The position numbers and the translations under genes are program-made. From positions 97,208,998 through 97,272,997 of the forward strand of contig CM056377.1 in assembly GCA_029718625.1 (NCBI GenBank): a DNA stretch of 64,000 nt, given 5' to 3'. The DNA is from Synaphobranchus kaupii (lineage: Eukaryota; Chordata; Actinopteri; Anguilliformes; Synaphobranchidae). The notes beneath the pieces are model-generated. The model ran no database searches and had not been told where the DNA came from. It worked only from the letters and a program-made list of their open reading frames with translations. How positions within the stretch are numbered: the first letter of the stretch is position 1; every line of letters starts with the position of its first letter. Positions 1 to 64,000 of this stretch are shown in pieces.

Positions 1-235
1 GATACGTCAGACCCTTGATGACTTAGAGCCATTTAGCCAACCATATGTTCCATACTGTTCCAGTGTAATTTACAGCTAAATCTAGTCCCACCCCACAATT
101 CCGATAGAGATCCATTCAAATGCGGACGTTATAGTATCGCTTGTAAGAGTACCAGAAAATAGGATCAAGAGTCTTTTCATGTTGTTGGGTCACAGACATC
201 AGGAAGTCATGGCATGCAAAGGATATGTGACAAAA
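1..235. repeat. Arm of the palindromic MITE family, cut by the window edge
   Basis: This is one arm of the fold-back repeat seen complete at 61165-62274 and as the core of 49437-52530. The shared marks are a tract about a 'cagacccttgatgactt' sequence, a 'cagtgtaatttacagc' tract and an outer part reading 'aagtcatggcatgcaaagg'. The other arm, if present, lies left of base 1. It is non-coding. Confidence 0.75.
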
Positions 236-271
236 TATTAAAAATGATTACTTTATTCTATATATAAATGC

Positions 272-484
272 AAGGGTGCCAATAATTGTGGCACACATGC
301 TTTTGCTAAAAATAATTATTTCTTGATGAGGGATTTTTTTTCTCATAATAAATTTACTTCAATTAAAGGTTGGATTTTTCTCATTTTTCCAGTGTGAGAT
401 TAAGCTAATTCACCAAACAATCAATTTTGTAGGACCCCTTTAACTCATCTTTACCAGGGGTGCCAATAATAGTGGAAGGCACTA
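272..484. mobile_element. Tc1 transposon end (solo IR/DR terminal repeat)
   Basis: The block carries two copies of 'gggtgccaataat' about 190 bp apart, the inner and outer direct repeats of an IR/DR-type terminal repeat. It matches the right end of the Tc1 element at 47766-49382 almost throughout. No transposase or opposite end lies next to it, so it is a remnant of that family. Confidence 0.7.
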
Positions 485-694
485 TATATCTATTAATAAA
501 TATCATGTTATTACCTTAACAAGCTATTGAAGTGTGACTGTTTTATTTATAATCACTTAATGCATTTTCATAAGCACAGAAAAATATATTTTTACGAAGT
601 TGAGAGAAGTTGCATGATAATAGTGACATTGGTCTCAGGCCTCCGGTTACAAGAAGCTCTTGACATTTAAATTACTTTTTCACATTTTCCTGTA

Positions 695-3600
695 AAAATT
701 ACAAAAATAATCAGTCGTAAATTTGAGCTATTCTCTCTCTGACAACAGCCAACTTGGTTTGAGGTGTCGTGGTCACATGTCACTGAAACTATTGTCAATT
801 TAGTGTATTTATTTTGAATTAAAATTCCTTTAAAATATACAAAGGGAAAATTAGAAAAATAATCAGTTGTGAATTTGAGCTATCCTCACTCTGACAACAG
901 TCAACTTGGTTTGAGGTGTCTTGGTCACATGACACAGAAACTATTGACATTTTAGTGTATTTATTTTGAAGAAAAATTCCTTTAAAATATACAAAGGGAA
1001 AATTAGAAAAATAATCAGTTGTACATTTCAGCTATCCTCTCTCTGACAACAGTCAACTTGGTTTGAGGTGTCTTGGTCACATGATACAGAAACTATTGAC
1101 ATTTTAGTGTATTTATTTTGAAGAAAAATTCCTTTAAAATATACAAAGGGAAAATTAGAAAAATAATCAGTTGTAAATTTGAGCTGTCCTCTCTCTGACA
1201 ACAACCAAATTGGTTTGAGGTGTCGTGGTCACATGTCACTGAAACTATTGTCAATTTAGTGTATTTATTTTGAATAAAAATTCCTTTAAAATATACAAAG
1301 GGAAAATTAGAAAAATAATCAGTTGTAAATTTGAGCTATCCTCTCTCTGACAACAACCAACTTGGTTTGAGGTGTCTTCGTCACATGTCACTGAAACTAT
1401 TGACATTTTAGTTTATTTATTTTGAAGGAAAATTCCTTTAAAATATACAAAGGGAAAATTAGAAAAATAATCAGTTGTAAATTTGAGCTGTCCTGTCTCT
1501 GACAACAGGCAACTTGGTTTGAGGTGTCTTGGTCACATGACACATAAACTATTGTCAATTTAGTGTATTTATTTTGAATAAAAATTCCTTTAAAATATAC
1601 AAAGGGAAAATTAGAAAAATAATCAGTTGTGAATTTGAGCTATCCTCACTCTGACAACAGTCAACTTGGTTTGAGGTGTCTTGGTCACATGACACAGAAA
1701 CTATTGACATTTTAGTGTATTTATTTTGAAGAAAAATTCCTTTAAAATATACAAAGGGAAAATTAGAAAAATAATCAGTTGGAAATTTCAGCTATCCTCT
1801 CTCTGACAACAGTCAACTTGGTTTGAGGTGTCTTGGTCACATGATACAGAAACTATTGACATTTTAGTGTATTTATTTTGAAGAAAAATTCCTTTAAAAT
1901 ATACAAAGGGAAAATTAGAAAAATAATCAGTTGTAAATTTGAGCTGTCCTCTCTCTGACAACAAGCAACTTGGTTTGAGGTGGCTTAGTCACATGACACA
2001 GAAACTATTGACATTTTAGTGTATTTATTTTGAAGAAAAATTCCTTTAAAATATACAAAGGGAAAATTAGAAAAATAATCAGTTGTAAATTTGAGCTATC
2101 CTCTCTCTGACAACAGCCAACTTGGTTTGAGGTGTCTTGGTCAAATGACACAGAAACTATTGACATTTTAGTGTATTTATTTTGAATAAAAATTGCTTTA
2201 AAATATACAAAGGGAAAATTTGAAAAATAATCAGTTGTAAATTTGAGCTATCCTCTCTCTGACAACAGACAACTTGGTTTGAGGTGTCTTGGTCACATGA
2301 CACAGAAACTATTGACATTTTAGTGTATTTATTTTGAAGAAAAATTCCTTTAAAATATACAAAGGGAAAATTAGAAAAATAATCAGTTGTAAATTTGAGC
2401 TATCCTCTCTCTGACAACAGCCAACTTGGTTTGAGGTGTCGTGGTCACATGTCACTGAAACTATAGACATTTTAGTGTATTTATTTTGAAGAAAAATTCC
2501 TTTAAAATATACAAAGGGAAAATTAGAAAAATAATCAGTTGTAAATTTGAGCTATCCTCTCTCTGACAACAGTGAACTTGGTTTGAGGTGTCTTGGTCAC
2601 ATGACACAGAAACTATTGACATTTTAGTGTATTTATTTTGAAGAAAAATTCCTTTAAAATACACAAAGGGAAAATTAGAAAAATAATCAGTTGTAAATTT
2701 GAGCTATCCTCTCTCTGACAACAGCCAACTTGGTTTGAGGTGTCTTGGTCACATGATACAGAAACTATTGACATTTTAGTGTATTTATTTTGAAGAAAAA
2801 TTCCTTTAAAATATACAAAGGGAAAATTAGAAAAATAATCAGTTGTAAATTTGAGCTGTCCTATCTCTGACAACAGGCAACTTGGTTTGAGGTGTCTTGG
2901 TCACATGACACAGAAACTATTGACATTTTAGTGTATTTATTTTGAATAAAAATTGCTTTAAAATATACAAAGGGAAAATTAGAAAAATAATCAGTTGTGA
3001 ATTTGAGCTATCCTCACTCTGACAACAGTCAACTTGGTTTGAGGTGTCTTGGTCACATGACACAGAAACTATTGACATTTTAGTGTATTTATTTTGAAGA
3101 AAAATTCCTTTAAAATATACAAAGGGAAAATTAGAAAAATAATCAGTTGGAAATTTCAGCTATCCTCTCTCTGACAACAGTCAACTTGGTTTGAGGTGTC
3201 TTGGTCACATGATACAGAAACTATTGACATTTTAGTGTATTTATTTTGAAGAAAAATTCCTTTAAAATATACAAAGGGAAAATTAGAAAAATAATCAGTT
3301 GTAAATTTGAGCTGTCCTATCTCTGACAACAGGCAACTTGGTTTGAGGTGTCTTGGTCACATGACACAGAAACTATTGACATTTTAGTGTATTTATTTTG
3401 AATAAAAATTGCTTTAAAATATACAAAGGGAAAATTTGAAAAATAATCAGTTGTAAATTTGAGCTATCCTCTCTCTGACAACAGACAACTTGGTTTGAGG
3501 TGTCTTGGTCACATGACACATAAACTATTGACATTTTAGTGTATTTATTTTGAATAAAAATTCCTTTAAAATATACAAAGGGAAAATTTTAAAAATAATC

Positions 3601-4125
3601 AGTTGTAGATTTGCGCCATACTGTCTCTGACAACATTAAAATTGGTTTGAGGCATCTTCATCATATGCCACAGAAACTACTATATAAAATTTATTTAAAT
3701 TTCAGGGAAAGGGAAAACTGGAAAAAATATTGCTTGTAAATTGGATAAATAATGTCTCTGACAAGATTAAAGTTGGTTTGAGACATCGTAGTCACATGTC
3801 ACAGAAGCTATTGAAATATTAGCGTTTTTTTTTTTTTAAAGAAAAATTCATAAAAAATTTACAAAAAAAAAAATTTGAAAAATCATTAGTTGTAAATTTG
3901 AGCTATAATGTCTGTGACAACATTAAACTTGGTTTGAGGCGTTTTTGTCATATGTCACAGAAGCTATTGAAATTTTAGCCGTTTTATTTTGAAAAAAAAT
4001 TCATTTAAAATCTACAAAAATAAAGTTCAAAAAATAATCAGTTGTAAATTTGAGCAATAATGTCTCCAAAGAGATTAAAGTTGGTTTGACACTTCTATTT
4101 GAAATGGCATTGGAACTATTGAAAT
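695..4125. repeat. 152-bp minisatellite array with a decayed right flank
   Basis: The period was measured directly as 152 bp: a 'ttagaaaaataatcag' landmark falls at 851, 1003, 1155 and 1307. About 19 near-identical units run to about 3590. Three or so strongly diverged units continue to about 4125 with longer A and T runs. Units are AT-rich, non-coding and each holds a GGTCACATG box and a CTCTGACAACA box. Variant units recur in the same order at about 0.85, 1.63 and 3.0 kb, so blocks of several units were duplicated together. Short minus-strand ORFs at 2461-2873 are only the repeat read in one open frame. Confidence 0.95.
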
Positions 4126-5310
4126 TCAAGTGTTTTTATAGGCATTGACATTTTTTTTCCGGAAATGTGAAAAAAAAGCTTGTAAAAGTCTCTTTGTTGT
4201 ACACTGATAACAAATATGTAAATTAAAATGCACCTACATGCTTCTGTCATTAGCTATTGAAATTTGAAAAACGAATATCCACTGAATATCCAATATAAAA
4301 CCAACTTTACCTTGCTAGCGAGAGCGAGCCCTAACGTTCATAACATTATTAAACGTCTGATTCTCTGGTAGTTTCTATTTTCTAAACTGCTATAACATCA
4401 AGTTTAATGGAAAGACTTCACTGTAGGCTTCACTGACTGTCACTGCGAAAACGTGCTATAGTAGCCGCAGCTGTTACTATAGTAACTATATTGTATAGGC
4501 TACAGTAGATTAGGATTTCAAGTCAGAACTTCACAGTGTAAACTATGGTCACGGTGGCTCTTTCATGATACTCGGGTAACGTTAATTTTGGAAAAACGAG
4601 AGAGCGATTTCCTCAAAGCAGACAGAAATATGGAATTGACGGTATGTGCAAGAAGTAAAAGTGTGTCAAAATGAAAACGTGATTAGAATCGAGGTCAATT
4701 AAAGTCTACCGCTGGAGAAACTGCACCAGCTAATTACCGATGGTGCTGATAAACAACACCATCGAGGAGTAGCTAGTGTTGTTCCTGCACTGCAGGTAAG
4801 ATTAGGCTAATGAACTAACCTAGTTATCATTTACATTATGAATATAAACCCCCCAAAGCCAGTGACCTGAAACTGTCACGTTAAGACGACAGGATGAGCT
4901 AGGCTACTGAATAGCTAGCTAGGTACAGGGTGACGGGTAGACAGGCGTTATGAACATATGAAAAGGCTACCTGTTTGTTTATATACGGTTTATAGAACAA
5001 GCAAAACTTTTAGGAATTTAGAAATCCCGTCTGGATGAATAATTTCAGTCCCAAAACGTAACTGTCCAGGAAAAAGAGGAGGTCTGTTCAGCCGAGCTAA
5101 CGTTAACGCCAGCTATAACGTTAAATAGCTTAATGTTACTTCAAGCTGGTTGTTGTTCACATCAGATATGGTGGTAATGATAGCTGGCTTTACTAGCTCC
5201 AAGACCGGCATTAATATTACAGCAGTGCGGTCTCAATAACTGAAGCGCAAACGTTAATGTCACTTTGTGAGCAGCACTGGGACATTTACATAAGTTAGCT
5301 AACGTTAAGT
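4126..5310. other. No gene seen; AT-rich unique-looking DNA
   Basis: I see no ORF with recognisable protein features, no splice-bounded exon and no terminal repeats. Small words such as AACGTTA and GCTAGCT recur. Confidence 0.5.
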
Positions 5311-5890
5311 TACAGTTTTTCTCAATTGCTTACACACATTTTTTGAAGGCATACCTCATTTTCTCAAAACTCTAAACACAAATCCAAAAACCACACACAC
5401 AAAATGCAAAACCCTACATATCTCCTGCAAAATGCTACTTTGCTTTCAAAACAATGTTATGTCTCCTCAAAATGGTAGTTTGTGTTCAAATGACACACAC
5501 AGACCATCATCAGACCATCATATGAGTAGACATTTCTAAGAACCATTGAACACTGATGTGCTGAATGGAAAACACTACTATGAATGGGAAAACACCAGTA
5601 TGAAGGCCTTATCAGGAGCATTATGCCTTTTCATGTTCAGTGTTACTGTACGCTTACTCCTGTTGTAAAATATTACTGTATAATGTTTTTACTCAAATAT
5701 AAAACAATACACAAATATACAGTAACAACACAAATATTTCTTTATTTTTTCCAAAAGTGCTGTAGCCTATACATCACAGCAAACACAACTGGATGTGTAA
5801 ATGATTTGCACAGAACAAACAATAGAAAATAGGCCAGTACAGTCAACAAAAAAAGAAAGAAAAATGTAAATTAAAAAAAGGACAAAAAAA

Positions 5891-6272
5891 CTAGGCTGCA
5901 TCCTGTCTTCGGTTCCTGTCTGGCCACAGGACCTCATCGACATCACAGGCTATGTTCTCTCTGGCCAAGCAGCGGGGGAAGTATCGCCTAGTATGGCGAA
6001 TCCAGCCCTGAAATGCCTCAGGAGCTATATCGCCACATGCCTCCTCCTCGTCCTCCTCTTCCTCCTCCTCGTCCTCCTCTTACTCTCACTCCTCTGCCTC
6101 TCTGATCACCTCTCACTTCAATGTTGCCATCCATTGTTCTCCAAACCAGGAGCTCACCTGTGGCCCTTATATTGCTCAAGCTTTGATTGGAAATTGCACA
6201 ACGGCCTTGGAAATGGAAGTTTTGCCATTTGAATGGCAGTGTGTTCTGTCTGAACACAAGGAGATTTGGCAT
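5891..6272 (-). pseudogene. Transposase remnant: Gly/Arg-rich start fused to C-terminal tail
   Basis: Read on the minus strand, the 5' part encodes a Gly/Arg-rich stretch (RGRGVRVRGGRGG) of the kind found at the N-terminus of a fish IS630-like transposase family. A frame change follows. The bases from about 6008 to the TAG at 5891 then encode a Q-G-W-I-R-H...R-Y-F-P-R-C-L-A-R-E...D-V-D-E...W-P-D tail. That tail matches the end of the same family as I know it. The DDE region between the two is gone. The homologous tail is also visible in element A at about 8620-8710, which supports the reading. Confidence 0.7.
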
Positions 6273-6299
6273 TGATGAAGAGTGTGCAAAATAGAGAAT

Positions 6300-6422
6300 A
6301 TTGTGTGTAGTGTTTTGAAGAAAGTGTGGTTTAGAATTGAAATCTGGGTCTAAAGCAGATAATTGTGTGTAGTGTTTTGAAGAAAGTGTGGTTTAGAATT
6401 GAAATCTGGGTCTACAGCAGGA
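6300..6422. repeat. 61-bp tandem duplication
   Basis: Two nearly identical 61-bp units containing 'gtgtgtagtgttttgaagaa' lie head to tail inside element B. Confidence 0.85.
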
Positions 6423-6537
6423 AATGTGTTTATAGTTCAGCAGAATTGGTTTAGGGAGTTGGCACATGAGTTACAGGTTGTGGTCATTGTGTCATAAGTT
6501 CCAGTTTTTGTGTGTAAACAATTGAGAAAAACTGTAA

Positions 6538-8088
6538 CACAAATGCATTTGTCACTGGTTTTGGGTTTCAGAAAAGGGACAAAAATTTCAGGGTACCTGG
6601 TGTAGGTATTACAGGTTCCCCAAGCAAATCTTTTCACCATCCTGTCTGACTCAATTTATGTTATTTTTACGATTTTCAGTGAGCTACTGCAATCTTTCCA
6701 TTGGTTTCAGTGCACCTTGACTGAACCGCTTGACCGAGGTCAGAACGCATAGTAACGGTTGCTAAAGTATGATTGGACAATTTCTGGTTTGGGGAGGAGC
6801 CTAGCGATAGGTCAATTGAGTCAGCCACTGCTAACCGCAGGAATTCCCCAAATGCCTTCACCTCTTAGCTGAATCATTTATATTAATTCGGTATCAACTG
6901 AGTATATAATATTGTGATTTTGTTAAGATAATTATGAATGTGTACATTTATTGATAATTCATTTCATTAAAAACTGAATTTGCCCATTTTTAGTTAGTAT
7001 ATTCTCTTGAGAATAGTTTATAAAAATTTAATGAGACTGATTTATTATACTAAAAATATGCCACCAGTTGTATAAGGATGGTAGAGTCGTGTCCCCTACA
7101 TATACGTAGAGAAACAGATGGTAGGTTTTTTCTGTTCTTTTCATATACAGTTAATATCTTAATTGTTAATTAAGCTAGACTTTCCATTTTCATAGTATCT
7201 ATGACATACATTAAGAAATCTTTAAAGTAATGTTTCAAGTGTTAAATATGCAAGTGTAAATGTTACCAGCTCTTTAGCCAGTTGAACAAAGTCATGGAAA
7301 TTAGAGGTCAGAAATTAAATGTCTCCTGGAGGCTTACCATTTTGTTACTGTATTTAAACTATAGGAAACATTTTAGAACAATCTGAGATTTTGGGTGTCA
7401 TGGTGTGGGAATTGACATGGAATGACCCTGTTACAAAGGCAGCCTACATCTTCCAGCAAATTTCCCTTAAATTGCTTCATCTAATCTATCCATTCATAAA
7501 TTTATTTGTAAATCTGTGGATTTGAATAAATGGTAATATGTCTCTAGGAAAGGTAGAGAAACTAATTGCATTAAACTTTAGTTTCTTAAAAGGTTCACGA
7601 TTGGACTCAAGTTAAATATTTAGCAGATTGTTGGCTGTAGCCATCTGGGCTCCCTGACACTAAAAGACAGGAGTGTGACAGGGTCCAAAATGCAACTCTG
7701 CAAAAGGCTCTTTGGCAAATACCCGATTGACACCACAAAGTTACTGCCATCAAAGGTAGACAAGATAAATTAATTATTTTAAAATTGACATAGTATCTAA
7801 CTCATAATTCATGCTGTATATTGAAACTGTTTAAAACATTTTTGATAAATATTTTGTGTTTTGAATTTTGTTACTTTTAACCAGAGTGCCTCAAGGACAG
7901 ACTTCAAAGGAGAGGAAAGGGAGGCTGTTGAAGACAACTTGTCTCTGATGTGGCGTTTTCTCTCAGAGAAAATTAGCGATATCAATAAAAAGAAGACATG
8001 TTGAAAGTAGAGGTATGTTAATATCTTTGAGTCCTTCTTGCGTGTGATCAACTCGCTTCCACTCACACGTCAAACAAAACCTGCATTA
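6538..8088. other. No gene seen
   Basis: AT-rich sequence without a supportable coding exon or terminal repeat. The short ORFs have no recognisable domain or splice context. Confidence 0.5.
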
Positions 8089-9308
8089 CAGTTTTTACCC
8101 ATTGCTTACACACTTGTTGCGGAATTTGGCTCATTGTGTCGAAACTCTACACACAAGCCAAATAAGACACAACACTTGGAGCTAAGCGTCTCACTTCTAT
8201 GTCAAAATGAAACTCTGCAATCAAAACCTAACAATCCTTTTTCAAAATGGCATTTTTGCAACGAAATGATACACACATGCACCATTTGAATTGCTCTTTC
8301 AAAGCAGCAGCAACACACTGATGTACAAAACACTGCTGTCTTTTCTCATACAGGCTTCTGTGAAAGATTGATCCGGTGCAGTATATCTACTCAAAATTTC
8401 AATGAACACAAATAGAACGGCTTCAGACAAAAATATATACGGCTTTATTTTTGCCATTACAGTTTTTACAACAACAAAAACACACAGAAAAATAGGACTA
8501 CAATGCAATGCGATACAATTATCATTTAGGGCAAAAAAAAAGTGAGATAGACGAATGTTTAGGATTTTTTTTTTTAACAGTATATTGTAGAGATGGGGTA
8601 GTGGTTTAGGGATCCCACTGTCTGTTTGCGTCTGGCCACATCACCTCATCCATGTCACAAGCAATATCTTCCTTGGCCAGGCAATGGGGGAAATATCGCC
8701 TGGACTGACCCCACCTCAATGTCTCCGCATGCCTCTTCCATTACTTGCAGAAGAGGCATGTGGGCATGTGGTTGGCGGTCATACACCTTACAGCGCCAAG
8801 CCGAAAATAATTCCTCTATTGGATTGAGAAATGGGGAGTAAGGGGCCAAGTATAAAACTTTGAAGTTATTGTGGTTTGTGAACCAGTTCCGGACCAGAGC
8901 AGCCCAGTGGAAACTAACATTATCCCAGATGACAACAAACCTGGGCTGCTCTGGTTCGTCCTGTGCAACTGCATTATGTAGTGTGTCAAGAAAGGTGATG
9001 TGCGCTGTATTGTAGGGACCTAGGGTGGCATGGTGATGGAGAAGTCCTTGCAGACTTATGGCGGCACACAAGGTGATATTTCCCCCGCGCTGGCCAGGGA
9101 CATTCACAATGGCTCTCTGTCCAATCACATTTCTCCCCCGACGCCTGGTCTTGGCCAGATTGAAGCCAGCTTCACCGATGTAAATGAACAAAGCAGGCTG
9201 TGCAGCTGCATCATAGTCGAGGACTCTGTAACAGAAAATGCATACATTGTACTGGGAATATGGTCCAACTCAAAACACATAGTCCTCGTCCTCCTCGTCC
9301 TAGTCCTG
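8089..9308. mobile_element. IS630/Tc1-like element A, truncated
   Basis: The left end is CAGTTTTTACCCATTGC preceded by TA, the same end as element C at 10777. The body carries a transposase pseudogene on the minus strand. The expected inverted right end is missing: after a short CTCGTCCTC (Gly/Arg-coding) tract at about 9285-9308 the sequence passes into an AT-rich block beginning GGTGATTCTCATGAA. Confidence 0.7.
8617..9210 (-). pseudogene. IS630-like DDE transposase, disabled
   Basis: The frame from 9191 to 8655 reads as a DDE_3/IS630-type catalytic domain. In order it shows a first-strand motif FIYIGEAGFNLAK, a basic RRRGRN turn, VVIWDNVSFH with the second catalytic Asp, and PYSPFLNPIEELFSAW with the catalytic Glu. 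In relatives I know, the first motif reads V/I-D-E-x-G-F-N, so the first catalytic Asp appears replaced by Gly. After about 8715 the family C-terminal tail (R-Y-F-P-H-C-L-A-K...W-P-D) continues in another frame after a small deletion. The N-terminal DNA-binding domain is absent. It is an inactive relic; the family call is firm, the exact subfamily is not. Confidence 0.85.
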
Positions 9309-9897
9309 GGTGATTCTCATGAACTTGGCACTACATATAGTAAAAGTTAAGAAGATAAAGAGACAATAATGATCTTTCCCATTTCATCAAATATGATCTA
9401 AATTTATTATAAATGTTAAATTCATTGTTTTAGTATACATTTTAAAGCATTTTCAGACATTTTCTGGTACACTGTCTAAAAAAAAAATAATTACCGTAAC
9501 ACATTTTAAAGTAGCAAATAACAGAATAATACAAAGTTGCATTTCAAAGATTTTAACACAATGTAAATGTACATGCTCAAACAACAGGATTTCATCCTAA
9601 AATGTATTTTATATAAAAACACATATTTTCAATTCAAAGAACAATCTCATTACCGTAATGCACAGCTGGTTTTTCCCATGGATTTTTTTTGTGGTTTTGT
9701 TTAGAATAAATGTTATTTTTAAACAATAACAATAGTAGAAAGGGCATGGGACATATTTCAAACACAGCTTAAACTTTTGAGGTATTGTATTAGTGTAATT
9801 TGAATATTTTGTCAAACATGGAGTGTTTCGGTAATTAAATTGACATTACGGTAATGAAAGAGCATGTTTCGGTAATGAACCCCAACTTATTCAAATA
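9309..9897. repeat. AT-rich block with ATTACCGTAAT motifs, copy 1
   Basis: The block starts GGTGATTCTCATGAA, the same word that starts the block at 11372. Motif hits are 9490 (ATTACCGTAAC), 9648-9660 (CATTACCGTAATG), 9844-9856 (CATTACGGTAATG) and TTCGGTAAT at about 9827 and 9868. The motif is an 11-13-bp near-palindrome. No coding sequence is supported. Confidence 0.55.
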
Positions 9898-10222
9898 AAG
9901 GTTTACCCAAAATCAATGTTGTATCGTGTTTTGCCCTTTCTAGGTGATGTTCAACAAGATCAGATAATTTTTTTATTAATTTTTTTACATACTTGCTGTC
10001 CAGAGCTTGGCCACTCCAAATGCAGTACATTTAGGCAGTATTATGTCATACTTATCCTTATAAGGAGAAAATGGGCAAGGTTATGACCAAAATGACATGC
10101 TTTTGGAGTGGCCAGGCTCTGGACAGCATGTATGTATAATATATTTTTTTTAATTCTCAGAACTTGAACATCACCTGGAAAGGAAAAACACGATACAATA
10201 TTGATTTTGGGTAAACCTTTCC
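9898..10222. mobile_element. Fold-back MITE, about 325 bp
   Basis: The two halves are inverted copies of each other. The outer arm begins AAGGTTTACCCAAAATCAAT and is mirrored at 10200-10222. Inner arms share 'gctgtccagag' and 'ggccactcc' with their complements at 10105-10135. The centre lies near 10070. The internal sequence has no coding potential. The superfamily is not clear from the ends. Confidence 0.8.
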
Positions 10223-10423
10223 TTTAAGTGAAAACTACAAGTGTAGTACTTTTAAGTCCTTGAATTATGTTTTTATTTCAAATAATTCTTTTTTTCAATT
10301 ATTAAAAAATGACAGACAAAACACCCCACAGTAACCTCCCCCAGTTGTGCTCCCTCACTTGACCCAACCCACCACATCCTGTCCCTAAACATACTGAATG
10401 CAATGAACTTTGAACTGAAATTC

Positions 10424-10661
10424 CTACCCCCCCCCCCCCAGGTTTTTCTTGTGGAGTACTTCGCCCAAATTTTCAGGCAGCACACAGAAGTGTCTGGCAG
10501 AGGATGTTGCAGGCATGGGCATGGGCATGACAGCTTTGATGTCCGACTCATAGTACCAGACCTTGTCCCCTGGAAACTGCATGGCTGGCACAAAGAACCT
10601 GTTTTCTCCCACTCTGCTCATTGTATCAACCTCGTATTGTTCACCAACGATCTGATAATGA
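10424..10661 (-). other. Unassigned exon-like open stretch
   Basis: On the minus strand a pyrimidine-rich tract ending CATTATCAG at about 10650 could be a splice acceptor. It is followed by an open frame beginning IVGEQYEVDTMSRVGE and containing FFVPAMQFPGDKVWYYESD, an MPMPMP run and ARHFCVLPEN. The composition looks protein-like rather than random. The frame runs into a 12-base G/C homopolymer at 10430-10440. I do not recognise the family. It may be an isolated exon, a gene fragment or part of a repeat. Confidence 0.3.
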
Positions 10662-10776
10662 ATGAGAAGTAGGCCTATTAGCAAACAGTTAAGGCAGTGA
10701 GAATCATATAGAACCTATCTATGCCAGTGATCCCAGGACTCAACCTGTCCCTCTGATTGGTCCTGAACAAATGTTA

Positions 10777-11371
10777 CAGTTTTTACCCATTGCTTACACA
10801 CTAAAAGTGAATGCTTAGACAAAAGCATCAAAACCTTCACTTTTTGTAACCATTCCTTAAACAAAGGCACCAAAAGTACAAACACATTTTCTGCTTTGCA
10901 CTTTGTTTGCAATTCTGCAACACACTTCTTGCAAAACACTACACACTGTTTCTTATATTAGACACTTCATTCAAAAATGAAATCTCTTGCAATCATTGGA
11001 AAACCACTTCTATTCAAAATTAAAAACACTACCTGAAATTGGCGACACCCACACACACACATGAAAACACTTCATACACTAATTGAACACCAATCAGTTT
11101 GGGCCTTAGCACTACAAATAGGCCTCAGGTAAGCTCACCTATTTTGTGAAAACTTTGCAAACATGGAGGCAGTGGGAGCGAAAGGAAGAGAGAGAGGACT
11201 AGGACCAGGACCAGGACTAGGACGAGGACTAGGACGAGGATGAGGACTAGGACCAGGACTAGGACGAGGATGAGGATGAGGACTAGGACGAGGACTAGGA
11301 CGAAGACTAGGACGAGGAGGACGAGGACGAGGACTAGGATGAGGACTAGGACGAGGAGGACGAGGACTAGG
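10777..11371. mobile_element. IS630/Tc1-like element C, left end plus Gly/Arg repeat
   Basis: The end CAGTTTTTACCCATTGC is preceded by TA as in element A. From 11164 a plus-strand ATG leads into about 200 bp of imperfect GGACTAGGACGA repeats encoding Gly/Arg/Leu-rich sequence, the N-terminal part of the same transposase family. Everything downstream of that repeat, including the catalytic domain and the other end, is missing. The minus-strand LVLVLV ORF over this tract is a shadow. Confidence 0.65.
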
Positions 11372-12365
11372 AGGGTGATTCTCATGAAACCACCTGAAGC
11401 CATGTCTGTAATGAATTGATACACATATTCACTGAGAATGTAAAATAATTCATTTTAATATTAAAGCACACAATGTTTATTATATGGTTCATTTAATTGT
11501 TTTTAACTTTTATATTATTTTAGTGTTTTTTCAGTAGATTTTTGATCTAAAAATGAATTACCGTAATGCGTCCGGACAAATATTTCAAGGTTTTGCTTTC
11601 TTCCATTAAAAGAAATATTTAATAAAACATATAAAAAACTTTTAAATATTGTTTAGAGCAGTATATATTTACAGACAATAATCATTTCTTGTAGTTTAGA
11701 AAATATGTTATATATAATTTTGGCCAAAACAGGAGTGTCCGAGCACACAGCTTTCATTACCGTAACATTTGTTCACGTGCCTGTCAAAACTACTGTAAGT
11801 TTTATTGGCCCACAATGCACCACGCAGAAGAGAAGATTCAAGATGGCTACAAGGTAAGATTATCTGTGATCTTTTGATATTTAAAGTTTCAACTTTTGTC
11901 TTCTTATACCCCTCTTACCACAGCATAGGGGTACATTACTGTAACAATGTAATATTTCATATTTTTGAAAAAAATATTGATTTAAAACATTACAATATAA
12001 AGGGTATGAGTAGGCATATAGTGACGGTGCATTTTTTTTTTCAAGGTCATCATGGCTTCTGCCATTTTATGCTAGCTAAGCTAAAGAGCATTCATTACCG
12101 TAACACCCATCTTTCATTACCACGTCATATAGTTGCCTGTTACGGTAATGAATTATGATGTTACGGTAATCAATATAAGAATAGTTTCCTATTATTGTCT
12201 GTTAGTTACTATAACAGACCAGTAATCTAACTTTTTTGATATGAAGATCTACAATGGCGGAAGGGAAGAAGGCTGCTACAAGAGCTAGGGTGCAGAAACA
12301 GGGAAAAGCTTTACTGCAATCCCGAGCTACTTGAGGAGTACAGGAGGAAGGAAAGAGAGAGGTAG
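11372..12365 (+). repeat. AT-rich block with ATTACCGTAAT motifs, copy 2, with ORF start remnant
   Basis: The block starts GGTGATTCTCATGAA like copy 1. Motif hits are 11557-11568, 11755-11767, 11934-11949 (one mismatch), 12093-12105, 12115 (half), 12139-12150 and 12160-12170. Past the motifs, an ATG at 12254 opens MAEGKKAATRARVQKQGKA. After a frame change come residues ELLEEYRRKERER and then a GTAGG that could be a splice donor at about 12361. Such basic N-termini occur in fish transposon ORFs, but I cannot name this one. Confidence 0.5.
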
Positions 12366-13522
12366 GCCCACATTTGAAGGGAAAAGAAAGTTTGCATACT
12401 TACATAGTGCTGAAGACAAGCTCATACAGTACCATATGGTAGGAAACTATAGCGCCACCTATAGGTCAATGATTACACTAGATATACAGTAGATGTACAG
12501 TAGACCCCTATATTTTGAGTAGAAGCCAGAAAATTGCCGTACTTGCACATGTGCATACTGACACAGCCTAACACACTACAATGTTGGACGGGCATAGCAG
12601 GAGCCTGCTACTATAATAACTATGCAAGAGAACAGTAGTGTGTTGCTGAAGCATCACACTAACTAGAATGTAAAGTTTATGAATAAACTTTGGTGTGATT
12701 GCTTCAGCTGTATGGATTTTTAAAGTAGCTGTATCCAGATTAAAAAGTTAAAGAGCTGTAGCATCTTAAAACTCATTAAAATCTTAAATTAGTCAGGAGG
12801 AATGGATTATAATGTTCAGTTAGGGCTTTAGAATGTAACAGAATGTTCAGTTAGGATTTTAGAATGTTCACTTACGGCTGGGGGGCAGTTATAGTCAGTG
12901 GGGTAGTTAGTGAGTCTGGGGTAATCATACTGGGGTAATCATACTGGGGTAGTAGGTGAGTGGGGTAGTTATAGTGAGTGGGATAGTAATGGTAAGGAAA
13001 GAGTTAAAATCACAGGGTAATAAAAGGCTTAAAGTGGACATGAAGCACTCTGTAAAGTGGCTCTGGTTCGTTAGCTTGTTACCTTAAATTAGATATGACC
13101 GTGCGTTCAAATCTCAAACCGACCCGTATTTGCTGGTCGTGACATAACTAGGTTGGTCGGGCTCTGCTGCTCAATGTATTCCTATGGAAAATAGCTGACT
13201 TTCAGTGAGCTCAACGATGTATCGTGAGGAAATTTTTTTTTTAAAAGCACAGACGGTCTTTTTCTATTGCCCCAAGATGCTCAAATGAGTATTACCGAAC
13301 AAAACTTAATTTAAAACTTAATTTCCATAAACTGCTTCTGAACCGTTCTGACCATAGCCTACTGCTGTGGCCTGACGAGCCGGCAACTGCAGCGCCGCTG
13401 CATTGCCTTGATAAATGATTTGCGAACTAAAGTCGTGTCTAGCTAATATTGCCTATATAAAAATAAGCGTTAGCTTGTGATGCTAGGTCGCGGTAGGTAT
13501 ATATTTGCAGGCTGTTAACTTA
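12366..13522. other. No gene seen; short G-rich tandem words
   Basis: Between about 12880 and 12990 the words 'ggggtaatcatact' and 'agtggggtagttatagt' repeat imperfectly. The remainder shows no supportable exon. Confidence 0.5.
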
Positions 13523-13524
13523 TA

Positions 13525-14073
13525 CACTGCCTGGCCAAAAAAAAAGTCGCCGATGCACCCGTCATGCATAGTGCCCACTGTACAAGCCTCTGGAGGCAGT
13601 GTTATGATCTGGGGTTGCATCAATTGGTCAGGTCTAGGCTCAGCAATGTTATGCAGCAATAAAATGAAGTCAGCTGAGTACCTGAATGTACTGAATGACC
13701 AGGTTATCCCATCAATGGGCATATTCCAGTACGAGTCCGACAATGCCAAGATTCATCAGGCTCAAATTGTGACAGAGTGGTTCAGGGAGCATGAGGAATC
13801 ATTTTCACACATGAATTGGCCACCAGAGTCCTGACCTTAACCCCATTGAAAGTATTTGGGATGTGCTGGAGAAGACTTTACGGAGTGGTTCGACTCTCCC
13901 GTCGTCAATACAAGATCTTGGCCGAAAATTAATGCAACTCTGGACAGAAATAAATGTTGTGACGTTGCATAAGGTTGTCGAAACAATGCCACGACGAATG
14001 CGCGCCGTAATCAAAGCTAAAGGCGGTTCAACGAAATATTAGAGTGTGTGACTTTTTTTTTGGCCAGGCAGTG
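13525..14073 (+). mobile_element. Non-autonomous Tc1 element, copy 1
   Basis: The inverted ends CACTGCCTGGCCAAAAA and TTTTTGGCCAGGCAGTG are flanked by TA on both sides. At 549 bp it is about a third of a full Tc1 element. The deletion removed the DNA-binding domain and the first catalytic Asp. The copy at 22600-23132 has the same left junction (end followed directly by 'gcacccgtcatgcatagtg'), so they belong to one deleted subfamily. Confidence 0.9.
13549..14042 (+). pseudogene. Tc1/mariner transposase C-terminal half
   Basis: It encodes the C-terminal half of a Tc1 transposase: G-G-S-V-M-I-W-G-C, then [12 protein letters not shown] with the second catalytic Asp. After a frameshift near 13828 it reads [16 protein letters not shown] with the catalytic Glu, ending K-A-K-G-G-S-T-K-Y and TAG at 14040. 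The N-terminal HTH domains and the first catalytic Asp are missing, so no active enzyme is possible. Confidence 0.85.
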
Positions 14074-14075
14074 TA

Positions 14076-15340
14076 TATTTTTTCTTTTTAATTAAAAAAC
14101 ACAAACAAAACCCATTCATATCGTAAATGGTTTTGAATACGAAATGTTCTCAACTGCCCATTGGAACTCATTCCCTGCTGGGAACTACGCATGCACGATA
14201 CTCTGATCAGAGCTTTTTAAATATATAAACAACACATCCTATGCGCGATAGCCTACTAACAATTACATACCGCGGGTTTGTACATTTTTCACATTCTTCT
14301 TTACCTGTCGCCATGATTACCATGGTTCATATACAATAATAAACATACTATAATTTAATATATATTTATAGATGCAAAATACTTCAGACCAACTTTAGGT
14401 AAATGGCACAACACTCGGCTGTTCCTCAGTTCAATCTGTATTCGGGATCTAGTCTACCGCTATGGGGGGCCATTGGGGCACTCAAGATTGCCAATATAAT
14501 ATCCCCAAACCGTGAATATGAGGAAACCTTGTAAAAATCCTCCCGTGCCTTTGCTAACTGTCTTCGACGCCTTTGTAGTTCCACCTCACATTTTTTTAAC
14601 GTTTGGGCTGTATTCTCATAGGCAATCACTATACACATAGCTGCGTATTTCCCTTTCTCTTTGCCACATTGTTTTGTTGGGATCACCATTAGTTGGTGTC
14701 TCGTTTGAAATTATTCAAAAAATTATTTTTATTGGGGAAGGAGTAGTTTTTATTGCATTCCCATATCTTTTGACTTAAACACCGCACCCAAGATATCACC
14801 ACCTAACGTCTCATGGTTACAAGTTGCTACAAGTATCTGTTTTGTTTCACTTTGTTCAACCATGTCGCTATAGTTTCAGTCCAAATTTATGACAGTGAAT
14901 ACGCTTACATGCCTAAGCTAAAGCTATATATTTCTGGTTTAGCGAGTGTACCGCTGGTTACTTATAGCTACACAATGACACGCCAGACTTTGCAGAGTGA
15001 AAACAGTTTCTGCTCTTCAGGCGAACACATCCAATTAACACAAGACAAGACCTTGATTAGCTTACTACCCATATGGAAATGTAATATACTGCAGTATATT
15101 TTAAATATATTGTGAAGATAATTTTGATATATTTACAATATAGTGCAGCATATTCTTTTTCCATAGGGGTAGCTACACCACATACACTGACATATAGGCC
15201 TACACAACGTTATGTTAATGATGAACTGCCCTGTGGTGTTTCACGCAAGTCCCTTTTCCTTATTCAATTATAGCTTAGGCTACTATCACTGACATGGCTA
15301 ACCACTTCTTTACTAATCTGCACCGCAAATTTTAAAGTGA
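14076..15340. other. No gene supported
   Basis: A minus-strand frame at 14426-14689 is open for 87 codons with a coiled-coil-like middle (CEVELQRRRRQLAKARED). I cannot connect it to splice sites or a family, so it is not called. Confidence 0.4.
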
Positions 15341-15800
15341 AGCTCACTTAATAATTGTGAACCTTCCGCGTACCAAATCAAACCACAATTATGTAAGTAT
15401 TTCTGGAACCAAACAACACCGCTACTTTTAAAGCGACCCGTCCTTACAACCACCAGCACTCTGCTACTCTTAAAGTGATCCGTCCTTATATCCACCCACA
15501 CCACAAATTTTGTGAACCTTCCGTGTACCAAATCATACCACAATTATGTAAGTATTTTCTGGAACCAAACAACACCGCTACTTTTAAAGCGACCCGTCCT
15601 TATAACCACCAGCACCGCCACTTTTAAGGTGACTCGTCCGTATAACCCCCCGCACTGCTCCCTTTAGAGTGACTCGTCCTTATAACCACCTGCACCACAA
15701 ATGTGTACCTTCCGTGTACCAAATCATACCACAATTATGTAAGTATTTCTGGAACCAAACAACACCGCTACTTTTAAAGCGACCCATCCTTATAACCATC
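15341..15800. repeat. Tandem repeat, about 155-190 bp units with 40-bp subunits
   Basis: The word 'accttccg' recurs at 15361, 15516 and 15707, followed each time by 'accaaatcataccacaatt'. Shorter units built on 'cttttaaagcgacccgtcc' recur between them and explain the uneven spacing. It is non-coding. Confidence 0.8.
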
Positions 15801-16744
15801 CACCCTTTAGAGTCATCCACCCTATCATCTGTCCTTAACTACCCACACATACAATGATGCCAACTGATACTTACTATTACCCACTTACACTTACAGATTA
15901 CTAACTGCCATGTCCTTTCCAATGTTACCACCCTTCTACCGCTTATGCTACCTAGTGAGGAGCTCTACCACTGAGCCACATGGATTTTAACCCCATAAAA
16001 GAATGATGAAACCTTAACACTGCCACCTTAATTACAAACTTAAAATAACCACATTACAAACTTAACACTGGCACATTAATGACAAACTCTATCGTCAGTT
16101 GTTACGACAAAGTCCTGCCCACGCTGTTATTCCTACAAAAATACAGAACAGGAGTCACCTCCAATTTGAACCAAGGAAAATCAACACCTAATGAGGATGG
16201 TAAAGTTTTCCAATAAAATAGATACTCAACCTCTCGTTGATTTTGTTGGTCCAAGTGGAGGATGTTTCCTGTCCCTTCGTGGTCGCCAAAACTGTTAGTA
16301 TTCTTCCGTGGAACCAAATGCAGGACGATGAAGAACACACTGACGACTTCTCTTAAGAGAATTGAGGTTTGTTTACAATGCGCAAGGGAGAGACACAGTC
16401 AGAACATATGGGTTGCCTGTGCTGAGAATATCTCTGAAGAACTGAAGTGTGTGTGTGGTTTAAATACAGTTCCTAGCATTACATTTCAAAGGGTTGATAC
16501 AGTGAATACACATGCATGTCTGGAGACAACTGGTTTAGGCCCACCCAACCAGAAATGTGCCATTAGCAGTGGTATGCTATAGACCCTATAGAAATGTAAA
16601 TGGATGGTTGATGGTTGGAGCTGGCTAGGGCCAAGGTGGAGAGACATATAGAGACATGCAATATACGGAATAGTCTAGCCAGTTGAGGTTAATACAATAC
16701 AGTATACCTTGTGTAATGATGGAAACCTGGGAACCTAACAACAC
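15801..16744. other. No gene seen
   Basis: No splice-bounded exon, terminal repeat or RNA gene is recognisable here. Confidence 0.45.
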
Positions 16745-18148
16745 CAACTGTGAAAGTTCCAGTGGCTTAGTGGTTAAGGCATTGTACTACCATGTAGAAG
16801 GTTGGTGGTTCGTTCCCCACATGTCACCAACGTTTCTTTTTGAGGCACACAATGTGCACGTCATGCTAAGAATGCTCTTTTGACATAAAACAAGTTAGGC
16901 TAAGGCTAAGAAATTTCACAATATTAACAGTTAACTGTTTGGATTATGAAGTCAGTAAGCCAACACAATCTGATACCGCAACACAAAAGTCTTATTTGGC
17001 CTCCACATTTCTGTTAACCTGTTTTGGCCTAGTGGTTACAATCTTGGCTTTCCATGTGTGAGGTCAGTGGTTTGATTCCAGCTTGGTACCAATGGCTAAG
17101 TTAATGTTTGTCAAAACTATTGTGCAAATACTATGCTTCTTTTAATGTTGTTTTCACATTAAGAAACACGTTTTTATTGCAAAGGTTAAGAAATTTAACA
17201 ATATCTGTTAACTGTTTGAATTATGAAGTCAGTAAGCCAACACAATCTGATACCGCAACCCAAAAGTCTTATTTGGTCTCCACGTTTCTGTTAACCTGCT
17301 TTGGCTTTGTGGTTACAATCTTGGCCTTCCATGCATTAGGTTAGTGGTTCAATTCCTGCTTGGTACCAATGGCTAAGTTAATGTTTGGCAAAATTATTGT
17401 ACAAATGCTACGCATATTTTAATGTTCTTTTCACAGTAACAAACACCTTTTTATTGCAAAGGTTAAGAAATTGAGTATTAACTGTTCACTGTTTCACTTG
17501 TACTTAAAAGACGTTAATGGCCACCGACATTGTCCAGTATCTTACCATAATACCAACCAACGAAAGATTTACCGCAGGTCACGTTTACACAGTTGGCTAT
17601 GGGAACAAGTATCCATTTGTCAGACACAGAAAATAAAGTTTTCACGCAAAATATGATCTGGTACAGAGCGCGTTGTTGCAGTAATGTAAAAAATGTATTC
17701 ATAACTGTGCCATTGGCTACGTGTTTTGAACTAACATTTCTTTTCAAACATCGTCACTCGTCTCAATCTCAAACAAAAGCTGACAAAAACGTCGGTTTAT
17801 GTGTAGGCCTACATATGTTGTTCTGTTGCGGTTTAGCGGGCAAGATTCCTTGATTCATTTGCAACAAAGAGGATGTGCACTTCAGCTCTGTTCGGGTTGC
17901 GGTTTTCACACATAACACAATGTCACTATAAAAATGTAGGCTACTAGGAAAAATAAAAATGTACGATAATACGCAAGCCCTTACGGGATCGGGTTTAGAT
18001 ACCATCAACAATGGCAAAAGCCCTGATTAGAACCAAACATTTGCTTTTTGGGTCAATCCCATCTAGAGCGGTTTACCATTTTGCAGTCTCTGTGTTTGAC
18101 AAATGCTGCTCATGCCGTTCGGTCCCTGGGAATCGCTGCTTGCAGCTA
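16745..18148 (+). repeat. Composite repeat with three tRNA-like heads, copy 1
   Basis: This block and 25220-26339 are two copies of one repeat in the same orientation. They start at 'ccaactgtgaaagtt' and end at 'gaatcgctgcttgcagcta'. The first half holds pol III promoter-like units: A box at about 16763 with B box at about 16808; A box 17025-17035 with B box 17069-17079; A box 17302-17312 with B box 17346-17356. The second half is shared non-coding sequence. Copy 1 has one unit more than copy 2, the extra unit being about 277 bp. This looks like a tRNA-derived SINE-type element rather than a tRNA gene, since no cloverleaf is intact. Confidence 0.75.
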
Positions 18149-18930
18149 TATTTATTATTATTATTATAGTTATTAGTCTGTTGTATTTTTCATAACGGTT
18201 TGTACACATGATAATGTTAACAGCAAGAGCTGCAATCATAGGCATACACTTTATTTCAACTTTGGAGAGACACACTGCTGGACCACCTAGTCTCGCATAG
18301 TCAAATGTTAAGTCTCACAAGCATAGGCTACAATCTAGTCGGGACCAATTCATATGAAAATATTGACAGTGACATGTCTTCCTCTCTCCTCCCAAACCTA
18401 CGCGTATAGCCTAGTTAACGGGCCACAATATTGGGTCTCACAGTGCCTATCACACAAATAAATCGTATGCATGCGTGTCTAATATGTCCATTTGTGAAGG
18501 TAATGGTAAAATAAAGGTAATTGGTAAAATATTCTTATGTCTGAAAAAAATTTGTTCGTCCTGCAGTACAGCTGCATAGCCACAAGGAAATGGTCGTACG
18601 CCTCCTCTAGAGTTGGCGTACGCATAAGGACGTTTTCACGTCAGTTTCAAGTTTTATAAATCTCAATTTGTGCGTTGATTTTCACATAAGATCAAATCTA
18701 GTGAATTTACGATCAAATCAGTGTGTACGACCATTTTATACATGAGACCCCAGGTCTCCAGGTAATGCAGAACTCTGTGGGTCCAAAGGAAAGATGGCTA
18801 CCTACTGGCCTGCCAACAACACTTTCCAGCAGACACCCTTGCATGAACACAACCTTGAAGAAATAAACTACAGAGCCATAAAAATTTCATAGATTATTTA
18901 TTTTGGTGCATTCCAAAGGACCTTTCATGA
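18149..18930. other. No gene seen; possible short repeat end
   Basis: Nothing coding is supported. The stretch 18595-18755, rich in 'gtacg' and 'tttataaatctcaattt', resembles the end of a dispersed fish repeat, but I cannot define its limits. Confidence 0.35.
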
Positions 18931-19925
18931 ATAGAATAGAAAAAAACTTTATTAATCCCCGAAGGGAAATTGCATTGTTATAGCAGCAACATTAAAACAC
19001 AATAAAAACACAACAAACGGTACCAACACAACAGATGCAAACACAGAGTGCTATAGTGATTAAAACAGGTGACTGGACAGATAAATAGACATATGAATAA
19101 ATAATAAATAGGTATGTATGCTGACTGTGATGATTTAGCCAGTCCTGGCAAAGGAGGAAGAGTTGTACAGTTTTATTGCTCTTGGCAGGAATGATCTCCT
19201 GTGCCGCTCCCTGAGACAGCGGGGTTGAATCAGTCTGTTGCTCTGACTTCGGGAGCTCCTCAGCCTGCCTATCATGTCATGGAGGGGGTGGGAGGGGTTG
19301 TGCATGATCGCCACCAGTTTGGCCAGCTGTCTCTTCTCCACCACCTCCTCCAGTGTGACCAGCTTAGAGCCTATAACATTGCCACACTTCTTTATAAGTT
19401 TGTTGAGCCTGTTGCTGTCCCTTGCTTTGATGCCAACGCCCCAGCACACCACCGCAAAGAAGATGGCACTCGCAACAACAGACCGATAAAAAATGTGTAG
19501 CATCTTCTGGCAGACATTGAGAGACCTGAGCCTTCTGAGGAAGTACAGCCGGCTCATGCCTTTCCTGTAGATGGCCTCGGTGTTGGTAGACCACTCCAGC
19601 TGGTCATTCAGATGAACTCCCAGGTACTTGTAGGTCTTAACAATCTCTACGTTATTGCCACTGATGCAGACTGGAGCAGGTGGGCTCTTGCTCTTTCTAA
19701 AGTCCACCACAATCTCCTTGGTTTTGGCCACATTTAGTAGCAGGTGGTTTTCCCCAGACCACTTCACAAAGCGGTCCACCAGGCCCCTATACTCCCCCTC
19801 CCATCCACCCTCCACACATCCCACAATAGCAGTGTCATCCGAGAATTTCTGTACATGGCAGGATTCAGAGGAGTAGCTGAAATCCGATGTGTAGAGGGTG
19901 AACAGGAAAGGAGACAGCACAGCCA
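18931..19925 (-). mobile_element. 5'-truncated non-LTR retrotransposon (L2/CR1-like)
   Basis: The minus strand carries the 3' part of a LINE: reverse-transcriptase C-terminus, a 3' UTR of about 200 bp, and a tail reading 'ttcccttcggggattaata' before a short T/A-rich end. The 5' break is at about 19925, inside the RT palm. Such truncation is the normal result of incomplete target-primed reverse transcription. Confidence 0.85.
19135..19925 (-). pseudogene. LINE reverse transcriptase, C-terminal part
   Basis: The frame is open from the 5' break to the TAA at 19135. It starts within V-L-S-P-F-L-F-T-L-Y-T-S-D-F, followed by QKFSDDTAIVG, where F-S-D-D is the RT catalytic box (usual form F/Y-A-D-D). 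Then come the thumb region with T-K-E-I-V-V-D-F and YKYLGVHLN, a LYFLRRLRS motif, and the usual C-terminus with P-R-A-I-K-L-Y-N-S-S. The endonuclease and the first RT blocks are absent. Because there is no internal stop, the insertion is probably not very old. It cannot make a working enzyme. Confidence 0.85.
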
Positions 19926-22597
19926 TTTTATGAAGATTTTCCACAGCAAAATTGCAACAGGACAGCAGTGGTATGGTACTAACAGAAATGTAAGTCTTCT
20001 TTTTCACAAGGACAAGCATACAAAATACAATTTGATGGCTGTAAGGAGCCACAGCTCTGGAGTTCCCTATATGTCAAACATGGGACAACTACTGTTCTTA
20101 TGGTCATACAAATTCTGTCTCTGGTTGTGTGCAATGTCATATTCTGGTACTCTTACTGCAAACTACCTGATCCAATGGAAAAAAAAAACTTGGGTTATGC
20201 CATGTAGATTGAAAAATATGATAAACAAATGATAACAATTGAATAATTTTTATGAATAATAATATCTTGTTTCTCCCCATACAATGCAATATTTAGAAAA
20301 TTTGTATTTTCAGCTGTGGAACTGTCAGTTCCTTTTTCCTGTAGTGTGACTCTAAATAGCTAGCTAATACATTTCATGTGTTTTCCCTGAACCTGGAAAA
20401 TGATTACAAAATCAACAAACATACTGTGCAGTTTTTCTGGTGCTTGGGTAAATAGTTACTAAAGAATAACCCCATACCCACCCTGAGTACCCTGTCCTAT
20501 TTAGGCAATGCACATTTATTTCTGTATATACCCTATGTCAGTATTTTTATTTTCTTATTGTCAGTTCTTTGTAATATGAACATGAAATAATTGGCAGATC
20601 TTGATTATGAAGGTTTTATTTCTTCTGTAAGATATTTATTCAGAGCTGTTAGGCAGAGAGAATTCTCCCCTCATAATGACCAGGCAACACGAGGCATATC
20701 CATATCAGAGATGAGATTTATTTCTGCAGAAATTCCGCACTACTTATACACAGCAAGGTGGATGAGACTGAACTGAAGAAAGTAGGGCAGTCTCTACTTT
20801 CTATAATCAAGTTGTATGTTTCACTTATAGCATGCATAATTCTAAATCTGAACGGTAAATGGTTAATACATAAGCACATAGAAAAATTCAATAAAGTAAA
20901 TGATTGGCTACATCGAATACATATCATGACTACAGAATAAAGACCTCTAACGTTATCCAATATTCTTAGGCTTATATAAAATGCTCTGAATCAGGAACTA
21001 GCATACAACTTTGTTTCGCCTGGTTCTAACATGTTATGAAAATTTCAGAGAACATTGCATCAGACACTGTTTCTCCTGGTATGGCAAGGGAGAGAGTAAA
21101 AGAAGGACCAAGTTCATCCACCTGGACTCCTGAGAACATGAGAGAGAAAAACACACACAGATACATATATCTTAACAACTCCTGGTTGTCCTTGGGAAGC
21201 TTGGTGCCAGGAGTCAGAGGCCCCAGTGGAAAGATTGATAATTTAATGCAGCTCATACTTTAGTCGTAATAAAGATATTTGCCACCCTTCAGAGCATTAC
21301 ATATACAATGCATTCTTTTTTTAAACTTTCCTTTTTTAAAACATCTCCAGGTGACAGACTTAATTTCCTTTTCCTGGTCATTTTTACATTGTAATTTGCT
21401 TTTAGTTTAATGCATGGATGTGTGTTCAGAAGCCATAGGAGAGGCTCAGTAGCCATTTCATATTGATCTTGTAGAACACGATGCATGAAAGAATCAGATG
21501 GGAAATATTGTTAAACAGATTATACTTAGAATCTGTATTTTTACCAGCTTATTCATAAAAGGGTTTCCAAGTCTGACACATTCAGAGTGACACTCACGCT
21601 TTCAGGCTTAATCTCATGTGCTCTCGAGAAATTCCATGATAGATCAATTCACAGATTTTCAAAAAATCTATTCACAGATCTATTAGATCACTTGACTTCC
21701 GCACTGCACAGTCACATCATATCAAAGCCATATGTATACCTGCTCTACCTGTTTGACTTTCTTTGATTTGATTAATTAATGTGACGTCAACAGATAGTTG
21801 ATTGTTGATTAGCTAAAAAACGTTTTTGCAATTTATTGTCTATCAATATATTACAAATGATATATACTAAAAAATGTGAAAAATGTCTTATTTTCTTAAA
21901 ACAAAGGTAAAAACGATATGCGTGATAATTTAAGATGTGTGCATGTGCATGCATGCACGCAAGATATAATCTCATCCAGATAGTATCAACGTTGGCAACA
22001 CTGGTTCATAATTGTATACATTATACATTTGTACATTGCAGACAAGTTAAGTGAAGTATGATATCTGGAGCTTGGTTATAAATGTTCTACCCTGGCAGAA
22101 ATTAAAGTAGAATTAAAAGAAATATAACAGAAGACATAATGAAGTCAAGAAATATAAATCCATGTTGTTTTCTATAATATGTTTGTATATTCATTATTAT
22201 CTTAAGACAATATCAAGGTAACAGTTGGCATCAGTGAGGTCCCAGTCCTAGAAGTTAACACAAAGCAAAGTGGTAAATAAATAGTTTTCAATCAAATGTA
22301 ATTTTTACTGTTAAAAGTACTGTTTGATTGAATTACATATGCCATTAAACAGTGTAAATGTTTTTAACTGGATTTGACTGATTATCTCTAATTAAAAAGA
22401 AGCATGTCAACAGGTTGGTCATACTCACATATTCGCTCAAGTAAATGAGCGATAGTCTTTGCCTGTAAACCAATAAAGAAAAGATATTGGTAATTTCATA
22501 GAGAAAGAGGAATGCCATTGTTTACCGGTCTCTTGGCTGTAGAATATGTTTATACATTCCTGCAGAAGCCTTTAAAAATCTCGTACAATAAAAAATA
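19926..22597. other. No gene supported; one candidate micro-exon
   Basis: The 2.7 kb has many short ORFs but none with a domain. At 22429-22462 (minus) a 34-nt segment has a good pyrimidine tract plus CAG before it and GTGAGT after it. Read through, it gives AKTIAHLLERI. This alone is too little to call a gene. Confidence 0.4.
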
Positions 22598-22599
22598 TA

Positions 22600-23132
22600 G
22601 ACTGCCTGACCAAAAAAAAAGTTGCACACTCTAATATTTCGTTGGACCGCCTTTAGCTTTGATTATGGCACGCATTCGTCCTGGCATTGTTTCGACAACC
22701 TTATGTAACGTCACAACACTTATTTCCATCTAGAGTTGCCTGAATTTTTGGCCGAGATCTTGTATTGACGACTGGAGAATCGAACCACTCCGTAAAGTCT
22801 TCTCCGGCACATCCCAAAGACTTTCAATGGTGTTAAGGTCAGGACTCTGGTGGCCAATTCATGTGTGAAAATGCTCCTTGAACCACTCTTTCACAATTTG
22901 AGCCTGATGAATCTTGGCATTGTCGTCCTGGACTATGCCCATTGATGGGATAACCTGGTCATTCAGTACATTAAGGTATTCAGCTGACTTCATTTTATTG
23001 CTGCATAATGTTGCCGAGCCTAGACCTGACCAATTGAAGCAACCCCAGATCATAACACTGCTTGCAGAGGCTTGTACAGTGGACACTATGCATGACGGGT
23101 GCAATGCTGACTTTTTTTTTGGCCAGGCAGTG
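22600..23132 (-). mobile_element. Non-autonomous Tc1 element, copy 2
   Basis: The inverted ends GACTGCCTGACCAAAAA and TTTTTGGCCAGGCAGTG are flanked by TA. The orientation is opposite to the copy at 13525-14073 and the internal deletion is the same. On the minus strand it encodes the same transposase remnant with [15 protein letters not shown] (second catalytic Asp kept), then shifts frame near 22865. The remaining C-terminal segment is readable only in pieces. Confidence 0.9.
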
Positions 23133-23439
23133 TAGTGGTGCAAAAATAAAAACATAATCCTAAGGATTAATGTTAAACCACCAATATGACTTGAGCCCTG
23201 CCCTGGCACTTTCTGAGCTGTGATCCCTCTTCTCGGTCTGTTACCCTTTCTGTATTTCTAAGTATGAATAAAGCAAAACTGATAGATAAATAAAGAAAAT
23301 AAAATATTGTTCAAAGTCCTTATATGCAATCTAAACATGACGTCTGGGCAATTTATGATGTGCAATTTTGAACAAAGTTAAAGTACAATGAAGCAAGGGA
23401 GCTGGAATACTTAAGGAATTCTATATTTTACATTAGGAA

Positions 23440-23612
23440 ATAATTTGGTACAAATTGTAGATCTTACTTTTCACATTGACATCGACTTTCACATGAGATT
23501 TTTAGGTTGAATACCAGCAAAAAAAAACATGATTAAATCTATTTTAATGAAATGTCCATATGAAAAAAATATGAAAAAGTCTAAGGGGGCTGAATACTTT
23601 TCCAATCCACTG
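23440..23612. mobile_element. Possible Tc1-type right end
   Basis: The sequence ends 'ctgaatacttttccaatcca' followed by CTGTA, the form of a terminal repeat of another fish Tc1 family. No matching left end was found nearby, so this is a remnant at best. Confidence 0.4.
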
Positions 23613-24164
23613 TATGCCGAAAAAAAATACATTTTCAATGCATGATAGTTTTATAAGGATAAATCCACTTGAGGACATCAAGACGCATCCTGTAATCATA
23701 GAGTACACAACCCATGGCATGCAGCATAATTGATAAATATAGAAACCAAATATTTAATGCGGGATTAATCAGATTAATTTTGAACCAGATCAAGCCCTCT
23801 ACACCAGAGATGAAGACAATCCTTTGGAATAAAAAATAGTACCGGTGATTAAAATACCATTTGCTTCCCCTGGACAACATATGAATAATTCCAGTGGCTG
23901 AAATTGAGTTGAGAGGCCAAAAACTGTTCAAGTACAAAAGTAATCAATTGGAACACATTACAGGGATGGTCTGCACATAGGTGGGGGATGATTAGGAACC
24001 ATGCACAAAGTAGGTAAAAGTCCTAATTAGGGGACCAAGCAGCATAGCTGCTGGTACCCTATTGTTTTAGTTTTTTTTCTCCCCTTTCACCTAAAATTGC
24101 AGTTAGCTGGTTTGGCCTAGAATCACCAAATTTAGCAGGCTTGTTGGGATTGCCAAACTCTTGG

Positions 24165-25145
24165 ATTCTCTACATTATGACACAGATTGAACAGCTGGTG
24201 GTGCTGTAGTGCACGTGACAAAAGTTTGACATTGACACGCCCACTGCCGACCCCTCGTTTGACCTAGAGTCACAACATGTGGGATTCAGGTCCCTCTCCT
24301 CATGATGAACAAATTTGCCTCAAGGAACCATGAAGTCAGCCGTATTGGATTTTCCGCTAATTAGCACTTTTTGTAAAACACTTAAAATGCTACTTCTCCT
24401 ACAAAGTTCGACCGATTTGCCCGTAACTTGGTGTGTGCACTCAGGTCAGGGGCCTTCCTTAATGCATTACTTTTCTAAGGCTTAGGTCAAGAAATGGCCA
24501 AATGACGAGCCAATGAATTTTCAGTGGGCTTGGCTTATCACAAAAATGCTAATAATTACAAAACCATTTGACAGAAAGTTATGAAACTTGGTACGTGTCT
24601 TAACAGTCACATCATAATGTAATCTCTGCAGTTTCAGCCCAATCGAGCCACGTGGTGGTGCTATAGAGATCTAAATATAAGAAAATATTAAAATTCACTA
24701 AAAATCATTGACACGCCCACTGCTGACGCCCCGTTTGTTCTAGTCACATAATTTGGTGCACAAGTTCCACTGTTCATGCCCAACAAATTTGCCTCAAGGA
24801 ATGATGAAGTCTGCCATCTTCAATTTTCCGCTAATTAGCATTTTTTGTAAAGCACTTAAAATGCTACTCCTCCTACAGGATTTGACCAATTTGCACGAAA
24901 CCTGTTCTAGGGACTCAGCCCACATCCCTTCATACATGCATTACCTTTCTAAGGCCTATGTCAAAAAATGGCCGAATGAAAAGCCAATGAATTTTGCATT
25001 GAGCGTGGCTTATCACAAAAATGCTAGTAATTCTAAAACCATTTGACAGAAAGTTCTGAAACTTGGTGGGTTGATTGAGAGTTAGATCAAGACTTGAGCC
25101 CTGCAGTTTTAACCCAATCAATCCACGTGGTGGTGCTATAGAAAT
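24165..25145. repeat. 476-bp tandem duplication
   Basis: Two units begin near 'attgacacgcccactgc' at 24231 and 24707, an exact offset of 476 bp. They share 'tttgcctcaaggaa', 'ttttccgctaattagca', 'aatggc...aatgaa' and 'gtggtggtgctatag'. A third unit would start at about 25130 but is cut off by the neighbouring tRNA-like repeat. It is non-coding; short ORFs inside are chance. Confidence 0.85.
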
Positions 25146-25219
25146 ACATATGTTGGGATGGCAAGTATGCCATTCACCAAGTACAATATCTATGCTTAAC
25201 AGGCTGTCTGCCTACCTTG

Positions 25220-26339
25220 CCAACTGTGAAAGTTTCTGTAGCTTAATGGTTAAGGAATTGTACTACCGTGTAGTATGTTGGTGGTTCGATACCCACCTGT
25301 TCCTAACATTTGTTTTGAGGCACACAATGTTAATGTCATGTGAAAAATGTTCTTTTAACATAAAACAAGCTATTTTTATTGCAAAGGCTAAGAAACATAA
25401 CAGTTTGCATTATGAAGTCAGTAAGCCAACACAATCTGATACCACAACCCAAAAGTCTTATTTGGCCTCCTCGTTTCTGTTAACCTGCTTTGGCCTAGTG
25501 GTTACAATCTTAGCTTTCCATACGTTAGGTTAGTGGTTCGATTCCAGCTTGGTACCAATGGCTAAGTTAATGTTTGGCAAAATGATTGTACAAATGCTAC
25601 ACTTATTTTAATGTTCTTTTCACAGTAACAGACGCCTTTTTATTGCAAAGGTTAAGAAATTGAATGGTATTAACTTTTCACTGTTTCATTTGTACTTAAA
25701 AGACGTTAATTGCCACCGACATGGTCCAATCGCTTACGATACTACCGACCAACGAAAGATTTACCGCAGGTCACGTTTATGCAGTTGGCTATGGGAACAA
25801 GTATCCATTTGTCAGACACAGAAAATAAGGTTTTCACACAAAATATGATCTGGTACAGATTGTTGCAGTAATGTAAAAAATCAATTCATAACTGTGCCAT
25901 TGGCTACGTGTTTTGAACTAACATTGCTTTTCAAACATCGTCACTTGTCTCAATCTCACACAAAAGCAGAGAAAAACGTCCGTCTATGTGTAGGCCTACC
26001 TATGTTGTCCTGTTGCGGTTTAGCGGGCAAGATTCCTTGATTCATTTGCAACAAAGAGGATGTGCACTTCAGCTCTGTTCGGGTTACAGTTTTCACACAT
26101 AACACAATGTCACCAGAAAAATTAAGTAGGCTACAAGGAAAATGAAGAGGTTTACGATAATACGCAAGCCCTTACGGGATCGGGTTTAGATACCATCAAC
26201 AATGGCAAAAGCCCTGATTAGAACCAAACATTTGCTTTTTGGGTCAATCCCGTCTAGAGCTGTCTACCATTTTGCAGTCTCCGTGTTTGACCAATGCTGC
26301 TCATGCTGCTCAGTCCCTGGGAATCGCTGCTTGCAGCTA
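25220..26339 (+). repeat. Composite repeat with two tRNA-like heads, copy 2
   Basis: Same element as 16745-18148. The first head has an A-box-like GTAGCTTAATGG at 25238 and B box GGTTCGATACC at 25283-25293. The second has TGGCCTAGTGG at 25491-25501 and GGTTCGATTCC at 25535-25545, both matching the pol III A- and B-box consensus. The body from about 25670 to 26339 matches copy 1 closely, including 'acaatggcaaaagccctgat'. Confidence 0.75.
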
Positions 26340-26689
26340 AATTTTAATATTACAATCAGAAGGACTTTGCATTTTATATTTTGTGTAAGGCTTCAACTCA
26401 TCCCCCACCAATGTGTAGATGATCCCTGAAAAAGAAAAACTAATTTGTGAATTTAATGATGTTAAATAACATTAATTAATGAATGAATACATTATTTAAT
26501 GCAATTATTCACTCACCAATTACAGATAAACAAGTCTACTTCATTAAATACCATAACTCAAACTTGGACTTGCTTATTTCTGTACTCTCCTTGTATTTTT
26601 TTAGTGTGACAGTTGTAGTTGCCTCCTTAAAATAGGCCCATCATCTACGTATAGCAGACCGGTCAGCTGTTTGTCTGCTAAGGCGATAA

Positions 26690-27030
26690 ATAGAAAGACC
26701 CTGCTCTTAAAACAGGCTGTCCCACTGGTGGTCTTCTCGAGTGCTTCATGAGGTTAGTGATGATATTGGGGGATCTTGGGGGATTGACTGTGCCTCCATA
26801 TAGAATCGTATTCTGCAGTGTTATCTTACTCTCCACACTTGAACCAATCAAATATTTGTGGTTTGAATCGAAGAGGGTAATCCACAAGCGCAGACTGAAG
26901 AATCTTGAAAGATTCTGTACAGGGGAATGGTCAAAGATTCCACCAATATGATCACTAATCTCATAAAGCATTGCAGAAGACAACTCAGTAGTTGTATCCT
27001 TGCGAAGGGACGGTGCCCAAAGCACTGAAA
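26690..27030 (+). pseudogene. Tc1 transposase C-terminal fragment with an inverted duplicate
   Basis: On the plus strand about 26838-26950 encodes EPIKYLWFESKRVIHKRR and NLERFCTGEWSKIPP. This corresponds to the end of a Tc1 transposase (N-P-I-E-x-L-W...H-K-R...D-L-E...E-E-W). It continues in other frames to 27020. The segment 26743-26769 is an inverted, diverged copy of 26943-26969, so part of the fragment exists as a snap-back. It is fully inactive. Confidence 0.6.
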
Positions 27031-27419
27031 AAAAGATGCCATTCATTTTTCCAGCAATCATTTTGGAAAATAAAATTATTGCTTGTTAAATACAAAACTT
27101 TTTTCACTGAACAGTTGCATCAGTTTAAATGGGTATAATCTTTTTTGAACATTCATTATACCTTATTACCTCTGTTGATTTTATACAGCCTATTTTTCTT
27201 CCTCTTTATCAAGGGTTCCGGTAATTCTGGATCTGACTATACATGTGGGTTAGGGACATTTAGTTTACCATTTTTTAGCTTCAGGTGTTTTTGTAGCCAT
27301 AGCCATGGTGTTCTGGCCATATACTTGGGGGTTGGAGAGAAATCAGCATGTGCAAAGTAGATATACAATAATGGTAGGAAACCTTATAATGGCTGTTTAT
27401 ATTAATGTGGCTAAAATGG

Positions 27420-27532
<113 letters not shown>

Positions 27533-28121
27533 TAGCTTTATTATATAGCACCTTTCATACATTAAAATGCAGCTCAAAGTGCTTTCCAAACATAATAAAA
27601 TATAATAAAAAAGACATGATAAAAACATAGTAAACAAAGAATGACAAATTTAAAAACATTAAAATAAAAGCATTAGATTAAATAATTAAAGGAGCAAATT
27701 ATAAACCAGCTCATGTGGATTTTTTATAACTCTGTCAATGTTAGCTAGATGCATGGCTGGCTATGTTTACGGTCACACAGATATAAGCTAACGTTAGTGG
27801 TATGTTTACCGAGTAACTATATACATGAATATATTTAAATCTTTAGCTAGCTAGCTAAATGGAAACGATGTTGAACTTAGCTTAGGCATTCGTAAATCGG
27901 CTGTCGGAGTGCCGGAGTACATCTGGTTGTTCGTAATGGGCAATGGACTCTGAGTCAACTTGGAGAATAGTGAATCACACAGGCCAAAACAAATACAGAC
28001 GTTCCGACCCGGAATGGAAATTTCAAAGACATACTGGCTGTAGCATTGTTGTCGAAGAAGGCAGTATTTCGATTTAGCATGTTTCCTTAATCATGGTCAT
28101 TTTATGATTTAGTACAGTACA

Positions 28122-28127
28122 TTTATT
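28122..28127 (-). terminator. Poly(A) signal of the factor H-like gene
   Basis: AATAAA on the minus strand, about 120 bp downstream of the TAA that ends the last sushi exon. The position fits a short 3' UTR. Confidence 0.55.
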
Positions 28128-28245
28128 ACATATAGCTCCTTTAAAATATTTTCATTCAAATGTGTACTTTTAAAATATTTTCATGGAATTTAATTGAATG
28201 AGAGCCAGATCACAAGCCTATTCCTCTATGAGAAATGTTCATTGG

Positions 28246-28433
28246 TTACTTACATGTTTTTGTCATCTTAATCTGGCCCTTGTCACACAGTACATCTACT
28301 GCGGTGTACCACCAGTTGTTGATATAATAGCCATATTTGCATCTAAGAGTTTCCTTTTTCCCATGTGCCAAATATTTTTCTCGTGGTTCCTCAATATTAT
28401 ACTGTGCATCCATGTTTTCTAACACACAAGGAT
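28246..28433 (-). CDS. Factor H-like: terminal sushi module and stop
   Basis: The acceptor TTTTCCATCAG precedes the exon, which enters in phase 1. The module has four Cys (PC, RC, LC, TC) with a Y-N-I segment after the first. It has a double Trp (INNWWYTA) before the third Cys rather than the usual Trp between Cys 3 and Cys 4. It ends M-T-K-T-C-K and TAA at 28246. In factor H the last module is the main C3d/sialic-acid binding site; function here is by analogy only. The stop overlaps a good donor-like TGTAAGTAA. If that were used as a splice site the last Cys would be split across exons, unlike all other exons here, so I prefer a true terminal exon. Confidence 0.8.
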
Positions 28434-28674
28434 CTGATGGAAAATAAAATGCACCCATTAGTTTTATTTTGTTTTCCAAAGCCACAATATATTCTTCTAC
28501 AAAACTGTACAAAACTTTTATTGTTTGCTCACAAACTGTTCTTCTACTGCTCTCAAACATGGTCTTGGGAACCCCTTAACAATGCTAGATTCAGAATGGA
28601 AGTAATCAATCCTTTTCAAGCAGGAATGTATGAAGTAATGAATAAAGTTTTTTCAGGAATGCTCGAACAAGTCT

Positions 28675-28850
28675 CCCGGGGGATATTCCACAAGGCAGGA
28701 TTACTGAGTTAGCTGGGCAATGTCACTGAGGGAAATCCGGAACAGCTCTTTATACTTGTTCCAGATTTGGGAGGGATCCAGGTTTTACTCTGTGCAGTTG
28801 TCCAGCTAACTGTAGTCCAGTAATCCTGCTATGTGGTATACATCCCTGAT
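28675..28850. mobile_element. Short MITE with inverted ends
   Basis: The left half contains 'gcaggattactgagttagct'. The right half contains the inverted counterpart 'agctaactgtagtccag' followed by 'taatcctgc'. It is 176 bp, non-coding, and its superfamily is not clear. A similar word set at about 29300-29420 may be a relative. Confidence 0.55.
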
Positions 28851-29589
28851 TTGTGCCAAATTACTCAGGGAGTAATTACTTATTATTAACAACCTTCCAG
28901 GTGCTGAATTAATTAAGTGTGTTAATGTACACTAGACTAGAGTATACTGGAGGCGGTGGGAGGGGTCAGGCAGTGAAGCATCCGGATGTGCACATGCAAA
29001 AGAGCTAGCTGTCTATTGAACTCATGTACAAAAACCATGCTGATTTGACAACCAAAGAAAACCTCATTGGTAAATTTTTTTGTGATCATAAATTTCATTT
29101 TGTGTAGCACTTTGTAAAACTGATTGTGTTTTATAATACAAATCCTATGGATTATATTAATAGCAATTAATAACACAAGATAAAATAATTCCATTGCATT
29201 AGCCAGTTAGCTAATGTAATGGTATTCATCAACCTACCTTGTTCAGTGAATGATTAACCATTCCCTCAAAGTTATTGAAATCACGGCCCTTGAGGGCTGA
29301 GAACTGGGCCCTGTTTTCACTTACGTGGCTAACTCAGTTAACCCGATTAGTTTGTTGACATTTCGGGATTAACCCAGGATTTTCGGCTTCAAAAAGCGAG
29401 TTCACAATTTAGCCAGACTTCTTACCAGGGCAACCTGTCTTAAGCCCAAACCTACAAACCCTCAGGTTTAAGCTTAAGTTAGCTTGAGAACATGAACATA
29501 GCCTATATAAGCCACATAGTGAAATCACACACTCTTATTCGATTTAGAAGGTGTTTTTCCAGACCGACATGATCCTTTAAGGCACTCGG

Positions 29590-29770
29590 ATGGTCATCTC
29601 TATGAACATTAGCTACTAATTTAGCTAAATGTATGAAACATTTAACAAAATATTTAATTAAATGTACAAATAATTTAGATAAATGTACAAACTTTTTACT
29701 AAATATATGAAACATTTTGCAAAATATTTAGCTAAATGTATAAATATTTATAAATGTATAAATATAAATG
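29590..29770. repeat. AT-rich tandem repeat, about 40-bp units
   Basis: Units built on 'tttagctaaatgta' followed by 'gaaacattt' or 'caaa' repeat about five times. It is non-coding. Confidence 0.7.
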
Positions 29771-29788
29771 TTTTCCCTTATCCCTCCG

Positions 29789-30953
29789 TGTCATGTTCGA
29801 CTTCCATTGTCCGTGTTTTCCCCCCGTTTTGCAGGCTGGGCGTGTTCCCTCCGTTTGTTCCACTCAATTACACCACTTCTATCTCAGCCTATCCCCTCTT
29901 CTGCATACATTCGTCACACTCCACTCTGTTCAATTAAACACACACACATTCACACGCTTTTCTAAATTGGTATCAATTACACTCCGTATTTAACTCACCC
30001 TCTTTCATCTGTTCACTGCCAGTTCATTAACGTTGTTGTTCGTTATCGTTGTTATTGAAAACTCTGGTCTAGTAAATTCCTTGTCTTAGTCTAGATGCAC
30101 AGTTCGGTTCCGTATTGGTGTTAGTTCACCCTGCCGGCGTGTTTAACCGTGCTTCCTGTGTTTGGTTCCGTTTTGGTGCTTAGGGCACTCTGCCAAACTA
30201 CAACCCTTAATCCTGTTCTGTTTGTGCGACTATACCTGCCGTGCAATAACCTGTCTGAGTAACCTCGTCTTTGTTTGAAGTCTGCCAGCCTGCAGTCGTT
30301 GTTCGACTCCCTGTTTGTGTTGCGGTACCCCCGCTTTCCACCTGACGTTGTGCCCGCAGCGGGGCACTCTGCTCTCCCACTCTACAGCTGTTCCTGTGTC
30401 CGGCCGTTGCCACTGCCAGTGCTATGGTTACGGTTGCGCCTGCTGCTGTTGTCCTGCTGCCACATCTGGGCTGACCCGAGGTCCGCTGCACTGTCCTGCC
30501 CTGCTGTTTCTGCTGCTGCCTTTCCTCTGCTTGTCTTGTTTGTCCAGTCTGTCCAGATCCGCCAAGTCCAGTTCCGGTTTGGAACATTTCCAGTTGTTCC
30601 GTCTGAGTCCAGAGTCCAGTCCCGGTTTGGGGTAATCCCTGACCGACTCCTAAAGTCCAGTTCCGGTTTGGAACATTTCCAGGTGTTCCGTCAAGTCCAG
30701 TTCCGGTTTAGAACATTTCCAGGTGTTCCAGTCTGTGTTCCGATCCAGTCCAGCTCTGGCTTGGAGCTTCCTGTCAAAGTCCAGCTCCGGCTTGGAGCAA
30801 GTGTGATGTCCCGGAGAAGATCCGAGGAAATGATTGTTTTGTATTGTTGTGTACTGCTTGGGACTGCCCCAAGTACAAATAAATAATCAGTTTTTTGTAC
30901 CTCTGCCTCCTTGTCGTTGCATTTGGGTTCAGCCCGTGTTCAGGTTTGTGACA
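29789..30953 (+). mobile_element. Probable LTR-like sequence with internal minisatellite
   Basis: It starts TGTCATGTTCG and ends GTTTGTGACA. Composition is C/T-rich like fish gypsy LTRs. An AATAAATAA stands at about 30880 in the place of a poly(A) signal, followed by a TTTTTTG tract. No 5-bp target duplication is visible, so boundaries may be eroded. The ORFs at 30207-30886 come from its biased composition. Confidence 0.45.
30563..30800. repeat. Minisatellite, about 40-bp units
   Basis: Five or so copies of 'aagtccagttccggtttgga' with 'acatttccaggtgttcc' between them. It sits inside the LTR-like block. Confidence 0.85.
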
Positions 30954-32276
30954 CAATCAGCACATTAGACAGGGGACTTTGTGGTGCGAGGGCGCCCTCT
31001 GGCGGTCACGGGTGGAATTGTGACAGTAACATTACAGTCTAGCCATAATAGATTGACAGCTCACCACCATTGTCATTACTTATGGTATACAAATCCAAGT
31101 CGACTCAGGCAGGGTTTTTTCCCCCCCATACTCCCCATACTTTAGCATTGAGCCTTATTCAGGCTCAACTTAGCTAATGTAGCTAATACCTAATAGGTTG
31201 CTAGCTAACTAGGTATAAACTGAACTAAACCAGAATAAGACAGACTATAGGTCCTTTAATTCTGAACTCGGCACTACTACTGTAAAACTCTGTGATATCA
31301 TAAACAATATAACGCAACATAGCTAGCCTTTCTGTGGCTAGCTAGCTATATTACTATCAGTACAACACTATAAAGCATACGTGTTGTACTGATAGCACAT
31401 ACAACACGCACACACACTTTGTACACATGGCAACACTTAGCTATGGAAGCCATGTTTTCTAGTTCAGATGAAGTCATGGATGTCAATCTCCTGAATTCAA
31501 AAGACGACGACAGAATTCAGCAGCAGTGCACAACTCAAGCACCGAAAATCCTTTTGTCGCTTTGCCAGTGTACGAAAAAGATTTCTCACCGGTGGTCACT
31601 ACACCATGTGTATAACACGCTTTCGTGCGTAAAGTAATAAAATAACGGAGGTTTATTAAAATAAGGATGCTTATTGATAATACTGTTCTGATAATACGCT
31701 CATGACACGCACAGCTCTGACAATCGCTCAAAACTGTCCAATGACTAATCTTGTACCTCTTTGGAAAGCTTAGAATGCATTCTTTTTGGATAATGAGGCT
31801 GTCAATCCATTACAATTAGTTTCATGATATTACAACTGCCCATTTGAATTGCGTAATGTTGCACACTTTTTTTCAGATTTCACCGGTGTTGAAATTACAC
31901 ATAATAATGTATGTAAGGTTATGACCTTATTCCATACCTTATGTGAGATTTTCATAAGGAAGGAAATTATATTATATAATTTTGCAGGAAATTATATGAT
32001 GACAGAAATGTACTATATTAAGTGAGCAGACAGAATATATATAATAATATGTTAATTGACGTATATTCAGGACCTTGTGTGTTTTTTATTGTTGTTGTGA
32101 TAGTGTACAATTTTTTTTTGTGGTGAAAGAAGAACTGTAACCAACTTCTAAATATATTTAAATGTCCAGTATCTTCAACCATATTCGCGCTCATGTAGAT
32201 CACACTGTAGAGTGGTTGAGATACTTTTATGAAATACGGAAGAACGGTGGCACGTAGAAACTTCATATTTTGCCCT
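30954..32276. other. No gene seen
   Basis: AT-rich intronic sequence with short ORFs lacking domains or splice support. Confidence 0.5.
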
Positions 32277-32281
32277 ATAAT

Positions 32282-32655
32282 TGTCATGGTTTTGACCCTG
32301 TTTCCCCATGTGGTCGTTTTCCTCGATGGCCACGCGAGGGCGCTGCCCTGTTGGTAGATGCTTGCTCCGCCCTGCTGAGTTGGGGGAGTTTCTGTTTGAG
32401 CGTTTGTTGTTTTTACACTCCCGCCCGTTATGTGTCTCGTTTCCGAGACAGGGCGCGTGTTTATTTCCGGCTGTTCAGATCCCTGTCTTTGCGCTCTACT
32501 GGGCGATTGGCAGTTAGCCGGTTAGTAGCGTTTTGTGTTCGTTGTCTTGTCTCCTTCCCTTATCTGCGGGGTATCCCGCCTTAGTGGCCTAAGGGCTTAA
32601 TGAATCCCCTTGCTGCGTTTGGCTCCTCCCACCTCACACGACACGCCCCATTACA
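32282..32655 (+). repeat. LTR 1 (5'-most, internally deleted)
   Basis: Only 374 bp. Its first 120 bp or so (to GAGCGTTTG) is joined directly to the segment starting TTGTTTTTACAC that lies 1.2 kb or more downstream in full LTRs. The loss removes the TATA box, the predicted start site and the self-primer, so this LTR should not drive transcription. It has private changes (ATGTGGTCG for ATGCGGTCG; CTCGATGG for CTCGGTGG). Confidence 0.9.
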
Positions 32656-33256
32656 GAATGTCGAAGCCATTACCGGGGCCAGCGGCTTTTTTAGGGGTAT
32701 TTTTTTTTTACTAAGAGGGGTTTAATGGATAACTTTACGGTGTGTGTCTTGGTTAATTGTGAGTTTCCCTTGGTGTTTTTTGTTTTCCAGCTACCCTGGT
32801 AGGTAGGCGCCGAGTGGGCCAGTTAACCTCTTTTGGTTTCCCAGCGGCCCACTACTTTATTATTTTGCCTTTTTTATTTTCGGGGTAATCCTGGATGGGG
32901 ATTTTATCCCTGTCAGGGGTACGCATTCAAGGGCTTTGGTCTCGGTTTGTAGGCCATTGCCCTTGAGTTAAGCGTTTAAAGTTGCCTCTTGCCCGGCACG
33001 CCTCAGGAAGATAGGCTATAGTAAGGTTTTGGGTAGGTAGCCAGGAACCAGGGTGCTGAGGAGTTTCCTCCAGGGTGCTTGTAGCCGGGCACTTGTTAGT
33101 TCCACACCCCCCTCACCCTTAGTCCCACCCTCCCTTCCCTTCCCTTCCAAAAAAAAAAAAATATTTGTATGTATTTTGTCGGGTATTTCTCTCCAGGAAC
33201 TTCCGCATGGTTTTTATTTCTGGGGTCGCCTGGGTCGCCCCTTAGAGGGGGGGTCC
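32656..33256 (+). repeat. Internal region 1
   Basis: 601 bp, non-coding. It starts G then AATGTCGAAGCC (32657-32668), the reverse complement of the predicted RNA 5' end in the full LTRs. It ends with the polypurine tract. It has private differences from the other internal regions (GTTAACCTC for GTTAATCTC; CCTGGATGG for CCTGGGTGG). Confidence 0.9.
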
Positions 33257-34933
33257 TGTCATGGTTTTGACCCTGTTTCCCCATGCGGTCGTTTTCCTCG
33301 GTGGCCACGCGAGGGCGCTGCCCTGTTGGTAGATGCTTGCTCCGCCCTGCTGAGTTGGGGGAGTTTCTGTTTGAGCGTTTGCACCTGTGCGTAGTTACCT
33401 GAGAGACATATAAGCCTACCGTTTCCTTCGTTCGGGGCTTCGACATTAATTGTTGTTTGTTTATTGTTACGTACTGTGGTGTTTTTGTTGGCTGTGAGTT
33501 ATTCGTACCCTGTTGGCTACTCGCCTTTTGTTAACGTCTCTTTGTTTAGGCAGGGCTTATTTCTTGCTGGTTTTGTAGTGGATTATCTCGTAGAAGTTTG
33601 GGACTGTAAATCTCTGCTCTAGTTCGCCTGTGTGCGTTTTCCTCCATGTATGGAGATTTGGGCGATGTTCGGAACTGTAGTTCTGTTCGCCCCTCGGTGC
33701 ATGTCGTCTCATGGGAGATCTGGCATTTCGCTTCTGCTAGGTTGCTTAGCTTGTAGAAGTGTAGAGTAGCTGTTCTTTGTTCCCTTTCGCCGGTTAATGG
33801 TTTTCTTATTGAGAGACCTGGCGTGTTAGCTTCTACTCATTTCCGGGTTACGGTAAGCCAGTTAGTAGCTTCGGTACGTTTATTCCCTGTTTTGTTCTCC
33901 TTCTCATGGACTACATTCTCCTTTGTTGTGAGTCTGGGTTTTTTTTTACTTATTCCTTTACTGTGAGGCTAGGGCGTGTGTTTATTTAAGTTTGCGGTGT
34001 CTTTTGGTTAGTAAGTTATGGGACGACGGTGCTCCGTCGGCTCGCCTGTAAATGTCTCTCCCTCCTGGGAGATCGGGTGTTTGCCCAGGTACGTTTGCTG
34101 CATTGGACTGCGCACTTATTTAACTAGTCATAGAACGTTAAATCTCTGTTCTTGTTCGCCTCGTTACATTTCTCCTTATTAAGAGGCTAGGGCGCGTGTT
34201 TGATCTAGTTTGCGTGAGTCTCTGGTTAGTAAGTTATGGGACGACGGTGCTCCGTCGGCTCGCCTGTAAATGTCTCTCCCTCCTGGGAGATCGGGTGTTT
34301 GCCCAGGTACGTTTGCTGCATTGGACTGCGCACTTATTTAACTAGTCATAGAACGTTAAATCTCTGTTCTTGTTCGCCTCGTTACATTTCTCCTGTCTGA
34401 GAGGCAGGGCTTGTGCTTGTGTTAGTCAGTTAGCCGTTGGTTAAGGTGCAGCTGTCCTTTTCATCTTTTTGTACTTTCCTTCTCCGTGTATAGGAGATGT
34501 GGGCGATTCGGTTCGGAACTTTAGTTCTGTTCGTCCTTCGGTGCAATTCGTCTCTTAGGGAGACCGGTTGATGATGTTGGACATGTTTGCGTGTGACTGC
34601 AAGCCTTTAAGCCACGGAACGTTGGATCTGTTCCTCTCGCCTCCTCATACTATTGTATTATTTTTGCAGTGTTTGTGTTTTATGTTGTTTTTACACTCCC
34701 GCCCGTTATGTGTCTCGTTTCCGAGACAAGGCGCGTGTTTATTTCCGGCTGTTCAGATCCCTGTCTTTGCGCTCTACTGGGCGATTGGCAGTTAGCCGGT
34801 TAGTAGCGTTTTGTGTTCGTTGTCTTGTCTCCTTCCCTTATCTGCGGGGTATCCCGCCTTAGTGGCCTAAGGGCTTAATGAATCCCCTTGCTGCGTTTGG
34901 CTCCTCCCACCTCACACGACACGGCCCATTACA
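33257..34933 (+). repeat. LTR 2 (full, 1677 bp, two VNTR units)
   Basis: The TATA element is TATAAG at 33409-33414. The predicted RNA start and self-primer GGCTTCGACATT lie at 33436-33447, 27 bp from TATA. A short U3 of about 180 bp is followed by a very long R/U5-like part made of degenerate modules with TCTC...GAGA stem-loops and two copies of the 218-bp VNTR (near 34014 and 34232). No AATAAA was noticed within it. Confidence 0.9.
33409..33447 (+). promoter_or_regulatory. LTR promoter: TATA box and self-primer/start
   Basis: TATAAG is followed 27 bp later by GGCTTCGACATT, whose exact reverse complement stands at the start of every internal region. The same arrangement recurs in LTRs 3 to 6 (for example TATAAG at 43365-43370) and is absent from deleted LTR 1. 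Confidence 0.75.
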
Positions 34934-35528
34934 GAATGTCGAAGCCATTACCGGGGCCAGCGGCTTTTTTAGGGGTATTTTTTTTTACTAAGAGGGGTTT
35001 AATGGATAACTTTACGGTGTGTGTCTTGGTTAATTGTGAGTTTCCCTTGGTGTTTTTTGTTTTCCAGCTACCCTGGTAGGTAGGCGCCGAGTGGGCCAGT
35101 TAATCTCTTTTGGTTTCCCAGCGGCCCACTACTTTATTATTTTGCCTTTTTTATTTTCGGGGTAATCCTGGGTGGGGATTTTATCCCTGTCAGGGGTACG
35201 CATTCAAGGGCTTTGGTCTCGGTTTGTAGGCCATTGCCCTTGAGTTAAGCGTTTAAAGTTGCCTCTTGCCCGGCACGCCTCAGGAAGATAGGCTATAGTA
35301 AGGTTTTGGGTAGGTAGCCAGGAACCAGGGTGCTGAGGAGTTTCCTCCAGGGTGCTTGTAGCCGGGCACTTGTTAGTTCCACACCCCCCTCACCCTTAGT
35401 CCCACCCTCCCTTCCCTTCCAAAAAAAAATAAATATTTGTATGTATTTTGTCGGGTATTTCTCTCCAGGAACTTCCGCATGGTTTTTATTTCTGGGGTCG
35501 CCTGGGTCGCCCCTTAGAGGGGGGGTCC
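34934..35528 (+). repeat. Internal region 2
   Basis: 595 bp, non-coding. Primer-binding site at 34935-34946, polypurine tract before 35529. The poly(A) stretch near 35421 differs in length from the other copies. Confidence 0.9.
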
Positions 35529-37638
35529 TGTCATGGTTTTGACCCTGTTTCCCCATGCGGTCGTTTTCCTCGGTGGCCACGCGAGGGCGCTGCCCTGTTG
35601 GTAGATGCTTGCTCCGCCCTGCTGAGTTGGGGGAGTTTCTGTTTGAGCGTTTGCACCTGTGCGTAGTTACCTGAGAGACATATAAGCCTACCGTTTCCTT
35701 CGTTCGGGGCTTCGACATTAATTGTTGTTTGTTTATTGTTACGTACTGTGGTGTTTTTGTTGGCTGTGAGTTATTCGTACCCTGTTGGCTACTCGCCTTT
35801 TGTTAACGTCTCTTTGTTTAGGCAGGGCTTATTTCTTGCTGGTTTTGTAGTGGATTATCTCGTAGAAGTTTGGGACTGTAAATCTCTGCTCTAGTTCGCC
35901 TGTGTGCGTTTTCCTCCGTGTATGGAGATTTGGGCGATGTTCAGAACTGTAGTTCTGTTCGCCCCTCGGTGCATGTCGTCTCATGGGAGATCTGGCGTTT
36001 CGCTTCTGCTAGGTTGCTTAGCTTGTAGAAGTGTAGAGTAGCTGTTCTTTGTTCCCTTTCGCCGGTTAATGGTTTTCTTATTGAGAGACCTGGCGTGTTA
36101 GCTTCTACTCATTTCCGGGTTACGGTAAGCCAGTTAGTAGCTTCGGTACGTTTATTCCCTGTTTTGTTCTCCTTCTCATGGACTACGTTCTCCTTTGTTG
36201 TGAGTCGGGGTTTTTTTTTACTTATTCCTTTACTGTGAGGCTAGGGCGTGTGTTTATTTAAGTTCGCGGTGTCTTTTGGTTAGTAAGTTTTGGGACGACG
36301 GTGCCCCGTCGGCTCACCTGTAAAATGTTTCTCTCATGGGAGATCGGGTGTTTACCCAGGTATGTTTGCTGCATTAGACTGCGAACTTATTTAAGTAGCC
36401 ATGGAACGTTAAATCTTTGTTCCTGTTCGCCTCGTTATATTTCTCCTTATTAAGAGGCTAGGGCACGTGTTTGGTCTAGTTTGCGTGAGTCTCTGGTTAG
36501 TAAGTTATGGGACGACGGTGCTCCGTCGGCTCGCCTGTAAATGTCTCTCCCTCCTGGGAGATCGGGTGTTTGCCCAGGTACGTTTGCTGCATTGGACTGC
36601 GCACTTGTTAAACTAGCCATAGAACGTTAAGTCTGTTCCTGTTCGCCTCGTTACATTTCTCCTTATTAAGAGGCTAGGGCGCGTGTTTGATCTAGTTTGC
36701 GTGAGTCTCTGGTTAGTAAGTTATGGGACGACGGTGCTCCGTCGGCTCGCCTGTAAATGTCTCTCCCTCCTGGGAGATCGGGTGTTTGCCCAGGTACGTT
36801 TGCTGCATTGGACTGCGCACTTATTTAACTAGTCATAGAACGTTAAATCTCTGTTCTTGTTCGCCTCGTTACATTTCTCCTTATTAAGAGGCTAGGGCGC
36901 GTGTTTGATCTAGTTTGCGTGAGTCTCTGGTTAGTAAGTTATGGGACGACGGTGCTCCGTCGGCTCGCCTGTAAATGTCTCTCCCTCCTGGGAGATCGGG
37001 TGTTTGCCCAGGTACGTTTGCTGCATTGGACTGCGCACTTATTTAACTACTCATAGAACGTTAAATCTCTGTTCTTGTTCGCCTCGTTACATTTCTCCTG
37101 TCTGAGAGGCAGGGCTTGTGCTTGTGTTAGTCAGTTAGCCGTTGGTTAAGGTGCAGCTGTCCTTTTCATCTTTTTGTACTTTCCTTCTCCGTGTATAGGA
37201 GATGTGGGCGATTCGGTTCGGAACTTTAGTTCTGTTCGTCCTTCGGTGCAATTCGTCTCTTAGGGAGACCGGTTGATGATGTTGGACATGTTTGCGTGTG
37301 ACTGCAAGCCTTTAAGCCACGGAACGTTGGATCTGTTCCTCTCGCCTCCTCATACTATTGTATTATTTTTGCAGTGTTTGTGTTTTATGTTGTTTTTACA
37401 CTCCCGCCCGTTATGTGTCTCGTTTCCGAGACAGGGCGCGTGTTTATTTCCGGCTGTTCAGATCCCTGTCTTTGCGCTCTACTGGGCGATTGGCAGTTAG
37501 CCGGTTAGTAGCGTTTTGTGTTCGTTGTCTTGTCTCCTTCCCTTATCTGCGGGGTATCCCGCCTTAGTGGCCTAAGGGCTTAATGAATCCCCTTGCTGCG
37601 TTTGGCTCCTCCCACCTCACACGACACGCCCCATTACA
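35529..37638 (+). repeat. LTR 3 (2110 bp, four VNTR units)
   Basis: Full LTR with TATA and self-primer. It is longer than LTR 2 by 433 bp, two extra 218-bp units. The first unit is the diverged type (GGGACGACGGTGCCCC). Confidence 0.9.
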
Positions 37639-38233
37639 GAATGTCGAAGCCATTACCGGGGCCAGCGGCTTTTTTAGGGGTATTTTTTTTACTAAGAGGG
37701 GTTTAATGGATAACTTTACGGTGTGTGTCTTGGTTAATTGTGAGTTTCCCTTGGTGTTTTTTGTTTTCCAGCTACCCTGGTAGGTAGGCGCCGAGTGGGC
37801 CAGTTAATCTCTTTTGGTTTCCCAGCGGCCCACTACTTTATTATTTTGCCTTTTTTATTTTCGGGGTAATCCTGGGTGGGGATTTTATCCCTGTCAGGGG
37901 TACGCATTCAAGGGCTTTGGTCTCGGTTTGTAGGCCATTGCCCTTGAGTTAAGCGTTTAAAGTTGCCTCTTGCCCGGCACGCCTCAGGAAGATAGGCTAT
38001 AGTAAGGTTTTGGGTAGGTAGCCAGGAACCAGGGTGCTGAGGAGTTTCCTCCAGGGTGCTTGTAGCCGGGCACTTGTTAGTTCCACACCCCCCTCACCCT
38101 TAGTCCCACCCTCCCTTCCCTTCCAAAAAAAAATAAATATTTGTATGTATTTTGTCGGGTATTTCTCTCCAGGAACTTCCGCATGGTTTTTATTTCTGGG
38201 GTCGCCTGGGTCGCCCCTTAGAGGGGGGGGTCC
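37639..38233 (+). repeat. Internal region 3
   Basis: 595 bp, nearly identical to internal region 2. Primer-binding site at 37640-37651. Confidence 0.9.
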
Positions 38234-40343
38234 TGTCATGGTTTTGACCCTGTTTCCCCATGCGGTCGTTTTCCTCGGTGGCCACGCGAGGGCGCTGCCC
38301 TGTTGGTAGATGCTTGCTCCGCCCTGCTGAGTTGGGGGAGTTTCTGTTTGAGCGTTTGCACCTGTGCGTAGTTACCTGAGAGACATATAAGCCTACCGTT
38401 TCCTTCGTTCGGGGCTTCGACATTAATTGTTGTTTGTTTATTGTTACGTACTGTGGTGTTTTTGTTGGCTGTGAGTTATTCGTACCCTGTTGGCTACTCG
38501 CCTTTTGTTAACGTCTCTTTGTTTAGGCAGGGCTTATTTCTTGCTGGTTTTGTAGTGGATTATCTCGTAGAAGTTTGGGACTGTAAATCTCTGCTCTAGT
38601 TCGCCTGTGTGCGTTTTCCTCCGTGTATGGAGATTTGGGCGATGTTCAGAACTGTAGTTCTGTTCGCCCCTCGGTGCATGTCGTCTCATGGGAGATCTGG
38701 CGTTTCGCTTCTGCTAGGTTGCTTAGCTTGTAGAAGTGTAGAGTAGCTGTTCTTTGTTCCCTTTCGCCGGTTAATGGTTTTCTTATTGAGAGACCTGGCG
38801 TGTTAGCTTCTACTCATTTCCGGGTTACGGTAAGCCAGTTAGTAGCTTCGGTACGTTTATTCCCTGTTTTGTTCTCCTTCTCATGGACTACGTTCTCCTT
38901 TGTTGTGAGTCGGGGTTTTTTTTTACTTATTCCTTTACTGTGAGGCTAGGGCGTGTGTTTATTTAAGTTTGCGGTGTCTTTTGGTTAGTAAGTTTTGGGA
39001 CGACGGTGCCCCGTCGGCTCACCTGTAAAATGTTTCTCTCATGGGAGATCGGGTGTTTACCCAGGTATGTTTGCTGCATTAGACTGCAAACTTATTTAAG
39101 TAGCCATGGAACGTTAAATCTTTGTTCCTGTTCACCTCGTTATATTTCTCCTTATTAAGAGGCTAGGGCACGTGTTTGGTCTAGTTTGCGTGAGTCTCTG
39201 GTTAGTAAGTTATGGGACGACGGTGCTCCGTCGGCTCGCCTGTAAATGTCTCTCCCTCCTGGGAGATCGGGTGTTTGCCCAGGTACGTTTGCTGCATTGG
39301 ACTGCGCACTTGTTAAACTAGCCATAGAACGTTAAGTCTGTTCCTGTTCGCCTCGTTACATTTCTCCTTATTAAGAGGTTAGGGCGCGTGTTTGATCTAG
39401 TTTGCGTGAGTCTCTGGTTAGTAAGTTATGGGACGACGGTGCTCCGTCGGCTCGCCTGTAAATGTCTCTCCCTCCTGGGAGATCGGGTGTTTGCCCAGGT
39501 ACGTTTGCTGCATTGGACTGCGCACTTATTTAACTAGTCATAGAACGTTAAATCTCTGTTCTTGTTCGCCTCGTTACATTTCTCCTTATTAAGAGGCTAG
39601 GGCGCGTGTTTGATCTAGTTTGCGTGAGTCTCTGGTTAGTAAGTTATGGGACGACGGTGCTCCGTCGGCTCGCCTGTAAATGTCTCTCCCTCCTGGGAGA
39701 TCGGGTGTTTGCCCAGGTACGTTTGCTGCATTGGACTGCGCACTTATTTAACTAGTCATAGAACGTTAAATCTCTGTTCTTGTTCGCCTCGTTACATTTC
39801 TCCTGTCTGAGAGGCAGGGCTTGTGCTTGTGTTAGTCAGTTAGCCGTTGGTTAAGGTGCAGCTGTCCTTTTCATCTTTTTGTACTTTCCTTCTCCGTGTA
39901 TAGGAGATGTGGGCGATTCGGTTCGGAACTTTAGTTCTGTTCGTCCTTCGGTGCAATTCGTCTCTTAGGGAGACCGGTTGATGATGTTGGACATGTTTGC
40001 GTGTGACTGCAAGCCTTTAAGCCACGGAACGTTGGATCTGTTCCTCTCGCCTCCTCATACTATTGTATTATTTTTGCAGTGTTTGTGTTTTATGTTGTTT
40101 TTACACTCCCGCCCGTTATGTGTCTCGTTTCCGAGACAGGGCGCGTGTTTATTTCCGGCTGTTCAGATCCCTGTCTTTGCGCTCTACTGGGCGATTGGCA
40201 GTTAGCCGGTTAGTAGCGTTTTGTGTTCGTTGTCTTGTCTCCTTCCCTTATCTGCGGGGTATCCCGCCTTAGTGGCCTAAGGGCTTAATGAATCCCCTTG
40301 CTGCGTTTGGCTCCTCCCACCTCACACGACACGCCCCATTACA
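38234..40343 (+). repeat. LTR 4 (2110 bp, four VNTR units)
   Basis: Almost identical to LTR 3 in length and sequence. LTR 3 plus internal 3 and LTR 4 plus internal 4 look like a recent tandem duplication of one 2.7-kb unit. Confidence 0.9.
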
Positions 40344-40936
40344 GAATGTCGAAGCCATTACCGGGGCCAGCAGCTTTTTTAGGGGTATTTTTTTTACTAA
40401 GAGGGGTTTAATGGATAACTTTACGGTGTGTGTCTTGGTTAATTGTGAGTTTCCCTTGGTGTTTTTTGTTTTCCAGCTACCCTGGTAGGTAGGCGCCGAG
40501 TGGGCCAGTTAATCTCTTTTGGTTTCCCAGCGGCCCACTACTTTATTATTTTGCCTTTTTTATTTTCGGGGTAATCCTGGGTGGGGATTTTATCCCTGTC
40601 AGGGGTACGCATTCAAGGGCTTTGGTCTCGGTTTGTAGGCCATTGCCCTTGAGTTAAGCGTTTAAAGTTGCCTCTTGCCCGGCACGCCTCAGGAAGATAG
40701 GCTATAGTAAGGTTTTGGGTAGGTAGCCAGGAACCAGGGTGCTGAGGAGTTTCCTCCAGGGTGCTTGTAGCCGGGCACTTGTTAGTTCCACACCCCCCTC
40801 ACCCTTAGTCCCACCCTCCCTTCCCTTCCAAAAAAAAAAAATATTTGTATGTATTTTGTCGGGTATTTCTCTCCAGGAACTTCCGCATGGTTTTTATTTC
40901 TGGGGTCGCCTGGGTCGCCCCTTAGAGGGGGGGTCC
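40344..40936 (+). repeat. Internal region 4
   Basis: 593 bp, non-coding. Primer-binding site at 40345-40356. Confidence 0.9.
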
Positions 40937-42612
40937 TGTCATGGTTTTGACCCTGTTTCCCCATGCGGTCGTTTTCCTCGGTGGCCACGCGAGGGCGCTG
41001 CCCTGTTGGTAGATGCTTGCTCCGCCCTGCTGAGTTGGGGGAGTTTCTGTTTGAGCGTTTGCACCTGTGCGTAGTTACCTGAGAGACATATAAGCCTACC
41101 GTTTCCTTCGTTCGGGGCTTCGACATTAATTGTTGTTTGTTTATTGTTACGTACTGTGGTGTTTTTGTTGGCTGTGAGTTATTCGTACCCTGTTGGCTAC
41201 TCGCCTTTTGTTAACGTCTCTTTGTTTAGGCAGGGCTTATTTCTTGCTGGTTTTGTAGTGGATTATCTCGTAGAAGTTTGGGACTGTAAATCTCTGCTCT
41301 AGTTCGCCTGTGTGCGTTTTCCTCCATGTATGGAGATTTGGGCGATGTTCGGAACTGTAGTTCTGTTCGCCCCTCGGTGCATGTCGTCTCATGGGAGATC
41401 TGGCATTTCGCTTCTGCTAGGTTGCTTAGCTTGTAGAAGTGTAGAGTAGCTGTTCTTTGTTCCCTTTCGCCGGTTAATGGTTTTCTTATTGAGAGACCTG
41501 GCGTGTTAGCTTCTACTCATTTCCGGGTTACGGTAAGCCAGTTAGTAGCTTCGGTACGTTTATTCCCTGTTTTGTTCTCCTTCTCATGGACTACATTCTC
41601 CTTTGTTGTGAGTCGGGGTTTTTTTTTACTTATTCCTTTACTGTGAGGCTAGGGCGTGTGTTTATTTAAGTTTGCGGTGTCTTTTGGTTAGTAAGTTTTG
41701 GGACGACGGTGCCCCGTCGGCTCACCTGTAAAATGTTTCTCTCATGGGAGATCGGGTGTTTACCCAGGTATGTTTGCTGCATTAGACTGCAAACTTATTT
41801 AAGTAGCCATGGAACGTTAAATCTTTGTTCCTGTTCGCCTCGTTATATTTCTCCTTATTAAGAGGCTAGGGCGCGTGTTTGGTCTAGTTTGCGTGAGTCT
41901 CTGGTTAGTAAGTTATGGGACGACGGTGCTCCGTCGGCTCGCCTGTAAATGTCTCTCCCTCCTGGGAGATCGGGTGTTTGCCCAGGTACGTTTGCTGCAT
42001 TGGACTGCGCACTTATTTAACTAGTCATAGAACGTTAAATCTCTGTTCTTGTTCGCCTCGTTACATTTCTCCTGTCTGAGAGGCAGGGCTTGTGCTTGTG
42101 TTAGTCAGTTAGCCGTTGGTTAAGGTGCAGCTGTCCTTTTCATCTTTTTGTACTTTCCTTCTCCGTGTATAGGAGATGTGGGCGATTCGGTTCGGAACTT
42201 TAGTTCTGTTCGTCCTTCGGTGCAATTCGTCTCTTAGGGAGACCGGTTGATGATGTTGGACATGTTTGCGTGTGACTGCAAGCCTTTAAGCCACGGAACG
42301 TTGGATCTGTTCCTCTCGCCTCCTCATACTATTGTATTATTTTTGCAGTGTTTGTGTTTTATGTTGTTTTTACACTCCCGCCCGTTATGTGTCTCGTTTC
42401 CGAGACAGGGCGCGTGTTTATTTCCGGCTGTTCAGATCCCTGTCTTTGCGCTCTACTGGGCGATTGGCAGTTAGCCGGTTAGTAGCGTTTTGTGTTCGTT
42501 GTCTTGTCTCCTTCCCTTATCTGCGGGGTATCCCGCCTTAGTGGCCTAAGGGCTTAATGAATCCCCTTGCTGCGTTTGGCTCCTCCCACCTCACACGACA
42601 CGCCCCATTACA
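40937..42612 (+). repeat. LTR 5 (1676 bp, two VNTR units)
   Basis: Same length class as LTR 2, but its first VNTR unit is the diverged type as in LTRs 3, 4 and 6. This suggests mosaic exchange among copies. Confidence 0.9.
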
Positions 42613-43212
42613 GAATGTCGAAGCCATTACCGGGGCCAGCGGCTTTTTTAGGGGTATTTTTTTTACTAAGAGGGGTTTAATGGATAACTTTACGGTGTGT
42701 GTCTTGGTTAATTGTGAGTTTCCCTTGGTGTTTTTTGTTTTCCAGCTACCCTGGTAGGTAGGCGCCGAGTGGGCCAGTTAATCTCTTTTGGTTTCCCAGC
42801 GGCCCACTACTTTATTATTTTGCCTTTTTTATTTTCGGGGTAATCCTGGGTGGGGATTTTATCCCTGTCAGGGGTACGCATTCAAGGGCTTTGGTCTCGG
42901 TTTGTAGGCCATTGCCCTTGAGTTAAGCGTTTAAAGTTGCCTCTTGCCCGGCACGCCTCAGGAAGATAAGATAGGCTATAGTAAGGTTTTGGGTAGGTAG
43001 CCAGGAACCAGGGTGCTGAGGAGTTTCCTCCAGGGTGCTTGTAGCCGGGCACTTGTTAGTTCCACAACCCCCTCACCCTTAGTCCCACCCTCCCTTCCCT
43101 TCCCTTCCAAAAAAAAATATTTGTATGTATTTTGTCGGGTATTTCTCTCCAGGAACTTCCGCATGGTTTTTATTTCTGGGGTCGCCTGGGTCGCCCCTTA
43201 GAGGGGGGGTCC
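42613..43212 (+). repeat. Internal region 5
   Basis: 600 bp. Primer-binding site at 42614-42625. It has a private 5-bp duplication (GATAAGATAGG) near 42965 and ACAACCCC for ACACCCCC. Confidence 0.9.
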
Positions 43213-45540
43213 TGTCATGGTTTTGACCCTGTTTCCCCATGCGGTCGTTTTCCTCGGTGGCCACGCGAGGGCGCTGCCCTGTTGGTAGATGCTTGCTCCG
43301 CCCTGCTGAGTTGGGGGAGTTTCTGTTTGAGCGTTTGCACCTGTGCGTAGTTACCTGAGAGACATATAAGCCTACCGTTTCCTTCGTTCGGGGCTTCGAC
43401 ATTAATTGTTGTTTGTTTATTGTTACGTACTGTGGTGTTTTTGTTGGCTGTGAGTTATTCGTACCCTGTTGGCTACTCGCCTTTTGTTAACGTCTCTTTG
43501 TTTAGGCAGGGCTTATTTCTTGCTGGTTTTGTAGTGGATTATCTCGTAGAAGTTTGGGACTGTAAATCTCTGCTCTAGTTCGCCTGTGTGCGTTTTCCTC
43601 CATGTATGGAGATTTGGGCGATGTTCGGAACTGTAGTTCTGTTCGCCCCTCGGTGCATGTCGTCTCATGGGAGATCTGGCATTTCGCTTCTGCTAGGTTG
43701 CTTAGCTTGTAGAAGTGTAGAGTAGCTGTTCTTTGTTCCCTTTCGCCGGTTAATGGTTTTCTTATTGAGAGACCTGGCGTGTTAGCTTCTACTCATTTCC
43801 GGGTTACGGTAAGCCAGTTAGTAGCTTCGGTACGTTTATTCCCTGTTTTGTTCTCCTTCTCATGGACTACATTCTCCTTTGTTGTGAGTCGGGTTTTTTT
43901 TTTACTTATTCCTTTACTGTGAGGCTAGGGCGTGTGTTTATTTAAGTTTGCGGTGTCTTTTGGTTAGTAAGTTTTGGGACGACGGTGCCCCGTCGGCTCA
44001 CCTGTAAAATGTTTCTCTCATGGGAGATCGGGTGTTTACCCAGGTATGTTTGCTGCATTAGACTGCGAACTTATTTAAGTAGCCATGGAACGTTAAATCT
44101 TTGTTCCTGTTCGCCTCGTTATATTTCTCCTTATTAAGAGGCTAGGGCGCGTGTTTGGTCTAGTTTGCGTGAGTCTCTGGTTAGTAAGTTATGGGACGAC
44201 GGTGCTCCGTCGGCTCGCCTGTAAATGTCTCTCCCTCCTGGGAGATCGGGTGTTTGCCCAGGTACGTTTGCTGCTTTGGACTGCGCACTTGTTAAACTAG
44301 CCATAGAATGTTAAGTGTCTGTTCCTGTTCGCCTCGTTACATTTCTCCTTATTAAGAGGCTAGGGCGCGTGTTTGATCTAGTTTGCGTGAGTCTCTGGTT
44401 AGTAAGTTATGGGACGACGGTGCTCCGTCGGCTCGCCTGTAAATGTCTCTCCCTCCTGGGAGATCGGGTGTTTGCCCAGGTACGTTTGCTGCATTGGACT
44501 GCGCACTTGTTAAACTAGCCATAGAACGTTAAGTCTGTTCCTGTTCGCCTCGTTACATTTCTCCTTATTAAGAGGCTAGGGCGCGTGTTTGATCTAGTTT
44601 GCGCGAGTCTCTGGTTAGTAAGTTATGGGACGACGGTGCTCCGTCGGCTCGCCTGTAAATGTCTCTCCCTCCTGGGAGATTGGGTGTTTGCCCAGGTACG
44701 TTTGCTGCATTGGACTGCGCACTTATTTAACTAGTCATAGAACGTTAAATCTCTGTTCTTGTTCGCCTCGTTACATTTCTCCTTATTAAGAGGCTAGGGC
44801 GCGTGTTTGATCTAGTTTGCGTGAGTCTCTGGTTAGTAAGTTATGGGACGACGGTGCTCCGTCGGCTCGCCTGTAAATGTCTCTCCCTCCTGGGAGATCG
44901 GGTGTTTGCCCAGGTACGTTTGCTGCATTGGACTGCGCACTTATTTAACTAGTCATAGAACGTTAAATCTCTGTTCTTGTTCGCCTCGTTACATTTCTCC
45001 TGTCTGAGAGGCAGGGCTTGTGCTTGTGTTAGTCAGTTAGCCGTTGGTTAAGGTGCAGCTGTCCTTTTCATCTTTTTGTACTTTCCTTCTCCGTGTATAG
45101 GAGATGTGGGCGATTCGGTTCGGAACTTTAGTTCTGTTCGTCCTTCGGTGCAATTCGTCTCTTAGGGAGACCGGTTGATGATGTTGGACATGTTTGCATG
45201 TGACTGCAAGCCTTTAAGCCACGGTACGTTGGATCTGTTCCTCTCGCCTCCTCATACTATCGTATTATTTTTGCAGTGTTTGTGTTTTATGTTGTTTTTA
45301 CGCTCCCGCCCGTTATGTGTCTCGTTTCCGAGACAGAGCGCGTGTTTATTTCCGGCTGTTCAGATCCCTGTCTTTGCGCTCTACTGGGCGATTGGCAGTT
45401 AGCCGGTTAGTAGCGTTTTGTGTTCGTTGTCTTGTCTCCTTCCCTTATCTGCGGGGTATCCCGCCTTAGTGGCCTAAGGGCTTAATGAATCCCCTTGCTG
45501 CGTTTGGCTCCTCCCACCTCACACGACACGCCCCATTACA
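43213..45540 (+). repeat. LTR 6 (3'-most, 2328 bp, five VNTR units)
   Basis: Longest LTR. It ends CCCATTACA exactly at the ATAAT target duplication. Its last 350 bp carry several private changes (GTTTGCATG, TACGCTCCCG, GACAGAGCGCG) not present in the inner copies. Confidence 0.9.
44160..44985 (+). repeat. 218-bp VNTR within LTR (best example, LTR 6)
   Basis: Unit of 217-218 bp beginning TTAGTAAGTTATGGGACGAC. Each unit has two perfect stem-loops, CGACGG-TGCT-CCGTCG and TCTCCC-TCCT-GGGAGA. Copy number is 2, 4, 4, 2 and 5 in LTRs 2 to 6. Confidence 0.9.
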
Positions 45541-45545
45541 ATAAT

Positions 45546-46020
45546 ATAACAAATGGCACTGATGAAGATGATATGTTTTCCATGATACCACGCTTTCTGA
45601 CGTGGTACAGTAGGATGTTTGTGATGTAGACCCCAGCGTCTATGCCACAAGGGGGCCTGAACAAAGGGGGTTAAGTATATTCATACTTAGTTTGTGATTT
45701 TAGACATTCCATTGTGAAACAAATACATTATTACATTGATAGTATACATTTTTTTATGATATCAATGCAAAATAGATACATCGTCTTCCACTGCAGTGGA
45801 ATGCGCACAGCTGTTAAACGGACTGAAAAGAGGTAATTTTAACGGCTATGGTTGATTCCATCTAAAACACATCCACTGATAAATATTCATCCTAACCAAA
45901 GCCATTTTCAACCTGTGCACTGCTCATCTCTCATCACAAAAATAACAAAATTCAGTAGCCATGCCCAGTGTGCCATGTGCTGCGCAATTGACTGTGCCTA
46001 TTCTCTGTGCACCGGAAAAT
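45546..46020. other. No gene seen
   Basis: Intron sequence right of the LTR array. I see only a small hairpin (ACCACGCTTTCTGACGTGGT) near 45587. Confidence 0.5.
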
Positions 46021-46021
46021 A

Positions 46022-46680
46022 GAGCCCCTATAGGGTAACTACACTCTAGATCACTTTTTTTTCCGCTGTAAACGCATTCGTATGCCTACCTTATAATGAA
46101 ACTTATTCATGCATTTCGTTATTTCAACAATTCTGAAATAATATTGTATATCATAAAAAACTGGTAGAAAAGCGTCTTTGTGCTGCCCCTAATGGTTGAA
46201 ATTTCCTTTCTGCTCCCCACACTTCCCCTGCCCCAAACGTGATGTCAGAGTACCTCTTTGGAGGTACCTCTATGTCATATGGATAATTGTTGTCGCCCAC
46301 AACAGAAACAGCCGGCACCTGATTGGTTAGACCCGCTACGTTACTTTCGGTTCGCCTCCACGTTTTTAAACCAGAACAACGTGCCGTCCTGTACAATTAT
46401 CTTATTCCACTAAAATATGTTTCAAAAAATATTTGAGGTGAGAAATAGGCCATGCAGTTGCTGAATCTTGATTCATATTTGATGCGCAATGTCTAGTTTG
46501 ACAGTTTGATCCGAGTTATACAAAATCATTTGTACAATGTACCTTAATTTATGCAAATGACGATGGACACAGCTCCTCCGCCCCCATCCCTCTCCCTCGC
46601 TCACCCCACAAAGTATTTTTCAAAATTGTGTAGTAGGCGGAGACAGGCTGAGACAGTGGGTGTAGTTACTCTTTAAAGGG
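46022..46680. mobile_element. Possible MITE with GGGTAACTACAC ends
   Basis: The left end 'cccctatagggtaactacac' has an inverted counterpart 'gtgtagttactctttaaagg' at 46660-46679. The right end overlaps the start of the next MITE, so the two were inserted one against the other. The ORF inside is not supported. Confidence 0.45.
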
Positions 46681-47165
46681 GTAATAAACACGGCTTTTGT
46701 TCTGTCTCCGCCCACTTCACAATTTCAAAAGACGCGAATTGGGCTCGAGTGAGAGAACAAAGACGGGAGGGGGGAGGAGGGAGGAGTTACAGGGGGGGCA
46801 ATAGGTCCATTCGGTAACGCGTCATGAAAACTGTTCAAACGGAAACCCGTTTGAAATTAAAGGGCTAACGTTAATTTGTGCAGCTTGAATACCCATCAAT
46901 CAAGAAGAGGGAAAGAGGGGGCGTTGACTTGCTTGCGCAGAAAAAAGGTTTTTACCTTTTTTCATGTCACGAATAGGGGGCATGGTTGAAACAAAATGTT
47001 TCAGTTTGCGTTTCAGTGAATGCCTCTTTTTTGACACAAAATGCAGTGGCATGGCTTAATTACACTTTAGTTTTTTTACACAATAGGATATATGTGATTT
47101 ATGAAATGGAGACAAGATACTCAGCTTTATAACCCAAAATATTTGATTTAGTGTTTATTACCCCT
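46677..47165. mobile_element. piggyBac-type MITE (TTAA target)
   Basis: Perfect 15-bp inverted ends AGGGGTAATAAACAC and GTGTTTATTACCCCT, each flanked by TTAA (46673-46676, 47166-47169), the target site of piggyBac elements. 489 bp, non-coding. Confidence 0.8.
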
Positions 47166-47356
47166 TTAAGATTGAATTCTGTTCCACATTCCATATTAAT
47201 TGCAGAGACCTATCAATAGTACAACAGGTCATTTACGAGACACACAGAATGTTGCGTATGCTATCAAAATGCCATTGGTTAATTTCTGGAAAACTTTTCT
47301 GTCATTCCTAACTCCAGTGTATTGCACATATAATATAAATTTTGTGATATACTCAC

Positions 47357-47533
47357 GTATACAAACTGGAAATGGCTTCCATTCCCCCATGTGGCATTTT
47401 ACTTTGCTGTCATCTTCAAGCTCATAAAAGCGTTTACACTTATAGGTAATTACAGTCTCACCATCTTTCACATCTTTTACTAGAATGTCTCCATTTTCTG
47501 GGATTGGAGGATCTTTACATGATACATCTGAAC
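47357..47533 (-). CDS. Factor H-like: sushi module (penultimate)
   Basis: 177-bp phase-1 exon, acceptor CATTTCAG, donor C|GTGAGT. One SCR module: V-S-C-K-D-P-P-I-P-E-N-G-D at the start, then ITYKCKRFYELEDDSKVKC, then G-E-W-K-P-F-P-V-C with the conserved Trp between the third and fourth Cys. The P-P-I-P-E-N-G-D form is the classic factor H-type opening. It is followed on the gene by the 18.9-kb last intron. Confidence 0.9.
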
Positions 47534-47723
47534 CTGAAATGATTAAATTGTTTAGGGTCTAGCCAAGGGTCTGCTATTAAGATGTCACATGCAAACTGTT
47601 CAAAATCAGATGTTTAACAGGCCATAATTATGATACCGTTACACTGCAAATGACGAGAAGGGTTCAGGGTAACCCAAATATATTTTCATCCCATTTCTTT
47701 GCATATTGCTTGTTTTTTAATTG

Positions 47724-49382
<1,659 letters not shown>

Positions 49383-49436
<54 letters not shown>
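49383..49436. repeat. (TA)n microsatellite between two Tc1 elements
   Basis: About 50 bp of TA. Similar but shorter tracts stand at 47733-47765, 52531-52546, 54171-54190 and 55103-55119, each exactly between or beside Tc1-type elements. Confidence 0.95.
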
Positions 49437-52400
49437 CAGTACCAATCAAATGTTTGGACACACCTACTCATAGAAGGTTTTTTTTCTGTTATTTTTACTG
49501 TTTTCCACATTTTGGAATAGTAAAGACATCAAACTATGAGATAACACAAATTAAATTATGCAAAGACCAAAAAAGTGTTAAACAAATAAAAAAAAATCTT
49601 ATATTTTAGATTCTTCAAAATAGCCACCCTTTGCCTTGATAACGGCTTTGCACATTCTTGCCATTCTCTCAAACAACTTCTATGGTAAAAACAGGTAAAC
49701 AGGTGATGCCATCATGACTCTGTATTAAAGGATATCAAAAGACTCCTGGGGCCCTATCTTACACCCGGCGCAAAGCGGCGCTAACGCAAACGCAAGTGTC
49801 TTTGCTATCTTACACCCGGCGCTAGGTCCATAATAACGCCTAACGCTTACGCCGTTTAACTAGCAATGCGCCATTAACTAGTCTTGCGCCATCATTAGTG
49901 AACTGGGCGTGTTGGTCTTAAGATGAGGAGTGGCCAGGATTCTTTTTGGTGTATTGCTATCTTGAGCCAGCAGAAAGCGCTTGCGCTAGAACCACCACAA
50001 ACCTGGTCTAAAGTCATGTCGCAGATGTTTACATGCTATTTTAACGGCGCATATAAGTGCGTCTACATAGGCGTGTGCACAACGCGCATACCCTCCTGTC
50101 TGTTACACACAGGGGCGTGCACAGGCATGACTAAAATATCTAGATCACAATGTGAAATATTATTATTGTGTAGGCTATATCAAAAATGCATAATAATAAA
50201 AGGTTCCATAGGTCCACATACCTTTCCCTCAGCGAAGGGAAACAATGCCACATTACATTGCTCTCAGCCCACTCCATCAACATCCAGGCGATGTGCGATG
50301 GTACGGGACAATGGCTATCCATTAAAAAGGAGCTGATAACACCTATAGCTATCAAGCCTAATGCGCGAATTGTCTTTGCACCTAATGCGTGAATTGTCAT
50401 TCAATGGAAAACTCGCGCACGGCAATAGACGGACATTTAAGTTCTGAAAATGCGCTTCAGATGTCATTACAATACAGCTCTGTTTATCTATGAATACAGC
50501 CTGTAAGTAAATAGAATGGTTTGTGACTGAAAAAAGTTCAAAACCTTGTCCAGTGAATATTGCATTTATTGTTTTTCAAATAGCCTAGGCTACAGCGGAT
50601 TCGCTGTGCATAAGTTTTTTTTCGATAGCCTATGGTTAAAAAACGGAGATGTCACCATGTTAACTAAATTGTTAAAACCAGCTGATTTCACCCGTTATTC
50701 CTTAACTGAACAAAACGATTTTAAAGAGAACTAAGCGTCTAATTAGAAACTAAAACAAATTTGCAGCACGTTACACAATTAATTCACAATTAATTTTAAT
50801 GCCATTCTCTGCACGTGAGCTGCATGTTCTCTGTTTCCCCTGCTGTAAGTCGCACGTTTAACGGTCTTCCTGGGAAAGTGGATTGTTTTAAAGGATTACG
50901 CTACGAGTAAAACAGGTTGGTCACATTTTCATAAACAGGACATTATTAAACAAGGGGAAATATGCGTGAACTTATGGGTTGCGAACCTGACAGCTTTATT
51001 GTATGGCTATTTAGTGTCATCATTAAGGCAAAATAACGGTATGTATGTTATTAATCAATATTAGCCTACTATGCAGGTAGCCTAATGAACTTTGGATGAA
51101 GCTTGAACTTCGAGAACTCCATGAGAACAGCCTCTTGGAATTGATGTTTGACACTTTCATTGCATAATCAAACGAAATTCGCTGAACAAGCAAGCTAATT
51201 TGGCGTTTTCTAAGGTGAGACTGAAGCCATTGATAGCTTATTCTCAGCTGTTGCAGGTCCTTTTAACGAAATTTAACCGCACATATTTTGTAAAATAACA
51301 GCCCTGTCTGGAATTACCGGGAACTCATAGGCTAATGGTTAGTCCGAATAATATTGATCATACTCCATTTAGCCTATTCCTTGATCACACTAAACACGCA
51401 CGAGCATGTCTGTTTCCCCATCATAAGCAATCCGCCAAGGTGGAAAAGCAGGCTTTTAAAGGGAATGGGATATGACATTTTGATTGGTTTATTGAATGTC
51501 ACGCCCAAGACACACCTATAATTAATGAAGCGACTAGGTTCAGCCCAGTTGCGCCATGCGCCGTGCTTAGCGCCAAAAAAACACGCCGTTAAAATAGCAA
51601 AAGTGGACTTGGACACGCCCTAAATGGACTTAGCGCCATGCGCTTAGACTAAGCGCCAAGATCGCCAAGATAGGGCCCCTGATATCTTATTTTCTCGTAC
51701 TCCTACAAGCGATACTATAACCTCTGCATTTGAATGGATCTCTATGGGAGTTGGGGGGTAGGACTAAATTAAGCTGCAGATTACACGCGAATAGTATGGA
51801 ACCCATGGTTGGCTAAATGGCTGTAAGTCATCAAGGGTCTGAGGTATCAAACGAGCCTCAAACCATCACTCTGCTGCCAGATATGCAGTAGATATGGATG
51901 GATCACTTTAAGGGTTGTTTCTCCTGACAAATTTTCCTATTGAACTCTATGGAAAAATAAGTCAGGAGAAGAAACCCTTTAAGTTAACCATCCATATCTA
52001 CTGTATTTCTGGCAGCAGAGTGATGTTTTAAGGCTGGCTTGATACATCAGACCCTTGATGACTTAGAGCCCTTTAGCCAACCATGTGTTCCACACTGTTC
52101 CAGTGTAATGTAAAGCTAAATCTAGTCCCACTCCCCAATTCCCATAGAGATCCATTCAAATGCAGAGGTTATAGTAGCCTATCGCTTGTAGGAGTACGAG
52201 AAAATAAGATATCAGGAGTCTTTTGATATCCTTTTATACAGAGTCATGATGGCATCACCTATTTACCTGTATTCTGTGTTTACCACAGAAGTTGTTTGAG
52301 AGAATGGCAAGAATTTGCAAAGCCGTTATCAAGGCAAAGGGTGGCTACTTTGAAGAATCTAAAATATAAGATTTTTTAAAATTTGTTTAACACTTTTTTG

Positions 52401-52530
52401 GTCTTTGCATAATTTAATTTGTGTCATCTCATAGTTTGATGTCTTTACTATTCCAAAATGTGGAAAACAGTAAAAATAACAGAAAAAAACCTTCTATGAG
52501 TAGGTGTGTCCAAACTTTTGACTGGTACTG
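49437..52530. mobile_element. Tc1-ended giant palindrome, split by a nested MITE
   Basis: Ends CAGTACCAATCAAATGTTTG and CAAACTTTTGACTGGTACTG are flanked by TA. Apart from the 1.93-kb nested insertion, the left and right halves are inverted copies throughout: 49437-49748 pairs with about 52215-52530, and the core 51680-52215 folds on itself about 51945. Each arm is roughly 580 bp. The core is the same as in the palindromes at 1-235, 59711-60283 and 61165-62274, whose outer ends differ. It is non-coding. Confidence 0.9.
49749..51678. mobile_element. Harbinger-type MITE nested in the palindrome
   Basis: Inverted ends GGGCCCTATCTT and AAGATAGGGCCC with a 3-bp target duplication CTG (49746-49748, 51679-51681). 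A 3-bp duplication is the mark of PIF/Harbinger elements. The subterminal parts are rich in GCGCC/GGCGC words (CACCCGGCGC). At 1.93 kb it has no transposase-like ORF. Confidence 0.8.
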
Positions 52531-52546
52531 TATATATATACATATA

Positions 52547-54170
52547 CAGTCAAGCCGGAAGGTCTGCACACCCCTTTCACCTTCTCCACGTTTTATTACG
52601 TTACAGACATATTCTACAATAGATTGAGTTCATTTTTTGTCTCAACATTCTACACAAAATAGGCCATAATGACAAAGTGAAAACAGGTTTTTAGACATTT
52701 GTGCCTTAATTTGTGATTAAAAATCAAAATGTAAAATATCATATGTACACAAGTGTGCACACCCTTTGATATGACACCCAAAAGTGAGCTGAGGTGCATT
52801 TTGTTTCCACTGATACTGTTTGAGATGTTTCTACAACTTAATTGGAGTCCACCTGTGATAAATTCAATTGATTGGACATGATTGGGGATTGCCAACACCT
52901 GCCTATACAGTGCATGTCAGAGCAAACTCCAAGCCATGGGGTCAAAGGAATTATCTGCAGACCTCAGAAACAGGATTGTGTCAAGGATCTGGAGAAGGGT
53001 ACGGAAAAATCTCTGCAGCTTTACAGGTCCCAAAGAGCACAGTGGCCACCATCATTCGTAAATGGAAGAAGTTTGGAACCACCAAGAATCTTCCTAGACC
53101 TGGCCGCCCCGGCCAAACTGAGCAATCGGGGAAGATGGGCCTTGGCCAGGGAGGTGAGCAGGAACCCGAGGGTCACTCTGATAGAGCTCCAGCGTATCCT
53201 TGTGGAGATGGGAGAACCTTTCAGAAGATCAACCATCCAGGCAGCACTCCACCAATCAGGCCTTTATGGTAGAGTGGCCAGACGGAAGCCCCTCCTTAGT
53301 AAAAGGCACATCACAGCCCGCTTGGAGTTTGCCAAAAGGCACCTAGAGGACTCTCAAACCATGAGAATCAAGATTCTCTGGTCTGATGAAACCAAAATTG
53401 AACTTTTTGGCCTGAATACCAAGCGTCACGTCTGGAGGAAACCAGGCACCGCTCATCACCTGGCTAATACAATCCCTACAGTGAAGCATGGCGGTGGCAG
53501 CATCATGATGTGGGGATGTTTTTCAGCAGCGGGAATGGGGCAACTAGTCCTGATAGAGGGAAAGATGAATGCAGCTAAGTACACCGAGATCCTTGAAGAA
53601 AACCTGCTCCAGAGCGCTCTGGACCTCAGACTGGGGCGAAGGTTTACCTTCCAACATGACAACGACCCGAAGCACACAGCCAAGAGAACAAAGGAGTGGC
53701 TTCGGAGAAAGTCTGTGCATGTCCTTGAGTGGCCCAGCCAGAGCCCAGACCTGAATCCAATTGAACATCTGTGGAAAGAGCTGAAAATGGCTGTGTACCG
53801 ACGCTCCCCATCCAACCTGACGGAGCTTGCAAGGATATGCCAAGAGGAATGGGCAAAAATGTCCAGAAACAAGTGTGCCAAGCTCGTAGCTTCTTTCCCA
53901 AGACGCCTTGAAGCTGTAATCGCTGCCAAAGGTGCAGCAACCAAGTATTAGGCTAAGGGTGTGTACAGATATGTAACTCCTAAATAACCTATTTTTGTCA
54001 GTAAAATAAAATTGCATATTTTCTAAAAACCTGTTTTCACTTCGTCATTATTGACTATTGTGTGTAGATGATTGAGGCAAAAAATGAACTCAATCTATTG
54101 TAGTATAAGTCTGTAACATAATAAAACGTAGAGAAGGTGAAAGGGGTGTGCAGACTTTCCGGCTTGACTG
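52547..54170 (+). mobile_element. Tc1 transposon, near-intact, IR/DR type
   Basis: 1624 bp. Ends CAGTCAAGCCGGAAGGTCTG and its complement (TTCCGGCTTGACTG) with inner repeats (GTGTGCACACCC, GGGTGTGTACA) about 200 bp inside. TA is present at the left; the right flank reads TTTATA. It is the best-preserved transposon in the window but has a disrupted transposase N-terminus. Confidence 0.95.
52936..53951 (+). pseudogene. Tc1 transposase with intact DDE domain, two N-terminal frameshifts
   Basis: The ATG at 52936 opens [17 protein letters not shown], the usual Tc1 start. A shift at about 52993 moves the reading to [17 protein letters not shown] (first helix-turn-helix) and [17 protein letters not shown] (GRPR-like hinge). 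An extra C in the CCCC run near 53108 moves it back to [15 protein letters not shown]. From there to the TAG after AAKGAATKY (53951) one frame is open. It holds all three catalytic residues: [13 protein letters not shown] (Asp), [11 protein letters not shown] (Asp) and [13 protein letters not shown] (Glu). The enzyme would use cut-and-paste at TA sites. The two shifts prevent a full-length product in this copy. Confidence 0.9.
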
Positions 54171-54190
54171 TTTATATATATATATATATA

Positions 54191-55102
54191 CAGATCCTTT
54201 CCAAAAAAATAGAATATCATGGAAAAGTTTTTTTTTTTTTTCATAATTCCATTCAAAAAGTGAAACTTTCATAGATTATAGATTCATTACACACAAAGTG
54301 AAATATTTCTAGCCTTTGTTTCATTTTTCATAATTTTGGCTTACAGCTCCAGAAACCCCCCCAAAACAGTATTTCAAGAAATTAGAACAGTGTGTTGAAA
54401 ATCAGCATTTACTTCAGTTATTTCGGAGAATGAGTGGAGTGACTTGACTCGAGGAATCCGACAGTTGTAGCCCATGTCCCGGATACGTCTGTACGTGGTG
54501 GTTTTTGAAGCACTGACTCCAGCCTCAGTCCACTCCCTCTGCATCTCCGCCAAATTTTGGAATCGTCTTTGCTTGACAATCTGCTGAAGCCTACGGTCAT
54601 CTCTTTTGCTTGTGCACCTTCTCCTGCCACATTTTTCCCTTCCACTAAACTTTCTATTGATATGCTTGGACACTGCACTCTGTGAACAGCCAGCCTCCTT
54701 AGCGATGACCTTTTGTGGCTTACCCGTCTTCTGGAGGGTGTCAGTGATGGTCTTCTGGCCAATTGTCAAGTCTGCAGTCTTCCCCATACTGAACCAAACT
54801 GAGATAAACTTTGCAGGTGTTTTGAGTAAATTAGATGATAGTGTGACACTCAGTCTAAAACATTCATTCTCTGAAATAACTGAAGTAAATGCTGATTTTC
54901 GACACTTCTAATTTCTTGAAATACTGTTTTGGGGGGTTTCTGGAGCTGTAAGCCAAAATTATGAAAAATGAAACAAATAAAGGCTAGAAATATTTCACTT
55001 TGTGTGTAATGAATATATAATCTATGAAAGTTTCACTTTTTGAATGGAATTATGGAAAAAAAAAACTTTTCCATGATATTCTAATTTTTTGGAAAGGATC
55101 TG
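54191..55102 (-). mobile_element. Tc1-type element with about 220-bp inverted ends, internally deleted
   Basis: Ends CAGATCCTTTCCAAAAAAAT and the complement of it, flanked by TA within (TA)n. The inverted repeats extend about 220 bp each (mirror words 'tggcttacagctccagaaa' and 'tttctggagctgtaagcca'). The 912-bp body keeps only the DNA-binding part of the transposase. The catalytic domain is deleted. Confidence 0.9.
54374..54787 (-). CDS. DNA-binding-domain-only Tc1 transposase ORF
   Basis: An uninterrupted frame of 137 codons. Residues 1-48 form a paired-like first helix-turn-helix (GKPQKVIAKEAGCSQSAVSK). The middle has a basic hinge (GREKCGRRRCTSKRDD). Residues about 62-107 form the second helix-turn-helix (NLAEMQREWTEAGVSASKTT). 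Translation then runs past I-P-R-V-K into the inverted repeat and stops. No catalytic Asp is encoded. If expressed, such a product could bind transposon ends without cutting them; that is an inference. Otherwise it is simply a deletion derivative whose frame has not yet decayed. Confidence 0.6.
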   Translation of the reverse strand: MGKTADLTIGQKTITDTLQKTGKPQKVIAKEAGCSQSAVSKHINRKFSGREKCGRRRCTSKRDDRRLQQIVKQRRFQNLAEMQREWTEAGVSASKTTTYRRIRDMGYNCRIPRVKSLHSFSEITEVNADFQHTVLIS

Positions 55103-55450
55103 TATATATATATATATAATTTTCCAGTACTTTCCAAAACAAGATTTTATGTGAACTGGATTTCATGTTATGTATTATAAAAATACCCTGAGACACCTTT
55201 CAGTCTGAATACGAACAGATTGCAATGTGTATATGAGTTGTCTTCATAGTGTTAATACACATGCGTTTTCATAAGATTAAAAAGAGACGAGTCTGAATAC
55301 TGATTCTGAATACTTTGACATCTCCAGTAACCCAAAAATTAATAAATCAACATAAGTAGCTTAACAACACAACAGTAGCTCAACCAAAAACATCTTTAAA
55401 ACTCCTTTGCAATCATTTGAGTAGAAAACAATTTTAAAAAGAAAACTTAC

Positions 55451-55627
55451 GTGTAATACATTCCACCAGGCCATCCCACTGTCCATTTTTACAAATGATA
55501 TCTCTTTCAGTCTTGGGTTCATATGGATGTAAGCACATATAATCCAGTTTTTCACCTTCCTTGAATCTGTCTTCTGAGGACAGCACCTTTCCATCATCCA
55601 GGGGAGGCTTTTCACAGTAATTCCTTC
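55451..55627 (-). CDS. Factor H-like: sushi module
   Basis: 177-bp phase-1 exon, acceptor TCCTATTTAG, donor C|GTAAGT. One SCR module: R-N-Y-C-E-K-P-P-L-D-D-G-K, then K-L-D-Y-M-C-L-H-P-Y, then ERDIICKNGQWDGLVECIT, with four Cys and the Trp between Cys 3 and Cys 4. It fits between the modules at 58.5 and 47.4 kb with matching phase. Confidence 0.9.
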
Positions 55628-56363
55628 CTAAATAGGACACATGGTTTCATAAAATTCTTGTTTTCTGTGAAATTAATCTCTATCACTCCCATGTAATGCT
55701 CTATAGTTGGATTCTTTATGTGGTTAGCATGATGCTTTATTTAGTAATACCATCTATGCAGTTCACATAGTTGTGTCAGCCCATTATTTTTTAACATACT
55801 TAATATTCTACTTGTTATGCCTTAGTACTGGACTGGAGCCAAACGCAAGACTCTGAGACAGACTCGATGTAAACTCCACCAGGCAGTGAATTTATTTGAC
55901 ACAGCGAGGCAGGAAAAGAGCAAACAAAAATGGGGAAACTAAAAGTGACAGACTGGAAACGGGGTTGGCGAACTAAGCGGAGCAGGTGAGGGTCAGGGCT
56001 GGAGTGGGCAAAACAGGAGGCAGGCTGGGCGGGCTGGAGTAAGGAACAGAAAACAAACAGGTTATATTATTATATTAGGTTATATTTGGAGCTGAGGCAG
56101 TCACTGCGTGATACGACATGGATACTGCAGGTCGTGTCTTCCTGAGAAAACACATCGCTCTATACTGCTGCTCTAATCACTATTTTACCATTTTATTATT
56201 TTATCGTTTTATTATTTTTAGCACGATTTTAGCATTTTATTATTTTATTTTATTATTTTTTTAGCATTTCACTATTTTATCTACCTACTGATTTTTGCCG
56301 ATCGCCCTGGTTTTAAAGCTTTTATCTGGTCGAAGCGGGAATCCCAGATCCCAGCTCAGGACA

Positions 56364-56789
56364 ATGCCACCACTTACCTCGCCGCCTGGATGTACGAGCT
56401 GTATCCAACTCAGCCAAAAGATCGCCGATCTGGAAGGGAGAATATCAACTCTCTACCAGATAAAAGAGGATGAGCTGCTCATCGACTCCCTGGCCACAAC
56501 TCTTCCCTGTGTCGCCATGGGTCTGGAACACACAGCACCTTGCCCGCTCCCAGAGGAAAGTTCCGGGGTCCGATGGGGCGTGAAGCCCAAATCCCAGGCC
56601 TCCTCAACTCCTCTTGGGCCCCGGCCCCTGATTACAGTCCGTGGGGGAAAACGAAATGGCCATTGCTCCTCCCGGCCTTGTCCTTCGCAAACCCTTCAGC
56701 TGAGCAACAGGTATCTCATCCTTGATGAGATAAACAGTTTCTCCTCTGTTGCCCGCTCCCCTCCACCGTTGACCATAATATTTTATTGA
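56364..56789 (+). pseudogene. LINE ORF1-like N-terminal fragment
   Basis: It reads C-T-S-C-I-Q-L-S-Q-K-I-A-D-L-E-G-R-I-S then YQIKEDELLIDSL, a C-x-x-C plus short coiled coil typical of the N-terminal protein of fish L2-type LINEs as I know them. Low-complexity sequence and a ILDEINSF stretch follow. The frame ends where RT sequence begins in another frame. A fragment only. Confidence 0.55.
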
Positions 56790-57794
56790 ATAAGTTATCC
56801 TCCATTGGATTCTCTTAACTGGTTTTATGCATATCTCTCTGGGAGAACTCAGTCTATTGTTGCGGATGGTTTAAAATCTAGCTCTCTTGAAATTAGTAAA
56901 GGTGTCCCACAAGGGTCTATTCTTGGTCCACTTCTATTCACACTTTATATAAATAACATGGTATTCCCAACACCACAATGTAATGTTCATTTTTATGCGG
57001 ATGATACAATCTTGTATTCCACTGGCTCCACGCTTAACCAGGCAATTACTAATTTACAGTCTGCCTTTGATTCTTTTCAGTTAGCTCTTATTAATCACCA
57101 GCTTGTTTTAAATTCTGATAAAACAAAATGTATTTTATTTTCAAGAAATCTAATGGAAAATGCATCTAATATTGGCATTTATACACTTCGTGGTACTCAA
57201 ATTGAAACTGTAGAATCTTATAAATATTTAGGAATTTGGCTTCATGGTAGATTTTCCTTTAAGACTCATGTGGAACATCTGTCTCAAAAGCTAAAAGGTA
57301 AAATTGGTTTCTTGTACAGAAATAAAGCATGCTTTTCTTTTGCTAATAGGAAAACAATTGTACAATCAACTGTCTTATCTGTATTTGATTATGGAGACAT
57401 TCTGTATATGCACGGTGCCCCTTCCACTTTAAAGCCCCTTGATGCAGTTTATCACAGTGCATTGCGTTTTATCACTGGGGATACATTTCTCACGCATCAT
57501 TGTGTTTTGTATGGAAAAGTAGGATGGTCCTCTTTATCAATGAGGAGGGAACTACATTCCATTGTATTTATTTATAAGGCTTTACTGAAGAATCTTCCCC
57601 TTTATCTCTCATCATTAATTACGTTTAAATCCAATAACTATGGTACCAGGTCTCAGGACTTCTTAGCCTTAGATACACCACATATAAATACTGAGCTGGG
57701 CAAAACAGGGTTTCAATATTATGCCCCTCATAATTGGAATGAATTGCAAAAAACTTTTAAACTAGAATCTCTTATTCCTTTAGAAAATTTTTAA
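56757..57794 (+). pseudogene. LINE reverse transcriptase, palm to C-terminus
   Basis: It starts V-D-H-N-I-L-L-N-K-L. A 1-2-base shift at about 56808 follows, then one open frame from LNWFYAYLSGRTQSIVADG. GVPQGSILGPLLFTLYINN is the RT motif B region and FYADDTILY the catalytic box (Y-A-D-D intact). Next come the thumb with D-K-T-K-C-I-L-F and YKYLGIWLHG, and the C-terminal H-N-W-N-E-L-Q-K. The stop is at 57792. The catalytic palm is well preserved, but the endonuclease and fingers are absent, so the copy is inactive. Confidence 0.85.
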
Positions 57795-58431
57795 GTTTTA
57801 TACATGGATTTTCTTAATGTTGTATGTACTTGTTTCCTTTGATATATCCCTGTATGATGTTTGAATGCTGAATGTTAACGTGGCTGAATTGTACTTGTTT
57901 TTAAGTTTTATACATGTTTTTATTTTTTGTTCGCAGGTCTCTCTTGTAAAAGAGATCTTGATCTCAATGAGACTACCTGTAAAAATAAAGGATAATAAAT
58001 AAATAAATAAAATAAAAATATAGCAGAGAGACAAACAAACTGGCCGGGAGAATCTCAAGACAGAACTGAGACAACGAACTGGCGAAGAGGCAGTGAAACA
58101 AGGGAACTTAAATAAGGAGGGGAACAGGTGAGAAGACTAATTTAATAATACAGGGGAGTAATTAATAAAGGGAGTGAGGAATGTGTGTGAGAGGAAGAGT
58201 GATAGGTTAATGATAAGAGGCGAAAACAAGGAACTAAATGGGGACCCACGCCCAGCCTGCAATGAACACAGAAACGAGACGAACAGGGTAAACTGAATAA
58301 CACGACATGAAACATAAGGAATGGGAAAACGAAAGAAACGAAAGGGAGGTGGACTGGAGGGAAACAGCGGATGTTACACTACTATTTCTTTTGTTATTAC
58401 TGTACACATTGAACAGAGGATACACACTTAC

Positions 58432-58614
58432 TAATGCACCGCGGATACGTCCAATTTCCATTAATGCATATTGCTTTAGTGCCACCTTCGTGGTTAAATG
58501 TGTCTTCACATTGGTAGTCCACTTCTGTTCCATTTTCATACACCTCTTCTTTCTTATGTTGAAGCACTGCTGAAGCATTGTTGACCTTGTGTTCTGGGCT
58601 TGAACATTTTGACC
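58432..58614 (-). CDS. Factor H-like: sushi module
   Basis: 183-bp phase-1 exon, acceptor ATCCTTTTAG, donor A|GTAAGT. One SCR module: S-K-C-S-S-P-E-H, then EVDYQCEDTFNHEGGTKAIC, then N-G-N-W-T-Y-P-R-C, with four Cys and the conserved Trp. It lies 54 bp from the end of the solo LTR, so its donor-side intron was invaded almost at the splice site. Confidence 0.9.
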
Positions 58615-59084
58615 CTAAAAGGATATGCATTATTATACATTATGATTTTTATGACTATCAATTTAGTTGTTGATTTAAGAAATAACTATAATGGAACATT
58701 ACCATATAACCAAGTGAGCTGAATTTTGCAGCAGGACCTGTTTGGATGGTATCGCCCGGATAGTGTTATTTGCTCAGTCTAATGCGGTGAAGACCCAAGT
58801 CTTTACATGCCACAAATTAGAGTTGTAACCAAATATATTATTTATTTTTAACTTGCCAATATTTTCATATGAATTGGTCCCGACCAGCTAGTATGCTTGT
58901 GAGACTTGACATTTGACTACTACGGCAGACCACTAGGTGGTCCAGCAGTGTGTCTCCCCCTAAGTTGAAATATAGCATATGCCTATGATTGCAGCTCTTG
59001 CTGTGAACAATATGTGTGCAAACTAGGTCTGCAAACAGTTTTGAAAAATACAACAGCCTAATAACAATAATAATAATAATAAGA

Positions 59085-59106
59085 GGGGGGGGGGGGGGGG
59101 GGGGGG
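59085..59106. repeat. Poly-G (poly-C on the gene strand) tract beside a splice donor
   Basis: About 21 consecutive G on the plus strand, next to an AAT microsatellite. On the gene strand it is a C tract starting about 12 bases inside the intron after the 59.2-kb exon. Confidence 0.9.
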
Positions 59107-59118
59107 TTTAGTACTTAC

Positions 59119-59301
59119 GAATGCATATTGGAAGGTGGCTCCAAGTTCCATTCGAGCAAGAGACTTTGCTGTCCCCCTGCATTTCATACAATTCTGCACA
59201 TTGAAAATGCACTTCAGATAGATGAGTATACATACTCTGATACTTTGATGTAATTGCTGCATATTCGACACGTAGGGGAGGAATACACATTTTACCAGAC
59301 G
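59119..59301 (-). CDS. Factor H-like: sushi module
   Basis: 183-bp phase-1 exon, acceptor ATTCCCAACAG, donor C|GTAAGT. One SCR module: G-K-M-C-I-P-P-L-R-V-E-Y, then EVHFQCAELYEMQGDSKVSC, then N-G-T-W-S-H-L-P-I-C, with four Cys and the conserved Trp. Its donor is followed by a long C tract. Confidence 0.9.
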
Positions 59302-59710
59302 CTGTTGGGAATATTAAACAGGCATGATTAATCAATTTAACTTGCTTCATGATTTTAACATTATTAGATTAATATAAAATATAAGAATTACTTATATATA
59401 TATCTTCTTGTAGTTAGGCTGTTGGAGTCTGTGTTATTGTCTTAAAGAGCAACTTGAGTTGGGATTTTTGATTAGCCTATCCCTCCGTGCCTATTTTTTG
59501 AATAACAGAAGTATAACGTGGGTTGTGCTTGTCTGCAATGACTCACTGTGTGCATCCAGAGCCTGGCAAAGAGGCTACACACACCCACTCCACCCCCAGC
59601 CTAAACCCACCACTATGTACATGATGACATAATGGCATATTAGAAAAACCAGTGATCATAAAAGGCTAATTCCTACAGAACACAATTTATAGATATTTAT
59701 AATTTATACA
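59302..59710. other. Intron, nothing further seen
   Basis: No extra module or terminal repeat is recognisable. Confidence 0.5.
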
Positions 59711-60283
59711 TGCCATGACTTCCTGATGTCTGTGACCCAACAACATCAAAAGACTCTTGATATGTTATTTGCAGGTACATTTACAAGCCATATTATAACC
59801 TCTCTGCATTAAGATGTAACTTACACTGGAACAGTATGGAACACATGGTTGGCTAAAAAGTCATCAAGGGTCTGAGCACGAGCCTCAAACCATCACTCTG
59901 CTGCCAGATATGCAGTAGATCTGCATGGATCACTTTAAGGCTTGTTTCGCCTAAATTTTCTTCTTGGACTCTATGGAAATATAAGTCAGAAACCCTTAAA
60001 GTGATCCATCCACATCTACTGCATATCTGGCAGCAGTCATGGTTTGACGCTCGTTTGATTCCTCAGACCTTTGATGACTTGCCAATTACTTTTGGTCCCC
60101 TAAAACGGGGGGGGGGGGGGGATTTTTTATAAAAATGGCTCCAATTGCTACACGGTTCACTCGACATGGATGTGCACAACCACAAACTAAAGCTGAAAGT
60201 CTGCACTTTATCTTGGTGGAGTACAGAACAAAAAACAACAAAAAATGTTCCAGTGTCCGAACACTTGGAGTGCACTGTATGTG
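59711..60283. mobile_element. Palindrome-family MITE, right half shortened
   Basis: The left arm starts 'catgccatgacttcctgatg' and shares the core with the 61-62 kb copy (inversion centre about 59960). The right arm breaks off near 60080 and jumps to an end containing a 13-base G run and a Tc1-like terminus (GTCCGAACACTTGGAGTGCACTGTA). It is non-coding. Confidence 0.7.
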
Positions 60284-60530
60284 TAATCTTACATATTATG
60301 TGATTGTATTTTTGTTATTTGTTTCCACCAAAGTTGCTCTTTAAATTATGTAATAACATTGTTTGGATAAAATTAATTCTGATCCCTTCTGGTTTTATGT
60401 TTGCAAAAGACACTGAGCCATGAAGAAACAATGAAGGTTCATTTTTGCTCATTGTATGCAATGGAACAATATAAAGCCCTAAGATGTGGTACTATACATT
60501 TGAAAGCCATTCCACCTAAGGTTTACTTAC

Positions 60531-60707
60531 ATTTGCATATTGGTAGTGGTTTCTTCCAATCTCCGTTTACACATTGTGCCTGATTATTACTTTCCATTTT
60601 GTATCCAGCAGCACATTCAAATGTCAAAAATTCACCATTTGAATACACGTCTTGCCTTTCTTTCGGTTTTGCATTAGAAATTTCTAGAGCAACACATTTC
60701 ATTTTAT
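60531..60707 (-). CDS. Factor H-like: sushi module (first in window)
   Basis: 177-bp phase-1 exon, acceptor CTTTTATTACAG, donor T|GTAAGT. One SCR module: K-M-K-C-V-A-L-E-I-S-N-A-K-P, then FLTFECAAGYKMESNNQAQC, then N-G-D-W-K-K-P-L-P-I-C-K, with four Cys and the conserved Trp. The preceding exon must lie beyond the window, since at least 3.3 kb upstream shows no further module. Confidence 0.9.
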
Positions 60708-61162
60708 CTGTAATAAAAGGTCACATAACATTTAATGAATCCAAACACATTGAGAAAACAATAATATAACTTAACCGCAATGGAAAAGGCAATTGCTGTT
60801 AAAAATAGAATGATCTTGGAGCGTACCTAGAGGCCTGTATTCAGCAATCTATCAAACTAGTATACAAAGATCTTGCAAAAACTAGGCTTGCCTTTAAGTA
60901 TTGATCTCAAAATGTGGCCAAGTCACAACTAACAATATTGCCTATCGTAGCTCACACTAATTGAACTAGCTCTATCCCAAAGCAATGCAACCCGATCTTT
61001 CCTAAATTATTTAATGTAACTTTGCACTGTGTTTTTTCATCTATCTCAAGTGAATGTGGTCAATGAAACTTCATGTGCCACGTCAAACTGTGAAATGACA
61101 ATCATTTATAGTGGAAATAATCTGTGATTCAGACGTCAAAAAAGAGAAATGACTAGACTATA
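60708..61162. other. Intron, nothing further seen
   Basis: Unremarkable AT-rich sequence. Confidence 0.5.
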
Positions 61163-61164
61163 TA

Positions 61165-62274
61165 CAGTGAGCAACATAATTTGTTGGACAGTGACACATT
61201 CTTTGTTATTTTGGTTCTGTTCTGAGATTGAAGTGCAGACGGTCAGCCTTAATTTGAGGGTATTTTCATCCATATCGGATGAACCGTTTTGAAATTATAG
61301 AACCTTTTGTACATAGTACAAGAAATAAAGCCTGTGTTATGGATATTATATATTAATATTTGGTTGCATATCCTTTGCATGCCATGACTTTCTGATGTCT
61401 GTGACCCAACAATATCAAAATACTCTTAATATCTTATTTCCTGGTACTCCTACAGGCGATACTATAACCTCTCTTGCTCTATGGTAATTGGGGGGTGGGA
61501 CTAGATTTAGCTGTAAATTACACTGGAACAGTATGGAACACATGGTTGGCTAAATGGCTCTTAGTCATCAAGGGTCTGACGTATCAAAAAAGCCTTAAAC
61601 CATCACTCTGCTGCCAGATATGCAGTAGATATGGATGGATAACTTGAAGGTTTTCTTCTCTTGACTTATTTTTCCATAGAGTTCAATAGGAAAATTTGTC
61701 AGGAGAAACAACCCTTAAAGTGATCCATCCATATCTACTGCATATCTGGCAGCAGAGTAATGGTTTGAGGCTCGTTTGATACCTCAGACTCTTGGTGACT
61801 TACAGCCATTTCGCCAACAATGTATTCCATACTGTTCCAGCATAATTTACAGCTAAATCTAGTCCCACCCCCCAATTCCCATAGAGATCCATTCAAATGC
61901 AGAGATGCTATAGTATCCCTTGTAAGAGTACCACATAATAAGATATCAGGAGTCTTTTGACATTGTTGGGTCACAGCCATCAGGAAGTCATGGCATGCAA
62001 AGGATATGCGACCATATATTAAAAATTAGTACTTTATTATTACATTATGTTAAACTGTCAAATATTTTTTGATGCCCGAAAATGGGGGGGACTATGTACA
62101 AAAGGTTCTATAATTTCTAAACGGTTCATCTGAAATGGATGAAAATACCCACAAATTAAAGCTGACAGTCTGCACTTCAACCAGTTTCATTGGATCCTTT
62201 CAAACTCAAAATGCTAGAGTACAGAACCAAAATAACAAAAAATGTGTTACTGTCCAATGAATTATGTGCTCACT
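61165..62274. mobile_element. Complete giant palindromic MITE, about 1.1 kb
   Basis: Ends CAGTGAGCAACATAATTTG and its near complement at 62240-62274, TA at the left. The whole element is one inverted repeat centred at about 61670. Mirrored landmarks include 'ggttctgttctgag', 'aggttctataatttc', 'catgccatgac' and 'gctgccagatatgcagtaga'. It is non-coding. The Tc1-like ends suggest it moves with a Tc1 transposase. Confidence 0.9.
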
Positions 62275-63480
62275 ATATTTGTTTGAACAATGGTCTGCAT
62301 CCAGTGTGTTGGGTCTATGAAAAGCACTGCATGAATAAAATGCATTATCTTTATTATCATTATTATTATTATTATTAATTTATGTGGAATATTTGTATTT
62401 TAATAGAAACACAGCCTGGACATTCCTGTGTTCACAAAATTGTGTTTACAACTAACATTTGTTATTATTTGTCATGTTAAAAGAATTAGTACTATTTTAC
62501 TTATCTGGTGTCATCTGACCCACAGACAGTAGGCTACATTAATTGGGCAAACATATGTGGATAGGTTTGTAAAATGCAGTATTTACTAGGTCATAATATT
62601 GCAAATTTTTGTCTGTATTTATTTATTCATCTAGCCTTTCTCTATTGTAAATGATGTTTCTTGGTATGAATGTCTGTGAATTGTAGAGAAAATTGTAGCA
62701 GTAGTGAGCATTCTAAAACCTGTACATTTTCTCAAGAAAACTTGACAACAAAATATAAACATATTGTTTCTGGAGTGTAATTATTCATGAACTGTTTAAA
62801 ACATTCACTGAAATGATGTGTTGTTCCATGAGGCAATTTTTATTATTTGACCATTTTTATTTATTATTTAAACTACGTAAGTTAGTTTAATCAGAGCTGA
62901 ATGAAATGCCTTGGATTATGTGAATCTTTGACATCCTTGCCCTTAGAAATCCTGCGAAGTCTATGGAATTTGTGTGTCCGGGCCACATAACTGTATAAAA
63001 CCAGTTCTATATTTCATATTGAAAGAAACTAATGTAATCTCGAGTAACCATAACGCCCTCCTGACGAGAATGAGAAAATATCTCCTATTACCCGCGATTA
63101 CACTGTAAAATATCAGTTTGTAGATTAACTATGCATTTAATTTATAATAAAATACAAAACACCACCACCTGTCGCCAACTAATATTATGTCTATAATAGA
63201 TGCATCATTCATCCAATGAAGCTAGTGATCATGATGATGCAAAGACATGAATGAACCATAAGGTAGGCTAATGAAATCTACTGGGAGCCATGCATGCACA
63301 ATAGCTATGGAAGATTTTTAGTGACTTAATTAAATGCAATCGCTTTAGCGACACATTGTGAAATGTAATACGTAGCTGCGTTTGCTTTTACGTAATGATG
63401 CACATTTATCATGCCATAATTTAAAACTAAACGCATATTGCATTGCATTTCATTGTGTGTTCTCTAAAAACACTCATACT
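62275..63480. other. Intron or flank, nothing further seen
   Basis: It has a short TTA microsatellite near 62355 but no exon, RNA gene or element with clear ends. Confidence 0.45.
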
Positions 63481-63810
63481 GAAATACAATACGGGGTGTA
63501 TTACATTTCAACGCCAGCTGCACCATTTTCATGCCAAAATTGAAATGCAAACGAGCCCATTGCATTTAGCTTTGTCAGCATAGCGTGGTGTACGGAATGT
63601 GACACAATTCAAAGCAATCCTCGTGATTGTATTTATTGACCTGCAGAGCGGTCTGTCATTGCATTTCAACACCAGCTACGCGGGTTCCGTGCCTAAATTT
63701 AAATGTAAACGGGGGGTGATTGCATTTCGCTCTGTGGCCACTGCGTGCCGCACGGGACATGACAAAATTCAAAGCACTACTCGTGATTGTATTTATTTGA
63801 CTAGCATTCC
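63481..63810. repeat. About 160-bp tandem repeat, two units
   Basis: 'acaattcaaagc...tcgtgattgtattta' at 63604 recurs at about 63764, with matching 'tgcatttcaacgccagct' and 'tgcatttcaacaccagct' openings. The overlapping ORFs on both strands are not supported. Confidence 0.7.
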
Positions 63811-64000
63811 TAGGCTGGTAACTCACATGCCTAGCATAGCTATCAAGTTCCAACTGAATTGGCTGGTCACTAGCTGGTTACTCACGTCGGCTACCTAGCC
63901 TGGCAACCCACTGGATTGGCAATTCTTTTTATTTCTGACTTGTCTCATTTGCAGTTTGAGTCTGTAGTTTCCACAAGACAAGTTGTTCAATTCAAGTGAA

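Follow-up and report, generated by a model that had tools for sequence, protein, structure and literature searches.

Locus and gene context

The window analysed here is a DNA stretch of 64,000 nucleotides, in which positions 32277-45545 are occupied by six LTRs and five internal regions (as assembled), running in one orientation from LTR1 and internal region 1 to internal region 5 and LTR6. The array lies 1.8 kb from a minus-strand Sushi (CCP) exon, detected by Pfam, whose best structure matches were to complement factor H. A candidate last exon of the same gene was read by eye at 28249-28575 from its CCP-like cysteine pattern, which we take to resemble that of the last CCP of factor H. The original prediction had placed the array inside the last intron of an immune gene: the immune gene is supported by the nearby Sushi exon and its factor H matches, whereas Pfam and PDB searches gave no support to the last exon (~28.25-28.58 kb). 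The array would be antisense to the factor H-like gene. The features of the locus are as follows.

28249-28575, minus strand: candidate last exon, CCP-like cysteine pattern
32277-32281, no strand: left target duplication ATAAT, 5 bp
32282-32655, plus strand: LTR1, 374 bp, deletion form
32656-33256, plus strand: internal region 1, primer binding site (PBS) at its start, polypurine tract at its end
33257-34933, plus strand: LTR2, 1677 bp, 2 monomers, jump from 748 to 1400 relative to LTR6
33409-33414, plus strand: TATAAG motif of LTR2, LTR position 153, same place in LTR3-6
33436-33447, plus strand: proposed self-primer GGCTTCGACATT of LTR2, putative transcript 5' end, LTR position 180, same place in LTR3-6
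34934-35528, plus strand: internal region 2
34935-34946, plus strand: primer binding site of internal region 2, AATGTCGAAGCC, complementary to the proposed self-primer
35529-37638, plus strand: LTR3, 2110 bp, 4 monomers, jump from 946 to 1165 relative to LTR6
37639-38233, plus strand: internal region 3
38234-40343, plus strand: LTR4, 2110 bp, 4 monomers, sister of LTR3 with the same jump
40344-40936, plus strand: internal region 4
40937-42612, plus strand: LTR5, 1676 bp, 2 monomers, jump from 946 to 1599 relative to LTR6
42613-43212, plus strand: internal region 5
43213-45540, plus strand: LTR6, 2328 bp, the longest LTR, 5 monomers of 216-218 bp at 43921-45007
45541-45545, no strand: right target duplication ATAAT, 5 bp
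47355-47525, minus strand: Sushi (CCP) exon, complement factor H-like gene (E = 7.7e-7)

Several other repeats are present in the window, where the Pfam search outside the array covered 40 of the 62 open reading frames of at least 90 amino acids. A separate tandem array at 695-4055 has a 152-bp unit in about 20 copies at 94% match, with one end more diverged. The kilobase at 30001-31000 is T-rich and G+C-rich (GC 0.515, AT skew -0.36) and carries a 40-bp repeat; its composition is like that of the LTR array, without sequence similarity to it, and it is possibly another non-coding element. Remnants of Tc1/mariner-type transposases were found at 8655-9266, 48527-49045, 52872-53948 (an open frame of 359 codons) and 54377-54907, and reverse transcriptase fragments at 56790-57791 and 19135-20070, the former above and the latter below the Pfam cut-off for RVT_1. 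Taken with the factor H-like exon, the Tc1-like transposase remnants suggest that the DNA comes from a fish.

Array anatomy and boundaries

All six LTRs and five internal regions that the original prediction had described were located in the sequence, and so was the single pair of target duplications said to bracket the whole. Every LTR starts with TGTCATG and ends with CATTACA. The five internal regions, 593-601 bp long, all begin with GAATGTCGAAGCC and finish in a G-rich tract (7 or 8 G) before the next TGTCATG. ATAAT stands at both outer edges and at none of the internal junctions; at the density of ATAAT in the flanks (3.6 per kb), the probability of meeting it by chance at the right edge is ~0.004. 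All ten internal junctions pass straight between LTR and internal region, without an extra target duplication or host DNA. Features of tandem LTR retrotransposons that are seen here are an alternating order of LTRs and internal regions with an LTR at both extremes (32282-45540), and a single target duplication around the whole array with none inside it.

The array is T-rich, with an AT skew per kb that is mostly -0.31 to -0.45 from 32 to 45 kb. A search of the array-masked window with LTR6 and internal region 2 for further copies yielded one 24-base match (E = 0.03), which we judged to be due to chance; the window thus has no copy outside the array. A pattern spanning the LTR/internal start had no matches in viral contigs, and Rfam had none over 28000-48000.

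A putative self-primed, non-autonomous element

The first bases of the internal regions, AATGTCGAAGCC, pair over 12 bases with GGCTTCGACATT at LTR position 180 in all five full LTRs, and in each of these the pairing segment is located 27 bases past the TATAAG motif. Such a match is rare in controls: GGGGCTTCGACATTAATT occurs five times in the window versus none in 100 shuffles, 545 control windows of internal region 2 matched LTR2 over 9 bases at most, and 1000 simulated LTRs gave one match of 11 bases and none of 12. When 1.56 kb of RNA from LTR position 178, a start that we chose, was folded for two of the five full LTRs (LTR2 and LTR5) without a shuffled control, the pairing probability between primer and site was 0.85-1.00 at each of the 12 pairs. 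The 12-base complementarity between the primer site and the LTR implies self-priming from a putative transcript start. ARAGORN detected no tRNA genes in the window, and there is thus no local tRNA to serve as a primer.

The LTR ends fit the Tf1/sushi motifs TGTYANR and CNTNACA in all six cases. Against the sushi pattern, neither AATAAA nor ATTAAA was found in any of the six LTRs. A Pfam search of 10 of the 16 array open reading frames of at least 90 amino acids gave no match above the cut-off, and hence none of the pol domains that define a chromovirus; we attribute to chance the lone array match (E = 0.036, half its cut-off), which extends beyond the array into its left flank. Since no pol domain was found and the internal regions are 593-601 bp long, the element can be at most a non-autonomous relative of Tf1/sushi rather than an autonomous member. 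Judged from its anatomy, it looks non-autonomous (an internal region of about 600 bp, no domain in the scanned frames) and Tf1/sushi-like. Assignment to TRIMs was also considered and rejected: the undeleted LTRs are 1676-2328 bp long and the primer site matches the LTR, whereas TRIMs are <1000 bp, with 100-250 bp repeats and a tRNA primer site (PMC6934838).

LTR1 deletion and LTR minisatellite

LTR1 consists of the first ~123 and the last ~251 LTR bases joined at a 2-base (TG) microhomology. It is shorter than LTR2-6 by 1.3 to 1.95 kb, and the TATA motif, the proposed primer and the minisatellite are all gone from it. This minisatellite is a 218-bp tandem repeat (monomers of 216-218 bp) that is present within LTR2-6 in 2, 4, 4, 2 and 5 monomers, respectively. 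In a jumping alignment with LTR6 as the template, one jump each suffices for LTR2 (748 to 1400), LTR3 and LTR4 (946 to 1165) and LTR5 (946 to 1599), the jump positions being uncertain inside stretches of identical monomers. By this alignment, the inner LTRs have lost monomers via different jumps. The LTR minisatellite, the LTR1 deletion and the self-priming anatomy are new relative to the original prediction.

Divergence among the units

The closest pair in the array is LTR3 with internal region 3 versus LTR4 with internal region 4, which differ by 6 substitutions in 2703 aligned bases (0.22%, 95% interval 0.08-0.48) and 2 indels, in agreement with the duplicated 2.7-kb unit proposed originally. 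LTR3 and LTR4 have sites 390, 415, 469, 659, 937 and 1392 in common, in addition to an identical monomer jump. The two ends of the array, LTR1 and LTR6, differ by 4 substitutions in 374 bases (1.07%, 95% interval 0.29-2.74). Internal regions 2, 3 and 4 are 0-1 substitutions apart from each other, internal region 1 is 3 substitutions away from each of the others, and internal region 5 differs from internal regions 2-4 by 5-6 substitutions, partly in a poly-A/CCTT tract of uncertain alignment.

Outer copies had been said to carry private changes and inner ones to be nearly identical. Two sites were excluded from the counts: 1392 of LTR6, which is otherwise present only in the sister copies LTR3 and LTR4, and 2077 of LTR1, which falls at the junction of the deletion. 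On this basis, LTR1 and LTR6 together have 9 private substitutions in 2484 bp, whereas LTR2-5 have 7 in 7573 bp (P = 0.007). The contrast weakens to 9 versus 12 (P = 0.05) when five of the sites shared by LTR3 and LTR4 are scored as inner changes, and the claim holds to that extent.

Putatively chimeric LTRs and the polarity of CpG decay

The sites specific to the outer LTRs are unevenly distributed. Counting sites where LTR6 differs from all other copies, whichever side changed, five of eight LTR6-specific sites fall within its last 343 bases (P = 0.004), or five of seven without site 1392 (P = 0.002). The two LTR1-specific substitutions, at 30 and 45, are both within the first 45 bases.

Decay of CpG sites divides the LTRs differently in their 5' and 3' parts. 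Sites 390, 469 and 659 are decayed in LTR2, LTR5 and LTR6 and intact in LTR3 and LTR4, while site 415 is decayed in LTR3 and LTR4 only. Toward the 3' end, site 2049 is decayed in LTR2-5 and site 2090 in LTR1-5, both being intact in LTR6, and the CpG decays of LTR6 itself, at 1469 and 1986, are missing from every copy that covers these sites. The 3' parts of LTR2 and LTR5 have no LTR6 alleles and equal LTR1 at both LTR6-specific sites that are still present in LTR1. On this pattern, LTR2 and LTR5 look chimeric, with 5' parts that go with LTR6 (three decayed CpGs) and 3' parts that stand apart from it. If the LTRs are rooted, the group of LTR2, LTR5 and LTR6 and the group of LTR1-5 overlap without nesting, so recombination is needed in LTR2 and LTR5 between 659 and 2049. 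This interval contains the minisatellite and the jumps of both LTRs.

Two sites (LTR6 coordinates) speak against LTR3 and LTR4 as a close pair. At 855, only LTR4 and LTR5 have lost the CpG, and at 737 only LTR3 has kept it, which points to recurrent CpG decay or to gene conversion within the array. Because CpG decay recurs, the polarity that any single site provides is weak. Of the two tail sites that are decisive, LTR1 retains 2090 and lacks 2049, and it has none of the head sites; because it is deleted at most of the decisive CpGs, the LTR1 type is mostly one that we infer. That LTR3 and LTR4 retain the upstream type at 390-659 is a guess.

A probable single insertion and its growth in place

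The best-supported reading, and one that we consider likely, is that a single insertion was enlarged in situ through unequal exchange between LTRs. The element, a non-autonomous LTR retrotransposon of Tf1/sushi type that is probably self-primed, would have inserted once, leaving the one 5-bp duplication and the one outer pair of ends that are observed, and its two original LTRs would then have diverged. As the polarity of shared changes suggests, unequal exchange between the downstream LTR of one chromatid and the upstream LTR of the other would have produced extra LTR-internal units. In every inner LTR formed in this way, the 5' part would derive from the downstream partner and the 3' part from the upstream one; as a result, the head of LTR1 and the tail of LTR6 would never be copied and would remain single-copy. 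The 218-bp minisatellite was probably the exchange site or close to one, which would account for the loss of monomers at different jumps in the inner LTRs. A later exchange of one unit would have given rise to the near-identical pair of LTR3-internal 3 and LTR4-internal 4, and LTR1 probably lost its middle, with the promoter and primer, after that. One insertion followed by growth in place was also the original prediction, and it is borne out by the single 5-bp duplication, the one outer end pair, the recent duplication of an LTR-internal unit and the chimeric inner LTRs with the expected polarity. Its description of a retroelement turning into a satellite was overstated: satellite DNA forms long homogeneous arrays of many units, and here there are five LTR-internal units at one locus.

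Some observations could be read otherwise. The LTR6 differences are crowded in ~140 bp and could represent one gene-conversion tract, and the loss of monomers may be due to separate slippage; both count against growth by exchange. Heterogeneity of the source that predates the insertion may likewise count against growth in place. A rather unlikely alternative is that a ready-made multimer was inserted, formed by read-through transcription of a one-LTR circle or by recombination of cDNAs from copies that differed slightly, and underwent only minor changes later. A single target duplication fits this equally well, the varying monomer numbers and the 390-659 block could stem from different source copies, and both routes are still possible in rice according to PMC11899658. 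However, the divergence between units 3 and 4 is far below that between the array ends, which requires at least one later duplication or conversion, and a ready-made multimer does not predict the head/tail polarity of the changes.

An assembly error in the copy number or in the duplication of units 3 and 4, for example two haplotypes joined in tandem, strikes us as quite improbable. The 6 substitutions in 2703 bases between these units are within ordinary heterozygosity, but units 1, 2 and 5 and LTR6 are each distinct in monomer number or indels and hence are not assembler copies, so that the real risk is confined to the unit 3/4 pair. Still less credible is an origin from several independent insertions of one family that were nested or joined by recombination. 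Recombination of adjacent elements into tandems has been proposed for Wukong and Cassandra (PMC4528315), but here the direct passage at all ten internal junctions already disfavours it.

Growth of a single insertion by LTR-LTR exchange can be taken further, more tentatively. Possibly, the LTR minisatellite of a self-primed, non-autonomous vertebrate element of sushi type is a built-in exchange site, by which a single insertion could repeatedly enlarge itself; the inner LTRs would then be dated crossover products, and units 2-5, each of which retains a promoter, primer, primer site and polypurine tract, might be mobilisable by an autonomous relative. In structural terms, the array is a clear candidate for self-priming by a non-coding element of vertebrate type, and its LTR minisatellite is a candidate recombination site beside an exon of an immune gene.

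Comparison with known systems

Among the matches listed from the open-licence literature, there was no vertebrate self-primed non-coding tandem element. Self-priming itself has been described in Tf1/sushi elements of yeast and vertebrates (PMC6317226, PMC4600332). The array element resembles Tf1/sushi chromoviruses (PMC3601003, PMC6317226, PMC4600332) in the LTR ends TGTYANR...CNTNACA, the primer site complementary to the transcript start (putative here), as in self-priming, and the T-rich LTR; unlike them, it has no coding region, no AATAAA and a very long R-U5 with a minisatellite.

Multi-LTR arrangements are known from several non-autonomous families. The biv-TRIM arrays of bivalves (LTRn-In-1, up to 58 repeats; PMC6934838) also consist of a non-autonomous animal LTR element in tandem with shared LTRs, although these are TRIMs of <1000 bp with 100-250 bp repeats, whereas here the LTRs are 1.7-2.3 kb long, with an internal minisatellite and an assignable primer site. 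The maize TRIM Wukong (PMC4528315) likewise forms elements with multiple LTRs (three to seven), attributed to unequal recombination; it is a short plant TRIM, however, and recombination between adjacent elements is favoured for it. LTR-derived satellites have been tabulated, one fish case among them (PMC9659126), and the routes are reviewed in PMC12628747.

Rice and other plants have tandem LTR retrotransposons that share with the array the alternation of LTR and internal region, an LTR at both ends, one 5-bp duplication, high identity and a single insertion (PMC11899658). Tandem elements with one target duplication are common in plants, kangaroo and Drosophila cases are cited, and the choice between in-place exchange and ready-made insertion is left open (PMC11899658). 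The selected rice elements code for proteins and the two detailed ones have three LTRs, whereas the array has six, is non-coding, is found in an animal-like genome and carries marks of its growth route. Old changes should be distributed along the LTRs differently under the two routes, and the distribution observed favours exchange; this locus, with its alleles, could thus decide between the routes in one instance. On the one hand, tandem LTR elements are already known from plants and bivalves; on the other hand, the growth history of the array described here is unusually readable.
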